Shown: positions 1-62,642 of the stretch, piece by piece
Layout: each line of letters starts with the position of its first letter
Numbering within the stretch: the first letter of the stretch is position 1
NCBI GenBank assembly: GCA_002707685.1
Contig: PANQ01000002.1
Location: 54,145-116,786, forward strand
From: Porticoccus sp.
Lineage (GTDB): Bacteria > Pseudomonadota > Gammaproteobacteria > Pseudomonadales > Porticoccaceae
Direction of reading: 5' to 3'
DNA: 62,642 bases
The notes under the pieces: generated by a model
What the model saw: the letters and a program-made list of their open reading frames with translations, nothing else
The model's database searches: none
What the model was told of the DNA's origin: nothing
Program-made: the position numbers and the translations under genes

Positions 1-318
1 ATATTGCCCCCATTCTGAATTTGTATAAAACACAATTTTAGTGATATTGGGGTAATCTCGTTTAGCTTTCTTCAGCATTTCGAGAATATCTTCTTTGTGA
101 TCAGATAATGCTGTGCTGTAAAACTTAGCCTGCCAACCAAGTGTGTCTTCACCATCGATAATTGGGTCTGTTTCAATAGCTGATTGGTTCTTATATCTAA
201 AAATACCTGTCCTCTTTCCATGTTCCTTACAAAAAAGTAAGTAACATAGCCACTCAAAGTGAAATTGAGGATTATCGGAGAATTTGGATTTAAATATATT
301 CCAGTCTGGTTTTATCAA
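1..318 (-). CDS. N-terminal part of a PD-(D/E)XK-like nuclease, probably a large defence protein (runs off left edge)
   Basis: The minus strand stays open from about 318 to the window edge, giving roughly 106 residues. No ATG is in frame. I chose a TTG at 316-318, preceded by a GAGAG stretch; the upstream in-frame stop is just beyond. The peptide has an aromatic-rich helix (HFEWLCYLLF), then RTGIFRYKNQ, an ETDPI turn and GWQAKFY, followed by an LSDHKEDI helix and IVFYTNSEWGQ. This E...D...QxK layout fits the restriction-endonuclease fold (Mrr/Cap4-like) found at the N-terminus of large NTPase defence proteins. The C-terminal part is outside the window, so the partner domain is unknown. Codon use is AT-rich, unlike the transfer genes beside it, which fits cargo. 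The fold is inferred from pattern, not from a search. Confidence 0.55.
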   Translation of the reverse strand, partial: MIKPDWNIFKSKFSDNPQFHFEWLCYLLFCKEHGKRTGIFRYKNQSAIETDPIIDGEDTLGWQAKFYSTALSDHKEDILEMLKKAKRDYPNITKIVFYTNSEWGQY

Positions 319-414
319 TTCAACATATCTCTCGTTTGTACATTTTCGGCTAGATATTTCAAATTTATATATGCTTTGAAATAGTAAACCTCATAGATTA
401 ACTTTCTTTCTAGC

Positions 415-431
415 CTGAAAGCTTTTCCGTA
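415..431 (+). promoter_or_regulatory. 17-bp motif, copy 1, upstream of first transfer operon
   Basis: CTGAAAGCTTTTCCGTA occurs here, 52 bp before the start of the RAQPRD gene, and again exactly at 9004-9020, 59 bp before the second transfer operon. Its centre is a near-palindrome (GAAAGCTTTTC). Matching position and orientation suggest a shared operator or promoter element for the T4SS operons. This is inference from sequence identity only. Confidence 0.5.
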
Positions 432-483
432 GTTACAACTCAAACTATCTCCGATCATAGCTCCACCAAACAGGAGAATGATC

Positions 484-774
484 ATGCGCTATAGAGCACT
501 TGTAGGCATTATCTCAGCCGCCATCGCCACTAGCACTTATGCAGTAACCGATCAGGAACGCACGGTGCTCCAACGACTGTATTCTGAATTAGCCGTTATT
601 AGCAATATCGTTGAGGAGGCCGAACAATCAGTCAACCAGAAAGACCGTCAGCAGGTTGATTACGTGCAACTAAAAGCTGATTTGCAGCGTATTCAGGAGG
701 GGGTTGGCGATATTTTGAACAATCAGCGCCGTGAACCGCGATCCCTGCCTTCGATCTCCGGGGAATACCGCTAA
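484..774 (+). CDS. RAQPRD family ICE protein
   Basis: A 96-residue exported protein of the RAQPRD family (TIGR01690), a small accessory protein at the start of this type of ICE transfer operon. Residues 1-20 form a signal peptide (MRYRALVGIISAAIATSTYA). The rest is a helical hairpin ending in RREPRSLPSISGEYR, the position where the family name motif sits, although the literal RAQPRD string is not kept. An ATG at 478 lies only 1 nt after the AGGAG at 472-476. The ATG at 484 has a 7-nt spacing, so I use it. The stop overlaps the next start as TAATG. Exact function is unknown in the family; presumably it acts in the periplasm. Confidence 0.85.
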   Translation: MRYRALVGIISAAIATSTYAVTDQERTVLQRLYSELAVISNIVEEAEQSVNQKDRQQVDYVQLKADLQRIQEGVGDILNNQRREPRSLPSISGEYR

Positions 775-1013
775 TGGCGGTATCTGCCTCCCAGGAAGCT
801 GCTTTTACCGGGGCAACCCTCGGTGTACCCATGAGCAGCTTTAATTTGACCATTTTACTGATCTTTTACTCAGTGCTCTACATTTGGGCAGTTTGGGTCA
901 TTTATACCCAGTGGAAAGCGTGGTCGAGGCGCAAGATCGATTTCTATGATTTCCTGATTCGGTCGGTTAGACCGATATTCCTAACCCTGGTCTTAGGCTT
1001 CCTACTTCAATGA
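774..1013 (+). CDS. ICE membrane protein, TIGR03758 (PFL_4701) family
   Basis: A 79-residue protein with two hydrophobic segments (about residues 22-42 and 63-78) joined by a short basic loop (WSRRK). Size, topology and place between RAQPRD and TIGR03745 match the PFL_4701 family of GI-type T4SS. It starts inside the TAATG junction with the upstream gene, so the two are translationally coupled. A role in the inner-membrane part of the mating channel is inferred; no catalytic residues are visible. Confidence 0.8.
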   Translation: MAVSASQEAAFTGATLGVPMSSFNLTILLIFYSVLYIWAVWVIYTQWKAWSRRKIDFYDFLIRSVRPIFLTLVLGFLLQ

Positions 1014-1110
1014 CCTGAGAAAAACACCGACTTTTTAACCCTCGTTTTTGGCTCCGCCACCGCGACAGCAACAACGACACACATTTGGCTAACAATATAG
1101 GAGAACGCCA

Positions 1111-1497
1111 ATGAATGTCTTAACTGTCCTGTCGCGCTGCAAGCGGCAACGCGCCTGTCAATTTTTCAAATCTCGCTGGCAACTGCTCTGGCTTGGGTTG
1201 CTAGCGATTGCAGCCCAGGCTCAGCTTCCTACGCCAGTCAATCCATCTAACGGTGCGCCCAATGGTAACTACCTGCAATTTATGGAGGGATGGACGGGCG
1301 ATGCCGTTGATTATATCGCGCTGGCGATCTCTGGCGCTGGGTTTCTGTGGGTAGGCTGGATATTACTGTCCAAATTTAACGAAGCCAGAAGCTCGAATGA
1401 TCCCGATTGGGGTTCGGTAGGTCTAACGGCGGTGATTGCGGGTGCGTTACTGGCCGTCGTGTCGTTCTTCCTGAACGAAGCCGTAGGCATTATCTAG
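1111..1497 (+). CDS. ICE membrane protein, TIGR03745 family (pilin-like)
   Basis: A 128-residue protein with a long positively charged leader, a hydrophobic signal segment ending near AAQAQ (residues 40-45), then two further membrane helices (about 66-85 and 103-122). This matches TIGR03745 (PFL_4702), the likely major pilin of this T4SS type, comparable to VirB2/TraA. GGAG lies before the ATG. A 97-bp gap separates it from the previous gene, a larger space than elsewhere in this operon, so a separate transcription start or a processing site is possible. The pilin role is known for the family and not shown here. Confidence 0.82.
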   Translation: MNVLTVLSRCKRQRACQFFKSRWQLLWLGLLAIAAQAQLPTPVNPSNGAPNGNYLQFMEGWTGDAVDYIALAISGAGFLWVGWILLSKFNEARSSNDPDWGSVGLTAVIAGALLAVVSFFLNEAVGII

Positions 1498-1507
1498 GAG
1501 CGGGGCC

Positions 1508-1870
1508 ATGCCTATGGAACGCAATGAGCTACTGCCGCTACGCCTGAACGCTGAGCCGTCGATATTTCGGGGTTGCTCACTTTCTGAATTAATGATGCTG
1601 GTGACAACGGGTGCGGGAGTATTGGTGCCTGCCAGTATCATTATCTGCGGGCTATTCGGCTATTTGATGATGGGTGTGGGCATTGGCCTATTACTCGTTA
1701 TCGGTTGGGTGGTAATTGGTGCCACTGTGCTGCAAAAGCTCAAGCGTGGTCGTCCGCTGGGTTTTTACCAGTTGCGGCTTCGCCTATGGCTGGAAGACTG
1801 CCAACTGATAAAGTCGCCGTTCATTCGGCAAAGCCGGGTTTGGGATGTGGGCCGGAGGATTCGGCCATGA
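1508..1870 (+). CDS. Conjugative transfer protein, TIGR03750 family
   Basis: A 120-residue inner-membrane protein with paired hydrophobic helices at about residues 30-48 and 51-76, flanked by conserved charged segments (RLNAEPSIFRGCSLSEL before, LKRGRPLGFYQLRLRLWLED after). This is the pattern of TIGR03750, the TraL/VirB3-like subunit of GI-type systems. AGGAG ends 7 nt before the ATG; a second ATG at 1514 is possible. The stop overlaps the next start as ATGA. It probably anchors the VirB4-like ATPase at the membrane. Confidence 0.82.
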   Translation: MPMERNELLPLRLNAEPSIFRGCSLSELMMLVTTGAGVLVPASIIICGLFGYLMMGVGIGLLLVIGWVVIGATVLQKLKRGRPLGFYQLRLRLWLEDCQLIKSPFIRQSRVWDVGRRIRP

Positions 1871-2565
1871 AAGAGCTATTATCCCTTCGTAATAACCAGG
1901 CGCGTAACCGGCTTATTGCCACAACTGATCATATACGCTCACTGCGCATAGCCATCATATTTCTAGCGGTAGTAATTGCTGCCCTGTGGTGGCGAAATGG
2001 TGTCCTGCAGGAAACGCGGCGACTCTATATTCCCCCCGATCTGACACAAGGCATGGTGACGCAGTTCGACAATGTGCCAGCACCCTTGGTGTACACCTTC
2101 GCCTATTACATCTTTCAGCAATTGAATCGCTGGCCGTCTGATGGTGAGAAAGACTACCCGCAACAAATCTACAAGTTGCAGGGCTTTATGACACCAAGCT
2201 GCCGGGTAGCCCTCGAAGCCGATATGAATGAAAAGCAACGCTTGGGCGAACTTCGTCAGCGTGTGCGCAGCATCCAGGAAATTCTCGGTCACTCTTACAC
2301 CCGCTCGCGGGTGACATTTGAAAGCGGCACCTCTTGGCTTACCTGGCTCGATGTGAATGTTATCGAATCGATCAATGGTCATTCCGTTAAAGATGTCCTA
2401 TTGCGCTACCCGATGCGGGTAGTGCGCTTTGATGTGGATAAGGAAGTGAACCCTTGGGGTCTGGCGCTGGATTGTGACGCATCCATGCGGCCCGAACTGT
2501 TGAGTGAACAGCAGGTTGGTCAACCCTTTATGCCGGAGATGAGTCATGCCGTACCAGAGAAGTAA
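1867..2565 (+). CDS. ICE protein, TIGR03746 (PFL_4703) family, TraE-like
   Basis: A 232-residue protein with a single N-terminal membrane helix (about residues 27-44) and a periplasmic domain, the topology of TraE/VirB8-type assembly factors. Match to PFL_4703 rests on length, the IPPDLTQGMV region after the helix and fixed gene order. The open frame extends upstream of 1867, but ATG 1867 overlaps the preceding stop as ATGA and puts the membrane helix near the N-terminus. Its 3' end overlaps the next gene by 20 nt. Confidence 0.83.
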   Translation: MKELLSLRNNQARNRLIATTDHIRSLRIAIIFLAVVIAALWWRNGVLQETRRLYIPPDLTQGMVTQFDNVPAPLVYTFAYYIFQQLNRWPSDGEKDYPQQIYKLQGFMTPSCRVALEADMNEKQRLGELRQRVRSIQEILGHSYTRSRVTFESGTSWLTWLDVNVIESINGHSVKDVLLRYPMRVVRFDVDKEVNPWGLALDCDASMRPELLSEQQVGQPFMPEMSHAVPEK

Positions 2566-3421
2566 TGCAATATCGAAAATCGTGGCCGTGCTTGCCATGC
2601 TGTGGGTGGCCAACTCAGCCATAGCGGATCAGTCCCCAGCCGTGGAGCGGGTTGTCTGGGATAAGCGACCGATCGCGGTACATATACAGCACAATCAAGA
2701 GCGCATCATTCATTTCCCCGGTGATGTTCGATATTGGCTACCCGATAGCTTAAAGCGCAAGTTGTCTGTAGTCGCCGCTAACGGCGTTTTATATATCCGG
2801 GCAATGGAGCCTTTTCCGGCCACTCGCATTCGCATTCAGGGCTTGGTGGATCAGACCATCTATCTGCTCGATGTGACAGTCAATGATTCGGAGTCAGCCA
2901 GTGACGAGCTGGTGGTGATGAAGCCCGAGGCAGTGACCAACCGGGCTAAAGATCAGACCGCAGTGCGTCATACAGAAGATTGGCGAGTGCGTTTAACCCG
3001 GTATGCTGCACAGCAGCTTTACGCTCCAGAGAGGTTGCTGCGTGGTGACAGTCAGATCAAACGTATTCCAATAGATGCCCAAAAACCTGTACCACTGATA
3101 CGTGGCCAGCGAATCGATGCGCAGCCTCTCGCCGCTTGGCAAGGGGGCGGTTTTACAGTAACGGCAATCAAACTACGCAATGTCACTGGCCAAAACCTCC
3201 ATTTGAATTTCTCCGATAGTAACAAGCCCAATACAATCGACTTGGCTCATTCACTGCGAGGTGGCTGGCTAACTGCCGTCACCCAGCATGATTTCTTGGG
3301 TGTAGCAGGCAAAGAGACCGATACCACTACCTTGTACTTGGTATCGGATCGCCCCTTTATCGAAAGCTTGGGTGTTGCCCCTCAACCTAACGGTGAATTT
3401 GAGGAGGCGACCGATGGCTGA
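2546..3421 (+). CDS. ICE protein, TIGR03749 (PFL_4704) family, TraK-like
   Basis: A 291-residue periplasmic protein with a signal peptide (VAVLAMLWVANSAIA, about residues 13-27). The remainder is rich in beta-forming sequence, as in TraK/VirB9-type outer-membrane core components. Order and length match PFL_4704. It overlaps the preceding gene by 20 nt and the following gene by 8 nt, so the cluster is translated as one coupled operon. It is expected to build the secretin-like ring with the TraB- and TraV-like proteins encoded next. Confidence 0.82.
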   Translation: MPYQRSNAISKIVAVLAMLWVANSAIADQSPAVERVVWDKRPIAVHIQHNQERIIHFPGDVRYWLPDSLKRKLSVVAANGVLYIRAMEPFPATRIRIQGLVDQTIYLLDVTVNDSESASDELVVMKPEAVTNRAKDQTAVRHTEDWRVRLTRYAAQQLYAPERLLRGDSQIKRIPIDAQKPVPLIRGQRIDAQPLAAWQGGGFTVTAIKLRNVTGQNLHLNFSDSNKPNTIDLAHSLRGGWLTAVTQHDFLGVAGKETDTTTLYLVSDRPFIESLGVAPQPNGEFEEATDG

Positions 3422-4766
3422 GAAACGTATGAATCCGCTATTGATCGGCGGCGCGGTAGTAGCTGTATTGTGTTTGTCCTTGGTGATGTGCTCTGAGAGC
3501 AAAGTCAGCCACCAGCCTATCGAGCAGGTGCCGGGTTATGATCCTGCTGCCAAGCGTGAGGATGGCGATACCCAAACTGACACTATTCGCGCATTGCAGG
3601 CTTATGCCCGTGAAGCGGTCAGCAAAGCCGATGCCTTGCATGAGTCTACAGAAGACAAGATGGAACAAGTGCTGGAAAACCGGCAGCAACTCTCAGCACT
3701 GACTCATTCCAGTGAAGACGCACAGCAACAACTCGCGGATACCAAAGCAACTATTACCTCGCTCGAGCAAACGCTGGCGAGCTTGCAACGTGAGCTGGCC
3801 GATGTGCGCGGTGAGCAAGCGTTGGCAAAAACGCCATTAAATGAAGAAGGTCTCCCAATAGGTTTTGGTTTTGATGAACAAGGCGTATTGCGAGACGACC
3901 CCAATCAGGGGGAGTGGTTTAACCCTCTCGATTGGGCTGAACCAGAATCAGAGGGTGGCGAGAGCAGTCGTTTTACCGGCTTGCTGCAAGGCCCAACGGT
4001 GAGCGCAGAACCTGTCGAGGAACAGGCATCGGCATCTAAGCCCGAGGTAGTGATTGAGCCGGTGTATACCTTACCGAAAGATGCCACGCTCACCGATGGC
4101 CTAGCGCTGACTGCGTTAATTGGTCGCATCCCCGTCGAGGGGCAAACGCCTGATCCGTACCCCATAAAAATCTATATAGGCAGAGAAAATCTGTTAGCCA
4201 ATGGTCACGAATTGCCGGAAGTTGAAGGCATGATATTTAGTGGCCTGGGTTTTGGTGATTGGAACTTGTCTTGTGTCAGCGCCCGGCTGATGTCTGCCAC
4301 GTTTATTTTTGAAGACGGTTCCATTGTCAATCACAGCAGCGCGGGTCAGCCCTTGGGTTATATCTCTGATCCCAGCGGTGTGCCCTGTGTTGCCGGGCGC
4401 TTTGTCACAAATGCACCAGCATTTCTATCGCAACGGGTGGGGCTTGCTGCTCTCGGTGCAGCGGGCTCGGCCTATGCCGAAGCCCAACAGCAGCGCCAGA
4501 CCTCAGCACTCACGGGTACGACAACCAGTACGGTGAGTGGGAATATCAACAAGCTGGCTGCGGGAGAAGCAGTGCAATCGGCCACCGATGAAGTCAGTGA
4601 ATGGCTTTTGGCCAGACAGAAACAAAGTTTCGATGCGGTGGTGGTGAATCCTGGTGCGGCAGTATCCGTGCATCTGGATCGTAGCCTGCCGTTGGATAAG
4701 AGTTCGATTATTAGGAGGTTGCGATATGCACAAGACGATACGCACGCTCGCACTGATCTTGATTAG
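3414..4766 (+). CDS. ICE protein, TIGR03752 (PFL_4705) family, TraB-like
   Basis: A 450-residue VirB10/TraB-like protein. It has one membrane helix (about residues 8-26), a long coiled coil (about 55-130, rich in E, Q and L), a flexible linker, and a C-terminal domain with GLALTALIGRIPVEG and a conserved pair of cysteines (LSCVSARL, SGVPCVAG). An upstream start at 3372 is open, but ATG 3414, behind GAGGAGG at 3401-3407, fits the family and gives an N-terminal membrane anchor. It spans the envelope and links the inner membrane to the outer-membrane core. Confidence 0.85.
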   Translation: MAEKRMNPLLIGGAVVAVLCLSLVMCSESKVSHQPIEQVPGYDPAAKREDGDTQTDTIRALQAYAREAVSKADALHESTEDKMEQVLENRQQLSALTHSSEDAQQQLADTKATITSLEQTLASLQRELADVRGEQALAKTPLNEEGLPIGFGFDEQGVLRDDPNQGEWFNPLDWAEPESEGGESSRFTGLLQGPTVSAEPVEEQASASKPEVVIEPVYTLPKDATLTDGLALTALIGRIPVEGQTPDPYPIKIYIGRENLLANGHELPEVEGMIFSGLGFGDWNLSCVSARLMSATFIFEDGSIVNHSSAGQPLGYISDPSGVPCVAGRFVTNAPAFLSQRVGLAALGAAGSAYAEAQQQRQTSALTGTTTSTVSGNINKLAAGEAVQSATDEVSEWLLARQKQSFDAVVVNPGAAVSVHLDRSLPLDKSSIIRRLRYAQDDTHARTDLD

Positions 4767-5082
4767 CACAGGGTTAATCAGCGGCTGTGCCAGCTCTAAA
4801 AGCCGGGTGTTTGGAAAAGACATGCCAAGCATGAAGGTTATTCACGATAGTAGGTTTCAGAAAGAAGATGCTGTTCCATTAGAAAAGCCCTTACGTGAAG
4901 TGCAGTTGAAAGAGCCAGTAACTGATTCAGATTTTCAGTGGTTACCGAACCCCACATTAACTATGTATGTGTTCCCACATTTGAGTAGTGCAGGACATCC
5001 GGTGCCCGGATACAGCACGTTTTTTAGGCTTTATACCCAGGATCATATTGCCGCGCCGGGTGAAACTAAGGGTTGGGAGTAA
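4726..5082 (+). CDS. Conjugative transfer lipoprotein, TIGR03751 family
   Basis: A 118-residue lipoprotein with an 18-20 residue signal and lipobox LISGC (Cys21). It matches TIGR03751, the TraV/VirB7-like lipoprotein of GI-type T4SS. The frame is open from 4654, but ATG 4726 sits behind a strong AGGAGGT at 4713-4719 and begins the signal peptide, so it is the start. It overlaps the TraB-like gene by 41 nt. The mature part contains a proline-rich LPNPTLTMYVFPHL segment typical of the family. Confidence 0.85.
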   Translation: MHKTIRTLALILISTGLISGCASSKSRVFGKDMPSMKVIHDSRFQKEDAVPLEKPLREVQLKEPVTDSDFQWLPNPTLTMYVFPHLSSAGHPVPGYSTFFRLYTQDHIAAPGETKGWE

Positions 5083-5085
5083 TTC

Positions 5086-7821
5086 ATGTTGACGGGTAAA
5101 AAGGATAAGCAAGCCAGTCGTTTGGTGACGGATCAAGATATTTCCAATTTGTACCGCCGTCCAGAGTCATTATCGGATTGGCTACCGTGGGTTGATTTTG
5201 ATGAAGCGACTCAAACATTCACTCTGGAAGACGGTTACAGTGCGGCCGCCATGTTTGAGATTGTGGGTGTATCTACTGAAGCACGATCAGAGCGTTTCTT
5301 AGAAGAAGTGCAGACCAATATTCAGACGTGCATAAACCACACGATTCCTGCCCACGATAACCCTTTTGTGTTGCAGTGCTATGTGTCCGATGAAGATTCA
5401 TTGTCCGCTTTAGCCAAAACGCTCGGTAAGTACGCCAGCGAAAACCAAACCCAATCGAACGCTGAACACCGGCAGCTCACCAGTAACTTTGTGGGCCGGA
5501 TGCAACGCCACTTCAAACACGTTACGCACAAAGGCGGACTATTTGAAGATACCACGGTAACGGGAGGTGACTGGCGCGGAAAGGTTCGACGCGTGCGGGT
5601 ATTTTTGTACCGCCGCCGAGACACCAAAGACCACTACAACATTGATCCCGTCATGGAAATTAATCAGGTAGCTGAGCGATTTGTGACTCAGATGGTTGCC
5701 TCGGGCATAGGTATTCGGCGCTGCAATGATCAGGATTTATATGCCTGGCTGTTACGCTGGTTTAATCCCACGGCTGATATTACAGGTGGTGACCTGGATG
5801 CCTTGACGGAGCTGACCGAATTGCCCAAGCCGAAAGATCGGCCCTTTGGGCATGACCTGTCCCAGTTACTGTTTCTCTCCCAGCCGGAATCCGATCAAGA
5901 ACACGGTGTGTGGTGGTTTGATGACATGCCGCATCGGGCCATTGCTGTTGATGCTTTGCGGCGTAAACCCTTTCCTGGTCATTTCACCGGCGAGCGTCGC
6001 ATTGGTGACAATCTCTATGCCCTGTTCGATAAATTGCCCGAAGGCTGTGTTTTGGCGATCACCATCACGGTAATGCCACAAGACAATGTTGAAAATCATA
6101 TTGTGCAAATACTTAATGCCGCCAAAGGTGAAACTGCTGAGGCGATGGCGGCAGAACAAGATGCAAAAGAAGCTTTGAGGTGGATGTCACACGGTGACTA
6201 TTTGTTGCCCACGACGATAACCTTATTTACTCGTGGTAACGATTTGGTTGAGCTGCAAAAGCGCACCAATGAAGTCAATGCGCTATTGCTGGCCAATGGC
6301 CTGCATCCCATTCGAGAAAAAGATGAGTTGCTGCCACTGGATACCTACATTCATCAGTTACCCATGAATTACGAGCCCAAACGGGACAAACTGAGCCGTA
6401 AAAGCCGCTTAGTGTTTTCCAGTGATTTGGCCAATTTATTGCCGTTCTATGGTCGTAGCAAAGGTACGGGGAATCCTGGTTTGGTGTTTTTCAATCGGGG
6501 CGGCGAGCCACTAACCTTTGATCCACTCAATAAAGCAGATCGTGCCAAGAATGCCTTTGGCCTGGTGCTGGGGCCACCGGGGTCGGGTAAATCTGCCTTG
6601 ATGGTGTATATCTTGTTACAGGTCGCAGCGATCTATGGGGCGAGAATCTATGTAATCGAAAAAGGCGGTTCCTTTAAGTTGTTTGGTGACTACTGCAAGT
6701 ATTTTGGCTTGTCGGTCAATCAAGTGACCCTCCACCCCAAAGAAGACGTTAGTTTGCCACCGTTTTCTGATGCCTATGAAATGTTGGAAAAGGAGGCGGC
6801 GAAACAACGCACCCTGAATAGCGAAGCCTCACTGGATGCCTCAGACAGTGACGATGAAGATGACGAAGAACGCGATCTTCTTGGAGAAATGGAGCTGAAA
6901 GCCCGCATTATGATCACGGGCGGCGACAGTAAAGAAGAAGCCTTAATGTCACGGGCTGACCGTCTCACTATTCGACAAGCTATCATCAAAGCCGCGCAAG
7001 ATAAATTAGCGTCCGGCAGCAAAGAAATTGTACTCACTGAGGATGTTGTGGCGGCGCTCAATCAGATTTCCCTGGAGGAAGATAGTACTCCCAAACGCCG
7101 CGAACGCGCCAAAGACATGGCCGACGCGATGGCATTGTACTGTTCTGGCACTGCCGGACATTTCTTTAATCGACCCGGTAAAGCCTGGCCGGAAGCCGAC
7201 GTCACTATATTGGAAATGGGACTGCTAGCGAATGAGGGTTATGAAGACCAACTTGCCCTCGGTTTTATGGGCTTAATGAACCAGATCAATGGCGTCGTTG
7301 AACGCGAGCAGTATTCACATCGCCCTACCTTTGTCTTGGGAGACGAAGCTCACCTAATTACCACTAATCCGTTACTGGCTATATTCCTGGTTAAGATCGT
7401 CAAGATGTGGCGGAAGCTGGGTGCCTGGTTGTGGTTGGCGACTCAGAACCTAGAAGACTTTCCCGATACAGCTAAGAAGCTGCTAAGCATGTTCGAGTGG
7501 TGGATAGCGATGGTTTGCCCGAAGGAAGAAATCGAACAAATATCACGTTTCAAAGACCTAACCGACGAGCAAAAGCATATGCTATTGGCTGCTCGTAAAG
7601 AGCCGGGTAAATACACTGAGGGCGTGGTGCTGGCCGACACCCTTCAATGCTTATTCCGCAATGTGCCACCGCCATTGGCGTTAGCCTTGGCCATGACAGA
7701 GAAACATGAAAAGCAGCAGCGAGCTGAAATCATGCGATCCCAACATTGCTCTGAGCTAGAGGCGGCTTTTGCGGTAGCCAATGAGCTGGTCGATAGGGCC
7801 TTTGCTATTTCTAAAAAATAG
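5086..7821 (+). CDS. Conjugative transfer ATPase, TIGR03744 (PFL_4706) family, VirB4/TraC-like
   Basis: A 911-residue cytoplasmic ATPase that powers pilus assembly and DNA transfer. Walker A is LGPPGSGKSALM (about residue 490) and Walker B is FVLGDEAHLI (about 745); the sensor-like LATQNLEDF follows. The N-terminal half matches the TraC/VirB4 non-catalytic domain. An unusual acidic run (SDDEDDEERD, about 585-597) lies in an insert between the Walker motifs; such inserts are common in this subfamily. It is the last gene of the first transfer operon; the next transfer gene is 1.26 kb away, past a block of minus-strand cargo. Confidence 0.93.
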   Translation: MLTGKKDKQASRLVTDQDISNLYRRPESLSDWLPWVDFDEATQTFTLEDGYSAAAMFEIVGVSTEARSERFLEEVQTNIQTCINHTIPAHDNPFVLQCYVSDEDSLSALAKTLGKYASENQTQSNAEHRQLTSNFVGRMQRHFKHVTHKGGLFEDTTVTGGDWRGKVRRVRVFLYRRRDTKDHYNIDPVMEINQVAERFVTQMVASGIGIRRCNDQDLYAWLLRWFNPTADITGGDLDALTELTELPKPKDRPFGHDLSQLLFLSQPESDQEHGVWWFDDMPHRAIAVDALRRKPFPGHFTGERRIGDNLYALFDKLPEGCVLAITITVMPQDNVENHIVQILNAAKGETAEAMAAEQDAKEALRWMSHGDYLLPTTITLFTRGNDLVELQKRTNEVNALLLANGLHPIREKDELLPLDTYIHQLPMNYEPKRDKLSRKSRLVFSSDLANLLPFYGRSKGTGNPGLVFFNRGGEPLTFDPLNKADRAKNAFGLVLGPPGSGKSALMVYILLQVAAIYGARIYVIEKGGSFKLFGDYCKYFGLSVNQVTLHPKEDVSLPPFSDAYEMLEKEAAKQRTLNSEASLDASDSDDEDDEERDLLGEMELKARIMITGGDSKEEALMSRADRLTIRQAIIKAAQDKLASGSKEIVLTEDVVAALNQISLEEDSTPKRRERAKDMADAMALYCSGTAGHFFNRPGKAWPEADVTILEMGLLANEGYEDQLALGFMGLMNQINGVVEREQYSHRPTFVLGDEAHLITTNPLLAIFLVKIVKMWRKLGAWLWLATQNLEDFPDTAKKLLSMFEWWIAMVCPKEEIEQISRFKDLTDEQKHMLLAARKEPGKYTEGVVLADTLQCLFRNVPPPLALALAMTEKHEKQQRAEIMRSQHCSELEAAFAVANELVDRAFAISKK

Positions 7822-7901
7822 GGCTTGTTTATGGTTTATGACCGGAGTAGGGGCGCCTGGTAGTAGACATTGACGCTTACTACAGCCAAGTGACTTCGGC
7901 A

Positions 7902-8477
7902 CTACTTTGAATATTTATCGTACTTTGTTGCAAAATATTCTTCCTTTAGCTCGCCGCTTGAAAGAACGCGACTCTCTTTATTCAATTCTTTGCCAATAAA
8001 ATCTGCTATCGATTTGATCGTTTCTGATGTGCTTTTCATCCAGTCGTCAGATCCTACTGTATCACCATATAATTTTTCATTGTTTCTCTTGAAGTCCATT
8101 ACGTCGAGTCTATACCTAAGGCCAACTGGTAAATTATGTAGCTGCTTACATAAAGTATCGGTTCTATCTCGGTCTTCTTCGGGAAGATGCTCCAGAGCTT
8201 TGCCGATTAGTTTCTCTATATGGTGTCGGTAATTTTCGACCTTCTTTACCAGTTTCTCTCCCTGTTTATCTGAATGGCAATAATAAGTAACTACAGACTT
8301 CAGTGCACTTTCCATTGCCATTCTTAAATCGATAAAACATTTCATCCTACGGGACTTTGAAGAATAAAACTCGGGCGACTCGCTGGCTTCACAGACTATA
8401 TATCGTGCATGCAGATCAATTGCATCATGATAAAAGTGATTTGCAACTTGTACATGTGTAGGCCTGGTTGATTCCAT
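7902..8477 (-). CDS. Uncharacterised helical protein (cargo between transfer operons)
   Basis: A 191-residue protein, strongly alpha-helical and charged, without signal or membrane segments. It begins MESTRPTHVQVANHFY with AAGGAGAG six nt upstream. A central helix (about residues 46-66, FIDLRMAMESALKSVVTYY) and a RHHIEKLI segment slightly recall HEPN-type folds, but I do not see a clear Rx4-6H motif, so no function is given. It lies on the opposite strand to the transfer genes and has AT-rich, atypical codon use. Together with the GIY-YIG gene upstream of it, it interrupts the usual order of the ICE and is probably accessory cargo. Confidence 0.7.
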   Translation of the reverse strand: MESTRPTHVQVANHFYHDAIDLHARYIVCEASESPEFYSSKSRRMKCFIDLRMAMESALKSVVTYYCHSDKQGEKLVKKVENYRHHIEKLIGKALEHLPEEDRDRTDTLCKQLHNLPVGLRYRLDVMDFKRNNEKLYGDTVGSDDWMKSTSETIKSIADFIGKELNKESRVLSSGELKEEYFATKYDKYSK

Positions 8478-8520
8478 GATCTCTCCTTAGCACTTCGGGT
8501 CCCGGCATTGGGAAAAATTG

Positions 8521-8556
8521 AAGCGCAGGGTAAATTTTGTCCGAAAGCCTGCGCTT
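8521..8556 (-). terminator. Probable terminator of the GIY-YIG gene
   Basis: AAGCGCAGG (8521-8529) and CCTGCGCTT (8548-8556) form a perfect 9-bp stem. Reading on the minus strand the stem is followed by CAATTTTTCCC, so it fits rho-independent termination downstream of the gene ending at 8558. Confidence 0.5.
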
Positions 8557-8557
8557 G

Positions 8558-8974
8558 CTAGGCATGATCCCTAAATTCATCGCAATCGTCCGGCCAATCG
8601 CCTCTGCAGAATACGACCATACCAGGCCTAGAAATTCTGGATGATATTGCTTGCAAGTTTGCAGGTGGCTCTAGCTCATAAATTAGTAGTGACTCAATAT
8701 CAGACAGTAGCTCTGAGCTATAGCGATTTCCTTCTGGTAACCACAGCTCCCCTACTAATAGACCCATGCTGTCTAGGTCAAACTCACTTTTGAAATAGTC
8801 AAAGATGTCTTCTTTATGTCTCCCTTGAAGCCGTTCTTTTACTGAGCACCGGTCAGCCTTGCCTATGTATAAAATTTCTTCGGTATCCGGATGCACATAT
8901 GCATAAAGAACTCTGTGCAGGTCAAGCTCTTCATTACCATCAACGACGTATTTCCATGCGATTTTAATATCCAT
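8558..8974 (-). CDS. GIY-YIG nuclease-like protein
   Basis: A 138-residue protein with the GIY-YIG fold signature. LYAYV (about 23-27) and ILYIGKA (34-40) form the two halves of the motif. SVKERLQGRH supplies the conserved arginine, and IESLLIYELEPPANLQ the glutamate (about residue 100) and following asparagine. A GTG at 9004 would add 10 residues but would overlap the 17-bp repeated motif. ATG 8974 has AAGG six nt upstream, so I chose it. Likely a cargo nuclease, perhaps for defence against phage or plasmids; the target is unknown. It is on the minus strand, upstream of the helical protein and possibly cotranscribed with it. Confidence 0.7.
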   Translation of the reverse strand: MDIKIAWKYVVDGNEELDLHRVLYAYVHPDTEEILYIGKADRCSVKERLQGRHKEDIFDYFKSEFDLDSMGLLVGELWLPEGNRYSSELLSDIESLLIYELEPPANLQAISSRISRPGMVVFCRGDWPDDCDEFRDHA

Positions 8975-9003
8975 ATGCGCCTTACTAGAACTTATTTTTA
9001 ACA

Positions 9004-9020
9004 CTGAAAGCTTTTCCGTA
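9004..9020 (+). promoter_or_regulatory. 17-bp motif, copy 2, upstream of second transfer operon
   Basis: Identical to 415-431. It sits 59 bp before the GTG of the TIGR03757 gene and between that gene and the minus-strand GIY-YIG gene, so it could control transcription in either direction. Confidence 0.5.
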
Positions 9021-9079
9021 TTAACACCACTTTAAAAATCCGATGATTGTGTCATCAAATCATTGGAGGTTAATACAGA

Positions 9080-9553
9080 GTGATTACCGTAGCTAGATTG
9101 GTCATTTTCGTCAGTTTTATGGGGTTAGCTTGTACGGGAGTACAGGCTGCGTCAAGTCTGTGGCCTGATTCAGTGATAGTCATTACCTCTGATCAATATC
9201 TAGTATCTACACCGGATACCTTAAAGAGCTATATCCCCCAAATAACTCTATTGAACCTGGATAGTATTTCCCAGGTAGAAAGCCGTTTGAGCCAAGGTCT
9301 ACCAGTTAATGAAAAACTGGCAATGGCTGAATTTCACCGGCGTGTTGAAGACATCGGTAAAGCTCGGCTTGAATCAGAGCTGCGCAGTGCTTACAAAGCG
9401 GTGGGTGCGGCTATGGCCTACAGTTTGGATCGCTATCCCGCGATTATCTTCGATGAGAAAGTGGTGGTTTATGGGTTGACCGATTTATCCCAAGCGCTCG
9501 AAAAGTACCGGCAGTGGCGATTAGATTCGGGCGAGGAAACTATCCATGAATAG
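9080..9553 (+). CDS. ICE protein, TIGR03757 (PFL_4709, DUF1525) family
   Basis: A 157-residue periplasmic protein of the TIGR03757/DUF1525 family, comparable to the TrbC/TraW C-terminal region of F-type systems. The start is GTG 9080 behind GGAGGT (9065-9070). Residues 1-24 are a signal peptide ending near GVQAAS. The segment AYSLDRYPAIIFDEKVVVYGLTD is the family hallmark. It opens the second transfer operon and overlaps the TraU-like gene by 8 nt. Expected to work in pilus assembly in the periplasm. Confidence 0.85.
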   Translation: MITVARLVIFVSFMGLACTGVQAASSLWPDSVIVITSDQYLVSTPDTLKSYIPQITLLNLDSISQVESRLSQGLPVNEKLAMAEFHRRVEDIGKARLESELRSAYKAVGAAMAYSLDRYPAIIFDEKVVVYGLTDLSQALEKYRQWRLDSGEETIHE

Positions 9554-10559
9554 GCTGCCCGTCATTGCCTTATTGCTTATAACGGCATTCAGTAACCCGG
9601 TTCGTGCATTCGATGCAGAACCTACGACACTGACATTGAGCGATATTACTCAGTCGATGACGCTCGACCGATCCTGCCTAAACTACTGCATTACCGGCGT
9701 ATGTGTCTGGCTTCGATGCAGTATTTACGAATGCTCGATAGAAACCAGTATTCGTGTCCGACATTACAACCCCGATCTGATTGTCAGTGTGTTTGATAAA
9801 CCCGGCGATAACCCCTGGCGGGAAGCGGAAGCAATTTTTGGTGATATAGAACGGCAACTAACGGATTCCATTGTGGCACTTTTTCATGGTGCCGAAGCTG
9901 GCGGAGGTCATCGCGTTGAAGGTGGACATACTGCTACTGACCAGAGCCTCCGGTTTAAAGAAGTAACGGCCATTGGACACCCTTTTAGCTCCATCACCGA
10001 TTTTATAGCCAATAGCGGTTATTACTGCCCATCGGAAGCCGAATCGTTTCAACCTTACTTATCATCTTCCCTTGATGCGTTGACCTGGCGCTTGGGTTTA
10101 CCTGAGCTGTTGTACCTACACAATCTAATTCCAGGCCGTCGTGTGGTGGGGGCTGGTATTCAGCAGCAGTGGGGTGCGGTGTGGCCGCGTACAGGCTTTA
10201 TCAATCAAAAGGACGATACCAAAGCGTCCGCTGTAATTGCGCAACGTGCGGGGAACATCGTTACGCAAACGCGGCAACCGCATGTTTATACCGCACTGGA
10301 TGGCAATGGCTATAACCGTACCTGGCTACCAGGTGAACTGGTCGAGAATGACCCTGATACAGGTGTTTGGCAAATGCTGGCACCGAAGATGGATGCCCAG
10401 TGCTATGTATTCGGTGAAAACGATGTGTATCGGAGGGCATGGTCATCTGGCCGCATTGCTCATGACAATCGCTATGCCTTTTCCTTATGGCGGCCTTATC
10501 AGTGTTGTGAAGAGCAGGGTGCCTACTTGTTTACGGTGCCATTGGAGATTTGCATATGA
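9546..10559 (+). CDS. ICE protein, TIGR03756 (PFL_4710) family, TraU-like
   Basis: A 337-residue exported protein with a signal peptide (about residues 1-22, ending NPVRAFD) and a cysteine-rich N-terminal region (CLNYCITGVCVWLRC), typical of TraU-like proteins needed for DNA transfer and mating-pair stabilisation. A second cysteine pair, CCEEQG, is near the C-terminus. The many cysteines suggest disulfide bonds in the periplasm. It overlaps both neighbours (8 nt upstream, ATGA downstream). Confidence 0.87.
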   Translation: MNRLPVIALLLITAFSNPVRAFDAEPTTLTLSDITQSMTLDRSCLNYCITGVCVWLRCSIYECSIETSIRVRHYNPDLIVSVFDKPGDNPWREAEAIFGDIERQLTDSIVALFHGAEAGGGHRVEGGHTATDQSLRFKEVTAIGHPFSSITDFIANSGYYCPSEAESFQPYLSSSLDALTWRLGLPELLYLHNLIPGRRVVGAGIQQQWGAVWPRTGFINQKDDTKASAVIAQRAGNIVTQTRQPHVYTALDGNGYNRTWLPGELVENDPDTGVWQMLAPKMDAQCYVFGENDVYRRAWSSGRIAHDNRYAFSLWRPYQCCEEQGAYLFTVPLEICI

Positions 10560-11884
10560 AGATTATTAAACATTGCGCCATAGGATTCTTCTTCGTTACA
10601 GGCGCTCATTTAGCCTTGTCGGAACCAGCGCCTAACGACGACAGCCTGTTTTACTACAAAATTGGCGGCGGTCGGGACATAGCCATTCCTCCCAGTCTGA
10701 ACATTACTACTATAGATTTGTCATTGAATGCGTCCGCTTCTGCGTTGTCCTGTAGTGGCTTTGACCCGCTTGTGGCGATTGAGAGTTCGCTGGATAACCT
10801 GAGAAATGGTGTCGATAACGCCGTGAATGCGTTGGAATTGGCGGCATCAGCGGCCATAGCGAATCTACCGGGCTACATCTTACAAAAGGCCAACCCTGGC
10901 CTTTATGACTTGTTTCAGAATGCGTTACTACGCGCAAACGAAGCCTTCTCACTAGCGACCAAAAGCTGTGAGCGCATTCAGTACGAAATAGCCAATGGCA
11001 CTAACCCCTATGCCGAGTGGGTAACGGTGAGTTGGGGTGACTCATGGAAGCGCTCACTGGGAGTTGGCAGTGCCAATATTCACGATGCCGTTGATGATGC
11101 AGAAGACGCTCATAACGATGGCATTGAATGGGTGGGTGGCCAACGGCGAGGTGGGCAAGATCAGCCGCCGATTCGTGTGCTCACCGATGTGGCTTCCGCA
11201 GGGCTGAATATTCTGTCACAACGGCCACCGGAAACTACGGCCAATTTGCCCAGTTCAGCGCCACTGGCAGATCATTTTTCTGGGCCGAATGCTGTCGATG
11301 AGTGGGTTAATAATGTACTCGGTGAAGTCGAAATAGGCATTTGCGATGGGTGCTCCAAGGGCGCTCGCTCCGGCAAGGGGTTGATTCCTTATATAGAACA
11401 AACGACCGAAGACATACTGCCTTTGTTGGTGAGCCTGGTTGCGGGCACTACACGTCCGACGCGGGAGCACCTTAATGAGGTAGAAGCTCCAGGTGTTGCG
11501 ATCACCTTGCAAGTTATTCTGGCTATTCGCCAACTCCCGGCACAAGAGCAATCGATTGTGATTCATAAGCTGGCGCAGGAGGTCGCTGAAGCCAGGGTTA
11601 TGGAAGAGGCGATGATTATACGGCGGCTGTTACTGGCAGGTCGGAAAGAGGGTTACATCGCATCTAATAAAATTGCACAGAAAGAGGTGCAGATCGCTCT
11701 CGATGAGTTAGAGGGAGAAATACAAAACGTCATCTTTGAAAAAGATGCGCGCAATAAGTTTCTCACCTCAACTGTGGTCGAACTGCTGTTGCGTGATAAT
11801 GCCGAGCGTCAGTCATCCCTCACTACACCTGCCTCTACGCCTGAAGATCCTCGTCCGCTGAGTAATGGTGGTGTAGAGCCATGA
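10556..11884 (+). CDS. ICE protein, TIGR03755 (PFL_4711) family, TraH-like position
   Basis: A 442-residue exported protein. A TTG at 10550 is open, but ATG 10556 overlaps the preceding stop as ATGA, has GGAG at 10544-10547 with an 8-nt spacing, and starts a clean signal peptide (MKIIKHCAIGFFFVTGAHLA). An FYYKIGGG-like block near residue 32 and a cysteine-containing central region (EIGICDGCSKGARSGKG) match PFL_4711. The C-terminal third is helical and charged. The protein takes the place of TraH in the TraU-TraH-TraG order; its mechanism is not known to me. Confidence 0.83.
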   Translation: MKIIKHCAIGFFFVTGAHLALSEPAPNDDSLFYYKIGGGRDIAIPPSLNITTIDLSLNASASALSCSGFDPLVAIESSLDNLRNGVDNAVNALELAASAAIANLPGYILQKANPGLYDLFQNALLRANEAFSLATKSCERIQYEIANGTNPYAEWVTVSWGDSWKRSLGVGSANIHDAVDDAEDAHNDGIEWVGGQRRGGQDQPPIRVLTDVASAGLNILSQRPPETTANLPSSAPLADHFSGPNAVDEWVNNVLGEVEIGICDGCSKGARSGKGLIPYIEQTTEDILPLLVSLVAGTTRPTREHLNEVEAPGVAITLQVILAIRQLPAQEQSIVIHKLAQEVAEARVMEEAMIIRRLLLAGRKEGYIASNKIAQKEVQIALDELEGEIQNVIFEKDARNKFLTSTVVELLLRDNAERQSSLTTPASTPEDPRPLSNGGVEP

Positions 11885-12225
11885 TAGAACTGGCTTCACA
11901 TAAGCTGCGATGGCGCTGGTTATTCACCTTAATCTCCTTGGTCGTGCTCCTTATGGCTGGGGTTATCGTAAGTCTATTGGTCAGCTCAACTGATCTTCCC
12001 AGTCATGAATTTGACGAATGTGGCTTGTTGATATGGCGATTAATAGCTTATTCGTTATTGATTGGGTTGTGGCCTTACTTGATTCAACATCTATTGAAAA
12101 GAATCAAGATAAAGGCAACGCAAATACCATCGCGACTGCCTCTTGCGGTGCTGATCGTTCTTTATGAATTGCTGATTGTACAAAATCCATTGCAGGCTTT
12201 ATTGAGTCTTGGGAGTGCATGGTAA
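11881..12225 (+). CDS. Small membrane protein of the transfer operon
   Basis: A 114-residue protein with three predicted membrane helices (about residues 12-33, 50-68 and 86-110). It is translationally coupled to the upstream gene by ATGA and overlaps the TraG-N gene region, so it belongs to the operon. I do not recognise a named family. Small membrane proteins at this position are usual in related ICEs. Confidence 0.7.
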   Translation: MIELASHKLRWRWLFTLISLVVLLMAGVIVSLLVSSTDLPSHEFDECGLLIWRLIAYSLLIGLWPYLIQHLLKRIKIKATQIPSRLPLAVLIVLYELLIVQNPLQALLSLGSAW

Positions 12226-13793
12226 TGGCAGTTGATAGCACACTCGAACTCTACACTACCTTATTTGGCTGGTTTTTCTATAACAGCATCTGGGATGTAC
12301 TCGTCGCAACGGGCATGGTTTTTTTGCCTTTTCTGGGGATTTTGATTGATACCATCATTCGATCCTATGCCGGGGAAGATGCAGAAGAGGCTGGTAATAC
12401 CACCTTGCGGATTATTGAGGTGGAGTTTTTTATTGCCTTCTTCGTGATTCTGATTGCGGCGGTTCCGGCAACGCCGTTGAATGCCGTTGATTTATCGTTT
12501 ACGCCACGCGCTGTCATTGGCACGCCTGCGCAACCCGTAGCGACCGTGGCCAATTCACGCACGACTTATGGTGGTGGTATTTCTTTCAATGGAGCACCAG
12601 CTAACGTCAATGTCCCCGTATTTTGGTTTGCTGTGATGAGCTTCAGCTCCGGTTTTAATCGTGCCGTTATGGAGGACGTACCACCTACACTGGATTACCG
12701 TGGCTACGCCAATGAGCTGCGGGATGCAACTATCAAAGACCCAGAGCTGCGCCATGAAATCAACGACTTCTTTCGTGATTGCTTTATTGAAGCGCGCTCA
12801 AAGTATCTGACTGAACGGCCAGACAGCGCTGCGATTGATGCACTATTAAACCAGTATGGCGACACCGATACCGACTGGATCGGCTCACATGTCTTTCAGG
12901 AAATAGCCGGATACTACGATAGCCTGCGGTCAGATTCGATCAGGGAAGGTTTTCCCTGGTCGGCGCTGCGGGATGTGGAATGGGATGCCAGTAATCACCC
13001 TGTGTATGGCAAGCCCTATTGCAATGAGTGGTGGCCTAGTATTCAGCAGGCAGTGTTGAATGATTTGGGTGATATTGATCTGCAATCGGCAGCAGCGGAG
13101 CCCGGCTGGGATGCCGTACAACGGCGCGATGTCATTACACAACTAGCACTGATTAACTCACCACCGCGTTGGACAACGCGAGGCTATGACTTTGCCTATG
13201 GCAACACGGTGGATTTCGAGGTGGGTGAACAAAGCGGTATCTTTGTGGCCGTGCAGAATGCCACTCAACAGGGATTGGCGGTGTACGGTTTGGGTAAAGC
13301 ATCCATCTCCTTTGCTGCCTTTCTCCGTGTGTTTTTGGAAGCCGCGCCCATGATTCAATCGTTAGTGCTAATGGGGCTTTATACGCTGTTACCATTTTTT
13401 ATTCTGATCAGTCGCTATAAGTTTTCTTTACTGATCATTGGAGCACTAATCTTGTTTTCCGTGAAGTTTTGGACGGTGCTGTGGTTCTTTGCCTGGTGGG
13501 TTGATCAGAATCTAATACAAGCTTTTTATCCTGATCCTGGAAGTGTAACCACACTGTTTAGCACTGATCTGACGTTAAAACGCATCATCCTTAACTTTCT
13601 AACGGGTGGCCTGTATTTGATTTTACCTATCCTGCTTTCTTTATATCTCGGTTTGGCGGGTATCCGTGCTGCATCACAGTTGGAAGGTGCCACACAAGCT
13701 TTGACTCGTGGCACTTCAGCGGCGGGCAATGTCAGCTTACGAAAACCCAGTTTTAGGAATCGGTCTACGGGTAAAACCAAAGGTGCTAAATGA
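12225..13793 (+). CDS. Conjugal transfer protein with TraG N-terminal domain
   Basis: A 522-residue polytopic membrane protein matching the TraG N-terminal domain that acts in mating-pair formation. Membrane helices are grouped at the N-terminus (about residues 20-70), in the middle after residue 380 and near 450-485, with a large periplasmic region between (about 90-340). ATG 12219 is only 3 nt after GGGAG; ATG 12225 is 9 nt away and was chosen, though the six-nt difference is small. The C-terminal tail is basic (RNRSTGKTKGAK). Last clear gene of the second transfer operon. Confidence 0.88.
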   Translation: MAVDSTLELYTTLFGWFFYNSIWDVLVATGMVFLPFLGILIDTIIRSYAGEDAEEAGNTTLRIIEVEFFIAFFVILIAAVPATPLNAVDLSFTPRAVIGTPAQPVATVANSRTTYGGGISFNGAPANVNVPVFWFAVMSFSSGFNRAVMEDVPPTLDYRGYANELRDATIKDPELRHEINDFFRDCFIEARSKYLTERPDSAAIDALLNQYGDTDTDWIGSHVFQEIAGYYDSLRSDSIREGFPWSALRDVEWDASNHPVYGKPYCNEWWPSIQQAVLNDLGDIDLQSAAAEPGWDAVQRRDVITQLALINSPPRWTTRGYDFAYGNTVDFEVGEQSGIFVAVQNATQQGLAVYGLGKASISFAAFLRVFLEAAPMIQSLVLMGLYTLLPFFILISRYKFSLLIIGALILFSVKFWTVLWFFAWWVDQNLIQAFYPDPGSVTTLFSTDLTLKRIILNFLTGGLYLILPILLSLYLGLAGIRAASQLEGATQALTRGTSAAGNVSLRKPSFRNRSTGKTKGAK

Positions 13794-13978
13794 AAACACT
13801 AGAAACAGCATTCACCAGTGGCTATTGCTGCCTCAATAGCACCGCCATACCACGATCACTGCTTTCAGCAGGGTATGCAGTTGTCTCAACCGAGATGCTG
13901 GCTGATCAGCTTGTTCACTCACCCAACCGGGGAGCTTGTTACCCCATTGGGTCAGCAACTCCTTTTCTCACTCATTGA
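13790..13978 (+). CDS. Doubtful 62-residue ORF after traG-N
   Basis: The reading frame starts inside the TraG stop codon (ATGA) and would encode 62 residues with no recognisable feature. The ATGA coupling is the only positive sign. The same DNA carries a hairpin near its end, so this may be untranslated operon tail. Confidence 0.2.
   Translation: MKTLETAFTSGYCCLNSTAIPRSLLSAGYAVVSTEMLADQLVHSPNRGACYPIGSATPFLTH
13921..13952 (+). terminator. Hairpin at the end of the second transfer operon
   Basis: ACCCAA (13921-13926) pairs with TTGGGT (13947-13952) and GGGG (13929-13932) with CCCC (13942-13945). A CTCCTTTTCTC stretch follows. It could end the operon or attenuate transcription into the DUF3577 gene. 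No perfect T-run is present. Confidence 0.4.
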
Positions 13979-13993
13979 TTTAGGAGACTTGCT

Positions 13994-14467
13994 ATGAGTA
14001 AAACAACCAAAAATGAAAAAACCAACTCTGCCGCCGCAGAGGAAACCCGATACTTTAACGAGTATGCGAATGGCATTGGCTATCTCAATGCTATCCGTGA
14101 CATTAGCGGCGAGGGTAAACCTCCCCGTTATGCTGCTCAAGTATCGGTTATCCAGGGGCCTGCCGACAACGTGCATTATGAATATCATGATCTCATTGTT
14201 GGAGCAGAAACCGCGCTCGGTGTCATTCTTGAAAACCGAGAGGCCATTGAATCAGACGATGCGAAAGTGTTGATCCGGTTCAACATGGCGAACCCTCGTG
14301 CCAAAGCATTCATCTATAAACAAGGTGAACGTGCCGGTGAACTGGGTTCTGCTATTGGTGGATTCCTGACGCGCATCCTGACTCTGAAAGTCAATAACGA
14401 ACTCGTCTATGAAGACGACAGAGTGTTTGATGATCAGACTGGATCGCAGCAGGTCGCAAATGGATAG
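13994..14467 (+). CDS. DUF3577 (STY4534 family) ICE protein
   Basis: A 157-residue soluble protein matching DUF3577, a family found almost only in ICEs of this kind and annotated as an ICE replication-associated protein. The conserved opening YFNEYANGIGYLNAIRDI (about residues 21-38), the central VIQGPADNVHYEY and the C-terminal block with LTLKVNNELVYE are all present. TAGGAG lies before the ATG. It is expressed after the transfer operon and followed by a strong terminator. A function in DNA handling, perhaps single-strand binding, is suspected in the family but not proven. Confidence 0.85.
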   Translation: MSKTTKNEKTNSAAAEETRYFNEYANGIGYLNAIRDISGEGKPPRYAAQVSVIQGPADNVHYEYHDLIVGAETALGVILENREAIESDDAKVLIRFNMANPRAKAFIYKQGERAGELGSAIGGFLTRILTLKVNNELVYEDDRVFDDQTGSQQVANG

Positions 14468-14476
14468 TTAACCACC

Positions 14477-14510
14477 AGGACGACGAGCTAACACCTTAGC
14501 TTGTCGTCCT
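14477..14510 (+). terminator. Rho-independent terminator after DUF3577 gene
   Basis: A 15-bp stem (14477-14491 with 14496-14510, one G.U pair, loop CACC) is followed by TTCCTTCTTT. It ends transcription of the DUF3577 gene. Confidence 0.8.
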
Positions 14511-14520
14511 TTCCTTCTTT

Positions 14521-14540
14521 ATGGGAACCACCGTTCCCAT
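14521..14540 (+). promoter_or_regulatory. Perfect inverted repeat upstream of radC-like gene
   Basis: ATGGGAAC-CACC-GTTCCCAT is a perfect 8-bp inverted repeat. Related half-sites follow at once (GTTCCCAC at about 14554 and TTGGGAGAAC at about 14572), just before the RadC start. This looks like an operator for a dimeric regulator; it could also be a small hairpin in the leader. Confidence 0.4.
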
Positions 14541-14585
14541 AAGGAGTTGGCTGTGTTCCCACGCTTATATCTTGGGAGAACAACC

Positions 14586-15080
14586 ATGGAAACCAACCAT
14601 CAATCCAGTGAGCAGTACCCACTGAATACGGCACTGGAAGAAGAAAATCAGATCATCGCTGAGGCCAAGCAGTTACTCTATAAACGGATGACCAATAGAA
14701 AATATGATCAGTTTACATCTCCAGGTGCTGTAAGAGATTACTTACGCTTTCATCTGGCGGAGCGAAAACATGAAGTTTTCTATTGCCTGTTTTTGGATAG
14801 TCAACATCGGCTACTTGATGATAGGGAACTGTTCAGAGGTACCATTGACGGCTGTAGTGTCTACCCTAGAGAAGTCGTTAAGGCTACTTTAGAAGTCAAC
14901 GCAGCGGCTGTCATACTGGCTCATAATCACCCATCAGGGGTGGCTGAGCCGAGTTCCGCAGATCGACAGATTACGGATCGGCTTAAAAACGCATTGGCAT
15001 TGGTAGATGTTCGAGTGTTGGATCACTTTGTGGTCGGCGATCAAGATGTCATATCGTTTGCCGAACGCGGATTGATCTAG
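14586..15080 (+). CDS. RadC-like JAB domain protein
   Basis: A 164-residue protein of the RadC/JAB (JAMM) family, very common in ICEs and genomic islands. The metal-binding signature [14 protein letters not shown] is at about residues 119-132, preceded by [17 protein letters not shown]. The frame is open from 14547, but ATG 14586 follows GGGAGAA and gives the usual length. RadC proteins were once linked to DNA repair; the island versions may counter host defence or help the element, which is not settled. It is monocistronic here, with a terminator-like hairpin 15 bp downstream. Confidence 0.88.
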
Positions 15081-15095
15081 AAAATTGCTCTTAGC

Positions 15096-15117
15096 CCATG
15101 ACACTACCGTGTCATGG
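15096..15117. terminator. Bidirectional hairpin between converging genes
   Basis: CCATGACAC-TACC-GTGTCATGG is a perfect 9-bp inverted repeat placed between the radC-like gene (plus) and the small minus-strand gene ending at 15119. It probably serves as a shared terminator. Confidence 0.5.
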
Positions 15118-15118
15118 A

Positions 15119-15337
15119 CTATTTCTGCAGCCTCTCCTGGTAGATGCCGTCATATCGCTTAACAGGATCAATTTCGCCTGTTCGGTAGTTGTACCAGACA
15201 TTGGTGTCGGATTTCTCTTCGACATCAGGCTCAAAATCTAGGGCGCTGAAAGCAAAAGATACCATCCGCCAACAGACTGAGAGTAGCCCGGTGCATAACG
15301 CAAATAGAAGAAGGAAAGACTTTTTGGCGTATTCCAT
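15119..15337 (-). CDS. Small hypothetical membrane protein
   Basis: A 72-residue protein with one hydrophobic helix (about residues 5-25) and a short soluble tail (DVEEKSDTNVWYNYRTGEIDPVKRYDG). It lies 7 nt downstream of the secreted protein on the same strand, so the two probably form a small operon. Nothing identifies its function. Confidence 0.5.
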   Translation of the reverse strand: MEYAKKSFLLLFALCTGLLSVCWRMVSFAFSALDFEPDVEEKSDTNVWYNYRTGEIDPVKRYDGIYQERLQK

Positions 15338-15344
15338 GGTTTAC

Positions 15345-15587
15345 CTACTCCTTCTCTGGGCGTTTGAATATACAGGTAATCTCTGCGCCGCCTTCCGTAC
15401 AGTTGACCAGCTCCCAGCCTTTAGCGCCCAGTTTATTCATCGCCTGGGATAAGGCAGAGTCGTTTCCCATCAGCGGGTAGGTCTTGACAAGATAGCGCCA
15501 GTTAGTGGAATCAGCATGCGCTGGCAAGAAGAATGATGACAGGAGCAATAAGACCGCTGCCAGGTGAATGAGACGTTTTCCAGACAT
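15345..15587 (-). CDS. Small exported protein, DUF4177-like
   Basis: An 80-residue protein with a clear signal peptide (AAVLLLLSSFFLPAHA, cleavage near residue 25). The mature part ends NKLGAKGWELVNC...ITCIFKRP, the pattern of DUF4177-like domains (a GWELV motif followed by a strand with FKRP). A cysteine pair may form a disulfide. On the minus strand is AGGAG about 5 nt upstream. Accessory gene of the element; role unknown. Confidence 0.6.
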   Translation of the reverse strand: MSGKRLIHLAAVLLLLSSFFLPAHADSTNWRYLVKTYPLMGNDSALSQAMNKLGAKGWELVNCTEGGAEITCIFKRPEKE

Positions 15588-15701
15588 TATCCTCTCCTTA
15601 GAAAATACCGAGAAGCCGATAGTGCCTATGATACGCCTATGAAAAGCGGGTTAAAAGTGACTTATCAGTGATTTGAGAATTGGCGCAGGTGGCTCGATTA
15701 G

Positions 15702-16238
15702 CTACTTATCCAGGTACGGTTTCAATGCACCCCAAATCATGTGGAGATCAATGCCAGCTTCCTCTGCAACTTTGATAAATCTCAGCCGTTCCTCAATGTC
15801 CTGGTGGGTATCCCACAATTTCCAGATTCGTAGCTCAGTGGCTTCGTCACAAGCTGGTGGCCTTCCCGTGCCAACGCCACGAATGCTCAAGGCACTGCGA
15901 CGGCGTGAAAAATCGGCAGCGTGCGTGCCAAACAACCGTTGCATCAACGCCAAAGGTGCGCCCATAAACAGGTATTTGTCTTCTAGCTCTTTTTCATCTC
16001 GCAGAATCTCTAGCTCCGAGAGTTGACGTTGTAACGCGGTAGTATCGACTTGAATAACTAGGAATCGATGGGCGCGATGAATTAGAGAATGCTGCTCCGC
16101 CAGATTTAGCTTGGCCATGATGTCAATTATTTCGTCTGGCAGATTGCTGGTTTTGAAGTGTATAGAATGTAGCGTACCTGATGATGAAACTAGTTTTTTA
16201 GCTGCTGCTTGAGCCATTTTCTCTTCAAAGCTGGGCAT
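15702..16238 (-). CDS. DUF2857-like ICE regulatory protein
   Basis: A 178-residue soluble protein. ATG 16238 has GGAG eight nt upstream and is preferred over the ATG at 16274. The C-terminal half (LALMQRLFGTHAADFSRRRSALSI, GTGRPPACDEATELRIWKLW) is like the DUF2857/STY4526-type proteins carried by ICEs of this class, which resemble FlhC-type regulators. A regulatory role for the element is inferred. It is oriented opposite to the transfer genes. The family assignment was made from memory of the conserved RRR...GRPP...W pattern and needs a profile search. Confidence 0.6.
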   Translation of the reverse strand: MPSFEEKMAQAAAKKLVSSSGTLHSIHFKTSNLPDEIIDIMAKLNLAEQHSLIHRAHRFLVIQVDTTALQRQLSELEILRDEKELEDKYLFMGAPLALMQRLFGTHAADFSRRRSALSIRGVGTGRPPACDEATELRIWKLWDTHQDIEERLRFIKVAEEAGIDLHMIWGALKPYLDK

Positions 16239-16561
16239 AGTCGAGACTCCTTCGTCCTTGAAATAACAGAACACATCTAATTCATTGATATGTTCAGCGT
16301 ATAGACAACAAAAGAGTGAGACCTTTAGAAACTTTTCAAAAACAAAAGAAAATTATGTAACTGAGCTATCAGTCACTAGTGAAATACTGAAAATGTGAGT
16401 GCTGTCACAGTATGAGCGCAATTACACTGCGAGTGCGAGAAAAATTCCTGTTGCTAAGGAGGAATAATAATTTATTTTCTAGTCCGAAAAGTAATTGCTA
16501 GTTCGACATCAAAGGTAGAAACAAAATGATAATTTAAGCTTCAAGCAGAAGATTTCCTTAC
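16239..16561. other. Intergenic region between diverging genes
   Basis: 323 bp between the DUF2857-like gene (minus) and the membrane protein gene (plus). It is AT-rich with A-runs, and contains small repeats of GAGTGC near 16398 and 16431. It probably holds divergent promoters, but I cannot place -35/-10 boxes with confidence. Confidence 0.4.
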
Positions 16562-17521
16562 ATGCTCAAACTTATTTGGTTCGTCCAGACGGTGTTTTTC
16601 CTGGTTAGCATGTTGCTGACGGGGCTATTTGCGATGTCGCTCTCCGGAGCTGATTTTGATAGTGTGATGAATCCTAGAGAGAGTGAACAGGCCATATTTA
16701 TGGCGGCTTTGTTCATTTTTATTGGCTGCTGTATTGATATTGGAAAATATCTATTCTGGGTTAATCGACAAATTAGTCGATACTTCAAAGTGCTCAGCCT
16801 TGTTTTGATGGTTTTCTCCTGGCTTGCCAGTTGTGCCTTTTTTATCTCCTCCGAGATGCGGCTAATTAAAGAAGCGCAGCGGCGCTCACCTGAGTATGTA
16901 GCACTTCAGCAAGAAATTGACGGTCTTCAGAAAAATATCGCTATTGAAGAACAGCTGTTGAACAAGAGACTCGGAAGCAGCTATCACAAACAATGGGAAC
17001 AGGCTCAAAATAGCGCGGCCAGGATAGCTGGATTTCAGGCAGAGATAGCAGAGAAGCAATCAGCATTATCACAGGTGGGATTGTCAGCAACAGAGAGCCA
17101 GCTTGAAACCACCAAGCTCTTTATCGGCATTAGTCGCACTCTGAATATCAGCCTAGATTCTGCCAGAACTTTTGGCTATGCGGTCTTAGCTCTGCTGTTG
17201 GAGGTTAGTACTTTGGGCATGATTAGCTTGGCTGGTGCTGAGAAAAGAGCTAATAGCTTGCCCAGCTCCCGTGCTGATGAGCCTGATCTGCAACCCGGTG
17301 ATGATACTGTCGTCGATGAGGAATATAGGCAGAAATTGGCTCAACTCACTTTCGACATACTAAACGGCAAGATTCGGCCCGTTCTGCGAGTTATCAAGAG
17401 TGCTGACTATGACCTTAGCCTGGATCAGATTCGGGCGGTGCTGCGTGATCTACATGCCACCGGAATTCTCGATACCGACATCCGCAATAGCTACAAGCTG
17501 TCAGAAAGAGTGACAAGCTAG
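16562..17521 (+). CDS. Membrane protein with coiled coil and C-terminal winged-helix-like domain
   Basis: A 319-residue protein. Membrane helices are at about residues 4-25, 38-56, 76-98 and, after a coiled-coil stretch (about 105-165), 200-225. The C-terminal 70 residues (YRQKLAQLTFDILNGKIRPVLRVIKSADYDLSLDQIRAVLRDLHATGIL) look like a winged-helix unit. Phage- and plasmid-borne proteins with this layout are known but I do not recognise a named family. No strong ribosome binding site is visible before ATG 16562. It could be a membrane effector or sensor of a cargo module; no function is claimed. Confidence 0.65.
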   Translation: MLKLIWFVQTVFFLVSMLLTGLFAMSLSGADFDSVMNPRESEQAIFMAALFIFIGCCIDIGKYLFWVNRQISRYFKVLSLVLMVFSWLASCAFFISSEMRLIKEAQRRSPEYVALQQEIDGLQKNIAIEEQLLNKRLGSSYHKQWEQAQNSAARIAGFQAEIAEKQSALSQVGLSATESQLETTKLFIGISRTLNISLDSARTFGYAVLALLLEVSTLGMISLAGAEKRANSLPSSRADEPDLQPGDDTVVDEEYRQKLAQLTFDILNGKIRPVLRVIKSADYDLSLDQIRAVLRDLHATGILDTDIRNSYKLSERVTS

Positions 17522-17549
17522 CATGATGCCAGTCTACACAAGGTGCACT

Positions 17550-17656
17550 ATGGGCTCCCAAATAGCCCGGAGTGCTGGAGCGTTAGGGATTGAAAGGGCG
17601 TCAGTTCCCCCTCGGGGAATGAGTGACTAGCGAACCCGGCAAAGCCCGTAAACGCC
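17550..17656. ncRNA. Candidate structured RNA element
   Basis: Between two genes lies a GC-rich island in AT-rich DNA that folds well. GGGCT-AGCCC (17552-17568) is followed by an outer stem GGCGT (17597-17601) with ACGCC (about 17651-17655). This encloses the hairpin TTCCCC-CTC-GGGGAA (17605-17619) and a small hairpin GGC-AAA-GCC (17638-17646). The linker GAGTGACTAGCGAACC between the hairpins is unpaired and looks like the sort of sequence that stays conserved in RNA elements. I have the impression that similar sequences recur in gammaproteobacterial islands, but I could not check. Strand is uncertain. Confidence 0.4.
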
Positions 17657-17885
17657 ATTGTGTGTGGGTAGAGCCAGATTGCTATGCCTATACCGATCGA
17701 GTGTGAAATAACAGTTGAGACTGTCCATAGCGGACACAGGGCTAAATCAGATAGGATTTTCTCTTCGTAACCCATTGATCTATAAGAATAAATTTTACCC
17801 TTTCTACAACTCGAAAAATATCGCCTGACCGATAAAAATGTATTATAAATAGAGCAGTGTGACATTACCCTAAAGAGAGCATCAT

Positions 17886-19409
17886 TTGACTGCCAATGTT
17901 AGAGACCTTTTAAACAAGGTGGGGCCATGCCTGAGCTCCAGGCTGATTCAGATCATGGTTGATCAGGGCGCAACCCCAGAGGCTGCCCGGAAAAGAGTCG
18001 AGAGGGCTAGTGGGGTCATACGTTTATCAGGTGTTCGATTCGAGAAGAATGCCAAATTCATCTATCTTGACAACCAATATGGTGACGCTAGGTTTTGGGG
18101 GGCTTTAGAGGTTGCATTCAAAACCAACGGTAAAGCCTATTGGGCTGTGATGGTGGGGCTAAAACGAAGAGGTGGTGCTTGCCCCAAATCGCTTTTTCCG
18201 CGTATCTGTGGTGCGCCGATCAGACGCCAAAAACAGCTGTCACCGGAGATTATTCTAGAACGTCTGATCAGCATCCATCTGCTCAAGGAAGTTCAGGATG
18301 ACAAGAGTGGCGAGATATGGATCAGTTTCAACCCCCACTGCTATAACGTCCTAGCCCCTTCCTTAGAGCAGCGGGCCATCGCTATTACAGAGAATCTCGC
18401 CATTGCGGCGATTGCCGATTGGGCAAGAAAGCTGGGATTCGGCAGTTACGCCAAGTTCGCACTACGCAATGATGAAAAGCCACCTGTTGTCTCGGGAATA
18501 ACCTGGGATGTCAGCGCGCCATCCTATGTTAGACCATTAGTTTCAGCCCCCAATGGTGAGATCAAACCAGGATTCTTTGTCTGTGATGTCAGTCTTGGCC
18601 ACCAGATCAGTGATGAAGAGGTGGAGGTATTTGTTCGCAAGTACGATATGGCAGCCTCCCCATCCAAAGTAGCGCCCATCATGGGGTTTCTGGTGGCTGA
18701 TGGGTTTGCTCAAGCTGCTTATGAACGAGCGAGAAGCGTGGGCATCATAGCTGCCACCACGTCGCAGTTATTTGGGCAGGATGTGGCAAAAGCCCTGAAT
18801 GATTTAATTAAAGTGTTGAGCGACACTGGCAAGACTGCAGCCATTAACCCGGAACACCTTGAAAACGTAATGAACCGTTTGACGAGGATTGAAGGGGCAA
18901 GCGCCAACCTTCGGGGGAGTCTGTTTGAACTGGTGGTGGGCAACCTACTGGTTGCGGTCACAGGAGGCTATCTAACCGTTGGGTATAAGATATCCAACAT
19001 TGCCGAACTGGATGTATTGGTGGATCTTGAGGAAGAGGGACGATCCATTATCGTGGAATGTAAAGCTAAAATACCTGGTGCGATGGTCAGCTTGGAGGAG
19101 GTAAAGCGATGGTACAGCAATCGAATACCCTTGATTAACGAAGCGATCCGGCCATATGGTATTAACTATGTTGACCGAAAATTTGAGTTTGAGATATGGA
19201 CCAATGGCACCTTTCATCCTGCTGCCATTGAATGGTTGGAGCAACAGCAGACGGAACTAGATAAACATACTGTTGCTTGGCGGGATGGTGCTGCTATCAA
19301 GCAATACTCCCAGCATGACAATGTTAGCCCACACACGCGGGGGATATTGAGGGATTATTATTTCAACAATCCCAGGACATCAATTTATCCGGCAGACATA
19401 GAGGGCTGA
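17886..19409 (+). CDS. PD-(D/E)XK nuclease-like protein with N-terminal winged-helix region
   Basis: A 507-residue soluble protein, starting at TTG 17886 behind an AGAGAG stretch. The C-terminal third carries a PD-(D/E)XK nuclease core: E348 in RGSLFELVVG, D376 in AELDVLVD and E391-x-K393 in IVECKAK. The N-terminal part (about 1-160) resembles winged-helix DNA-binding sequence (RLIQIMVDQGATPEAARKRVERA). The middle region (about 160-330) shows no recognisable domain. It lies 144 bp before the Gabija-like pair on the same strand. I do not recognise a named family; a defence nuclease or DNA-targeting effector is the most likely role. Confidence 0.7.
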   Translation: MTANVRDLLNKVGPCLSSRLIQIMVDQGATPEAARKRVERASGVIRLSGVRFEKNAKFIYLDNQYGDARFWGALEVAFKTNGKAYWAVMVGLKRRGGACPKSLFPRICGAPIRRQKQLSPEIILERLISIHLLKEVQDDKSGEIWISFNPHCYNVLAPSLEQRAIAITENLAIAAIADWARKLGFGSYAKFALRNDEKPPVVSGITWDVSAPSYVRPLVSAPNGEIKPGFFVCDVSLGHQISDEEVEVFVRKYDMAASPSKVAPIMGFLVADGFAQAAYERARSVGIIAATTSQLFGQDVAKALNDLIKVLSDTGKTAAINPEHLENVMNRLTRIEGASANLRGSLFELVVGNLLVAVTGGYLTVGYKISNIAELDVLVDLEEEGRSIIVECKAKIPGAMVSLEEVKRWYSNRIPLINEAIRPYGINYVDRKFEFEIWTNGTFHPAAIEWLEQQQTELDKHTVAWRDGAAIKQYSQHDNVSPHTRGILRDYYFNNPRTSIYPADIEG

Positions 19410-19553
19410 GATATATTGGGCAATCGCGTGATTTTTCTAGTAAAACCATCGCGGTTTGGCATAAGACATGTACATATAGAGTCTTTCGGCTATTGTGTCA
19501 TCTAATTGTTAGCTTTTTATCTCTAAATCACACCTCCACCAAGGATGGAAAAA

Positions 19554-21194
19554 ATGCAAATTGATCAACTAGTCTTACGCAACTTTAAGGGCTTCAAGGG
19601 GAGGTTTTCGATTGGCTTGAACCCCGGCATGAACATTATCGTTGGGGATAACGAGGCGGGTAAATCCACTATTATTGAGGCAATTAATCTAGCGCTGACT
19701 GGGTTGTTTAATGGTCGGTACTTAAGAAATGAATTGTCTCAGTATCTGTTTAATGAATCGGCAGTTAGTGAGTACATTGCGAGTTTAGCGACAGATGAGC
19801 CAGTTTGCCCGCCTGAAATCCTGATCGAACTGTATCTTACTGGGGGAAATGAAATCGCTTTTTTGGAAGGCGATTTGAATTCTGAGGGAAAGTACTGCAG
19901 CGGTATCTCACTTAGAATCGCTTTTAATGATGATTACAAAGCCGAGTATGAAGCTCTGATCGGTACGGGTGATGTTAAGACACTTCCCATCGAGTACTAT
20001 CACGCGGTTTGGAAAAGCTTCGCACGAGAGACAATCACTACTAGAAGTATCCCAATAAAATCGGCTTTGATAGATTCAGCGGCTGCGCGGCACCAGAATG
20101 GCTCCGATATCTATATTGGTCGTATAGTTAAGGAATTGCTCACCCCAGAAGAAATCGTTAGCGTTTCACAGTCTCATCGTAAGATGAAAGAGAATTTCAT
20201 GGATGATGCCTCTATCGATGCTATTAATAAAAAAATAACTGAAGCCAGCAAGATTACCGATAAGGAAGTCAAGATAGCGGTTGAACTGTCTTCACGTAAC
20301 GCTTGGGAGAGTGGTCTCACCACCTACTTGGATAATATTCCGTTCCATTTCGTCGGCAAGGGTGAACAGAATGTTGTTAAAACTAACCTGGCCTTGTCAC
20401 ACAACAAAGCTAGGGAAGCCAATGTTCTCTTGCTGGAAGAGCCTGAAAATCACTTGTCTCACTCTAAACTCAACCAGTTGGTGAAAACGATCAAAGCAAA
20501 TCAGGCTGAGCGGCAAATCATCATAACTACACATAGTAGTTTTGTCGCTAATAAGCTAGGGCTGGATGATCTAATACTGCTAAGCGATAAAAATACCTTG
20601 AAGTTAAATGAGCTATCCAGCGAAACAAAGCTGTTTTTTGAAAAGATAGCGGGGTACGACACTTTACGGCTGATTTTGTGTAATAAGGCGATATTGGTAG
20701 AAGGGGATTCAGATGAACTAGTCGTGCAGAAGGCGTATAGGATTCAGAATGAAAACCGGTTGCCAATAGAAGATTCGGTTGACGTGATTTCCGTAGGCGT
20801 ATCGTTCTTACGATTTCTAGAAATAGCTGAAAAACTGGATAAGCCTGTATGTGTGGTTACAGATAATGACGGCGATGTTGCTGCGCTGGAGAAAAAGTAC
20901 ACTGATTACCTTGGTGAGAACGCTAAAGATCATATCAAAATTTGTTATGACCATGACGTGGATGGCGGTGATCTCGTGATCGGCCAAAAGGCTTTTAACT
21001 ACAATACTTTGGAACCAAAGTTGGTGAAGGCAAACAGTCTTGAGGCAATGAACTTAATACTCGGCAAGGATTACAAAACTGTCGATGAGCTTCATAAGTA
21101 TATGAAGGGCAATAAAACTGAGTGTGCCTTGAAAATTTTTGAGACAACCGGGGCTATCAACTATCCGCAGTATATTCTGGATGCCCTTGAATGA
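19554..21194 (+). CDS. gajA: OLD family ATPase/TOPRIM nuclease, GajA-like
   Basis: A 546-residue protein with an ABC-type ATPase and a TOPRIM nuclease. Walker A is GDNEAGKST (residues 31-39), Walker B VLLLEEPENHL (about 289), the H-loop ITTHSS (about 323). The TOPRIM motifs are LVEGDSDE (about 380) and TDNDGD (about 437). With the helicase gene directly behind it, this matches the two-gene Gabija anti-phage system, in which GajA cuts DNA when nucleotide levels fall. ATG 19545 is also open, but ATG 19554 has AAGGA eight nt upstream. It overlaps the helicase gene as ATGA. A class 2 OLD nuclease outside Gabija is the alternative. Confidence 0.78.
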   Translation: MQIDQLVLRNFKGFKGRFSIGLNPGMNIIVGDNEAGKSTIIEAINLALTGLFNGRYLRNELSQYLFNESAVSEYIASLATDEPVCPPEILIELYLTGGNEIAFLEGDLNSEGKYCSGISLRIAFNDDYKAEYEALIGTGDVKTLPIEYYHAVWKSFARETITTRSIPIKSALIDSAAARHQNGSDIYIGRIVKELLTPEEIVSVSQSHRKMKENFMDDASIDAINKKITEASKITDKEVKIAVELSSRNAWESGLTTYLDNIPFHFVGKGEQNVVKTNLALSHNKAREANVLLLEEPENHLSHSKLNQLVKTIKANQAERQIIITTHSSFVANKLGLDDLILLSDKNTLKLNELSSETKLFFEKIAGYDTLRLILCNKAILVEGDSDELVVQKAYRIQNENRLPIEDSVDVISVGVSFLRFLEIAEKLDKPVCVVTDNDGDVAALEKKYTDYLGENAKDHIKICYDHDVDGGDLVIGQKAFNYNTLEPKLVKANSLEAMNLILGKDYKTVDELHKYMKGNKTECALKIFETTGAINYPQYILDALE

Positions 21195-22297
21195 ATAAGC
21201 TCATTATTGCTTCTGCAGGATCGGGAAAGACTACGTTTATAGTTGATGATGCAATAACTCAGGCCAAACAAGGAGTTCGCGTCCTAATTACGACTTTCAC
21301 GGTCGCCTGTGAGCAGGAGATTCGCGATAAAGTAGTCAATAAGCTCGGTTTTGTTCCCGACGAAATTAGCATTATCACGTGGTTTTCCTTCCTGTTAAAC
21401 CATGGTGTCAAGCCATTTCAAGGTCGTCTATTCGAATATGATGCCAGAGGGATGATCCTGGTAAATGGGAAGTCAGGCTTCCGGTTTAAAAACAAAAAAG
21501 GTCAGCCTATCTACTGGGGGGAAAAAGATTTCGATAAATTCTACTTCAGTCGAGATAAAAAGGTTTATTCTGATAAATTGGCTCAACTTGTATTGCGCTG
21601 TAATGAGGTTTCGGATGGTAGAGTCTTTGATCGCATTTCAAGGTGTTTTAATAGTATCTATGTAGATGAGGTTCAGGATTTGGCTGGTTATGATTTAGAG
21701 ATTCTTGATGCTCTTTTTAAATCAAATGCTGATGTAACGGTAGTAGGTGACCCTAGGCAGGCAACCTATTCAACGGTTAATGCCAGGAAGAATAAAAAGT
21801 ACGCTAAAGCCAATATTGTTAATTTCTTTGAAGATAGCAAGCTGGAAATTGATACTGACGAAGTGTCTCTCACTACTAATCACCGATGCCATAGTAGCAT
21901 CTGTCAGTTCTCCAATCGGCTTTACCCTGATCTTCCGCAAGCTAAACCTGGACAGGGTGAGCCTACGGGTCACGATGGAATTTTTGCGCTAGATGAGAAA
22001 GAGCTGAATCAGTATCTAGCTGATTACAACCCCATGCAGCTTAGAGATAATGTTAAAAAGAGTGTCAATGACGACTACCCGGTTTTGAATTTTGGTAAAT
22101 CGAAAGGCCTAACATATGAGAGAACTGTCATTTACCCATCCGGGCCTATGTTGAAATGGCTTAAGAACCCTGAAGAGAACTTGACTCAGGTGGCTCGTTC
22201 CAAATTCTATGTTGCTCTAACCCGTGCGAAATACAGTGTCGCCATCGTGCTAAAGGCTAGTGATATAGCCAAAATTGATGGGTTGGAGAAATATTAG
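21191..22297 (+). CDS. gajB: UvrD-like superfamily 1 helicase, GajB-like
   Basis: A compact 368-residue helicase. Motif I SAGSGKTT (8-15), motif II YVDEVQDLAG (about 157-166), motif III VGDPRQATYS (about 185), motif IV TTNHRCH (about 228), motif V GKSKGLTYERTVIYP (about 300) and motif VI YVALTRAK (about 340) are all present. It is clearly shorter than well-studied GajB proteins, which are nearer 500 residues, so the 1B/2B insertion domains must be reduced. Start overlaps the gajA-like stop (ATGA), so the pair is translated together. In Gabija, GajB is thought to sense DNA ends and boost GajA activity. Confidence 0.78.
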   Translation: MNKLIIASAGSGKTTFIVDDAITQAKQGVRVLITTFTVACEQEIRDKVVNKLGFVPDEISIITWFSFLLNHGVKPFQGRLFEYDARGMILVNGKSGFRFKNKKGQPIYWGEKDFDKFYFSRDKKVYSDKLAQLVLRCNEVSDGRVFDRISRCFNSIYVDEVQDLAGYDLEILDALFKSNADVTVVGDPRQATYSTVNARKNKKYAKANIVNFFEDSKLEIDTDEVSLTTNHRCHSSICQFSNRLYPDLPQAKPGQGEPTGHDGIFALDEKELNQYLADYNPMQLRDNVKKSVNDDYPVLNFGKSKGLTYERTVIYPSGPMLKWLKNPEENLTQVARSKFYVALTRAKYSVAIVLKASDIAKIDGLEKY

Positions 22298-22517
22298 GCA
22301 CAGGCACCTTTAAATTGTTCGGGGCAGTATTTGAGGACTCGGGGTCTATAGTTGCTCGGAATCAGCGCACGGGTTGGATGTTTGGAGGTTGCGGGGTGTG
22401 ACTGAAGTTTCTAGAGGTGGAGATTGATTACTCAGTATTGTATCCCAGATGCATCCCAAGGCAGTTTTCGCTTGTAAGAGGTGAAAATAATCCGCTGCAT
22501 CTACGGAAGGGGGGAGT

Positions 22518-22604
22518 TGGTACCAGAGGCCGGACTCGAACCGGCACGTCCTCGCGGACAAGGGATTTTGAATCCCTCATGTCTACCAATTTCATCACTC
22601 TGGC
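22518..22604 (-). tRNA. tRNA-Leu(CAA), complete, probably carried by the element
   Basis: An 87-nt leucine tRNA with encoded CCA end. The acceptor stem is GCCAGAG/CTCTGGT (first pair G.U), the discriminator A, and the anticodon loop TTCAAAA gives CAA. A GTCCGCGAGGAC-type long variable arm and TTCGAGTCC T-loop are present. Compared with the half copy 90 bp upstream, D-stem ATG/CAT replaces GTG/CAC and the anticodon stem is AGGGA/TCCCT instead of GGGGA. Both partners change together within this copy, which suggests it evolved as a functional tRNA. No convincing promoter of its own lies in the 50 bp upstream. Confidence 0.92.
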
Positions 22605-22654
22605 ACTGAGTGCAAGCTTACAGATTTTTTCCTAGGATACAAAACAGCTTGCTT
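22605..22654. other. 50-bp spacer between tRNA-Leu copies, with inverted repeat
   Basis: GCAAGCT (22612-22618) and AGCTTGC (22646-22652) form a perfect 7-bp inverted repeat around a T-rich interior that holds the palindrome CCTAGG. It lies just outside the probable crossover core and could be a recombinase arm site or a structure separating the half-tRNA from the intact tRNA in a common transcript. Confidence 0.4.
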
Positions 22655-22694
22655 ATTTTGAATCCCCTGTGTCTACCAATTTCACCACTCTGGC
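22655..22694 (-). pseudogene. 5' half of host tRNA-Leu, disrupted in the anticodon loop (attachment site)
   Basis: The minus strand reads GCCAGAGTGGTGAAATTGG and on to GGGGATTCAAAAT, then departs from tRNA sequence. This is the 5' half of a tRNA-Leu(CAA). The segment matches the intact tRNA at an exact 90-bp offset with about four differences. The shared block begins at ATTTTGAATCCC (22655-22666), so the break lies in the anticodon loop, a usual crossover site of tyrosine recombinases. I take 22655 as about the right end of the ICE. The left attachment site is not in the window. Confidence 0.75.
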
Positions 22695-22705
22695 ACAGGG
22701 GCGCG

Positions 22706-22733
22706 ATTATAGCAGTGGTCCCCGGAGAAGCAA
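22706..22733 (-). promoter_or_regulatory. Promoter of the tRNA-Leu locus
   Basis: On the minus strand TTGCTT (22733-22728), a 16-bp spacer and TATAAT (22711-22706) are followed by a GC-rich discriminator and the tRNA 5' end 11 nt later. It is a strong sigma70 promoter with the discriminator of a stably regulated RNA gene. It now drives the half tRNA and, 90 bp on, probably the intact copy. Confidence 0.75.
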
Positions 22734-22823
22734 TAGAGCGGTGTGCCTTTCATTGATGGGTACACTGGTTCTGGCGGTGGATTTCCATTACCCTTGCGGC
22801 CTTTTACAAGCCTGCCCAAACGT

Positions 22824-25000
<2,177 letters not shown>

Positions 25001-25053
25001 GGTTTGCTCATTTGCCCCAATATGTGAGGGGTGCTCGATATTTTCCGCCGTTT

Positions 25054-25083
25054 CTGACAAGGGCGCTGCTTCCACCCTATAAT
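25054..25083 (+). promoter_or_regulatory. Sigma70-type promoter before secD
   Basis: CTGACA (25054-25059), an 18-bp spacer and a perfect TATAAT (25078-25083) lie 41 bp before the secD start. It gives secDF its own promoter in the place where yajC is usually found. Confidence 0.6.
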
Positions 25084-25123
25084 GGTCAGCCTTTCGATCA
25101 GGACTCAATAAAAGACTAGTGAT

Positions 25124-26977
25124 ATGAACCGTTATCCGTTATGGAAATACCTGTTGATCCTCTTTGTTATTTTGTTGGGAGTGGTTTATGCCCTTCCCAA
25201 TCTGTATGTGCCTGATCCGGCTGTACAGGTCTCCGGACAGAGTAGTGCGACCGTGATTGATCAGCAATTGCTGGATCAGATGGAGCAGGCTCTCAAGGAT
25301 GAAGGTATCGAGTACTTCGGTGCAGAGAGCACTGGTGAAAACGCCCTCATTCGCCTGAAAGAGCGGGATCAGCAGTTACCGGCCAAAAGGGTTATTCAGC
25401 AGGCTCTCGGTTTTGATTACGTGGTGGCGCTGAATCTCGCACCCACAACGCCGGAGTGGCTTGCTGCGCTGGGGGCACAGCCGATGAAGCTCGGGCTCGA
25501 CCTCAGTGGTGGCGTGCATTTTCTGCTGGAGGTCAATGTTGACGAAGTGGTTGGCAAGCGCATGGAGTCTGCGGTTCGGGAGATGCGCGGTGCCATGCGT
25601 GAGGAGAGGCTGCGCTACCACACGGTGAAGCTGGAGGACGGGACGATTATCAGCAAATTCCGCACCGAAGAAGAACGGGATGAGGCGAACCGGATTCTCC
25701 GTCGCGACTTCCGCGACCTGACCGCACAGCTCACCACGGAAGACGCTTTGTTCACTATCCGATCCACGATGTCGGAATCCGCGATCAGGGAAGTTGAGGA
25801 TTACGCACTGAACCAGAATCTGGTGACCCTGAGAAACCGGGTGAATGAACTGGGGGTGTCCGAGCCCATCGTACAGCGTCAGGGTCGTAACCGAGTGATG
25901 GTGGAGCTGCCAGGAGTTCAGGATACGGCTGAAGCGAAGCGGATTATCGGCAAGACCGCCAACCTTGAGTTCCGTCTTGAAGCCGAGGAGCAGAACGTGG
26001 TCACGGCGGAAAAATTTGAATTTCTGAATGACAAATCGCGTTTTCCTGATGCCTGGCTGGAGCGCACGGTGGTGATTACGGGTGATCACGTGTCGAACGC
26101 GTCGGCCTCCTTCGATGAAAATGGCTTCCCGCAGGTGAATATCACGTTGGACAGTGATGGCGGTGCCCGTATGCACCGGGTTTCCCGCAAGAATATTGAT
26201 CGCCGTCTGGGTGTGCTGTTTATCGAGTACAAGACCCGTACGATCTATACCACCAACGAAGACGGTGAGCAGGTTGCGACGTCTGAGCGCTATGTTGAAA
26301 AGAAAATTATCAGTCTGGCCACCATTCGCAGTGCGCTGGGCAAGACCTTCCGTATTACCGGTCTGGATAATCCCCGCGAGTCCTCGGAGCTGGCACTGCT
26401 GCTCCGTGCCGGTGGCCTGGCGGCACCCATGTATTTTGTCGAAGAGAGGACCATTGGTCCCTCGCTGGGTGCCGAAAATATCGCCCTGGGGGTTAAATCG
26501 GTCACCATTGGCATGGCGATAGTGCTGATTTTTATGCTGTTTTACTACCGGGTTTTCGGTATCTTCGCCAATGTGGCGCTCGCCCTCAATCTGGTCATCA
26601 TGGTTGCTGCCATGTCTCTACTGGGCGCAACCCTGACCCTGCCGGGGATCGCCGGTATTGTGCTGACGGTGGGGATGGCAGTGGATGCCAACGTACTGAT
26701 TTTTTCCCGAATCAGGGAGGAGCTGGCCAATGGCCTGCCACCCCAGTCCGCCATCAATGCCGGCTACGACCGGGCTTTCGTATCGATTCTGGATGCCAAC
26801 CTGACCACCCTGATTGTCGCGGTGATTCTATACGCTGTTGGTTCCGGGCCGGTGCAGGGTTTTGCTGTCACCCTGTCGATCGGTATTTTGACCTCGATGT
26901 TCACCGCAATTCTGGGTACCAGAGCGCTGGTCAATCTGGTCTATGGTGGCCGTACCATTAACAAAGTCTGGATTTAG
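25124..26977 (+). CDS. secD: Protein translocase subunit SecD
   Basis: A 617-residue inner-membrane protein that, with SecF, uses the proton motive force to complete export through SecYEG. There is one N-terminal helix (about 8-27), a large periplasmic domain with LGLDLSGGVHFLLEV and GVQDTAEAKRIIGKTANLEFRL, and five helices in the last 170 residues with GMAVDANVLIFSRIREE. Length matches E. coli SecD. It is followed by secF after 9 nt. Confidence 0.97.
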   Translation: MNRYPLWKYLLILFVILLGVVYALPNLYVPDPAVQVSGQSSATVIDQQLLDQMEQALKDEGIEYFGAESTGENALIRLKERDQQLPAKRVIQQALGFDYVVALNLAPTTPEWLAALGAQPMKLGLDLSGGVHFLLEVNVDEVVGKRMESAVREMRGAMREERLRYHTVKLEDGTIISKFRTEEERDEANRILRRDFRDLTAQLTTEDALFTIRSTMSESAIREVEDYALNQNLVTLRNRVNELGVSEPIVQRQGRNRVMVELPGVQDTAEAKRIIGKTANLEFRLEAEEQNVVTAEKFEFLNDKSRFPDAWLERTVVITGDHVSNASASFDENGFPQVNITLDSDGGARMHRVSRKNIDRRLGVLFIEYKTRTIYTTNEDGEQVATSERYVEKKIISLATIRSALGKTFRITGLDNPRESSELALLLRAGGLAAPMYFVEERTIGPSLGAENIALGVKSVTIGMAIVLIFMLFYYRVFGIFANVALALNLVIMVAAMSLLGATLTLPGIAGIVLTVGMAVDANVLIFSRIREELANGLPPQSAINAGYDRAFVSILDANLTTLIVAVILYAVGSGPVQGFAVTLSIGILTSMFTAILGTRALVNLVYGGRTINKVWI

Positions 26978-26986
26978 GAGCTCACC

Positions 26987-27910
26987 ATGACAACGCTACG
27001 GATTATTGATTTCATGGGCCAGCGCAAGTTGGCGGCGATCATCTCCATTTTGTTGGTGCTGGGTTCGCTGGTTTCCCTGTCAGTGAAAGGCATCGTGCTG
27101 GGTCTCGATTTTACCGGTGGCACCCAGATTGAAGTGGGCTACCCACAACCGGCCGATTTATCGGTGATTCGCGCACAGCTCACCGAGAGCGGCTTTGAAA
27201 ACCCCACTGTGATCTACTTCGGTTCCGAGAGTGATGTGCTGATTCGTATGCAGGGTGAGCCGGCAGCTGGATTGTCCGATCAGGTATTTGCTGCACTGCA
27301 AAACAACACCGACAGCGAGATCGAAATGCGCCGGGTGGATTATGTGGGCCCCCAGGTGGGTGATGAGCTTCGCGAGGATGGTGGTCTGGGTATGCTGGCT
27401 GCCCTGGCTGTGGTGATGCTCTATGTGGCCATCCGCTTTCAATACAAGTTCTCCATTGGTGCTGTTATTGCGTTGGTTCACGATGTGGTGATTACTCTCG
27501 GCTTTTTCTCGATTACCGGCCTGGAGTTTGACCTCACAGTCCTTGCAGCTGTGCTCGCCGTCATCGGCTACTCCCTGAATGACACGATTGTCGTGTTTGA
27601 CCGAATACGGGAAAATTTTCGCCTGTTGCGAACGGCAGAGGCGAAAGAGGTTATTAATGAATCGCTCACCCAGTCGTTGCAGCGCACATTGCTCACCTCG
27701 CTGACCACAATTTTTGTGCTGCTGGCGCTGTTTATCTTTGGCGGGGAGCTGATTCACAATTTTGCAATTGCACTGATAGTGGGTGTGGTAATCGGTACAT
27801 ATTCCTCCATTTATGTGGCGGCAAATATGCTGATGGCATTGCGGATGACCAGGGAGAATTTGCTGCCGCCCGAGGTGAAAGAGGGCGAAGAATTTGATGG
27901 ACTACCCTAG
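26987..27910 (+). CDS. secF: Protein translocase subunit SecF
   Basis: A 307-residue partner of SecD with six membrane helices. GLDFTGGTQIEV follows helix 1 and GYSLNDTIVVFDRIREN, the RND-type signature, lies in the C-terminal bundle. A GGAG is placed before ATG 26987. No convincing terminator is seen directly after the gene; the next gene is a cold shock gene 147 bp on with its own leader. Confidence 0.97.
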   Translation: MTTLRIIDFMGQRKLAAIISILLVLGSLVSLSVKGIVLGLDFTGGTQIEVGYPQPADLSVIRAQLTESGFENPTVIYFGSESDVLIRMQGEPAAGLSDQVFAALQNNTDSEIEMRRVDYVGPQVGDELREDGGLGMLAALAVVMLYVAIRFQYKFSIGAVIALVHDVVITLGFFSITGLEFDLTVLAAVLAVIGYSLNDTIVVFDRIRENFRLLRTAEAKEVINESLTQSLQRTLLTSLTTIFVLLALFIFGGELIHNFAIALIVGVVIGTYSSIYVAANMLMALRMTRENLLPPEVKEGEEFDGLP

Positions 27911-28019
27911 ACCTGATGATGGGTTTCGTGGCGTATGTCAAGGTATTTTTGCTTGCGCGTTTTTGTAAGCCGTTTTAAAGTGCGAATTGCGGGTCTTTAG
28001 CTGCCTGTATATTTACACC

Positions 28020-28044
28020 GCCAACCGAGGTTGGCACTAAGTGC
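28020..28044 (+). promoter_or_regulatory. Hairpins in the cold shock gene leader
   Basis: GCCAACC-GA-GGTTGGC (28020-28035) and the partly overlapping GCACT-A-AGTGC (28034-28044) can form in the leader just before the ribosome binding site. Such leader structures commonly tune translation of cold shock genes with temperature; this is inferred. Confidence 0.4.
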
Positions 28045-28057
28045 TTACGAGGATGTT

Positions 28058-28270
28058 ATGTCAGATTTAGTTACCGGTACCGTTAAGTGGTTCAATGAAG
28101 AAAAAGGGTATGGCTTTCTTGCTCAGGAAGGTGGCAAGGATGTCTTTGTACATTTCAGTGCTATTAACGGTACAGGCCGTCGCACACTTTATGAAGGGCA
28201 GCAGGTTTCTTTTGAGGTGACCGAAGGTCAGAAAGGCCCTCAGGCACAAAACGTGACTGTTGTTGCCTGA
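28058..28270 (+). CDS. Cold shock protein, CspA family
   Basis: A 70-residue single cold shock domain with the RNA-binding motifs KGYGFL (RNP1) and VFVHF (RNP2), and opening [15 protein letters not shown]. It acts as an RNA chaperone. The frame is open to 28031, but ATG 28058 behind GAGG is the family start. It is monocistronic, with a strong terminator 25 bp after the stop. Which Csp paralogue it is cannot be decided. Confidence 0.95.
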
Positions 28271-28292
28271 GGCGGATGCCTGAGTTTAACCA

Positions 28293-28324
28293 ATAAAAAT
28301 GCCAGTTAGCGCTGGCATTTTTTT
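28293..28324 (+). terminator. Terminator after cold shock gene
   Basis: AAAAATGCCAG (28293-28303) and CTGGCATTTTT (28310-28320) form an 11-bp stem with loop TTAGCG and a T-run. Confidence 0.88.
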
Positions 28325-28397
28325 GTGTTTTCTTTATAGGTCTTATCCAGAGGTTTTTGTTTAAAAAATCTCCGGGGTGTCATTTTGTTGTTTGTTT

Positions 28398-28979
28398 CTA
28401 GCGCCAGTTATCCCAGGCCACCATCACTCTCTCGGGGTACCAGGTTTTGCCATAGCTGCCATTATAGCGAGCGAGCGCCAGTGCGAGATTGCCATTTTCC
28501 TTGTCCAGATAATACTTGAGAATGGTGCAGCCATAGCGCAGATTGGTATCGATGTTGATCAAGTTATCATCCGCCCGACCGATTTCGTGTTTCCAGAAGG
28601 GCATGACCTGCATCATACCCTGAGCCCCGGCACTGGAGACTGCGTAGGAGTCAAAATGACTTTCCACCTGAATGACAGCGAGAACCACTTCCGGCGATAG
28701 TTCTGCCCGCGTGGCGGCCTGATGGATTTTGCGCAGCAAGTCGAGTCGCTCCTCGCTGTCAGGAATATACCGGGCAAGCTGGGTGGATTTTGCCATCAGC
28801 CATACCTCGGCATCGAAACGATCCTCAAAGCTATCGGCCTGTTCCACGGTCTTTTTCAGCAGGGCCAGCAGAGCCTGATCCACTTCCTGTGGATCGCCTG
28901 CGAGGGCAGCACTCAGCCAGAGAGCGGTGGTCGTCAGTGCCAGCCACCGCGCGACTCTCTGGCCGACCGAGGCGTTCAT
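28398..28979 (-). CDS. Lytic transglycosylase, SLT domain
   Basis: A 193-residue exported murein lyase. The signal peptide is at residues 8-28 (ending SAALAG). The SLT catalytic block [19 protein letters not shown] holds the catalytic Glu, followed by [15 protein letters not shown] and [13 protein letters not shown]. It cuts peptidoglycan between MurNAc and GlcNAc. Its ATG overlaps the proS stop as ATGA, so it is translated with proS; the same pairing is known in related gammaproteobacteria. Small size suggests a single-domain enzyme. Confidence 0.92.
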
Positions 28980-30697
28980 CCGAGGGCCTGTGCCAGAAAT
29001 TCGGGTAGTTCCGTTACCGCGATTTGGCAGCTTTCCCCGCTGCGACGGTTGTAATATTCCATCTGACCCTGTTCAAGCCCGCGGTCACCCACGACGATGC
29101 GGTGAGGGATACCCATTAACTCAATATCTGCCAGCATGACCCCCAACCGGGCTTTTTCTTCATCCATTAACAGCACGTCAAAACCTGCCTGTTGCAGATC
29201 AGCATAGAGCGTTTCGCAGGCATCGCGAACCTGTTCGGACTTGTGCAGATTGATCGGTACCACCGCGACCTGGAAAGGGGCCAGAGCATCGGGCCAGATG
29301 ATGCCTTTTTCATCGTGATTCTGCTCTATGGCAGCGGCCACAACGCGGCTCACGCCGATCCCGTAGCAACCCATCAACATGACCTGCTCTCGGCCTTCTT
29401 CGTTGAGTACCCGGGCATTCATGGCTTCACTGTATTTGGTGCCCAATTGAAAAATATGCCCCACTTCAATACCGCGTTTGATCTCCAGTGTGCCCTGGCC
29501 ATCGGGGCTGGTGTCACCGGGGACCACATTGCGAATGTCCTCGACCTGTAGCGGCGGACAATCTCTCTCCCAGTTGACACCGGTGAGATGGTAATCATCG
29601 CGGTTTGCACCGCAGACAAAGTCGGCCAGATGGGCCGCGCAACGATCCACAATGGTCGGAATGTTGAGCCCTACCGGACCGATAGATCCCACAGAACATC
29701 CCAGTATGGCTTTTACCTGTGCTTCGCTGGCAAAGGTCAGTGGTGATGCCACGCCCTGCAGTTTCTCGGCCTTGATAGCATTGAGTTCGTGGTCGCCCCG
29801 CAGTACCAGTGCCACCAGTGCGGTGGTGCTTTGATTGGGGTCCCCCAGTACGATCAGGGTTTTTGCGATCTGTTCAGGTTTTACCCCGAGAAACCGGCTG
29901 ACCTGTTCAATACTGTGCTGGCCCGGTGTAGCCACTTCCTGCTTGTCTGCCGATGCAGTTGGCCGGCTGCCGGTCGGTGCCACGGCTTCGGCCATTTCCA
30001 CATTGGCGGCATAGTCGCTGGCGTTGGAGAAGGCAATGTCGTCCTCTCCCGAGGCTGCCAGCACATGGAATTCATGGGAGTGGTTGCCGCCAATGCTGCC
30101 GGTATCCGCCAGGACAGGTCTGAAGTCGAGGCCGAGGCGACTAAAGATCGCTGTATAGGCCGCATGCATGGTGTCATAGGTCTGTTGCAGGCTGGCCTGA
30201 TCCGCATGAAAGGAGTAGGCGTCTTTCATCAGGAATTCCCGTGCGCGCATGATGCCAAAGCGGGGGCGGATTTCATCCCGGAACTTGGTCTGAATCTGAT
30301 AGAAGTTGGCGGGCAGTTGTTTGTAACTGCGCAGCTGGTTGCGGGCCAGGTCGGTAATGACTTCCTCGTGGGTTGGGCCCAGGCAGAAGGCGCGGTCGTG
30401 ACGATCCTTCATTCTCAGCAGTTCCGGCCCGTACTGTTCCCAGCGACCGGACTCCTGCCAGAGTTCCGCCGGTTGGGTGACCGGCATCAGGACTTCCATG
30501 GCACCGGCCTGGTTCATTTCTTCTCGGACAATGGCCTCCACTTTGCGCAGCACCCGCAATCCCAGAGGTAACCAGTTGTAGAGCCCGGCGGCCAGCTTGC
30601 GGATCATGCCGGCGCGAATCATCAATTGGTGGCTGATGACTTCGGCATCGGCCGGGGTTTCTTTTTGGGTGGCGATCAAAAACTGGCTGGCACGCAT
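28976..30697 (-). CDS. proS: Prolyl-tRNA synthetase
   Basis: A 573-residue bacterial-type ProRS that charges tRNA-Pro. Class II motifs are visible: [25 protein letters not shown] (motif 2 region) and [14 protein letters not shown] (motif 3). Between them, about residues 235-400, is the YbaK-like editing insertion that clears Ala-tRNA-Pro ([21 protein letters not shown], with GSIGPVGL). The C-terminal anticodon-binding domain begins near 475. Length equals that of E. coli ProS. It is divergent from the HIT gene. Confidence 0.97.
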
Positions 30698-30782
30698 AGT
30701 TGATTCTTTGTCTTGGAGGTGAGTGTAAAAACCGCTATTTTACGGTGGAGCCCGCTTTGGGTACAGGACAAGAGGTTGTTAA

Positions 30783-31211
30783 ATGTTTGAGCTCGATTCT
30801 GCGTTGAAGGCTGACACGATAATTATGGGTGACTTTCCGTTGTGCCGGTTGTTGCTTCACCGCGATGCCAATTATCCCTGGTTTATTCTGGTGCCTCGGA
30901 TTGCCGATGTGACAGAAATTTATCATTTGTCAGAGCAGGATCAATATCAGCTGATACGCGAATCCTCTCTGTTGGCGGAGACATTGGTGGATGTGTTCTC
31001 CCCGGACAAGGTCAATATAGCGACCCTGGGCAACCGGGTGGCCCAACTGCATGTGCATCATATCGCCCGCTATAAAATGGACGGCGCCTGGCCTGACCCC
31101 ATTTGGGGACGGTTGCCGGCACAGGAGTATACCGGGAAGTTGCTTGCTGCGCGGGTCGATCCACTTGTCAATGTGCTCGTCGGGGATGACTTCACAGCCT
31201 TGCACAAATAG
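30783..31211 (+). CDS. HIT family protein
   Basis: A 142-residue nucleotide-binding protein of the histidine triad superfamily, with the motif QLHVHHIARYKMDGAWPDPIWG (about residues 82-103). Such bacterial proteins hydrolyse nucleotide conjugates; the natural substrate is unknown. The third histidine position is substituted compared with the strict HxHxHxx triad, as in the HinT/Fhit-related diadenosine-hydrolase-like group of gammaproteobacteria. It is divergent from proS. Confidence 0.88.
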   Translation: MFELDSALKADTIIMGDFPLCRLLLHRDANYPWFILVPRIADVTEIYHLSEQDQYQLIRESSLLAETLVDVFSPDKVNIATLGNRVAQLHVHHIARYKMDGAWPDPIWGRLPAQEYTGKLLAARVDPLVNVLVGDDFTALHK

Positions 31212-31354
31212 CTTTTCCGGCAGATTTTTGCGCATTGTGTTGGCGGTAGTCCGGATTCAGGCATTATCCAATCTTCTAGCCCCCTGGTTACTGGGGTATA
31301 ATGCGCCGCTTTTATCAGGGGCGTTCTGCCCGCTCTAGAATCAGGGTATTTAGT

Positions 31355-31633
31355 ATGCCGATTTACAGTTATCAATGTCAGGCCTGCGGTCATGTGCTGG
31401 AAGCACTTCAAAAAATCAGTGACAAACCATTGACGGATTGTCCGGTTTGTCATCAGTCGGAATTGAAAAAACAGTTGACGGCTGCGGGCTTCCGGCTGAG
31501 TGGCAGTGGCTGGTATGAAACGGACTTCAAAAAAGAGAAAAGAAAGAATATTGCCGGCGACCAGCCCTCGGAGAGCAAGGCAAAACCTGAAGCAAAACCC
31601 AAAGAGGCTGCCGGTTCCACCCCCGCTGCCTGA
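31355..31633 (+). CDS. FmdB family zinc ribbon protein
   Basis: A 92-residue protein. Two CxxC knuckles (CQACGH and CPVCHQ) form a zinc ribbon in the first 40 residues. The tail is lysine-, alanine- and glutamate-rich and ends PKEAAGSTPAA. MPIYSYQC is the usual FmdB start, so the open frame upstream to 31301 is ignored. It stands 56 bp before aspS, a pairing seen widely in gammaproteobacteria. Proposed as a regulator in some species; function here unknown. Confidence 0.9.
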   Translation: MPIYSYQCQACGHVLEALQKISDKPLTDCPVCHQSELKKQLTAAGFRLSGSGWYETDFKKEKRKNIAGDQPSESKAKPEAKPKEAAGSTPAA

Positions 31634-31689
31634 ACCAATACCACCGGAAGCCCCGCCCGGCCTCCATCGATTAACAACGGGAAGACATA

Positions 31690-33465
31690 ATGCGGACAAG
31701 TTATTGTGGTGTGCTCGGCGCCGAACACATTGATGAGGAAGTCACCCTTTGCGGTTGGGTGGATCGTCGACGCGACCACGGGGGTGTGATCTTTGTCGAT
31801 TTGCGCGATCGTGAAGGTATCGTGCAGGTCGTGTTTGACCCGGATTGCGGCGAGCATTTTGCTCTTGCCGACCGGGTTCGCAGTGAGTATGTGCTACAGG
31901 TGACTGGTCGGGTTCGCGCCAGAACCCCCGAAACCGTCAACCCGGAAATGACTACCGGTCAGATTGAAGTTTATGGTCTGGCTGTGCAGATACTGAATTC
32001 CTCTGAAACGCCGCCTTTTCCTCTGGATCAGCACAACAAGGTGGGCGAGGAAGTACGGCTCAAGTATCGCTATCTGGACCTGCGCCGGCCGGAAATGCTC
32101 AGCAATATGCGGTTCCGCTCCAGGGTGACCAATATTATTCGCAACTTTCTCGATCAGCGGGGATTTCTGGATATTGAAACCCCGATCCTGACCCGGGCCA
32201 CGCCGGAGGGCGCCCGCGATTACCTGGTGCCGAGCCGCACCCACGAAGGCAAGTTCTTTGCGCTGCCGCAGTCGCCACAGTTGTTCAAGCAGTTGCTGAT
32301 GGTGTCGGGCGTGGACCGTTATTACCAGATCGCAAAATGTTTCCGTGACGAAGATCTCCGGGCGGACCGCCAGCCTGAATTTACCCAGGTTGATGTGGAA
32401 ATGTCGTTTACCTCGGAAGCGGAGATCATGGCCATCAATGAGGAGATGATCCGCACGGTTTTCCAGGAAGTGCTCGAGGTGGATCTTGGGGATTTCCCCT
32501 CCATGCCTCATAGCGAGGCCATCATGCGCTATGGCAGCGATAAACCGGATTTGCGGATTCCCCTCGAACTGGTGGAAATCAAGGATCTGATGACAGAGGT
32601 GGATTTCAAGGTATTTTCCGGGCCGGCCAATGATCCAAAGGGCCGCGTTACGGCATTGAAAGTGCCGGGTGGCAACGAAATCAGTCGCAAGCAGATAGAT
32701 GATTACACCAAGTTTGTTGGTATTTACGGTGCCCGGGGACTGGCCTATATCAAGGTCAATAACAGGGACGATCTGGAGGAAGGGCTGCAATCCCCCATCG
32801 TCAAGTTTCTGCCGTTGGACGTGCGTGCTGCCATACTCGATCGCACCGCTGCTGAAAATGGCGACCTGATTTTCTTTGGTGCAGATAACCACCGTGTTGT
32901 CACCGAAGCATTGGGTGCCCTGCGCTGTAAACTTGGTGCAGACCTGAATCTCTACACCTGTCAGTGGGCGCCGTTGTGGGTGGTCGACTTCCCGATGTTT
33001 GAAGAAGATGGAGAGGGCGGTTGGACCTCCCTGCATCATCCTTTTACCCGGCCGGCCTGCTCGGTGGAAACGCTCGAGGCCGACCCGGAAAAAGCCCTGT
33101 CGATTGCCTACGATATGGTGTTGAACGGCACGGAGCTCGGTGGTGGTTCGATTCGTATCCATAACCCCGATATGCAGCATGCGGTCTTTAAGGTGTTGGG
33201 TATCAGTGAAACAGAAGCGGATGAAAAATTCGGTTTCCTGATCGATGCCCTGAAGTTTGGTTGCCCCCCCCATGGCGGGTTGGCATTTGGTTTGGATCGA
33301 CTGATCATGTTGATGACCGGTAGTCATTCGATTCGGGATGTGATCGCTTTCCCGAAAACCCAGACAGCGGCCTGTGTGATGACTGATGCGCCGGGTGGGG
33401 TTGATAATCGGCAATTGCGTGAACTGAATATTCGTTTGCGGGAGAAAAAACCGGCGGATAACTGA
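31690..33465 (+). CDS. aspS: Aspartyl-tRNA synthetase
   Basis: A 591-residue bacterial AspRS. The N-terminal OB-fold (about 1-105) opens [32 protein letters not shown]. Class II motifs are [23 protein letters not shown] (motif 1), [22 protein letters not shown] (motif 2) and [13 protein letters not shown] (motif 3). A GAD insertion domain lies between about 290 and 420. Length fits E. coli AspS (590). A long open frame on the opposite strand is a coding shadow. Confidence 0.98.
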
Positions 33466-33555
33466 TCTATTCCGCAGTGCGCTGACCGGCGCAACACGAT
33501 AAAAAACGACTGTTGGTGAAACGACTACAGCTCGGAACGATGGGAGATTTTTGTT

Positions 33556-34302
33556 ATGGCAGGTCACAGCAAATGGGCCAATATCAAGCACCGCAAGGCA
33601 GCGCAGGATGCCAAGCGCGGCAAGGTATTCACCAAACTGATTCGTGAGCTGGTTGTGGCTGCAAAATCCGGTGGACCTCTGCCGGAAGACAACCCCCGGC
33701 TCCGCGCCGCAGTGGACAAGGCGCTCGGTAATAACATGAAGCGCGACACGATTGATAAAGCCATTGCCAGGGGTGCGGGTGCCGGTGAAGGCGATAATTA
33801 TGAAGAGGTGACCTACGAGGGTTACGGGGTCGGTGGTATCGCCGTGCTGGTGGACTGTATGACGGATAACCGCAATCGTACGGTTTCCGATGTGCGCCAC
33901 GCCTTCACAAAGCGCGGTGGCAATCTGGGCACGGACGGATCGGTCGCCTACCTGTTTAAACGTACCGGTCAAATCAGTTATTCCGCCGGGGTTGATGAAA
34001 ACCGGTTAATCGAAGTGGCCCTGGAAGCGGGCGCAGAAGATGTGGTGACCAATGACGACGGTTCCATGGATGTGCTCAGCGCATGGGAAGACTTCAGCGC
34101 AGTCAAAGAAGCCCTGTTGGATGCCGGTCTTGAGCCGGAAAACGCAGAGGTCACCATGCTGGCATCCATTACTGTTCCAGTTGACCTGGACGGTGCGGAG
34201 AAATTGCTGGCGCTGGTGGATCATCTGGAAGATCTGGACGATGTGCAGAATGTATATACCAATGCGGATATTCCCGCGTCGGTGATGGCTGAGCTCGGCT
34301 GA
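33556..34302 (+). CDS. yebC: YebC/PmpR family protein
   Basis: A 248-residue YebC protein beginning [23 protein letters not shown], the near-invariant N-terminus of the family. YebC acts as a transcription regulator in some bacteria, and family members ease ribosome stalling at proline runs. In gammaproteobacteria it is usually found upstream of ruvC, as here. The conserved [22 protein letters not shown] is at about residues 90-112. Confidence 0.97.
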
Positions 34303-34379
34303 TGATCGGTTGGGCCAGAGAGTAAACCCGGGTGTATCCCGATATTGTTAACAGAACGAGTAATCACAGGAGAGACAGG

Positions 34380-34691
34380 ATGAAAGTACTTCAGAAAACT
34401 GACGAGTACACCATTTATCAAAAACGCTCAGGTCGCTATGCCGTTGAAGGCGCTGACAAGAAGATCATTAATGGTGACGAAAAAGTCAGCATTCTGATCG
34501 CTGCGGGTGTCGTCAAGCAGGCAGTTGCCAAACCCGCGCCCGTAGAAGAGCCAGCTGTTGACGAGGCCCCCGTTGAGGAAGCCCCGGCAGAAGCAGCTCC
34601 AGAAGAAGAGGCTGTGGCAGAGGAAGCGCCTGCTGATGAAACACCCGCAGAAGCAGCTCCCGCTGAATCGGCAGATGAGGAAACCAAATAA
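34380..34691 (+). CDS. Small conserved protein with acidic Ala/Glu/Pro tail
   Basis: A 103-residue protein. The first 55 residues (opening MKVLQKTDEYTIYQKRSGRY) look like a small folded unit. The rest is a low-complexity tail of alanine, glutamate and proline. ATG 34380 follows GGAGAG; the open frame upstream to 34332 lacks coding character. It lies between yebC and ruvC and is closed off by its own terminator. I believe similar small proteins occur in related bacteria but know of no function. Confidence 0.8.
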   Translation: MKVLQKTDEYTIYQKRSGRYAVEGADKKIINGDEKVSILIAAGVVKQAVAKPAPVEEPAVDEAPVEEAPAEAAPEEEAVAEEAPADETPAEAAPAESADEETK

Positions 34692-34710
34692 AAGTTGTTG
34701 TGTGAATGCA

Positions 34711-34741
34711 AAAAAGGCGGCTGGCAACAGCCGCCTTTTTT
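34711..34741 (+). terminator. Terminator before ruvC
   Basis: A 13-bp stem, AAAAAGGCGGCTG (34711-34723) with CAGCCGCCTTTTT (34728-34740), loop GCAA, followed by a T-run. It separates the yebC region from the ruv genes. Confidence 0.9.
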
Positions 34742-34795
34742 AGTGGGTACAGTGACGATGGAGCCGTTGGCTCTTGTTTTTTCAAGCGATTAGGA

Positions 34796-34815
34796 TACTG
34801 TGACAATATACAGTA
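34796..34815 (+). promoter_or_regulatory. LexA (SOS) box upstream of ruvC
   Basis: TACTGTGACAATATACAGTA is 20 bp with perfect TACTGT and ACAGTA arms and an 8-bp spacer, the consensus LexA site. It ends 15 bp before the ruvC ATG, so LexA bound there would block ruvCAB expression until DNA damage. Confidence 0.85.
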
Positions 34816-34830
34816 TTTCGGGCGATTCCC

Positions 34831-35349
34831 ATGACACTGATTCTCGGTATAGACCCGGGTTCGAGAAAGACCGGTTTTGGCCTTGTCAACGCCGTTGGTT
34901 CCCACGCCGAGTATGTTGCCAGTGGCATTATCCGCCTGCCGGATGGCGCGCTTCCGGAGCGTCTCAAAGTGATCTTTGAGAGTCTTTCCTGCATTATCGA
35001 AGAGCACCATCCTGAGACAATGGCCATTGAGGATGTTTTCTTTGCCCGTGATCCCAGGGCTGCGCTGAAGCTCGGGCAGGCCCGTGGCGCAGCCATTGTA
35101 GCGGGTGTTGCCGCGGGGTTGTCGGTGGCTGAGTATGCTGCGCGGTCAGTCAAGCAGTCGGTGGTTGGCAGTGGCGCGGCTGGCAAGGAGCAGGTGCAGC
35201 ATATGGTCACACGACTGCTGAAGTTGCCTTCGGCACCCTCTGAGGATGCTGCAGACGCGCTTGCAGTGGCGCTCTGCCACGCGCAAACAATCCGTACCAC
35301 GGCTGGATTGCCCCCCGATGTTCGTTATGCCAGGGGGCGGTATAAATAA
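34831..35349 (+). CDS. ruvC: Holliday junction endonuclease RuvC
   Basis: A 172-residue RuvC that cuts Holliday junctions. The four catalytic acidic residues are in [12 protein letters not shown] (Asp near residue 7), [22 protein letters not shown] (Glu), and [15 protein letters not shown] (Asp pair near 138-141). It is the first gene of the ruvCAB group behind a LexA box. The next gene follows after 33 bp. Confidence 0.97.
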
Positions 35350-35382
35350 TATGGCGAGTCCTATAAAGAGAGGAATTGCGAG

Positions 35383-35985
35383 GTGATCGGAAGAATTCAT
35401 GGCACATTATTGGAGCGCAAGGCACCGGAACTGCTAATTGATGTGCAGGGTGTCGGCTACGAAGTATTGGTGTCACTCAATACGTTTTTTGATTTACCGG
35501 TACCGGGGCAGACGGTGACTCTCCATACGCACTTTGTGGTGCGGGAGGATGTGCAGCAACTTTATGGTTTTGCCGATACTGTCGAGCGCGAGTTATTTCG
35601 CAGCCTGATCAGGGTCAGTGGCGTGGGGCCGAAAATGGCGCTGGCCATTTTATCCGGAATGACGGCGGCTGATTTTTCCCATTCAGTACAGCATAACGAT
35701 ACCGCGACCCTGGTGCGATTGCCCGGCGTCGGTAAAAAAACAGCCGAGCGTCTGATTGTGGAAATGCGGGATCGTCTCAGTCATTTTTCCACTGATTCGG
35801 CGGACTCCCCCGTCACTGGTCAGGCAGCACGACAAACCGATACGGTCAGGGAGGCCGAGAGTGCACTGATTGCACTGGGTTACAAGCCCCAGGAGGCGGC
35901 CCGGATGATAACGGCTGTAGCCAGTGAAGGGCAATCCAGTCAGGAATTGATTCGCCTTGCCCTGAAAAGCATGGTTAAAAGCTAG
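35383..35985 (+). CDS. ruvA: Holliday junction branch migration protein RuvA
   Basis: A 200-residue RuvA, the junction-binding tetramer that loads RuvB. It starts at GTG 35383 ([28 protein letters not shown]), preceded by GCGAGG. The domain I OB-fold is followed by two helix-hairpin-helix units ([32 protein letters not shown]) and the C-terminal RuvB-binding domain (about 150-200). Length is close to that of E. coli RuvA (203). Confidence 0.97.
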
Positions 35986-36008
35986 CCCGTGCAAGATATA
36001 CTGCCCCC

Positions 36009-37046
36009 ATGATTGAGAACGATCGCCTTATATTCCCAGAAGCTTCCGTCCAGGAGGAGCGCTTTGATCGTGCGATTCGTCCCCTGAGTCTGGCCGACTA
36101 CGTCGGGCAGCAGGCGGTGCGTGAGCAGATGGAAATATTTATCGGTGCCGCGCGCAAGCGTGGTGAGCCACTGGACCACACACTGGTCTTTGGCCCCCCG
36201 GGTCTGGGCAAGACCACGCTGGCCCATATCATTGCCAACGAAATGGGTGTAGATCTGAAAACCACCTCCGGTCCAGTGCTGGAGAAAGCCGGTGATCTGG
36301 CGGCCCTGATGACCAACCTGGAGCCGGGGGATGTGTTGTTCATTGACGAGATTCATCGTCTGAGTCCCGTGGTGGAAGAGGTTATCTACCCGGCCATGGA
36401 AGACTACCAGCTGGATATCATGATCGGTGAAGGACCTGCGGCACGTTCCATCAAGCTGGACTTGCCTCCCTTTACCCTCGTTGGTGCAACGACCCGGGCG
36501 GGGTTACTCACGTCGCCGTTGCGCGATCGTTTTGGTATCGTACAGCGCCTCGAGTTTTACTCAGTGGATGAGTTGAGCACGATTGTCGCGCGCTCTGCGG
36601 ATATTCTCGGCGTGGCCATGGGACAACAGGGCGCTATGGAGGTTGCCCGCCGAGCGAGGGGTACACCCAGAATAGCCAATCGCCTGTTGCGTCGGGTCAG
36701 GGACTACGCCGAGATCAAAGCAGATGGCAAGATCAGTGCGGAGGTAGCCGATCAGGCGTTGAATATGCTCAATGTGGATGCCAATGGTTTTGATCATATG
36801 GATCGACGGCTGATGTTAACCATCATGCAGAAGTTTGATGGGGGACCTGTGGGGGTGGACAGTCTGGCCGCCGCGATCAGCGAAGAGCGGGGAACGATCG
36901 AGGATGTACTGGAACCGTTTCTGATCCAGCAGGGATACTTGATGAGAACCACTCGGGGTCGAATGGTTACAAGCCTTGCCTACCAGCACTTCGGTTTGAA
37001 AAGTCCACAAAAAATTGACCAACAACTGGATTTCATGGAGAAATGA
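36009..37046 (+). CDS. ruvB: Holliday junction branch migration helicase RuvB
   Basis: A 345-residue AAA+ motor. Walker A is [12 protein letters not shown], Walker B FIDEIHRL, sensor 1 GATTRAG, and the arginine finger lies in SPLRDRFG. The winged-helix C-terminal domain follows. Hexamers drive branch migration together with RuvA. It is 23 bp after ruvA and overlaps ybgC as ATGA, joining the ruv and tol groups. Confidence 0.98.
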
Positions 37047-37444
37047 CCAGCGAATATTGTCTACCGATCCGCGTGTATGTGGAAGACACCGACGCGGGCG
37101 GGATTGTCTACTACGCCAATTATCTGAAGTACCTTGAGCGCGCCCGCACTGAACTGATGCGGTCGTTGGGTTATGACAAGCCGGCGCTGTTCGAGGGTAT
37201 GCAGTTTGTGGTCTGTTCGGTGGAATTGAAGTACCGGCAACCGGCAGTATTGGATGACCAGATTGTTGCCACGGCCAAACTGGTCGCCGTGAGCAGAACT
37301 TCATTTACCATCGCCCAAAAAGTGCTGAGAGATGAGCAGGTTCTGGTCGAGGGGGTCGTAAAAGCGGCCTGTATCAATCATCAAACGAAGCGACCCACGG
37401 CCATCCCGGCCGAGATGTTGCAAACGTTGCAAGCCGCTATTTAA
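37043..37444 (+). CDS. ybgC: Tol-Pal system-associated acyl-CoA thioesterase YbgC
   Basis: A 133-residue hot-dog fold thioesterase. The catalytic Asp is in [25 protein letters not shown] (about residues 13-37). YbgC proteins act on acyl-CoA or acyl-ACP and are encoded with tolQRAB. The start overlaps the ruvB stop; tolQ follows after 21 bp. Confidence 0.95.
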
Positions 37445-37465
37445 CAAGAAAACAGGAGTTACCTG

Positions 37466-38137
37466 GTGACCGAACAATTATCACTCTGGAGTCTGATTGC
37501 CGATGCTTCCCTGCTGGTGCAATTTGTCATGGCGCTGTTATTTTTTGCTTCGATCATCTCCTGGGTAATGATCATCCAACGGGGGCTATACCTGAGAAAT
37601 GCGGGGATTAATCTGCGCAAATTCGAGGATAATTTCTGGTCCGGGGTAGACCTTAATCAGCTCTATACGGATATTGGTGGCAGAGGTGCCGCTGAAGGTC
37701 TGGCGAGTGTATTCCGTGCCGGCTTCCGCGAGTTCAATCGACTGGCCCAGCAGGCTAATGTAGATGCGGATACGGTCATTGAAGGCACCGAACGGTCCAT
37801 GCGAATTGCCCTGTCCCGGGAGGAGGAGCGACTCAATCGGAATTTACCCTTCCTGGCCAGCGTTGCGTCGGTGAGTCCCTACATCGGTTTGTTTGGCACG
37901 GTATGGGGGATCATGAACTCCTTTCGCGGGCTGGCAACAGTGCAGCAGGCCACCCTGGCTACGGTTGCGCCGGGTATCTCTGAGGCCTTGATCGCCACCG
38001 CCATGGGCTTGTTTGCCGCGATTCCGGCGGTGCTGGCCTACAATCGCTATTCAGCGTCGGCGGATAGTATCTACAGCGGCTATCAAACCTTTGCCGAGGA
38101 GTTCTCCAGTATTCTGCACCGCCGGGTACACGGTTAA
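37466..38137 (+). CDS. tolQ: Tol-Pal system proton channel subunit TolQ
   Basis: A 223-residue inner-membrane protein with three helices (about 14-36, 128-150, 168-190), homologous to ExbB/MotA. With TolR it turns proton flow into movement of TolA during cell division. It starts at GTG 37466 after AGGAGTTACCTG. The VASVSPYIGLFGTVWGIMNSF block is typical. It overlaps tolR by one base (TAATG). Confidence 0.97.
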   Translation: MTEQLSLWSLIADASLLVQFVMALLFFASIISWVMIIQRGLYLRNAGINLRKFEDNFWSGVDLNQLYTDIGGRGAAEGLASVFRAGFREFNRLAQQANVDADTVIEGTERSMRIALSREEERLNRNLPFLASVASVSPYIGLFGTVWGIMNSFRGLATVQQATLATVAPGISEALIATAMGLFAAIPAVLAYNRYSASADSIYSGYQTFAEEFSSILHRRVHG

Positions 38138-38574
38138 TGACTATCAGGACTCCCAAGCATAAAAGACGGCTGGTGGCTGAGATCAATGTGGTGCCCTACA
38201 TTGATGTGATGCTGGTATTGCTGATTGTCTTTATGGTGACAGCCCCCATGTTGATGCAGGGGGTCAAGGTGGAGCTGCCACAGGCCCCGTCCGCACCGCT
38301 TGACGACAAGGATCTGGAACCCCTCATTGTCTCTGTGAAGGCCGATGGGACTTACTATCTGGACCTCGGCAACGGCAAGAATATTGAAGAGCCGCTCACC
38401 TCTATTATTGAAAAAGTGCAGAAGGTGATGGGTGTGCAGCCGAAGACGCCCGTGCTGGTCTGGGGTGATGCAAAAGTGGATTATGGCACGGTGGTCGGGT
38501 TGATGAGTGAACTGCAGAATGCCGGTGCGCCCTCTGTCGGGCTGGTTACCGAGCCGCCACCGGGGAAAAACTAG
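38137..38574 (+). CDS. tolR: Tol-Pal system proton channel subunit TolR
   Basis: A 145-residue protein with a single membrane helix carrying the proton-binding Asp in VVPYIDVMLVLLIVFMVTAP (about residues 17-36), then a periplasmic domain. It is an ExbD/MotB homologue. Overlap with tolQ and a 5-bp gap to tolA show one operon. Confidence 0.97.
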   Translation: MTIRTPKHKRRLVAEINVVPYIDVMLVLLIVFMVTAPMLMQGVKVELPQAPSAPLDDKDLEPLIVSVKADGTYYLDLGNGKNIEEPLTSIIEKVQKVMGVQPKTPVLVWGDAKVDYGTVVGLMSELQNAGAPSVGLVTEPPPGKN

Positions 38575-38579
38575 CTACC

Positions 38580-39299
38580 GTGTTCTCCGGCAAAGTCTCT
38601 TCGTTTACCGTTGCCGTTTTGGTGAGCCTGCTGTTGCATGCTTTCATCGTGGCGCTGATGGTAGTGCATTGGGAGCCAGAGAGGAAACAACGAAAAATTA
38701 CTCAGCCGAAATATGTTCAGGCAACGTTGCTCAAGCTGGAAGAAAAAGCCAAACCAAAACCCAAGCCCCCGGTGCCTAAAGCGGCTCCCAAGCCGGCTCC
38801 CAAACCGACCCCGAAACCGGCTCCTAAGCCCAAGCCCAAACCAGCGCCGAAGCCGACGCCAAAACCGGAACCCAAACCCGCGCCAAAACCGGAACCGAAA
38901 CCAGAGCCCAAGCCGCAAATAGATAAGCAGCAACTTGAACAGGCACTGGCCAGTGCCCTGGCCGAGGAAGAGGCATTTTTGGCGGCCGCGAACGATGAGG
39001 AGTTGGCCAGCAGTTACGCGGATTACATTTTTGAGCGTCTGGCCGCCAACTGGAATCGTCCACTCAATTCCCGTCGCGATATGGAGGTTGAGTTGCTGGT
39101 GCAACTGTTGCCCAATGGGCAGGTAGTTCGTGTTGATATTGTCAGATCCAGCGGTAATGAGGCGTTTGATCGTTCTGCCGTACAGGCGGTGCTTAAAGTG
39201 GACAGGTTCGAAAAATTGCAGGAACTACCAACGAAGGTGTTCGAGACGTATTTTCGTAAATTGCCATTAATTTTCAGACCAGATGATTTGAGGTTATAA
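38580..39299 (+). CDS. tolA: Tol-Pal system envelope-spanning protein TolA
   Basis: A 239-residue protein, much shorter than E. coli TolA (421). The membrane helix is about residues 11-29. Domain II, normally a long Ala/Lys/Glu helix, is here a proline-lysine repeat (about residues 56-117) plus a short helix. The C-terminal domain has the TonB-like pattern ([37 protein letters not shown]). GTG 38580 is the only start near the tolR stop. The Pro-Lys region resembles TonB and is probably a stiff extended rod. Confidence 0.93.
38752..38923 (+). repeat. Lys-Pro repeat region of tolA
   Basis: A run of KPxPKP units (with A, T, E or K between) encoded by nearly repeating CCNAAACC-type codons. Such tracts change length easily by slippage, so this region may vary between strains. 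Confidence 0.8.
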
Positions 39300-39302
39300 A
39301 CA

Positions 39303-40589
39303 GTGAGGAAAACCGGGTTTCTACTAAGTTTGTGCGTGTTTATGACGTGCTGGCTACCGTCAGCATTTGCTGAATTCACCATCGAAATTACCCAGGGCGT
39401 TGACAATCCGACCCGTATCGCCATTTCACCGATGACGCTCGGCGGTCGGGCGCTGCCTGAAGATATCAGTAACATCGTTTCAGCGGACCTGGATCGCAGT
39501 GGCCTGTTCAATTCGATACCCCGGCAAAACATGTTGTCATTTCCCGCTCGTGAGAATGACGTCTACTTGCGTGACTGGCGGGTTCTCGGTGCAGAATATC
39601 TGGTGGTTGGCGATGTGACCGATCAGGGGGGCAGTTACAAGGTGACGTTCAGCCTGATGGAGGTGGCTGGAGGACGCAAGCTGTTTACCAAGGCGGTGGA
39701 TGGAAAAGCTGCACAGTTGCGAGATATCGCCCACCACATCAGCGATCAGGTGTATGAAACTATCACCGGCATCCCCGGTGCTTTCTCTACCCGCATTGCC
39801 TACGTGAGTGCTATTCCCAAGAACGGAAAAATGTCATTTCGCCTGATGGTCTCTGATGCGGATGGTGCCAGAGAACGTTTGCTGTTGGCATCAGACGAGC
39901 CGATTATGTCGCCGGCATGGTCCCCGGATGCCAAGGAGTTGGTGTATGTCTCTTTTGAAACAGGTCGGCCGGCCATATTCCGTCAAAATCTTGCCACGGC
40001 TGCCCGTGAGCAGTTGACCAACTTCCGGGGGCTCAACGGCGCACCCTCCTGGTCACCCGATGGTCGAAAACTGGCTCTGGTCTTATCAAAAGACGGAAAT
40101 CCCGAACTTTATACGCTTGATTTGATGACGCGAAAATTTACGCGCGTGACCACGCACTTTGCGATTGATACTGAACCAAACTGGACTCCGGACGGAAAAT
40201 CGCTAATTTTTACCTCAGATAGGGGCGGAGCGCCACAAATTTATAAGTTAACCATTGCCAGCGGGCAGGTAGAACGCTTAACCTTCGCAGGGTCGTACAA
40301 TGCCAGACCAAGACTTGCTCCTGATGGGCGCACTTTAGTTATGGTGCACCGCGATAAAGGCGATTTTCATATCGCTTCACAGGACCTGGTTACGGGCGAC
40401 CTGAGAGTTTTAACACAAACGTATCTGGATGAATCCCCTACAGTTGCCCCGAATGGTGCTATGTTGATTTACGCAACCAAACAAGGCAGCAAGGGAGTAC
40501 TGGCAGCTGTTTCGCTGGACGCGGGTGTGAAATTTTTACTGCCAGCAACTGTCGGCGATGTCCGAGAGCCTGCCTGGTCACCAAAATAA
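39303..40589 (+). CDS. tolB: Tol-Pal system beta-propeller protein TolB
   Basis: A 428-residue periplasmic protein with a signal peptide (about 1-22, ending PSAFAE). The N-terminal domain ([16 protein letters not shown]) is followed by a six-bladed propeller of repeated units such as [24 protein letters not shown] and [24 protein letters not shown]. It binds Pal and TolA. GTG 39303 lies 3 bp after the tolA stop. Confidence 0.97.
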
Positions 40590-40620
40590 ACAAGCTACAT
40601 TTTAGTTACAGGAGAATAAA

Positions 40621-41130
40621 ATGAAAAATCAACTGCTCAAGTATGGCGCTTTAATTACCGTTGTGATGGCGCTGTTATCGGGCTGTTCCTCGACCGGTAC
40701 AGATACAACAGATACAGCGAGTGCCGGCACGTCAGTACCAAGCAGTCAGGTGTCTACAGGTTCGGTATCAACTGACGGCGTTACTGCTACGACATTGGGT
40801 ACCGATACTGCTGTGCCACGGGTATTCTACTTCGAGTTTGATCGCGCGGTCCTCAATGCCGAATCTACCGCTGCGTTGCGCCTCCATGCAGAATGGTTGC
40901 GTGGCAATCCGGTCAATGTTCGTCTGGAAGGCCATGCTGACGAGCGTGGAACCCGCGAATACAACATGGCGCTGGGTGAGCGTCGCGCCAATGCCGTTCG
41001 CGATTTCCTTATTTCAGAGGGTGTGAATGGCAATCTGCTGGAAGTGATCAGCTATGGTGAGGAAAGCCCCGCTTCCCTGGATAGCAATGAAACTGCCTGG
41101 GCGTTGAATCGTCGCGTAGAAATGAAGTAA
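40621..41130 (+). CDS. pal: Peptidoglycan-associated lipoprotein Pal
   Basis: A 169-residue outer-membrane lipoprotein with lipobox LLSGC (Cys22), a Ser/Thr-rich linker (about 23-60) and an OmpA-like domain holding the peptidoglycan-binding motif RLEGHADERGTREYNMALGERRANAV. It ties the outer membrane to the wall and to TolB. AGGAGAATAAA precedes ATG 40621. Confidence 0.97.
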   Translation: MKNQLLKYGALITVVMALLSGCSSTGTDTTDTASAGTSVPSSQVSTGSVSTDGVTATTLGTDTAVPRVFYFEFDRAVLNAESTAALRLHAEWLRGNPVNVRLEGHADERGTREYNMALGERRANAVRDFLISEGVNGNLLEVISYGEESPASLDSNETAWALNRRVEMK

Positions 41131-41240
41131 TCGCGCTTCAGGCGCTGTTGCTGTTTTTTGCAAACGTCCGGTGTCCAACCACCGGACGTATTGTCTTTCT
41201 TGGGTAGCGTTTTCCCGTGCCATCGGTAGAGGATATCCCC

Positions 41241-42020
41241 ATGCGTGTGACTGCAGTAGGTATTATTCTTTTCTCTTTCCTGCCCATTGTTGGTTTTGCC
41301 GCTGCACCCGTCTCTGAACTGGGTGGCCAGCCCCAAGCTACCTCTCCCAGAGTTGCCCCTGTTCCACCTACTGAACCTGCTCAGACACCCACCTTTAATG
41401 GGGGAGCTCAATATCAGATGCAAATGTTGCAGGAAGAAGTTCGTACTCTTCGGGGTATGGTGGAAGAATTGAGCCACGAAATCCGTCAGTTAAAGTCCCG
41501 TCAGCTGGATGACTATATGGACCTTGATCGGCGGCTCAGTGCTATTGCAGCCGGTGACTCGTCGGTGACCCCCACCCCAAATCGGGCTGATGGCCCTTCA
41601 GCTGAGAGCCCCTCTGCTAACAGTCCCGTTGCCGAAAGTGTCAATTCCGGCACGGATGAAGCAAAGCACTACAGCAATGCCTATGACCAGTTAAAAGCGG
41701 GCAAGACTGAAGATGCCATTGCCCTTTTTAAAAAACATCTCACCGATTATCCAGATGGCAAGCTGGTGGCCAACGCGCATTACTGGCTGGGTGAAATTTA
41801 TCTGCTACAAAACGATCTCGATGCTGCCCGTCAGGCTTTCTCTGCCGTGGTAGAGCAGTATCCAGCAAACCGTAAGGCCTCTGACGCCGCCTTCAAACTC
41901 GGCCAGGTGTATTTCCTTATAGGTGATAAAGCGAAGGCCAAATCCCTGCTGGAAGCCTCCGCTGCGGGCAATGATAACGCCGCAACCCTGGCAAAACGCT
42001 ACCTGGATCAACACTTTTAA
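41241..42020 (+). CDS. cpoB: Cell division coordinator CpoB (YbgF)
   Basis: A 259-residue periplasmic protein. ATG 41241 behind GAGGATAT gives a signal peptide (MRVTAVGIILFSFLPIVGFA); the open frame from 41217 is not used. A trimerising coiled coil (about 55-105) is followed by a variable linker and three TPR units (from about residue 140: AKHYSNAYDQLKAGKTEDAIALFKKHL). CpoB links PBP1B activity with Tol during constriction. It is the last gene of the tol-pal group. Confidence 0.95.
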   Translation: MRVTAVGIILFSFLPIVGFAAAPVSELGGQPQATSPRVAPVPPTEPAQTPTFNGGAQYQMQMLQEEVRTLRGMVEELSHEIRQLKSRQLDDYMDLDRRLSAIAAGDSSVTPTPNRADGPSAESPSANSPVAESVNSGTDEAKHYSNAYDQLKAGKTEDAIALFKKHLTDYPDGKLVANAHYWLGEIYLLQNDLDAARQAFSAVVEQYPANRKASDAAFKLGQVYFLIGDKAKAKSLLEASAAGNDNAATLAKRYLDQHF

Positions 42021-42086
42021 TCGGATGGCCTCCTGATTTTACAAATGTCGGTTAAACTGCGGCATTGATGACATGCAGTACCTCCC

Positions 42087-42737
42087 ATGAACCCAACGTC
42101 TGTTCGCATTACTGAAATTTTCTATTCTCTCCAGGGCGAGTCGTCCACGGTTGGCCTGCCGACGGTTTTTGTGCGACTGACCGGTTGTCCGTTGCGTTGT
42201 CATTACTGTGACACGGAATATGCTTTCTACGGTGGCGAGCGTCGCTCAATCGAGCAAATTCTGGAAGAGGTGAGTACTTTTAAAGCTTCGCGGGTGTGTG
42301 TCACCGGGGGCGAACCGTTGGCCCAGAAGTCCTGCCTGTCTCTGTTGACAGCGCTTTGTGATAAGGGTTACCAGGTGAGTCTGGAAACAGCGGGTGCTTT
42401 ATCTATCGCTGAAGTGGACCCTCGAGTGACCAAGGTGGTGGACCTGAAAACCCCTGCCTCTGGTGAGGTGAATCGCAACCTGTATGAAAATATTGCTTAC
42501 CTGAAACCCTCCGACCAGATTAAGTTTGTAATCTGTGACAGGCGGGACTACGAATGGGCCCGGATGAAGCTCGACGAGTTAAGTCTGCCGGGCTGTGTCA
42601 CTGACATCCTGTTTTCTCCGAGTTTCGGCCAGCAAGATGCCACTGAGCTGGCAGAGTGGGTGCTGAACGACAGGTTGCCGGTCAGGTTTCAGCTTCAATT
42701 GCATAAGTTGTTGTGGAAAGATGCCCCGGGACACTGA
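42087..42737 (+). CDS. queE: 7-carboxy-7-deazaguanine synthase QueE
   Basis: A 216-residue radical SAM enzyme that makes the deazaguanine ring of queuosine. The cluster motif CPLRCHYCDTEYAFYGG (CxxxCxxC, about residues 31-47) binds the 4Fe-4S cluster. FYSLQGESSTVGLPTVFVRLTGC is the family N-terminus. queC starts directly after the stop, so the two consecutive-pathway genes form an operon. Confidence 0.96.
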   Translation: MNPTSVRITEIFYSLQGESSTVGLPTVFVRLTGCPLRCHYCDTEYAFYGGERRSIEQILEEVSTFKASRVCVTGGEPLAQKSCLSLLTALCDKGYQVSLETAGALSIAEVDPRVTKVVDLKTPASGEVNRNLYENIAYLKPSDQIKFVICDRRDYEWARMKLDELSLPGCVTDILFSPSFGQQDATELAEWVLNDRLPVRFQLQLHKLLWKDAPGH

Positions 42738-43430
42738 ATGACTGTGAACGAAAATAACAGAGCCGTCGTGCTGGTATCCGGCGGACTGGACTCAACGACG
42801 GTACTGGCGCTGGCAAAAAGTCAGGGGTACAGCTGCTATACCCTGAGCTTTGATTATGGACAACGGGCTCAGGCAGAACTGGCCGCCGCCCGGCGCTGTT
42901 CTGAACAGCTGGGTGCCGAGGAACACAAGGTTATTAAACTGGATCTGAGGGCCATTGGTGGCTCTGCCCTGACTGATGACCGAATTGATGTGCCCGAGGA
43001 GCAGACCAGCGGCATTCCCGTGACTTATGTGCCAGCCCGCAATACGGTATTTCTCTCCATTGCATTGGGTTGGGCAGAGGTGCTTGGGGCGCAGGATATT
43101 TTTATCGGGGTCAACGCGGTGGATTATTCCGGTTATCCAGACTGTCGTCCCGACTACATCGAAGCCTTTGAAAAAATGGCTAATCTCGCCACCAAATCAG
43201 GGATTGAAGGGCATTACCTGCGAATCAACAAACCGCTGATTAATCTCACCAAAGCAGAAATTATCCTTCAGGGCACGTTGGCGGGTGTTGATTATGCAGA
43301 AACGGTCTCCTGCTATCAGGCGAACGAGCGAGGTTTTGCCTGTGGCCGATGCGATAGTTGCCGGTTGAGAATATCGGGATTTCAGGACGCCGGGTTGCCA
43401 GATCCTACCCGTTATATCGGTACAGAATAA
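42738..43430 (+). CDS. queC: 7-cyano-7-deazaguanine synthase QueC
   Basis: A 230-residue ATP-dependent enzyme turning CDG into preQ0. The PP-loop is [16 protein letters not shown] (about residues 11-26). The zinc-binding cysteines are in [21 protein letters not shown] near the C-terminus. It directly abuts queE with no intergenic base. Confidence 0.97.
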
Positions 43431-43434
43431 ACAC

Positions 43435-43462
43435 TTGATTTTTGACTCCCCATAAGTAAGAT
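43435..43462 (+). promoter_or_regulatory. Promoter of tRNA-Lys
   Basis: TTGATT (43435-43440), a 16-bp spacer and TAAGAT (43457-43462), followed by a GC-rich discriminator (GCGCC) and the tRNA 16 bp on. The GC-rich discriminator fits growth-rate control of stable RNA. Confidence 0.55.
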
Positions 43463-43477
43463 ATGCGCCTCTTCTGA

Positions 43478-43553
43478 GGGTCGTTAGCTCAGTTGGTAGA
43501 GCAGTTGGCTTTTAACCAATTGGTCGCTGGTTCGAATCCAGCACGACCCACCA
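43478..43553 (+). tRNA. tRNA-Lys(TTT)
   Basis: A 76-nt tRNA with encoded CCA. The acceptor stem is GGGTCGT/ACGACCC, the anticodon loop CTTTTAA, reading AAA/AAG, and the T-loop TTCGAATC. A terminator lies 12 bp after the 3' end. Confidence 0.97.
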
Positions 43554-43564
43554 AATTCAGAAAT

Positions 43565-43588
43565 GCCGGGCTTGTCCCGGCTTTTTTG
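43565..43588 (+). terminator. Terminator after tRNA-Lys (copy A)
   Basis: GCCGGG-CTTGT-CCCGGC (43565-43581) and a T-run. The same hairpin recurs at 43912-43935. Confidence 0.85.
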
Positions 43589-43721
43589 TGTTTGCCTGTT
43601 GCTGGATGAGAACAGAGGTTCGAGCCGAGCGGCGTAAGCCGTGAGACAGCGCCACCGTCGGTGGCGTCCCGTAGGGCGAGCGCAAGGCGCGAGTAATCCA
43701 GCACGACCCACCAAATAAATA

Positions 43722-43750
43722 AAAAGGCCACCCTACTGGGGTGGCCTTTT
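43722..43750. terminator. Terminator after tRNA-tail copy B
   Basis: AAAAGGCCACCC (43722-43733) pairs with GGGTGGCCTTTT (43739-43750). It is symmetrical, so it could act on both strands. Confidence 0.8.
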
Positions 43751-43911
43751 TATTTGTAGGCGATTTGTTGTGCACTCGTTCGTTAAAGCGTGGTTCGACA
43801 AACTCCGTCAGGAGTTTGAGCCGAGCGGCCACAGGCCGCGAAACCCCTAGGGGTGAAAACAGTGACAAACTGTTTTGAGTCAATCCAGCATGACCCACTA
43901 AATTCAGAAAT

Positions 43912-43935
43912 GCCGGGCTTGTCCCGGCTTTTTTT
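43912..43935 (+). terminator. Terminator after tRNA-tail copy C
   Basis: An exact copy of the hairpin after tRNA-Lys (GCCGGG-CTTGT-CCCGGC) with a longer T-run. Confidence 0.75.
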
Positions 43936-44170
43936 GTCTGTGCGTAGGGTAGCGAATAGCCGTGCTTGAACCGCGCGCAATACCGGCCATAGCCAATCTC
44001 GGGTGGCGGAGTGGTGATGTTGCATTATTTTAAGCGGGCCTGCGGATTCGGGTCGTGAACGGCGGTTGTTTGTCAGGGTCAAAGTGATCAGACACACTCA
44101 GTCAAATTGGCAACAGAGGGATCCAGTATCTATGGTAAAATTCTTGCGTAGTACTTAATTTCGGTTTTTT

Positions 44171-45244
44171 ATGAAAGATCCAAAACTCCATATTGCCAGC
44201 GATTCTGATCACCGTGAGGTGGTCGAACAGTACTTGGGTAAACTGCATGAAGAGCCTCGCTACACGCCCGAGCAAGAGGCCGCATATCGGACTTCGATCA
44301 AGCGGCTGTTGAAAGAGCGCAATGCAGTTATCGTGGCACACTACTACACAGATCCGGTCATTCAGTCTTTAGCCGAAGAGACGGGTGGGCTGGTCTCGGA
44401 CTCTCTGGAAATGGCCCGCTTTGGCCATGATCACCCGGCTTCCACTCTGATCGTGGCCGGTGTCAGGTTTATGGGTGAAACTGCGAAAATTCTGAATCCG
44501 GAAAAAACGGTATTGATGCCTACACTGGAGGCCACCTGTTCTCTGGATATCGGCTGTCCTGCGGATGATTTCCGTGTTTTCTGCGACAAAAACCCAGACC
44601 GCACCGTGGTGGTCTACGCAAACACCTCGGCGGAGGTAAAGGCGCGTGCGGACTGGGTGGTGACGTCCAGCATTGCCCTGGATGTGGTGGATTACCTGGA
44701 CAGCTGTGGTGAGAAGGTTCTCTGGGCACCCGACAAGTATCTGGGCAGCTACGTGCAGAAAAAAACCGGTGCGGACATGCTGTTGTGGAATGGCAGTTGT
44801 ATTGTCCATGAGGAGTTCAAGGCCCGGGGGGTGCTCAGTATCAAACAGCTCTACCCCGATGCGGCTATTCTGGTTCACCCTGAATCCCCGGAGGCCATGG
44901 TGGCCATTGCCGATGTGGTGGGATCCACTTCACAGCTGATTGAGGCTGCCAGGATCCTGCCCAACCAGCAGATGATTGTTGCCACGGATAGCGGTATTTT
45001 TTACAAGATGCAGCAGGCGGCGCCGGATAAAGAATTGATTATTGCGCCCACTGCCGGTGAGGGAGCCACCTGCCGTAGTTGTGCCCATTGTCCCTGGATG
45101 GCAATGAATCATCTGGAGAATCTGATGGAGTCCCTTGAGCGCGGCACCAACGAGATTCATGTGGATTCAGCGGTTGGCCGGCGCGCAATGGTGTCGCTGC
45201 GGCGGATGCTGGCCTTTCGCGAGCAGCAGTTGGCCGAGTCGTAA
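44171..45244 (+). CDS. nadA: Quinolinate synthase NadA
   Basis: A 357-residue 4Fe-4S enzyme that joins iminoaspartate and dihydroxyacetone phosphate into quinolinate for NAD synthesis. Conserved stretches are [30 protein letters not shown], and the C-terminal [18 protein letters not shown] with cluster cysteines. Length is near that of E. coli NadA (347). The upstream region holds the hairpin array, so its promoter is probably in the AT-rich 100 bp before the start. Confidence 0.97.
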
Positions 45245-45289
45245 CCCCCTGCAGCGCCGGGCAGACTGCCTGATTTGCGGCTGCCAAGC

Positions 45290-46723
45290 CTAGAAGTTTT
45301 CCATCTTTTCCTGCAAATCGGCCAGATCTCTCAGCTGCTGGTCAATAATGGCTGTCTCCTGATAATCGTGGACCAGCAGTTTTCTGGCATAACCCAGTTG
45401 TTCCCTGGCCTTGTCAAATACTCCGTTGAGAATAAAATATTGTGCGCGAGCCTTGTGTACTCCAGCGATATCGCCCGCCAGGCCACTGACTTCCGCCAAC
45501 TGAAACCAGACATAGGGTCGATCGGGGTAGCGTTGGGCCAGCTCTTCAAGTACTTTTTCAGATTCGGTGAACTGGTTGGCCTTCAGGTAAACTTCGGCCA
45601 GCATCATCCTGAGCGCATAGCTTTTCGAGTTGTGGCGCAAAAGATTTTGCGCTTTCTCGATGGCCGAAATATATTTCCCTTCCCGGCGGTCAATTTCGAT
45701 ATCAGCCAGCAGGTAAGTGAGTCTGTCGGGCGAAGAGGCGATTAATTGATTCAGGTTTTCCCTGGCGTCATTAAAGTTAGCCAGCCCCATGTGAGCCAAA
45801 ACCAGGCCGTAACGAGAGGCATCCTTGTTGAGGCTATCGCCTTCCAGTTCGCTGTTGAAGCGGTTGAGCGATGCCGCCGCATTTTTTTCGATGGCAATCA
45901 GCGCTCGGGCACGCATCAGGTGATATTCAATATTATCGGGATAATGTTTTAACGGAAATTGACTGACGCGGTTTTTGGCGTCTGCAACGCGGTTTTCCGT
46001 TAGTGGGTGAGTGAGCAGAAATTCTGGCGGTTTGCTGCCGGTGTAGCGGGTTGCCCGCAGCATTTGCTCGAACATGGCGGGGACCCCTTTCGGATCCATG
46101 CCGGCGGCGTAAATTGTCTGGATGCCGAGTCGATCGGCTTCTTGTTCATTTTGACGGCTGTATCGCATGGCACTTTCCATGCTGTGCGCCTGGCTGGCGG
46201 TCATAGCGGCCATCCCGGCATCGCCGCCCACGGTGGCGGCTATCACAAGACTGGCCAGCATAGCAGCCATCGTGGTGGTTGCGTTCTTACGCTGTTGTTC
46301 GACCCGTCGGGCAAAATGCCGTTGGCTGAGGTGAGCCAGCTCATGTGCCAGTACGGAGGCAATCTGGTGTTCAGTCTTGGCGTAGCGGAATAATCCCGTG
46401 TGCACGCCAATAACACCACCAGGAACTGCGAAGGCGTTCATCGATGGATTATTGATCGTCACCAGTGACAGGCGGTGATCTTTTAATTCGCTGTGGGCGG
46501 CGAGTTGGTAGAGTAGCTCCTCCAGGTAATCATAGAGCTGGGGATCGTTGTATTCGGAGATCCTGCTGCGGTAGGCTCGCAGCCAGGCCTGCCCGAGTTC
46601 AAATTCCTGTTGCTGTGAGATAATGGCCGAGGCAGTGTCGCCCAGGGCTGGCAGTTCAATATTTGCGCTGTGTGCTGGTGCGGTCAGCAGCGCGGTCAGT
46701 ATTAGCCGGTTCAGAAAAAACAT
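45290..46723 (-). CDS. bepA: M48 family metalloprotease with TPR domain, BepA-like
   Basis: A 477-residue exported protease. The signal peptide is at residues 1-19 (MFFLNRLILTALLTAPAHS). The zinc site is HELAHLSQRH (about 127-136), with the second glutamate in ENEQEADRLGIQTI-like sequence (QNEQEADRLG). TPR repeats fill the C-terminal 200 residues. BepA (YfgC) helps assemble or degrade LptD and other outer-membrane proteins. An upstream ATG at 46756 is open but neither start has a clear ribosome binding site; I prefer the one that starts the signal peptide. Confidence 0.88.
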   Translation of the reverse strand: MFFLNRLILTALLTAPAHSANIELPALGDTASAIISQQQEFELGQAWLRAYRSRISEYNDPQLYDYLEELLYQLAAHSELKDHRLSLVTINNPSMNAFAVPGGVIGVHTGLFRYAKTEHQIASVLAHELAHLSQRHFARRVEQQRKNATTTMAAMLASLVIAATVGGDAGMAAMTASQAHSMESAMRYSRQNEQEADRLGIQTIYAAGMDPKGVPAMFEQMLRATRYTGSKPPEFLLTHPLTENRVADAKNRVSQFPLKHYPDNIEYHLMRARALIAIEKNAAASLNRFNSELEGDSLNKDASRYGLVLAHMGLANFNDARENLNQLIASSPDRLTYLLADIEIDRREGKYISAIEKAQNLLRHNSKSYALRMMLAEVYLKANQFTESEKVLEELAQRYPDRPYVWFQLAEVSGLAGDIAGVHKARAQYFILNGVFDKAREQLGYARKLLVHDYQETAIIDQQLRDLADLQEKMENF

Positions 46724-46958
46724 GATGGAGCGTATGTGCACTGCTTGAATATCCATTAATACGTGAAAGTGATGCGTGTGAGAGTGACAATTTCTCTGGA
46801 TAGTAACGTAACTCTATGACCTAATTCATGCGGATTCGTGCGTTTTCATCTGAAAAAACCAACCACATCGCAGATGTTTCACCAGTCCTTGATGCTCTGG
46901 TAATGATTTCGTAATCTGAATTTTGTAATTTTTTAATTGCCCCGACAGGAAAAATGCT

Positions 46959-48029
46959 ATGTGGAAAGTGCTTGGCACTTGGGTCGACCGCTACTTTGGT
47001 GAAGAAGAAGCGGTATTGCTGGCTTTGATGCTGGTGATCGCGTTGATCGTTATGGTCACCTTTGGCCAGATTCTGGCCCCTTTTGTTGCAGCCATTATTT
47101 TTGCTTTCCTGCTCCAGGGTGGTGTCAATCGCCTGGTTAGATGGAGAGTACCCCGTCTGGTTGCGGTGGTGCTGGTATTCCTGTTGTTTGTCGGTGTATT
47201 CCTCACGATTCTTATCGTCGTCCTGCCACTGATCGGACGCCAGGCCGCCAATCTTGCCAGTGAAATTCCGGACATGATACGGCACTGGCAAAGTGTTCTG
47301 CTGTTGCTTCCCGAAGAGTATCCTCACCTCATTTCAGAGTCCCAGCTAAAAGAGTTGCTGGGTCAGGCATCAAAGGAAGTGGCGAGTATGGCAGAGCGGC
47401 TGGTGAGTTTTTCTTTCAGCACCTTTCCCAGCCTGGTCATCATGATGGTCTATCTGGTACTGGTTCCACTGCTGGTATTTTTCATGCTGAAAGACAAAGA
47501 TGAGCTGTTGGACCTGCTCGCCTCTATGCTGCCTCAGGAGCGGCCTGTCATGTGGCGGATCTGGCATGAAATGAACCTGCAAATGGCCAATTATGTGCGC
47601 GGCAAGGCCATTGAAATACTGGTGGTCGGGCTGGTCAGCTACGTCTTTTTTCTTTTCATGGGATTGCAATATGCTGCTCTGCTGGGACTCCTGGTGGGGT
47701 TGTCAGTAGTGATACCCTATATCGGTGCGATGATCGTCACTTTTCCAATCGCCGCCGTGGGTTACTTTCAGTGGGGGTTTGGTTCGGAACTGCTCTGGCT
47801 GATGGTGGGTTACGGGATTATTCAGGCGCTGGATGGTAATGTGTTGGTGCCACTACTGTTTTCGGAAGCCGTTAACCTTCATCCCATTGCGATTATCCTC
47901 GCGGTCCTGGTGTTTGGCGGCCTGTGGGGCTTCTGGGGGGTGTTTTTTGCCATTCCCCTCGCCACGCTGGTCAAGGCACTTTATAACGCCTGGCCGCGAA
48001 CTGATTTGCCGAACCCGTTGTCGGAGTAA
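46959..48029 (+). CDS. AI-2E family transporter (PerM-like permease)
   Basis: A 356-residue membrane protein with about eight helices in the pattern of the AI-2E/PerM family: pairs near residues 15-50 and 65-90, then a soluble stretch, and helices from 150 on including GLQYAALLGLLVGLSVVIPYIGAMIV. Members export various small molecules or ions; the name-giving autoinducer substrate is not general. It stands divergent from the M48 gene. Confidence 0.9.
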   Translation: MWKVLGTWVDRYFGEEEAVLLALMLVIALIVMVTFGQILAPFVAAIIFAFLLQGGVNRLVRWRVPRLVAVVLVFLLFVGVFLTILIVVLPLIGRQAANLASEIPDMIRHWQSVLLLLPEEYPHLISESQLKELLGQASKEVASMAERLVSFSFSTFPSLVIMMVYLVLVPLLVFFMLKDKDELLDLLASMLPQERPVMWRIWHEMNLQMANYVRGKAIEILVVGLVSYVFFLFMGLQYAALLGLLVGLSVVIPYIGAMIVTFPIAAVGYFQWGFGSELLWLMVGYGIIQALDGNVLVPLLFSEAVNLHPIAIILAVLVFGGLWGFWGVFFAIPLATLVKALYNAWPRTDLPNPLSE

Positions 48030-48052
48030 CTTTACCCATAAGATGGAATTCC

Positions 48053-50881
48053 ATGAAAAGACTTGTTGTTGTATTTGTCTGTCTGTTTTGTGTTGCCGGA
48101 GCTTACAGTGAGGCGACCTCTTTTTCGCCTCAGTCCTCCAGTGATAGTGATATTGCCCGCAGTGAAAATGATCAGTCTGTCTATCGCCATCTGACATTGC
48201 CCAATGCGCTTCAGGTCCTGCTTGTCTCTGATCCCGATGCGGACAAGGCTGCAGCGGCACTGGATGTCTTTGTGGGCAGTTCGCATGATCCTGTTCGACG
48301 TCAGGGGCTGGCGCATTTTCTCGAGCATATGCTGTTTCTGGGTACGGATAAATACCCCGAGCCAGACGAGTATCAGGCATTCATCGGCCAGCACGGCGGG
48401 CAGCACAATGCCTATACGTCCTTCGAGCACACCAACTATTTCTTTGATATTGACCCGGCACATTTTGAGCCGGCTCTGGACCGGTTTTCACGTTTTTTTG
48501 TCGCGCCACTGTTTAATGCAGATTATGTAGAGCGTGAAAAGAATGCAGTGCATTCAGAGTACAAGGCCCGCATCAAAGATGATTACCGCCGCCAGATGGA
48601 TGTCTACAGCCAGGTCGTCAATCCGGCACACCCGGCAGCCAAATTCAGCGTCGGTAATCTGGATACGCTGGCGGATGAAAAGGGCCAGCTTCGCGAGGAC
48701 CTGCTCTCTTTTTACGAGGCGCACTATTCAGCCAACCGGATGGCCCTCGTGGTTTTGGCGCCACAGCCTCTGGATCAGCTGGAAGCCATGGTCAGAGACC
48801 GCTTTGTCAATGTGCCCAACCATGCCAGCCAGCAACCAAAGCATGGCAAACCACTGTTGGAACCGGGTGAGCCGCCGAAGCTGGTCTCTGTTCAACCCGT
48901 TCGTGAGATGCGGGAGTTGTCCATCACCTTTCCCCTGCCGGCAGTGGATCAATATCAACGTGAACAACCGCTCGGCTATCTTGGCAATCTGATCGGTCAC
49001 GAGGGTAAGGGCAGTCTGCTTTGGCTGTTGAAAAACAGGGGCTGGGCCGAGAACCTGCGGGCCGGCCAGGGTATTTCCGATACCAGCGGCAGCAGTTTCA
49101 GTGTGACGGTTGGCTTGACACCGGATGGTTACGCAAACTGGCAACAGGTGCTGTCACTGGTATTCCGTCAGATCGATCTGGTTGCTGATGAGGGGATTGC
49201 CCAGTGGCGTTTTGACGAACAGGGCGCGCTGGCAAACATGCAGTTTCGTTACATGGAGCAGGATGACCCGGTGCACAGGGTGAGTCGTCTGGCCAATCGC
49301 CTTCATCAATACCCCTACACTGAAGTGCTCCGTGGGCCCTACCGCATGGATCTTTATGATGCCGGGCTGATCGCCGACATGGCTTCCCGTATGACAGCCG
49401 ATAATGCCATGGTGTTATTGGCTGCACCGGAAGTTGAGACCGATGAAGTGACGGCTCTCTATCAGGTACCCTATAAAGTTGAGCCACTACCGGAAATACA
49501 AACAGTGGCGGCGGCCACTGATCTGGCGTTGCCTGGAAAAAACCCCTTTATTCCCGAGCGTTTTTCTCTGAAACATCCGAACAAGGCCGCTGAACCAGGA
49601 TTGGCTGAGCTGTTGGTCAAGCAGCCCGATTACCGGTTGTGGCACTACGCCGATCATTATTATCGGGTGCCCAAGGCGCAGCTTTATGTGGCAGTCAAGA
49701 CGCCGGCAGTAGAAGGGGTGCGGAATGCGGCAATGATGGATCTGTATTTGCGGGCAGTTGAATATTCATTGAATGAAACCAGCTATGAGGCAGCTCTGGC
49801 TGGTTTGCGCTATGGCATCAATCGCCGTCCAGATGGGTTGGGCTTCATGATCAGTGGTTTTGACGACAAGCTGTCGGTGTTATCAGCTGATGTGGTGGAC
49901 GCGCTGCTATCCACTGAGCTGACGGATGAGAGACTTGAGTTACTGCGTCAGGAACTGATTCGGAAATGGCGCAACAGTACTCAGGATACGCCCTATATTC
50001 AGCTGATGCGCGAAGTCGGGCTGTTGCTCAATACCACTGCATGGCAGCCAGCGCGACTGGCCGATGAATTGGAGAAACTTGATTTCAGCACGTTCAGGCA
50101 GTATGTGAAAACGATTTTTAACGGTGCTTCGCTGGAATTGCTGGCCAGTGGCAACCTGCAGGCAGAAGAGGTAAAAGTGCTGGCGCAGTCACTGTCGGAA
50201 CAGTTGGCATCCAGCAAGCCGGCTGACTGGTTGGCCAGGGGGATTGCCAGGGTGGCGCCTGGGGAAAAAATTAAAGCGCCCATGTCCATTCCGCACAAGG
50301 ATGCGGGGATTCTCCTTTACTATCAGGGTCGCGATGACTCGGTGGCGGAAGCCGCCCGCTTCATGTTTCTGCGGCAGCTGATCAAATCCCCGTTCTTTCA
50401 CGAACTGCGTACCGAGCAGCAGTTGGGTTATGTCGTTGCGGCTGTGGATCAGGGCCTGGATAGGGTGCCGGGGTTTGGGCTGTTGGTACAGTCTCCATCG
50501 GCACCTCTGGCACGGCTTGAGCAGGCTATTGATCAGTTTCTCGATTCATACGCAGAGCAGTTGGCGGTAATGCCGGCTGAGGAATTTGAGCGCCATCGCG
50601 CCTCTATCCTCACAGGTCTGACAGAGAAACCGAAAAGCCTCGCGGAGCAGAGTGGCCGATTCTGGGCTAGCATTGACTTGAGGGATTACCAGTTTGATAT
50701 GCGTCAGCAATTGATTGCAGAAGTCCAGAGTCTGACACAGGCGCAAATGCTGGAGGTCTATAGGGACGTCGTTGTCGCGGCCGGTTTTTCAATGCAGGTT
50801 GATACTTCGGCAGGGGATTTTATGTCGGGGTCTGGGCTGGCTAAAGAGCGGGACGTCTATCGGCTACCCGAAAAAATGTAA
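48053..50881 (+). CDS. M16 family zinc protease, insulinase/pitrilysin-like
   Basis: A 942-residue exported protease. The signal peptide is about residues 1-20. The inverted zinc motif is HFLEH (88-92) with the distal Glu in the following helix (KNAVHSEYKARIKDD). Further M16 domains follow, and the third-domain ELRTEQQLGYVVAA block that closes the chamber is present near residue 785. The size is that of pitrilysin/insulysin single-chain enzymes. It degrades peptides in the periplasm. Confidence 0.93.
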   Translation: MKRLVVVFVCLFCVAGAYSEATSFSPQSSSDSDIARSENDQSVYRHLTLPNALQVLLVSDPDADKAAAALDVFVGSSHDPVRRQGLAHFLEHMLFLGTDKYPEPDEYQAFIGQHGGQHNAYTSFEHTNYFFDIDPAHFEPALDRFSRFFVAPLFNADYVEREKNAVHSEYKARIKDDYRRQMDVYSQVVNPAHPAAKFSVGNLDTLADEKGQLREDLLSFYEAHYSANRMALVVLAPQPLDQLEAMVRDRFVNVPNHASQQPKHGKPLLEPGEPPKLVSVQPVREMRELSITFPLPAVDQYQREQPLGYLGNLIGHEGKGSLLWLLKNRGWAENLRAGQGISDTSGSSFSVTVGLTPDGYANWQQVLSLVFRQIDLVADEGIAQWRFDEQGALANMQFRYMEQDDPVHRVSRLANRLHQYPYTEVLRGPYRMDLYDAGLIADMASRMTADNAMVLLAAPEVETDEVTALYQVPYKVEPLPEIQTVAAATDLALPGKNPFIPERFSLKHPNKAAEPGLAELLVKQPDYRLWHYADHYYRVPKAQLYVAVKTPAVEGVRNAAMMDLYLRAVEYSLNETSYEAALAGLRYGINRRPDGLGFMISGFDDKLSVLSADVVDALLSTELTDERLELLRQELIRKWRNSTQDTPYIQLMREVGLLLNTTAWQPARLADELEKLDFSTFRQYVKTIFNGASLELLASGNLQAEEVKVLAQSLSEQLASSKPADWLARGIARVAPGEKIKAPMSIPHKDAGILLYYQGRDDSVAEAARFMFLRQLIKSPFFHELRTEQQLGYVVAAVDQGLDRVPGFGLLVQSPSAPLARLEQAIDQFLDSYAEQLAVMPAEEFERHRASILTGLTEKPKSLAEQSGRFWASIDLRDYQFDMRQQLIAEVQSLTQAQMLEVYRDVVVAAGFSMQVDTSAGDFMSGSGLAKERDVYRLPEKM

Positions 50882-51109
50882 TAAAACTATTTATTGTTTT
50901 TCGGGAAAACTATTAATAATATTAATATATTTCATGTAGTTATAATATTTTTAGAAAAATATATTTATAAGCACCTTTTGTTTTTGCGGTTGAATAAGTA
51001 TTTTTTGGTAGATAAACTACACAAAATGGCTTGAATCGTCGGGTTAACGGTGTTTTTGGTTACCCGACTGATCAAGTTGCCAGTTACCATAAAAAGAAAG
51101 GTATCAATC
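50882..51109. other. AT-rich intergenic region before aceE
   Basis: 228 bp between the M16 gene and aceE. The first 120 bp are strikingly AT-rich with repeated TATTAATA/ATATTT words, in contrast to the neighbouring genes. It probably contains the aceE promoter and an upstream binding region for regulators; no operator can be named with confidence. Confidence 0.45.
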
Positions 51110-53758
51110 ATGCAAGACGATATGGATCCCGTCGAAACCCGGGAGTGGCTCGAATCGCTGGATTCCGTATTGAAGTTTCAGGGCCCGGAGAGGGCCGCCT
51201 ATCTGCTTCAGAAGCTGCTGGATCGAGCCACTGCCACTGGGGTCGGCATGCCGCCTGCCATTGTTACCCCCTACAGGAATACGATCCCGGTCATTCGTGA
51301 AAAACGCATGCCAGGTGACCTGTTCATGGAGCGCCGGATTCGCTCGATCATCCGCTGGAATGCGCTGGCGATGGTGATGAGGGCCAACAAAAATCCCGAT
51401 GAGGGTATTGGCGGTCATATTGCCTCTTTCGCCTCCTCGGCCACGCTTTACGATATTGGCTTTAATTATTTTTTTCGGGGCAACGAGGGCGAAGAGCAGG
51501 GCGACCTGATCTACTTCCAGGGCCACAGTGCGCCTGGAATTTATGCCCGCTCCTATCTCGAGGGGCGTTTCGATGAAGACATTCTGGATAATTTTCGGCG
51601 GGAAGTGGATGGCAAGGGTCTCTCCTCCTACCCCCACCCCTGGCTGATGCCCGACTATTGGCAATTTCCCACTGTTTCCATGGGACTCGGTCCTCTGCAG
51701 GCGATCTATCAGGCGCATGTGATGCGTTATATGTCGGCGCGTGGCATGTCTCCGCGTGGCGACCGGAAGGTGTGGGCATTCCTCGGTGATGGCGAGTGCG
51801 ATGAACCGGAAACCCTGGGTGCTATTTCCCTAGCCGGCAGAGAGCAGCTGGAAAATCTGATTTTTGTGGTGAACTGTAATTTACAGCGTCTGGATGGGCC
51901 GGTACGCGGTAATGGCAAGATTATTCAGGAGCTCGAAGGTGTCTTCCGCGGAGCGGGCTGGAACGTCATCAAGGTCGTCTGGGGTCGTCTTTGGGATCCA
52001 TTGTTTGAGAAGGATCAAACAGGGCTGTTGCAAAAGCGTATGGATGAAACCTGTGATGGTGATTACCAGAACTACAAGCACAATGGTGGTGCCTATACCC
52101 GGGAACATTTTTTTGGAGCGTATCCGGAGCTGGAGTCATTGGTTGAAGATCTCAGCGACCGGGACATCATGTATCTGAACCGAGGCGGACACGATCCCTA
52201 CAAGGTTTATGCCGCCTATGCTGAGGCGCTGGCCCACAAAGGCCAGCCCACCGTGATTCTGGCAAAAACGGTGAAAGGTTACGGGATGGGCGTGGGTGAA
52301 GCGTCCAATGATACCCACTCCATCAAGAAGCTTGATCTGGAAGGACTTAAACACTTCCGCGATCGTTTCGGAATCCCGATAGGGGATGATGATCTGGAAA
52401 AGGTGCCCTACTACCGGCCACCTGAAGACAGTCCTGAAATGATGTATATGAAGAAGCGGCGCGAGTCGCTGGGGGGGCCGGTTCCCTCGCGGCGGGCAGA
52501 GTTCACATCACTTGAGATACCCGCTCTGGAAGACTTTGACAAGTTGCTTGAGGGCAGCGGGGATCGCAAGGTATCCACCACCATGACCTTTGTGCGACAG
52601 CTTGGGATGTTGGTCAAGGACAAAAAGATTGGCGAGCGGGTGGTACCCATTGTGCCCGATGAGGCGCGAACCTTCGGTATGGAGGGCATGTTCAGGCAAT
52701 TGGGCATTTACTCCTCAGCGGGCCAGAAATATGTGCCTCAGGACCGCGACCAGATCATGTACTACAAGGAGGACAAGCGCGGCCAGATTCTTGAAGAGGG
52801 GATAACCGAAGCCGGTGCATTTTCCGCGTGGATTGCGTTGGCGACGGCCTACAGCAATTACGATTGCCCCATGATTCCTTTCTACGTGTTTTACTCCATG
52901 TTTGGCTTTCAGCGCATCGGCGACTTTGCCTGGGCTGCGGGCGATATACAGGCGCGGGGGTTTCTGATCGGTGCGACCTCGGGGCGAACAACGTTGAATG
53001 GCGAGGGCTTGCAGCATCAGGATGGACACAGCCACCTGCTGGCCAATACCGTGCCGAACTGCCGAACCTATGATCCGGCGTATGGTTACGAGCTGGTGGT
53101 CATTATTCAGGACGGTTTGCGGGCGATGTATCAGGATCGGGAAAACTGCTTCTATTACATCACCACCATGAACGAAAATTATGAGCAGCCCGCTGTACCA
53201 AAGGGGGTTGAAGAGGGTATCGTCAAGGGAATCTACCTGTTGGAAGAGGGAAAGAATACCAAGCTGAAGATTCAACTGATGGGCGCCGGGGCAATCCTGA
53301 ATGAAGTCCGGGCGGCAGCGGAAATTCTCAGGGATAAATTCAAGGTGGCAGCGGATATCTGGAGCCTGACCAGTGTCAATCAGCTGGCGCGCGATGGGCA
53401 GGCGGTTCAACGCTGGAATCGCATGCATCCCGAGAGCGAGCCGAAGATACCTTACCTTACTGCGCAATTGCAGGACAGAAAAGGACCTGTGGTGGTGGCC
53501 ACGGACTATGTCAAAACCTATACCGAACAGCTTCGCGCCTTTATTCCTGCCAATTACCATGTGTTGGGTACAGATGGCTTCGGTCGCAGTGATAGCCGTG
53601 AAAAGCTGCGCCATTTCTTCGAAATTGACCGTTATTTCATTGCGGTGGCGGCGCTGGGTGCGCTGGCCGATGAAGGAAAAATAGAGAAATCCCTGGTTGC
53701 CAAGGCTATTAAAGAGTTCGGCCTTGATCCGGATAAAGCCAATCCACTGTGCTGTTGA
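51110..53758 (+). CDS. aceE: Pyruvate dehydrogenase E1 component, homodimeric type
   Basis: An 882-residue E1 that decarboxylates pyruvate and passes the acetyl group to AceF. The thiamine diphosphate motif is LGDGECDEPETLGAISLAGREQLENLIFVVNCN. The frame is open from 51050, but ATG 51110 (MQDDMDPVETREWLESLDSV) behind AAAGG is the usual start. Length agrees with E. coli AceE (887). aceF follows after 15 bp; lpd is not next to them. Confidence 0.98.
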   Translation: MQDDMDPVETREWLESLDSVLKFQGPERAAYLLQKLLDRATATGVGMPPAIVTPYRNTIPVIREKRMPGDLFMERRIRSIIRWNALAMVMRANKNPDEGIGGHIASFASSATLYDIGFNYFFRGNEGEEQGDLIYFQGHSAPGIYARSYLEGRFDEDILDNFRREVDGKGLSSYPHPWLMPDYWQFPTVSMGLGPLQAIYQAHVMRYMSARGMSPRGDRKVWAFLGDGECDEPETLGAISLAGREQLENLIFVVNCNLQRLDGPVRGNGKIIQELEGVFRGAGWNVIKVVWGRLWDPLFEKDQTGLLQKRMDETCDGDYQNYKHNGGAYTREHFFGAYPELESLVEDLSDRDIMYLNRGGHDPYKVYAAYAEALAHKGQPTVILAKTVKGYGMGVGEASNDTHSIKKLDLEGLKHFRDRFGIPIGDDDLEKVPYYRPPEDSPEMMYMKKRRESLGGPVPSRRAEFTSLEIPALEDFDKLLEGSGDRKVSTTMTFVRQLGMLVKDKKIGERVVPIVPDEARTFGMEGMFRQLGIYSSAGQKYVPQDRDQIMYYKEDKRGQILEEGITEAGAFSAWIALATAYSNYDCPMIPFYVFYSMFGFQRIGDFAWAAGDIQARGFLIGATSGRTTLNGEGLQHQDGHSHLLANTVPNCRTYDPAYGYELVVIIQDGLRAMYQDRENCFYYITTMNENYEQPAVPKGVEEGIVKGIYLLEEGKNTKLKIQLMGAGAILNEVRAAAEILRDKFKVAADIWSLTSVNQLARDGQAVQRWNRMHPESEPKIPYLTAQLQDRKGPVVVATDYVKTYTEQLRAFIPANYHVLGTDGFGRSDSREKLRHFFEIDRYFIAVAALGALADEGKIEKSLVAKAIKEFGLDPDKANPLCC

Positions 53759-53773
53759 AAACGAGAATAAACT

Positions 53774-55558
53774 GTGACTTCTGAAACAATTCTGGTACCT
53801 GATCTCGGTGGCGCTGATACGGTCGACGTCATTGAGCTATGTGTTGCGGTGGGTGATACCGTGGCACTGGAGCAATCCCTCATCGTATTGGAGTCCGATA
53901 AAGCCACCATGGATGTACCGAGCCCTCAAGCGGGCCAGGTCAAAAAGCTGTTGGTGAAGGAGGGAGACAAAGTCAGTGAAGGGTCCCCCATCCTCGAAAT
54001 CGAGAAAACGGCGGATGAAACGGATTCAGCAGAAGAGTCAGCCGCTTCGAGAGAGCGGGACGACGCTCCACAGCCAGAAGATAAGGATGAGACCCCTGAG
54101 AGTGCAGAGGAAGAAGACTCCGAGTCTGAAGCTGCAGAAAAGCCTGACAACCAGGCCGAGCCCTCTGAGGCTAAAAGCCCGGCCGTTGAAGAAGATGTGC
54201 TGGTACCAGATATTGGCGGTACCGATGCGGTTGAAGTCATCGAAGTTATGGCAGACTCAGGAGACCAGCTGGCCGAAGGCGATGGCATCCTGGTGGTGGA
54301 AACGGATAAGGCCAGCATGGAATTGCCGGCACCCTTTGCCGGGGAATTAATCAGTGTAGCGGTCAAAGTGGGTGACAAAATCGCCACTGGAGACAAGATT
54401 GCCCGCATGAAAATAATGCCGGATTCAGATCAACCCGGCACCACCGATAAGACAGCAGAGCCTGATAAAAAGACAGGCGCGGACAGCGCGTCCAGTCCTT
54501 CAGAAAAAAAGGTCGGTTCCGAATCTGACTCCTCTGAAACCGATATTTCTTCTTCCGGTAAAAAACCGGACGTGGCAGAAGCGCCTGTGGCCAGTGAGGA
54601 ACCCTCCAAACCGGATGCAGCATCGACAATAGAGGATGTCGCAGCAGCCGAGGTTTATGCTGGCCCCGCCTCGCGGGCACTGGCCCGAGAGCTGGGTGTT
54701 GATTTGCGTAAGGTTTCCGGTTCTGGACCGCGCAATCGTATTCTCAAGGAAGATCTGCACGAATATGTCAAAAATGCGGTGGCAAAGTCAGAAAATGCTG
54801 CTGTCTCCGGTGCAACAGGCGCGGGAATTCCTCCCATACCCACGGTGGATTTCGCCAGATTTGGTGAAATTGAGATGGTGCCGTTGCAGAAAATTCACAA
54901 GCTGACGGCTGCAAACATGCAGCGCAGTTGGCTCAACGTACCCCACGTTACGCAATTTGATGAGGCCGATATTACGGAGCTTGAAGCCTTTCGCCATGCA
55001 CTCAAGGCTGAGGCCGAGAAAAGGAATTCCCGGCTTACCCTGCTGCCATTTCTGCTCAAGGCCTGTGGCCATGCCCTGGCGGTCAATACCTCGTTCAATC
55101 GCTCTCTCGCCAGTGATGGCGAACATTTTGTCGAGAAAAAATATATTCATATCGGTGTGGCGGTTGATACCCCCCGGGGGCTGGTCGTGCCGGTGATTCG
55201 CGACGTGGATCGCAAGGGACTCTGGGAGCTGACCGATGAAGTCAATGAAATGGCAGTCAAAGCCCGCGAAGGCAAACTGTCAGCCGCTGAGATGCAGGGC
55301 GGCTGTTTCACGATCTCCAGTTTGGGTGCCATCGGTGGCAATGGTTTTACACCGATTGTGAATGCACCCGAGGCGGCCATCCTCGGTGTTTCGAAATCCC
55401 AGATCAAACCGGTCTGGGATGGAGCAGAGTTTCAGCCGAAGCTGATGTTGCCGCTGAGTGTTTCCTATGACCACCGTATTGTGAATGGTGCCGATTGTGG
55501 CCGTTTCTTTACCTGCCTCGTTGACGTGATCGCCGATATACGCCGGTTGTTGCTGTAG
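53774..55558 (+). CDS. aceF: Pyruvate dehydrogenase E2 component (dihydrolipoamide acetyltransferase)
   Basis: A 594-residue E2 with two lipoyl domains, modified at the lysines of ESDKATMDVPSP (about residue 41) and ETDKASMELPAP (about 180). Acidic, Ser/Glu-rich linkers follow each. The peripheral-subunit binding domain (ASRALARELGVDLRKVSGSGPRNRI) is near 300. The catalytic domain ends with YDHRIVNGADCGRF, where the second active-site position is Asn rather than the Asp of E. coli; Asn there is known in pseudomonad-type E2. Start GTG 53774. Confidence 0.97.
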   Translation: MTSETILVPDLGGADTVDVIELCVAVGDTVALEQSLIVLESDKATMDVPSPQAGQVKKLLVKEGDKVSEGSPILEIEKTADETDSAEESAASRERDDAPQPEDKDETPESAEEEDSESEAAEKPDNQAEPSEAKSPAVEEDVLVPDIGGTDAVEVIEVMADSGDQLAEGDGILVVETDKASMELPAPFAGELISVAVKVGDKIATGDKIARMKIMPDSDQPGTTDKTAEPDKKTGADSASSPSEKKVGSESDSSETDISSSGKKPDVAEAPVASEEPSKPDAASTIEDVAAAEVYAGPASRALARELGVDLRKVSGSGPRNRILKEDLHEYVKNAVAKSENAAVSGATGAGIPPIPTVDFARFGEIEMVPLQKIHKLTAANMQRSWLNVPHVTQFDEADITELEAFRHALKAEAEKRNSRLTLLPFLLKACGHALAVNTSFNRSLASDGEHFVEKKYIHIGVAVDTPRGLVVPVIRDVDRKGLWELTDEVNEMAVKAREGKLSAAEMQGGCFTISSLGAIGGNGFTPIVNAPEAAILGVSKSQIKPVWDGAEFQPKLMLPLSVSYDHRIVNGADCGRFFTCLVDVIADIRRLLL

Positions 55559-55575
55559 GCCCGTCCAGGACTCGA

Positions 55576-55620
55576 CAAAACGTTGTCTTCCCCATCCAGG
55601 TTGAGGAAGACAACGTTTTG
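55576..55620 (+). terminator. Large perfect inverted repeat after aceF
   Basis: CAAAACGTTGTCTTCC (55576-55591) and GGAAGACAACGTTTTG (55605-55620) are perfect 16-bp arms around 13 nt. No T-run follows, so it may be a factor-assisted terminator or an RNA-stabilising hairpin. Confidence 0.55.
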
Positions 55621-55713
55621 GAACTGATTGCCCATCCCGGGTTCTAACCTCTGAGTTATGTGCCAATAACGGCGTACCGTATTTGGCCTGTTCAAGCGAC
55701 CAGAGAAACCGCT

Positions 55714-56172
55714 ATGGCAATTCAACGTTTCCACCTGATTTTCTGCAGTTCTGTCATCATTGCTATCTTTATGGCTCTGTTCCTCTCCCCTGCTGTCGCG
55801 GCCAAGGAAAACCTGTTGAGCGAGTCCGATCAGCAGGCAGTGCAACAGGTGATTGATGGTCAGATCTCGGCTTTCAAAACCGATGATTACAATACTGCCT
55901 ACTCTTTTGCTGCGCCGAATGTCAGGCATGCATTCCCGTCGGTCCAGATGTTTATCGAGATGGTCCGCAGTCAGTATATGCCGCTCTACCGGCCTGCAGC
56001 CTATCTGTTTGGCAGGAATACCCTCTCGGAGGGCCGTGTTTACCAGGAGTTGATTGTCACTGACCCCAACCGCCAGCTATGGCAGATTATTTATACCCTT
56101 CGTCAGCAGGACGATAAGAGCTGGAAAGTGACAAATGTTGTGATGTACCCCTATGACGGCGTTTCCGCCTAG
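55714..56172 (+). CDS. DUF4864 family exported protein
   Basis: A 152-residue exported protein. The signal segment is residues 9-28 (ending SPAVAAKE). The mature domain (QQVIDGQISAFKTDDYNTAYSFAAPNVRHAFPS, then VYQELIVTDPNRQLWQIIYTLRQQDDKSWKVTNVVMYP) matches DUF4864, a NTF2-like fold of unknown function. Start ATG 55714 was chosen over the open frame from 55660 because it begins the signal peptide. Confidence 0.82.
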   Translation: MAIQRFHLIFCSSVIIAIFMALFLSPAVAAKENLLSESDQQAVQQVIDGQISAFKTDDYNTAYSFAAPNVRHAFPSVQMFIEMVRSQYMPLYRPAAYLFGRNTLSEGRVYQELIVTDPNRQLWQIIYTLRQQDDKSWKVTNVVMYPYDGVSA

Positions 56173-56270
56173 GTCGGCATTGCATATTGTCTCGCGACGT
56201 ATTGCCGTCGTGAAATCGACGTTGTTGGTTGACTGATCCCGGTGTATAAATCGGGAAACATTTCCAGCAC

Positions 56271-56301
56271 AAAAAACCGGGCTTTCCAGCCCGGTTTTTT
56301 T
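56271..56301. terminator. Bidirectional terminator
   Basis: AAAAAACCGGGCT-TTCC-AGCCCGGTTTTTT, a 13-bp perfect stem between the DUF4864 gene (plus) and the DEAD-box gene (minus), with A- and T-runs that serve both strands. Confidence 0.9.
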
Positions 56302-56323
56302 AGCCCGATTGTCCTCTAAAAAA

Positions 56324-58138
56324 TTACTTTTTCGCCGATCGCGAGCCGCTTCGTTTTTGGGCGGCTTCCGGTTTCCTGGCCCGTGGTTTGCCGCCAGGTT
56401 TGGTTTTCAGTGACAGCTTTCCTTTCGATGGCGGTGGTCTATGACCACCTTCCCCTCCGAGTGGACTCAGTTTCATCGGTTGTTGGCAAACCCTGACCTT
56501 GTTCTTCAGGTGATTGAGCAGCTCAGGTGGCATGCCTTCGGGTAGGTCAACTGTACTGTGGTCGTCATACAGTTTGATTTGTCCGATATAACGGCTTTCA
56601 ATGTCGGCTTCGTTGGCAATGGCGCCGACGATATCGCCGGGGGTGACCCCGTGGTTCTTGCCCACTTCCATGCGGTATGTGGTCATCTCAAATTCGCCGA
56701 ACTCGTCGCGTTGCTTGCGTTTGTCGGTGGGTCTTTCCTTGCGTTTCTGGCTGCGGTCACGGGGTAAAGCATCAGATCTTTTGTCGCGACCAATGGATTT
56801 TTCGTGGCTGGCCACTTCAATTGACGCCAGTTTTGGAAAGAGTGGACGTTCCTGCTGCAGTTGCCATGCCATAGCCGCAGCGATATCAGACATGGACAGT
56901 TCACGGTCGTGCGCCATTCCTTCCAGCAACTCACGAAAACGGTCGAGATCCTGGGTATCGAGATTGCGCAGAATATGCTCCTGGAACTGCTGAACCCGCT
57001 GGGTGCTCACCTGTTCGCCGGTGGGCAGCTCCATTGACGTCACCTGCTGACCCGTTGATTTCTCAATGGCGCGCAGCAGATGCCGTTCTTTGGGGGCGAC
57101 AAACAGGATTGCGCAACCCTCGCGACCGGCGCGACCGGTGCGACCAATCCGGTGCACATAGGATTCATTGTCGTAGGGAATGTCGTAGTTGACCACATGG
57201 CTGATGCGATCAACATCCAGACCCCGCGCTGCCACATCGGTGGCAACGACGATATCCACGTCACCTTTCTTCAGTCGATTGACGGTGCGCTCGCGCAGGG
57301 CCTGACTTAAATCACCGTTCAAGGCGGCGGCGGAGAACCCCCTCGCTTCCAGTTTTTCAGCGAGTTCGACGGTGGTGGATTTAGTGCGCACAAAAATCAG
57401 CATGCCATCAAATTCTTCCACTTCCAGAATCCGGGTGAGGGCATCCAGTTTATGGCGGCCCTGTACCATCAGATAGCGTTGGCTGATTCGTTCCACGGTA
57501 CGGGTTTTGGCGGCGATACTGACTTCCCTGGCATCGCCGAGGTATTTCTTCACCACACGGCGAATAGCCGGGGGCATGGTGGCCGAAAACAGTGCGCGCT
57601 GACAGGTGGAAGGGGTTTCCGCCAGAATGGTTTCTACGTCGTCAATAAAGCCCATGCGCAACATTTCGTCTGCTTCGTCCAGCACCAGTGCGCGGAGTTT
57701 GCTCAGATCCAGACTGCGACGGCGCAAGTGATCCAGGATGCGTCCCGGCGTGCCGACAATCACCTGGACGCCACGCTGTAATCCCCGCAGTTGTCCGCGC
57801 ATGTCCTGGCCACCGTAAATGGGTAACACATGGAAGCTCTTCAGGTGGCGCGCGTAGGTCTGGAAAGCCTCGGCAACCTGAATGGCCAGTTCCCTGGTAG
57901 GGGCCAGTACCAGAATCTGTGGTGCTGACTGGCTGCTATCCAGTCGGCTCAGTAGCGGCAGGGCAAAAGCTGCGGTTTTACCGGTGCCAGTTTGTGCGAT
58001 ACCGAGCAGGTTGGCACCTTCCAGCAGGATAGGGATACTCTGGGCCTGAATGGGAGAAGGCTGTTCATAACCGAGTTCCTGAACAGCCTGAAGCACTGGT
58101 TTGGAGATGCCCAGTGATGCAAAGTCGGGGGAAGACAT
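56324..58138 (-). CDS. deaD: DEAD-box RNA helicase, DeaD/CsdA-like
   Basis: A 604-residue ATP-dependent RNA helicase. Q motif (GYEQPSPIQAQSIP), motif I AQTGTGKTAAF, motif II LDEADEML, motif III SATMPP and motif VI HRIGRTGRAGR are present. A DbpA-type RNA-binding domain (MTTYRMEVGKNHGVTPGDIVGAIANEADI, about 480-550) and a basic tail (RARKPEAAQKRSGSRSAKK) follow. CsdA-type helicases help ribosome assembly and mRNA decay at low temperature. Confidence 0.95.
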   Translation of the reverse strand: MSSPDFASLGISKPVLQAVQELGYEQPSPIQAQSIPILLEGANLLGIAQTGTGKTAAFALPLLSRLDSSQSAPQILVLAPTRELAIQVAEAFQTYARHLKSFHVLPIYGGQDMRGQLRGLQRGVQVIVGTPGRILDHLRRRSLDLSKLRALVLDEADEMLRMGFIDDVETILAETPSTCQRALFSATMPPAIRRVVKKYLGDAREVSIAAKTRTVERISQRYLMVQGRHKLDALTRILEVEEFDGMLIFVRTKSTTVELAEKLEARGFSAAALNGDLSQALRERTVNRLKKGDVDIVVATDVAARGLDVDRISHVVNYDIPYDNESYVHRIGRTGRAGREGCAILFVAPKERHLLRAIEKSTGQQVTSMELPTGEQVSTQRVQQFQEHILRNLDTQDLDRFRELLEGMAHDRELSMSDIAAAMAWQLQQERPLFPKLASIEVASHEKSIGRDKRSDALPRDRSQKRKERPTDKRKQRDEFGEFEMTTYRMEVGKNHGVTPGDIVGAIANEADIESRYIGQIKLYDDHSTVDLPEGMPPELLNHLKNKVRVCQQPMKLSPLGGEGGHRPPPSKGKLSLKTKPGGKPRARKPEAAQKRSGSRSAKK

Positions 58139-58243
58139 AAATACGCCTGTATGGCCGTGGGCCGGATGAAAATAGGGGCGTAAGTATACGCGTATCGCTA
58201 TGAGGGATAAAGAATTTTCCCCTCTCAGACATATGGAGAGGAA

Positions 58244-58693
58244 CTATTTTGGCCTCGCTTCCAGCAGTCTGTCCAGTACATTGGCAAACTGCTGGCGCTC
58301 GCTATGACCGAGGCTGCCGGGGCCGCCTTTGACCTCACCCGTATTGCGCAGTTCTTCCATGAGGTTGCGCATGGCCAATCGCTGGCGGATATTGGCCGGG
58401 GTAAAGTGTTCGCCGCGTGGCCCGATCACCTGTGCGCCTTTCTCAACAGCTTCCGCAGCCAGAGGGATATCTCCAGTGACAACGATATCGCCGGGCAGAA
58501 CCTGTTGAGCGATATAGTTGTCGGCCACATCAAACCCGCTCTCTACCTGTCGTGCTTTGATCAGTGGTGATGGGGGAACTTTCACCAGGTGATTCGCAAC
58601 CAGTGTCAAAGGAACCTGGCAGCGCTGCGCTGCCCGAAACAGAATTTCCTTAATGGGGTTTGGGCAGGCATCGGCATCGACCCAGATATGCAT
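58244..58693 (-). CDS. YaiI/UPF0178 family protein
   Basis: A 149-residue protein of the UPF0178 family (E. coli YaiI). It starts [18 protein letters not shown] with AAGGAG five nt before ATG 58693; the longer open frame from 58720 overlaps the SLC13 gene and is not used. The DADACP and [30 protein letters not shown] blocks place conserved aspartates as in PIN-like folds. Function unknown. Confidence 0.92.
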
Positions 58694-58712
58694 TGGAACT
58701 CCTTGTTTTGGG

Positions 58713-60173
58713 CTAGCCAATCAAGCCGCTTTTCAATGTCAGGTGCAGGGTCAGCGTAATGACCAGTGCACCGCAAATATTGAGCCAGAATCCGGCTCTG
58801 GCCATTTGTGGAATACGGATAATATTGGCGCTGAACACAATGGCATTCGGTGGTGTGGCCACTGGCAGCATAAAGGCAAAACTGGCGGCAATGGTGGCGG
58901 GGATAATGATAGTCAGCGGATCAATGCCCAGTCCGATCGCCATGGCCGCAAAGATGGGTATCAGTGTCGTGGTGGTGGCTGTGTTGCTGGTGAGTTCGGT
59001 CAGGAAAATAACCAGAATGACCACCAGAAGCGTCACCACCAGCGATGACAATCCTTGAGCGCCTGCCAGCTGCAGCGCCAGTAACTCCCCTACACCTGTG
59101 CTACCGATGGCCCCCGCCAGTGCCAGCCCGCCACCGAACAGTAACAGTACCCCCCAGGGCACACGCATTGCCGTATCCCAGTCCATTAAAAATTCACGCT
59201 CTTTCAGGTTTACCGGAATGGTGAATAATAACAGGGTAGCGATGATGGCCACGCCGGTATCACTGAGTCCACCTAGCCAGGGCAGTTTTGTCAGCAGTGG
59301 CCGGGCAACCCAGCCCAAAGCCGTCAGCAGAAAAATAACAAGGGTTAATTTTGCGCCAAGGGTCCATGGCTCTGTGGGTTCGTGGAGAAATTTGCTATCG
59401 ATGGGCGTTTTGCCCGGTGGGTATATACAGTGGGTCAACAGCCACCAGGTAAGTGGCACAAAGATCACTACCATAGGTAGGCCGATGCTGAGCCAGCGGG
59501 TAAAACTGATTTCAATACCGAGCTCTCTCTGGATAAACGAGACGGTGAACATATTTGGCACTGTGCCGATAATGGTCCCTACACCGCCGATCGAAGCAGC
59601 ATAGGCCACTCCCAAAAGCAGGCAGAGACTGAAGTTTTCACGGTTGGGCGCACGTTTGTCCAGCAGCTGGATAATGCTGAGCAGCATCGGCAACATTACC
59701 AGTACGGTGGCTGTATTGGTGATCCACATGCTCATGGCGGCAGAGACAAACATGAACCCGCCGACCAGAGTTGCCGGTTTGGTCCCCACCAGCCGCAATA
59801 TTGTAAAGGCAAAGCGGCGGTGTAAATGCCATCGCTCCAGTGCCAATGCCAGGATAAATCCTCCCAGAAACAGGAAAATCATCGGGTGGGCATAGGCTTT
59901 TGCGGTGGCATTGATATCACTGGCCCCGACCAAAGGCAGCAGGGCGAGTGGCAAAAGTGCTGTCGCATAGATAGGGATGGCTTCCGTTAGCCACCAGACT
60001 GCCATCCAGGCGGCCAGACCGGCAGTGGCTCTGCCCGCCGTGCCGAGCACAATCGGGCTGTCATCCAGGGAGAGAGCCTGATCGGGGACTATTGTAAACA
60101 CCAGTATGCCCAGCAGGGGGCCGGCAAGGATAGCTAACAGGCGAAACTGGCCGAGCCACAGAGTCGGGTTCAT
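58713..60173 (-). CDS. SLC13/DASS family sodium-coupled anion transporter
   Basis: A 486-residue membrane protein with about 11-12 helices. Family signatures include [23 protein letters not shown] near residue 60, the [17 protein letters not shown] loop and a [17 protein letters not shown] segment near the C-terminus, which are the paired SNT sodium/substrate motifs (here TNT and SNT). Expected to import dicarboxylates such as succinate or related anions. The substrate cannot be read from the sequence. Confidence 0.92.
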
Positions 60174-60268
60174 AGTCGGGTGCTTATTTTATTGGAAAAC
60201 CGAGCCTAGCAGGCTTTGATGAACAGTTTAAGCGTCTTGTCCTGTCGGGTTTGTGCCTCTGTTGTCTC

Positions 60269-61996
60269 TCAGCCAATAATTTTTTCTTTCAGGGCGCGGG
60301 CAAACATTCTGGCCTTCGATGGATAGGCAAAGTGCTTTGGGCGGGTTGCCCGGATGCCTTCACTGAAGGCACTTTGTCGGCTGTAATCAATGAGGATGTC
60401 TATCATCACCGGCCTGTTTTCTGTCGCCAGAGAAAAGGCCGTATCCAGGGCCGATTCAATGTCGTCGTTGTCTTCAATGGCCACATATTCACAACCGATA
60501 GCATGGGCAAAAGATACCCAGTCCGCTTCACCGAGCTTGATCATCTGTGTTACCTGGCCGGGGAGTTGTCGGATCTCGCCAGATATCTCTCCATCGTTGA
60601 ACAGGCAGTAAATGACACCGAGCTGATACTTGCTGGCGGTGAGGGCTTCCATTCCCGTCATCATCATCGCGGCGTCACCCACCAGGCCAATGACTGTGCA
60701 CTGGGGATGGGCCATTTTCAGTGCGTTGGCTGCGGGCACACCATACCCCATGGCATTGAAATCGCCGGGACAGATAAAGCCCCCGGGATGATGGATCGGC
60801 AACAGCTCTGCAGCCAGAAACATGTGGTTGCCATCGTCGCAGGCCACCAGTGCATCATCTGGCATGTGCTGTCTCAGTGCGGTAAAAAAGCGGGCCGGAT
60901 TGACCCGCTTGCCGGATTGTTTCTGCCAGTCAGCCAGATAGTTCCGCTTGTCGGTAGCGATTTTTGTGAGCAATGTGTTGTCAGGGGCTGAAGTCAGCAC
61001 ATGTTTTTTGATGGCCTCTGTCAGTGCTGCAGCCACGTCGGCCGCATCGCCAAGCAGAGTCAGCTCCGCCGGGTAATTGGCATTGAATACCGCCGGGTTG
61101 ATATCCACATGGATCAAGGCCTCCGGCATGTTGAGACCGTAGTTGCCGGTGGGTATTTCCGAAAAACGGGTAGCGATTGCCAACAGACAGTCACAGTTTG
61201 CAAAGGCGTGTTGTGCCGCGGGTACAGCAGCGGGGCCAAAGCCCATGCCGGTATGCAGGGGGTGTCTGGCGGGAAATACGCTCAGCCCTTGCAGGGTAGT
61301 CGCAACCGGGGCATTCAGGTGGGTTGCCAGTCCCTGTATTGACTCACTTGCTTCGCGAGCACCCCAGCCAATCAAGATTCCCGGATGTTCAGCCTTTGCC
61401 AACATCCCGGCGGCCAGCTCGATGGCGGCCATATCCAGTGGGGGGGTGATGCGATGCCCATCGAAAACGGGCAGGGACCCGTCGTTATCGATGCTGTGGG
61501 TTTGCAGATTAATCGGAATTTCCACAAATACCGGGCCGGGCTCCCCTTCTATTGCGGTGCGGTAGGCCTCAAAAATGGTGGGCACAATGTCCGAGAGGTG
61601 TTCTACCAGATAGGTTGCTTTGGTGATCGGCGCCAATAGGGCACGGTGGTCGATATCCTGTCGCTGAAAACGGTGACTGGTCTGGTAATCAATACCCCCG
61701 GCAATCACCAGCATTGGAATGCCGCCGAGAAACGCTTCTCCAATCCCGCTTGCCGCATGGGTGACGCCGGCACCGGGGATAACCAGCAGTGTGCCAATCG
61801 ACCTGGTTGTACGGCTGATGGCATCGGCCATAAAAGCAGCTGAGGCCTCGTGGGTCACCAGGGAGGGGGTGATGGTGTCGGACTGTTGGAGTTCAGTATA
61901 AATAGCCGTATTGTGAAAACCGGGTATCCCGAAGGTATGCGTGACCCCGATCTGTTCAAGTGCGTATCGAGTGAGCCAGGCGCCGGTCTTTTTCAT
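60269..61996 (-). CDS. Thiamine diphosphate-dependent enzyme, acetolactate synthase-like
   Basis: A 575-residue enzyme with the three-domain layout of the POX/ALS family. The catalytic glutamate is E50 in THEASAAFMAD. The diphosphate-binding motif is GDAAMMMTGMEALTASKY...NDG (about 420-455), with Ala in place of the usual third Gly of GDG. The central domain keeps a nucleotide-fold pattern, but FAD-binding residues cannot be judged. Possible roles include oxalyl-CoA, phosphonopyruvate or benzoylformate-type decarboxylation; I do not assign one. It is not next to ilvN, so it is unlikely to be the biosynthetic IlvB. Confidence 0.85.
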   Translation of the reverse strand: MKKTGAWLTRYALEQIGVTHTFGIPGFHNTAIYTELQQSDTITPSLVTHEASAAFMADAISRTTRSIGTLLVIPGAGVTHAASGIGEAFLGGIPMLVIAGGIDYQTSHRFQRQDIDHRALLAPITKATYLVEHLSDIVPTIFEAYRTAIEGEPGPVFVEIPINLQTHSIDNDGSLPVFDGHRITPPLDMAAIELAAGMLAKAEHPGILIGWGAREASESIQGLATHLNAPVATTLQGLSVFPARHPLHTGMGFGPAAVPAAQHAFANCDCLLAIATRFSEIPTGNYGLNMPEALIHVDINPAVFNANYPAELTLLGDAADVAAALTEAIKKHVLTSAPDNTLLTKIATDKRNYLADWQKQSGKRVNPARFFTALRQHMPDDALVACDDGNHMFLAAELLPIHHPGGFICPGDFNAMGYGVPAANALKMAHPQCTVIGLVGDAAMMMTGMEALTASKYQLGVIYCLFNDGEISGEIRQLPGQVTQMIKLGEADWVSFAHAIGCEYVAIEDNDDIESALDTAFSLATENRPVMIDILIDYSRQSAFSEGIRATRPKHFAYPSKARMFARALKEKIIG

Positions 61997-62109
61997 TCGT
62001 CTCCCCAGATATCCTGAACTGCATACGGCTTGATGCTATGAGACGCGCGGGCCCGAGTCAACGTGGTAGTGTGGCGTTGTTCCCTGTCATCCGGTTTTGG
62101 CAAACAACC

Positions 62110-62642
62110 TCAGCTGATTGCACCGGTAGTTCTCACCCGTTTGGCGCCTTTGGTGACTGGTAACTGGCGCATCATCCTGCGTCGCTCAATACGACCGTCG
62201 ATGACATTTTTCAGGGCGATCAGCATACCGGCCACCAGAAAAGCGCCGGGAGGCAAAATGATCACCAGAAACCCGTAACCATTGCCAAATAATTGCAGAG
62301 CCCAATTTTCCGCTATGGGGCCGAACAGCAGGTGCATGTTGGCAAACAGCGTGCCACTGCCCAGGATTTCCCTGATAGCCCCGATTGCAAGAAGCACCAG
62401 TCCGAAACCGGCACCCATCATCAGTCCATCCAGCGCGGAGGCCCCCACAGGATTCTTGCTGGCAAATGCCTCGGCGCGTCCCAGGATGGCACAGTTGGTG
62501 ACAATCAACGGGATAAAAATACCCAAGATGACATACAGTTCATAGGTGAATGCCTGCATCAGCAATTCCGTGCAGGTGGTAAATGTGGCAATAATCATGA
62601 CAAAAGCCGGAATCTTGACCGCTTCGGAAACCCGGTGGCGAA
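62110..62642 (-). CDS. rnfE: Electron transport complex subunit RnfE (runs off right edge)
   Basis: The reading frame stays open to the window edge, giving about 176 residues of a protein normally about 230 long; an internal ATG at 62598 is not the true start. The edge sequence [23 protein letters not shown] and the helices with [34 protein letters not shown] are typical of RnfE/RsxE, an inner-membrane subunit of the sodium- or proton-pumping ferredoxin:NAD oxidoreductase. The other rnf genes would lie to the right. The C-terminus is basic ([21 protein letters not shown]). Confidence 0.95.

Follow-up and report, generated by a model that had tools for sequence, protein, structure and literature searches.

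What becomes of a bacterial tRNA gene that is split in its anticodon loop by an integrating element and is not put together again? The question is raised by a stretch of 62,642 nt of Porticoccus sp. DNA, analysed here at its full length and called the window, which belongs to a genome of 2.75 Mb in 40 contigs with 98.98% completeness (G000). Here the first 40 nt of a host tRNA-Leu remain, ending with ATTCAAAAT, and a different, complete tRNA-Leu(CAA) stands behind them. The initial annotation had reported this arrangement and read it as an element that carries a whole tRNA-Leu and seems to borrow the host promoter. The observation is confirmed and the interpretation as a whole is supported: we consider it quite probable that the locus represents a tRNA-replacing integration of an ICE-like element, whose carried tRNA would be read from the borrowed host promoter. 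The features of this right junction (attR) are, in window coordinates:

22743..23876 (+): queA (PF02547), first host gene past the attR junction
22728..22733 (-): -35-like hexamer TTGCTT of the host tRNA-Leu promoter, the same hexamer at the same place in the empty-site relatives L065, L066 and L068
22706..22711 (-): TATAAT, the -10 box of the same promoter, with 11 nt between it and the broken half
22655..22694 (-): host tRNA-Leu(CAA), 5′ half only, interrupted at the anticodon loop; the matching 3′ half lies outside the window
22655..22663 (-): attR shared attachment core ATTCAAAAT, anticodon loop plus closing pair
22605..22654 (-): element spacer of 50 nt between the core and the carried tRNA
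22635-22644: inverted arm-like site TTTTGTATCC inside the spacer
22518..22604 (-): complete element-borne tRNA-Leu(CAA), CCA encoded (ARAGORN; Rfam, 52.8 bits)
22491..22507 (-): weak terminator-like hairpin with a T-rich tail, 3′ of the carried tRNA
22439..22458 (-): two direct repeats of arm-like type (TGGGATGCA and TGGGATACA) on the far side of the carried tRNA

Read on the minus strand and away from queA, the order is TTGCTT, 16 nt, TATAAT, 11 nt, the half, 50 nt and the complete tRNA. The distance from the start of the half to the start of the complete gene is exactly 90 bp, as had been claimed, and both ARAGORN and Rfam place the gene at these coordinates. The carried gene had also been said to be no fresh copy of the host gene on account of compensating changes, and these differences are real: its D-stem reads ATG/CAT against GTG/CAC in the host, its anticodon stem AGGGA/TCCCT against GGGGA/TCCCC (the host TCCCC being taken from the 3′ half at the other end of the element), pairing is kept in both stems, and the variable arm differs as well. 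All 20 scored stem pairs of the carried tRNA are intact (7 acceptor, 3 D, 5 anticodon, 5 T). Terminator-like sites in the region number 2 on both strands together, against 0.6 expected. A search of 369 genomes of the class for a half followed by a whole tRNA returned only the window's own genome, the reversed control pattern returned none of the 369, and the pattern was not found in viral contigs. Chance or a tandem duplication by the host was rejected as an origin on the basis of this single occurrence and of G083, which has one copy in the genome-wide pattern check.

Where is the rest of the host gene? The 3′ half was sought at the left end of the element and found there, outside the window (G000:C2:28319-28374), and together with the 5′ half at 22694-22655 it bears out the reported cut in the anticodon loop. 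ATTCAAAAT occurs at C2:28366 and again at 76799, a distance of 48,433 bp. These 9 bp are all that the two junctions have in common, both junctions are broken and the target is restored at neither, in agreement with the earlier statement that the host gene is not rebuilt in place. It is because the shared core is so short that the host gene does not survive integration. A 458-aa tyrosine integrase (PF00589; L039:8578-9954) adjoins the left core copy, so that one end of the element has the integrase next to its attachment site, which is one mark of an ICE; transfer proteins of the TIGR037xx series are another. Among the element genes within the window are:

5086..7821 (+): TraC-type transfer ATPase of an integrating element (TIGR03744, 1181 bits)
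10550..11884 (+): integrating conjugative element protein (TIGR03755, 355 bits)
19545..21194 (+): GajA-like protein, element cargo (PADLOC GajA, 721.5 bits)
21191..22297 (+): GajB-like UvrD-type helicase, element cargo (PADLOC GajB, 445.3 bits)

Further element genes encode TraU, TraG_N, DUF3577, a coupling-protein-like ORF and efflux functions, and no relaxase was recognised among the subset of ORFs scanned. The 48.4-kb element thus appears, from its gene content, to be ICE-like, with a type IV transfer system of the integrating-element kind. The identity of a temperate phage was considered and discarded in view of the conjugation genes (TIGR03744, TIGR03755, TraU and TraG_N). With a close integrase defined as one of at least 65% identity (range 65-96%), none occurs in the viral contigs; the 13 integrase matches in phage records and the 14 in plasmid records are all below 60% identity, at roughly 22-31% over part of the protein, with one of them covering 83%. 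GajA next to GajB makes up a Gabija defence system at the right end of the element. Just before this pair lie element ORFs of 319 and 507 aa (window 16562-17521 and 17886-19409) without Pfam, NCBIfam or PADLOC match at E 0.001. Elsewhere inside the element are a second integrase-like ORF (PF12834/PF12835; L040 3694-4560) and a 1570-aa ORF with weak AAA matches only (L040 11750-16462). At window 43585-43713 (+), directly behind tRNA-Lys(TTT) at 43478-43553, there is a match to RtT RNA (RF00391, 60.1 bits).

What did the site look like before integration? When the two flanks are joined, they give an 87-nt tRNA identical to the gene in the five empty-site relatives fetched (L091, L093-L096), a comparison that covers these five intact relatives. 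As the initial annotation had anticipated for island-free genomes, all five have at this place an intact tRNA-Leu with GTG/CAC; it is the only one there, and its anticodon stem reads GGGGA/TCCCC. All five lack this element, though L091 and L096 carry other insertions behind the tRNA. Among further relatives, at least L067 and L074 show a single-base difference in the D arm. The idea that the Motiliproteus half is a decay product was dropped, as its GGTATAC is also found in the intact tRNAs of L067 and L074. In G071 (L091 4730-13136) the same host tRNA is intact at 4730-4816 and a displaced 3′ half lies at 13081-13136, about 8.3 kb downstream, with an integrase of about 31% identity nearby; the element at this site is, in this member of the genus, a conventional one that rebuilds the tRNA.

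How widespread is the arrangement? Close integrases are rare, occurring in 6 of 112 genomes of the family and 2 of 390 of the order (G000 included in both counts) and at 15 loci of the genome-contig database; five of these loci belong to assemblies that are also among the six genomes of the family. Their hosts are Motiliproteus, Neptuniibacter, Porticoccus, Cycloclasticus, Haliea, Halioglobus, Paraglaciecola and other gammaproteobacterial MAGs; four NCBI orders of Gammaproteobacteria are represented, by Motiliproteus, by Cycloclasticus, by Haliea and Porticoccus, and by Paraglaciecola. A truncated close integrase is also present in an Opitutaceae MAG (Verrucomicrobiota; G126). Within the genus of the window, G072, G081 and G086 have this kind of element. 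At 13 of the 15 loci the integrase adjoins the core and a host 3′ half; of the remaining two, L116 has a masked core and L122 begins within the gene, which is cut by the contig end. Right ends could be located at 13 sites in 12 genomes, that is, in 11 of the 16 close-integrase genomes and in G092, for which the search found no close integrase; in the other five (G113, G116, G118, G119 and G121) the right end was not found. At 12 of these 13 right ends a Leu-CAA is carried behind the host half, and at the thirteenth (G072) the contig ends first.

The carried genes fall into three lineages. Lineage A, with the stem AGGGA/TCCCT, comprises G000 and Motiliproteus G112, whose carried tRNAs are identical and whose right ends are 99.5% identical over 2398 bp. 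Lineage B (GGAGA/TCTCC) comprises G086, G122, G123, G125 and two copies in G126, with the carried tRNA identical in all six, and lineage C, in which the gene contains a group I intron of 281-282 nt, comprises G081, G092, G124 and G115, with identical exons in all four. The stems of the carried tRNA are fully paired in the three lineages, and the host halves that precede it vary from host to host. Because the copies are identical within a lineage behind differing host halves, they show, at the level of sequence, that the carried tRNA travels with the element from host to host. Some sites are less regular. In G126 the ends are about 460 kb apart from the truncated integrase, so this copy is not an intact element; its two sets of broken half and carried tRNA (L153 3911-4202, 6145-6294 and 15566-16003) are separated by 11.6 kb and form part of a repeated unit (about 438 bp, 99-100% identical) that includes a tRNA-Pro sequence, and one of them is split by about 1.9 kb with a transposase-like ORF. 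Haliea salexigens DSM 19537 (L120/L130) has an integrase-side end like that of lineage C and a right end of lineage B, so that its ends look mosaic by eye. In G072 (L080) a lineage B tRNA stands directly behind the host promoter and a long repeat is common with the host half; this arrangement is as likely to be an assembly error as a product of recombination and is excluded from the evidence.

How would the carried gene be expressed? We propose that the tyrosine integrase recombines at the 9-bp anticodon loop of tRNA-Leu(CAA), and that the loss of the host tRNA would be compensated by the complete tRNA-Leu(CAA) inside the presumed attachment arm. This gene is located 50 nt behind the crossover, and after integration it would stand behind the orphaned tRNA promoter of the host. 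A single transcript would then run through the dead 5′ half and the spacer into the whole tRNA, and from it RNase P and the usual endonucleases would release the mature molecule. The host promoter had been called strong: TATAAT and TTGCTT are in place and base shuffles of the 50 nt upstream of the half score as high in 6 of 2000 cases, but a general promoter scanner with a stricter -35 rule calls no site in 22300-22900, since the -35 hexamer agrees at only 3 of 6 positions. TATAAT is found upstream of the host half at 10 of the 13 sites and is absent at G125 and at both Opitutaceae copies. The carried tRNA itself had been described as lacking a clear promoter, and in the window spacer (22605-22654; lineage A) we found none above chance, the score of 6/12 being reached by 1652 of 2000 shuffles. 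The lineage C spacer scores 7/12 (1948 of 2000 shuffles) and that of lineage B 8/12 (531 of 2000). In the modelled transcript the leader forms hairpins of its own and the acceptor stem of the carried tRNA pairs with itself at 0.96-1.00; misfolding of the carried tRNA caused by the dead half was discarded for the reason that the leader folds on its own.

Since no spacer scores above chance and the host promoter stands upstream, borrowing of this promoter is the likeliest reading of the sequences. The alternative that comes closest keeps the replacement and has a promoter in the spacer drive the carried gene, with the host promoter adding read-through only. In all six lineage B sites a -10-like box with five of six matches (TAAAAT or TACAAT) lies 9 nt before the carried tRNA though the spacers differ, and lineage B may thus have a weak promoter of its own. 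The three sites without TATAAT upstream of the half point in the same direction, as does phage Fionnbharth, whose tRNA is described in passages of PMC10865867 as having its own strong promoter. Nevertheless, shuffled sequences reach the spacer scores in the proportions given above, and the spacer also contains arm-like sequence; on balance, we consider a promoter in the spacer rather unlikely as the main driver of the gene.

If the host promoter is borrowed, what does the position within the attachment arm imply? Beyond the carried tRNA lie two direct repeats of TGGGATRCA, and TTTTGTATCC is inverted in the spacer. Similar repeat pairs are found in the integrase-side arms of L112, L117, L120 and L123, and imperfect ones only in that of G000. 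Lambda-type integrases serve as the model for arm-type sites, and by analogy these repeats are probable candidates for such sites, with the carried tRNA embedded between them. In the four lineage C copies the anticodon loop is interrupted by the group I intron (RF00028, 80.7-88.3 bits, above the gathering score), which separates position 32 from position 33 and so divides the attachment core in the DNA; when the outer sequences are joined, fully paired stems result in all four. We infer from this placement that the intron would shield the carried gene from the integrase. G080 has no close integrase and presents the host promoter, an altered half, an element-type spacer of 51 nt, a tRNA that equals the host gene and a terminator-like hairpin. 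In its dead half (L082, G080:C107) five bases are replaced by a 22-nt perfect hairpin with an 8-bp stem; the upstream flank is 89% identical to the occupied G081, and on the downstream side nothing longer than matches of 63 and 58 bp, to G072 and G035 flanks, was found. The likeliest history suggested by these sequences is that the element was lost by recombination between the core of the carried tRNA and the left junction; a carried tRNA without interruption would then be able to serve as an attachment core.

Taking these observations together, we tentatively suggest, as a possibility that falls somewhat short of likely, that the attachment arm is a tRNA promoter trap and that the lineage C intron shields the replacement tRNA, unshielded copies recombining away. 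The carried tRNA would be silent or weak in the circular element and be switched on only behind a host promoter, which would bind the host to its element. In lineage C the attachment core would be split in the DNA and restored in the RNA, a shield against the element's own integrase and those of related elements, and carried copies without this shield could be lost by recombination, as the apparent scar in G080 suggests.

Does the host then depend on the element for this tRNA? In G000, 8 of the 34 Rfam tRNA matches are at least 81 nt long, and ARAGORN assigns them to Ser (three), Tyr and Leu TAG, CAG, GAG and CAA. By the pattern search, Leu-CAA sequence is confined to the carried gene and the orphaned 3′ half. 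Owing to its gap limit, this search overlooks tRNA-Leu whose variable arm is short, the 3′ halves of G112 and G115 being examples, and intron-split tRNAs are invisible both to it and to Rfam. The suggested search for another Leu-CAA thus returned no further complete one by Rfam, ARAGORN or pattern search. The same holds for Haliea salexigens DSM 19537 (G122), where 42 Rfam tRNA matches were placed and Leu TAG, TAA, CAG and GAG are present, with CAA only as the carried copy. The cell seems, from these gene sets, to rely on the invading element for its Leu-CAA tRNA. The claim that the host becomes dependent may apply to these two genomes, judged by their gene sets, and fails as a general rule: G116 has a close integrase beside one Leu-CAA 3′ half (L114/L232), a separate contig of this genome (L129, G116:C65) carries an intact Leu-CAA whose sequence differs, and G124 (Paraglaciecola) has a close integrase and a further intact Leu-CAA on contig C155 (L140). 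Because these two hold a second intact gene, dependence would not be general and would be limited to hosts without another Leu-CAA; some hosts, judging from G116, would have had two Leu-CAA genes before insertion. On the same contig of G124 (L140/L159, ~49504-49690), a Leu(CAA) is broken in the T-loop and an intact Leu-CAA follows 54 nt later, which resembles the present arrangement and is possibly the work of a different integrase.

Dependence may not be absolute either. tRNA-Leu(UAA) can read UUG by wobble, and leuX is dispensable in Escherichia coli. tRNA-Leu(UAA) is intact in Haliea; in G000 it is interrupted by a probable group I intron (G000:C8:19640-20364, L041 1640-2364; RF00028, 46.1 bits with a cut-off of 50, E 1e-9). 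This G000 gene, the second Leu isoacceptor of the genome to be split in the anticodon loop, is preceded by two truncated 5′ pieces of tRNA-Leu. One may ask whether the carried tRNA is translational cargo that lies near the end by chance, the loss of the host tRNA being tolerated because UUG is read by tRNA-Leu(UAA) or by a second Leu-CAA. The presence of tRNA-Leu(UAA) in both genomes and the further Leu-CAA genes of G116 and G124 fit this view, as does the codon usage of the element, UUG being the commonest leucine codon in six element ORFs (95/328) as against 88/474 in eight ORFs to the right of the island. But the carried tRNA is of the same isotype as the broken one and occupies the same place at 12 of the 12 readable right ends, and it is the only tRNA found in the whole G000 element, so that we regard cargo placed by chance as improbable. 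Hardly credible is a conventional island in which the intact tRNA is the rebuilt host gene and the half a displaced remnant of a duplicated site: rebuilding is the usual outcome for tRNA islands and the G071 insertion in the same tRNA leaves an intact gene, but the intact tRNA here departs from the host sequence in the D-stem, the anticodon stem and the variable arm, recurs unchanged in Motiliproteus behind another host half, and has the host 3′ half at the far end of the element, and the empty sites contradict the proposal.

If tRNA replacement is true, this mode of integration is not confined to phages and is shared by conjugative-type elements found in four orders of Gammaproteobacteria and, on the evidence of one MAG, in a second phylum. 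An element whose core is short and lies within a conserved anticodon loop would not need to match the tRNA halves of each host, and its own tRNA would pay for the damage, which may explain the wide host range. Some bacteria would then have a portion of their decoding set on mobile DNA. For the intron, its lineage points to a concrete use within a tRNA gene, namely that the gene is hidden from the recombinase at the DNA level. Haliea salexigens DSM 19537, being an isolate, makes tRNA replacement testable.

How does this arrangement compare with known systems? In the open-licence literature searched we found no report of a replacement tRNA in an ICE, of its placement downstream of a borrowed promoter or of its interruption by an intron. 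Ordinary tRNA islands (PMC4383910) have the same tRNA target, a tyrosine integrase and a displaced fragment at the far end, whereas here the split gene is not restored in place. ICEApl1 and ICEHin1056 are ICEs located, as here, in a gammaproteobacterial tRNA-Leu, that for TAA, and ICEApl1, as described in passages of PMC4908127, rebuilds its tRNA, unlike the present element. ICEMh1-like ICEs sit in the Pasteurellaceae tRNA-Leu for UUG, and their direct repeat GATTCAAAATC is the anticodon loop of the same isotype as here (passages of PMC6861422). For ICEMh1PM22 these passages mention a disrupted copy upstream of a full-length tRNA; they account for extra copies by how attL and attR are built and by subsequent recombination, and speak neither of a replacement role nor of promoter borrowing; the same anatomy may thus be present in ICEMh1-like ICEs and have been read differently.

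The closest parallel is tRNA-dependent lysogeny, known in the actinobacteriophages Fionnbharth and Gaia, the latter with a tRNA-Leu-CAA and an 8-bp core (passages of PMC10865867). The signs of replacement seen here are that only ATTCAAAAT is common to both ends, that neither junction is whole and that nearly all right ends carry the isotype. The principle is the same, with actinobacteriophages as its bearers there and an ICE-like element here. In Fionnbharth, according to the same passages, the tRNA overlaps gene 37 and its promoter was measured, whereas here the tRNA lies in the presumed attachment arm directly behind the host promoter and contains an intron in one lineage. That intron matches the full-length group I model (RF00028) as other group I introns do, and the gene that hosts it here is the element's own replacement tRNA. 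What the present locus and its relatives would add to a principle already known from phages is the ICE form, the placement of the tRNA and, in one lineage, the intron.
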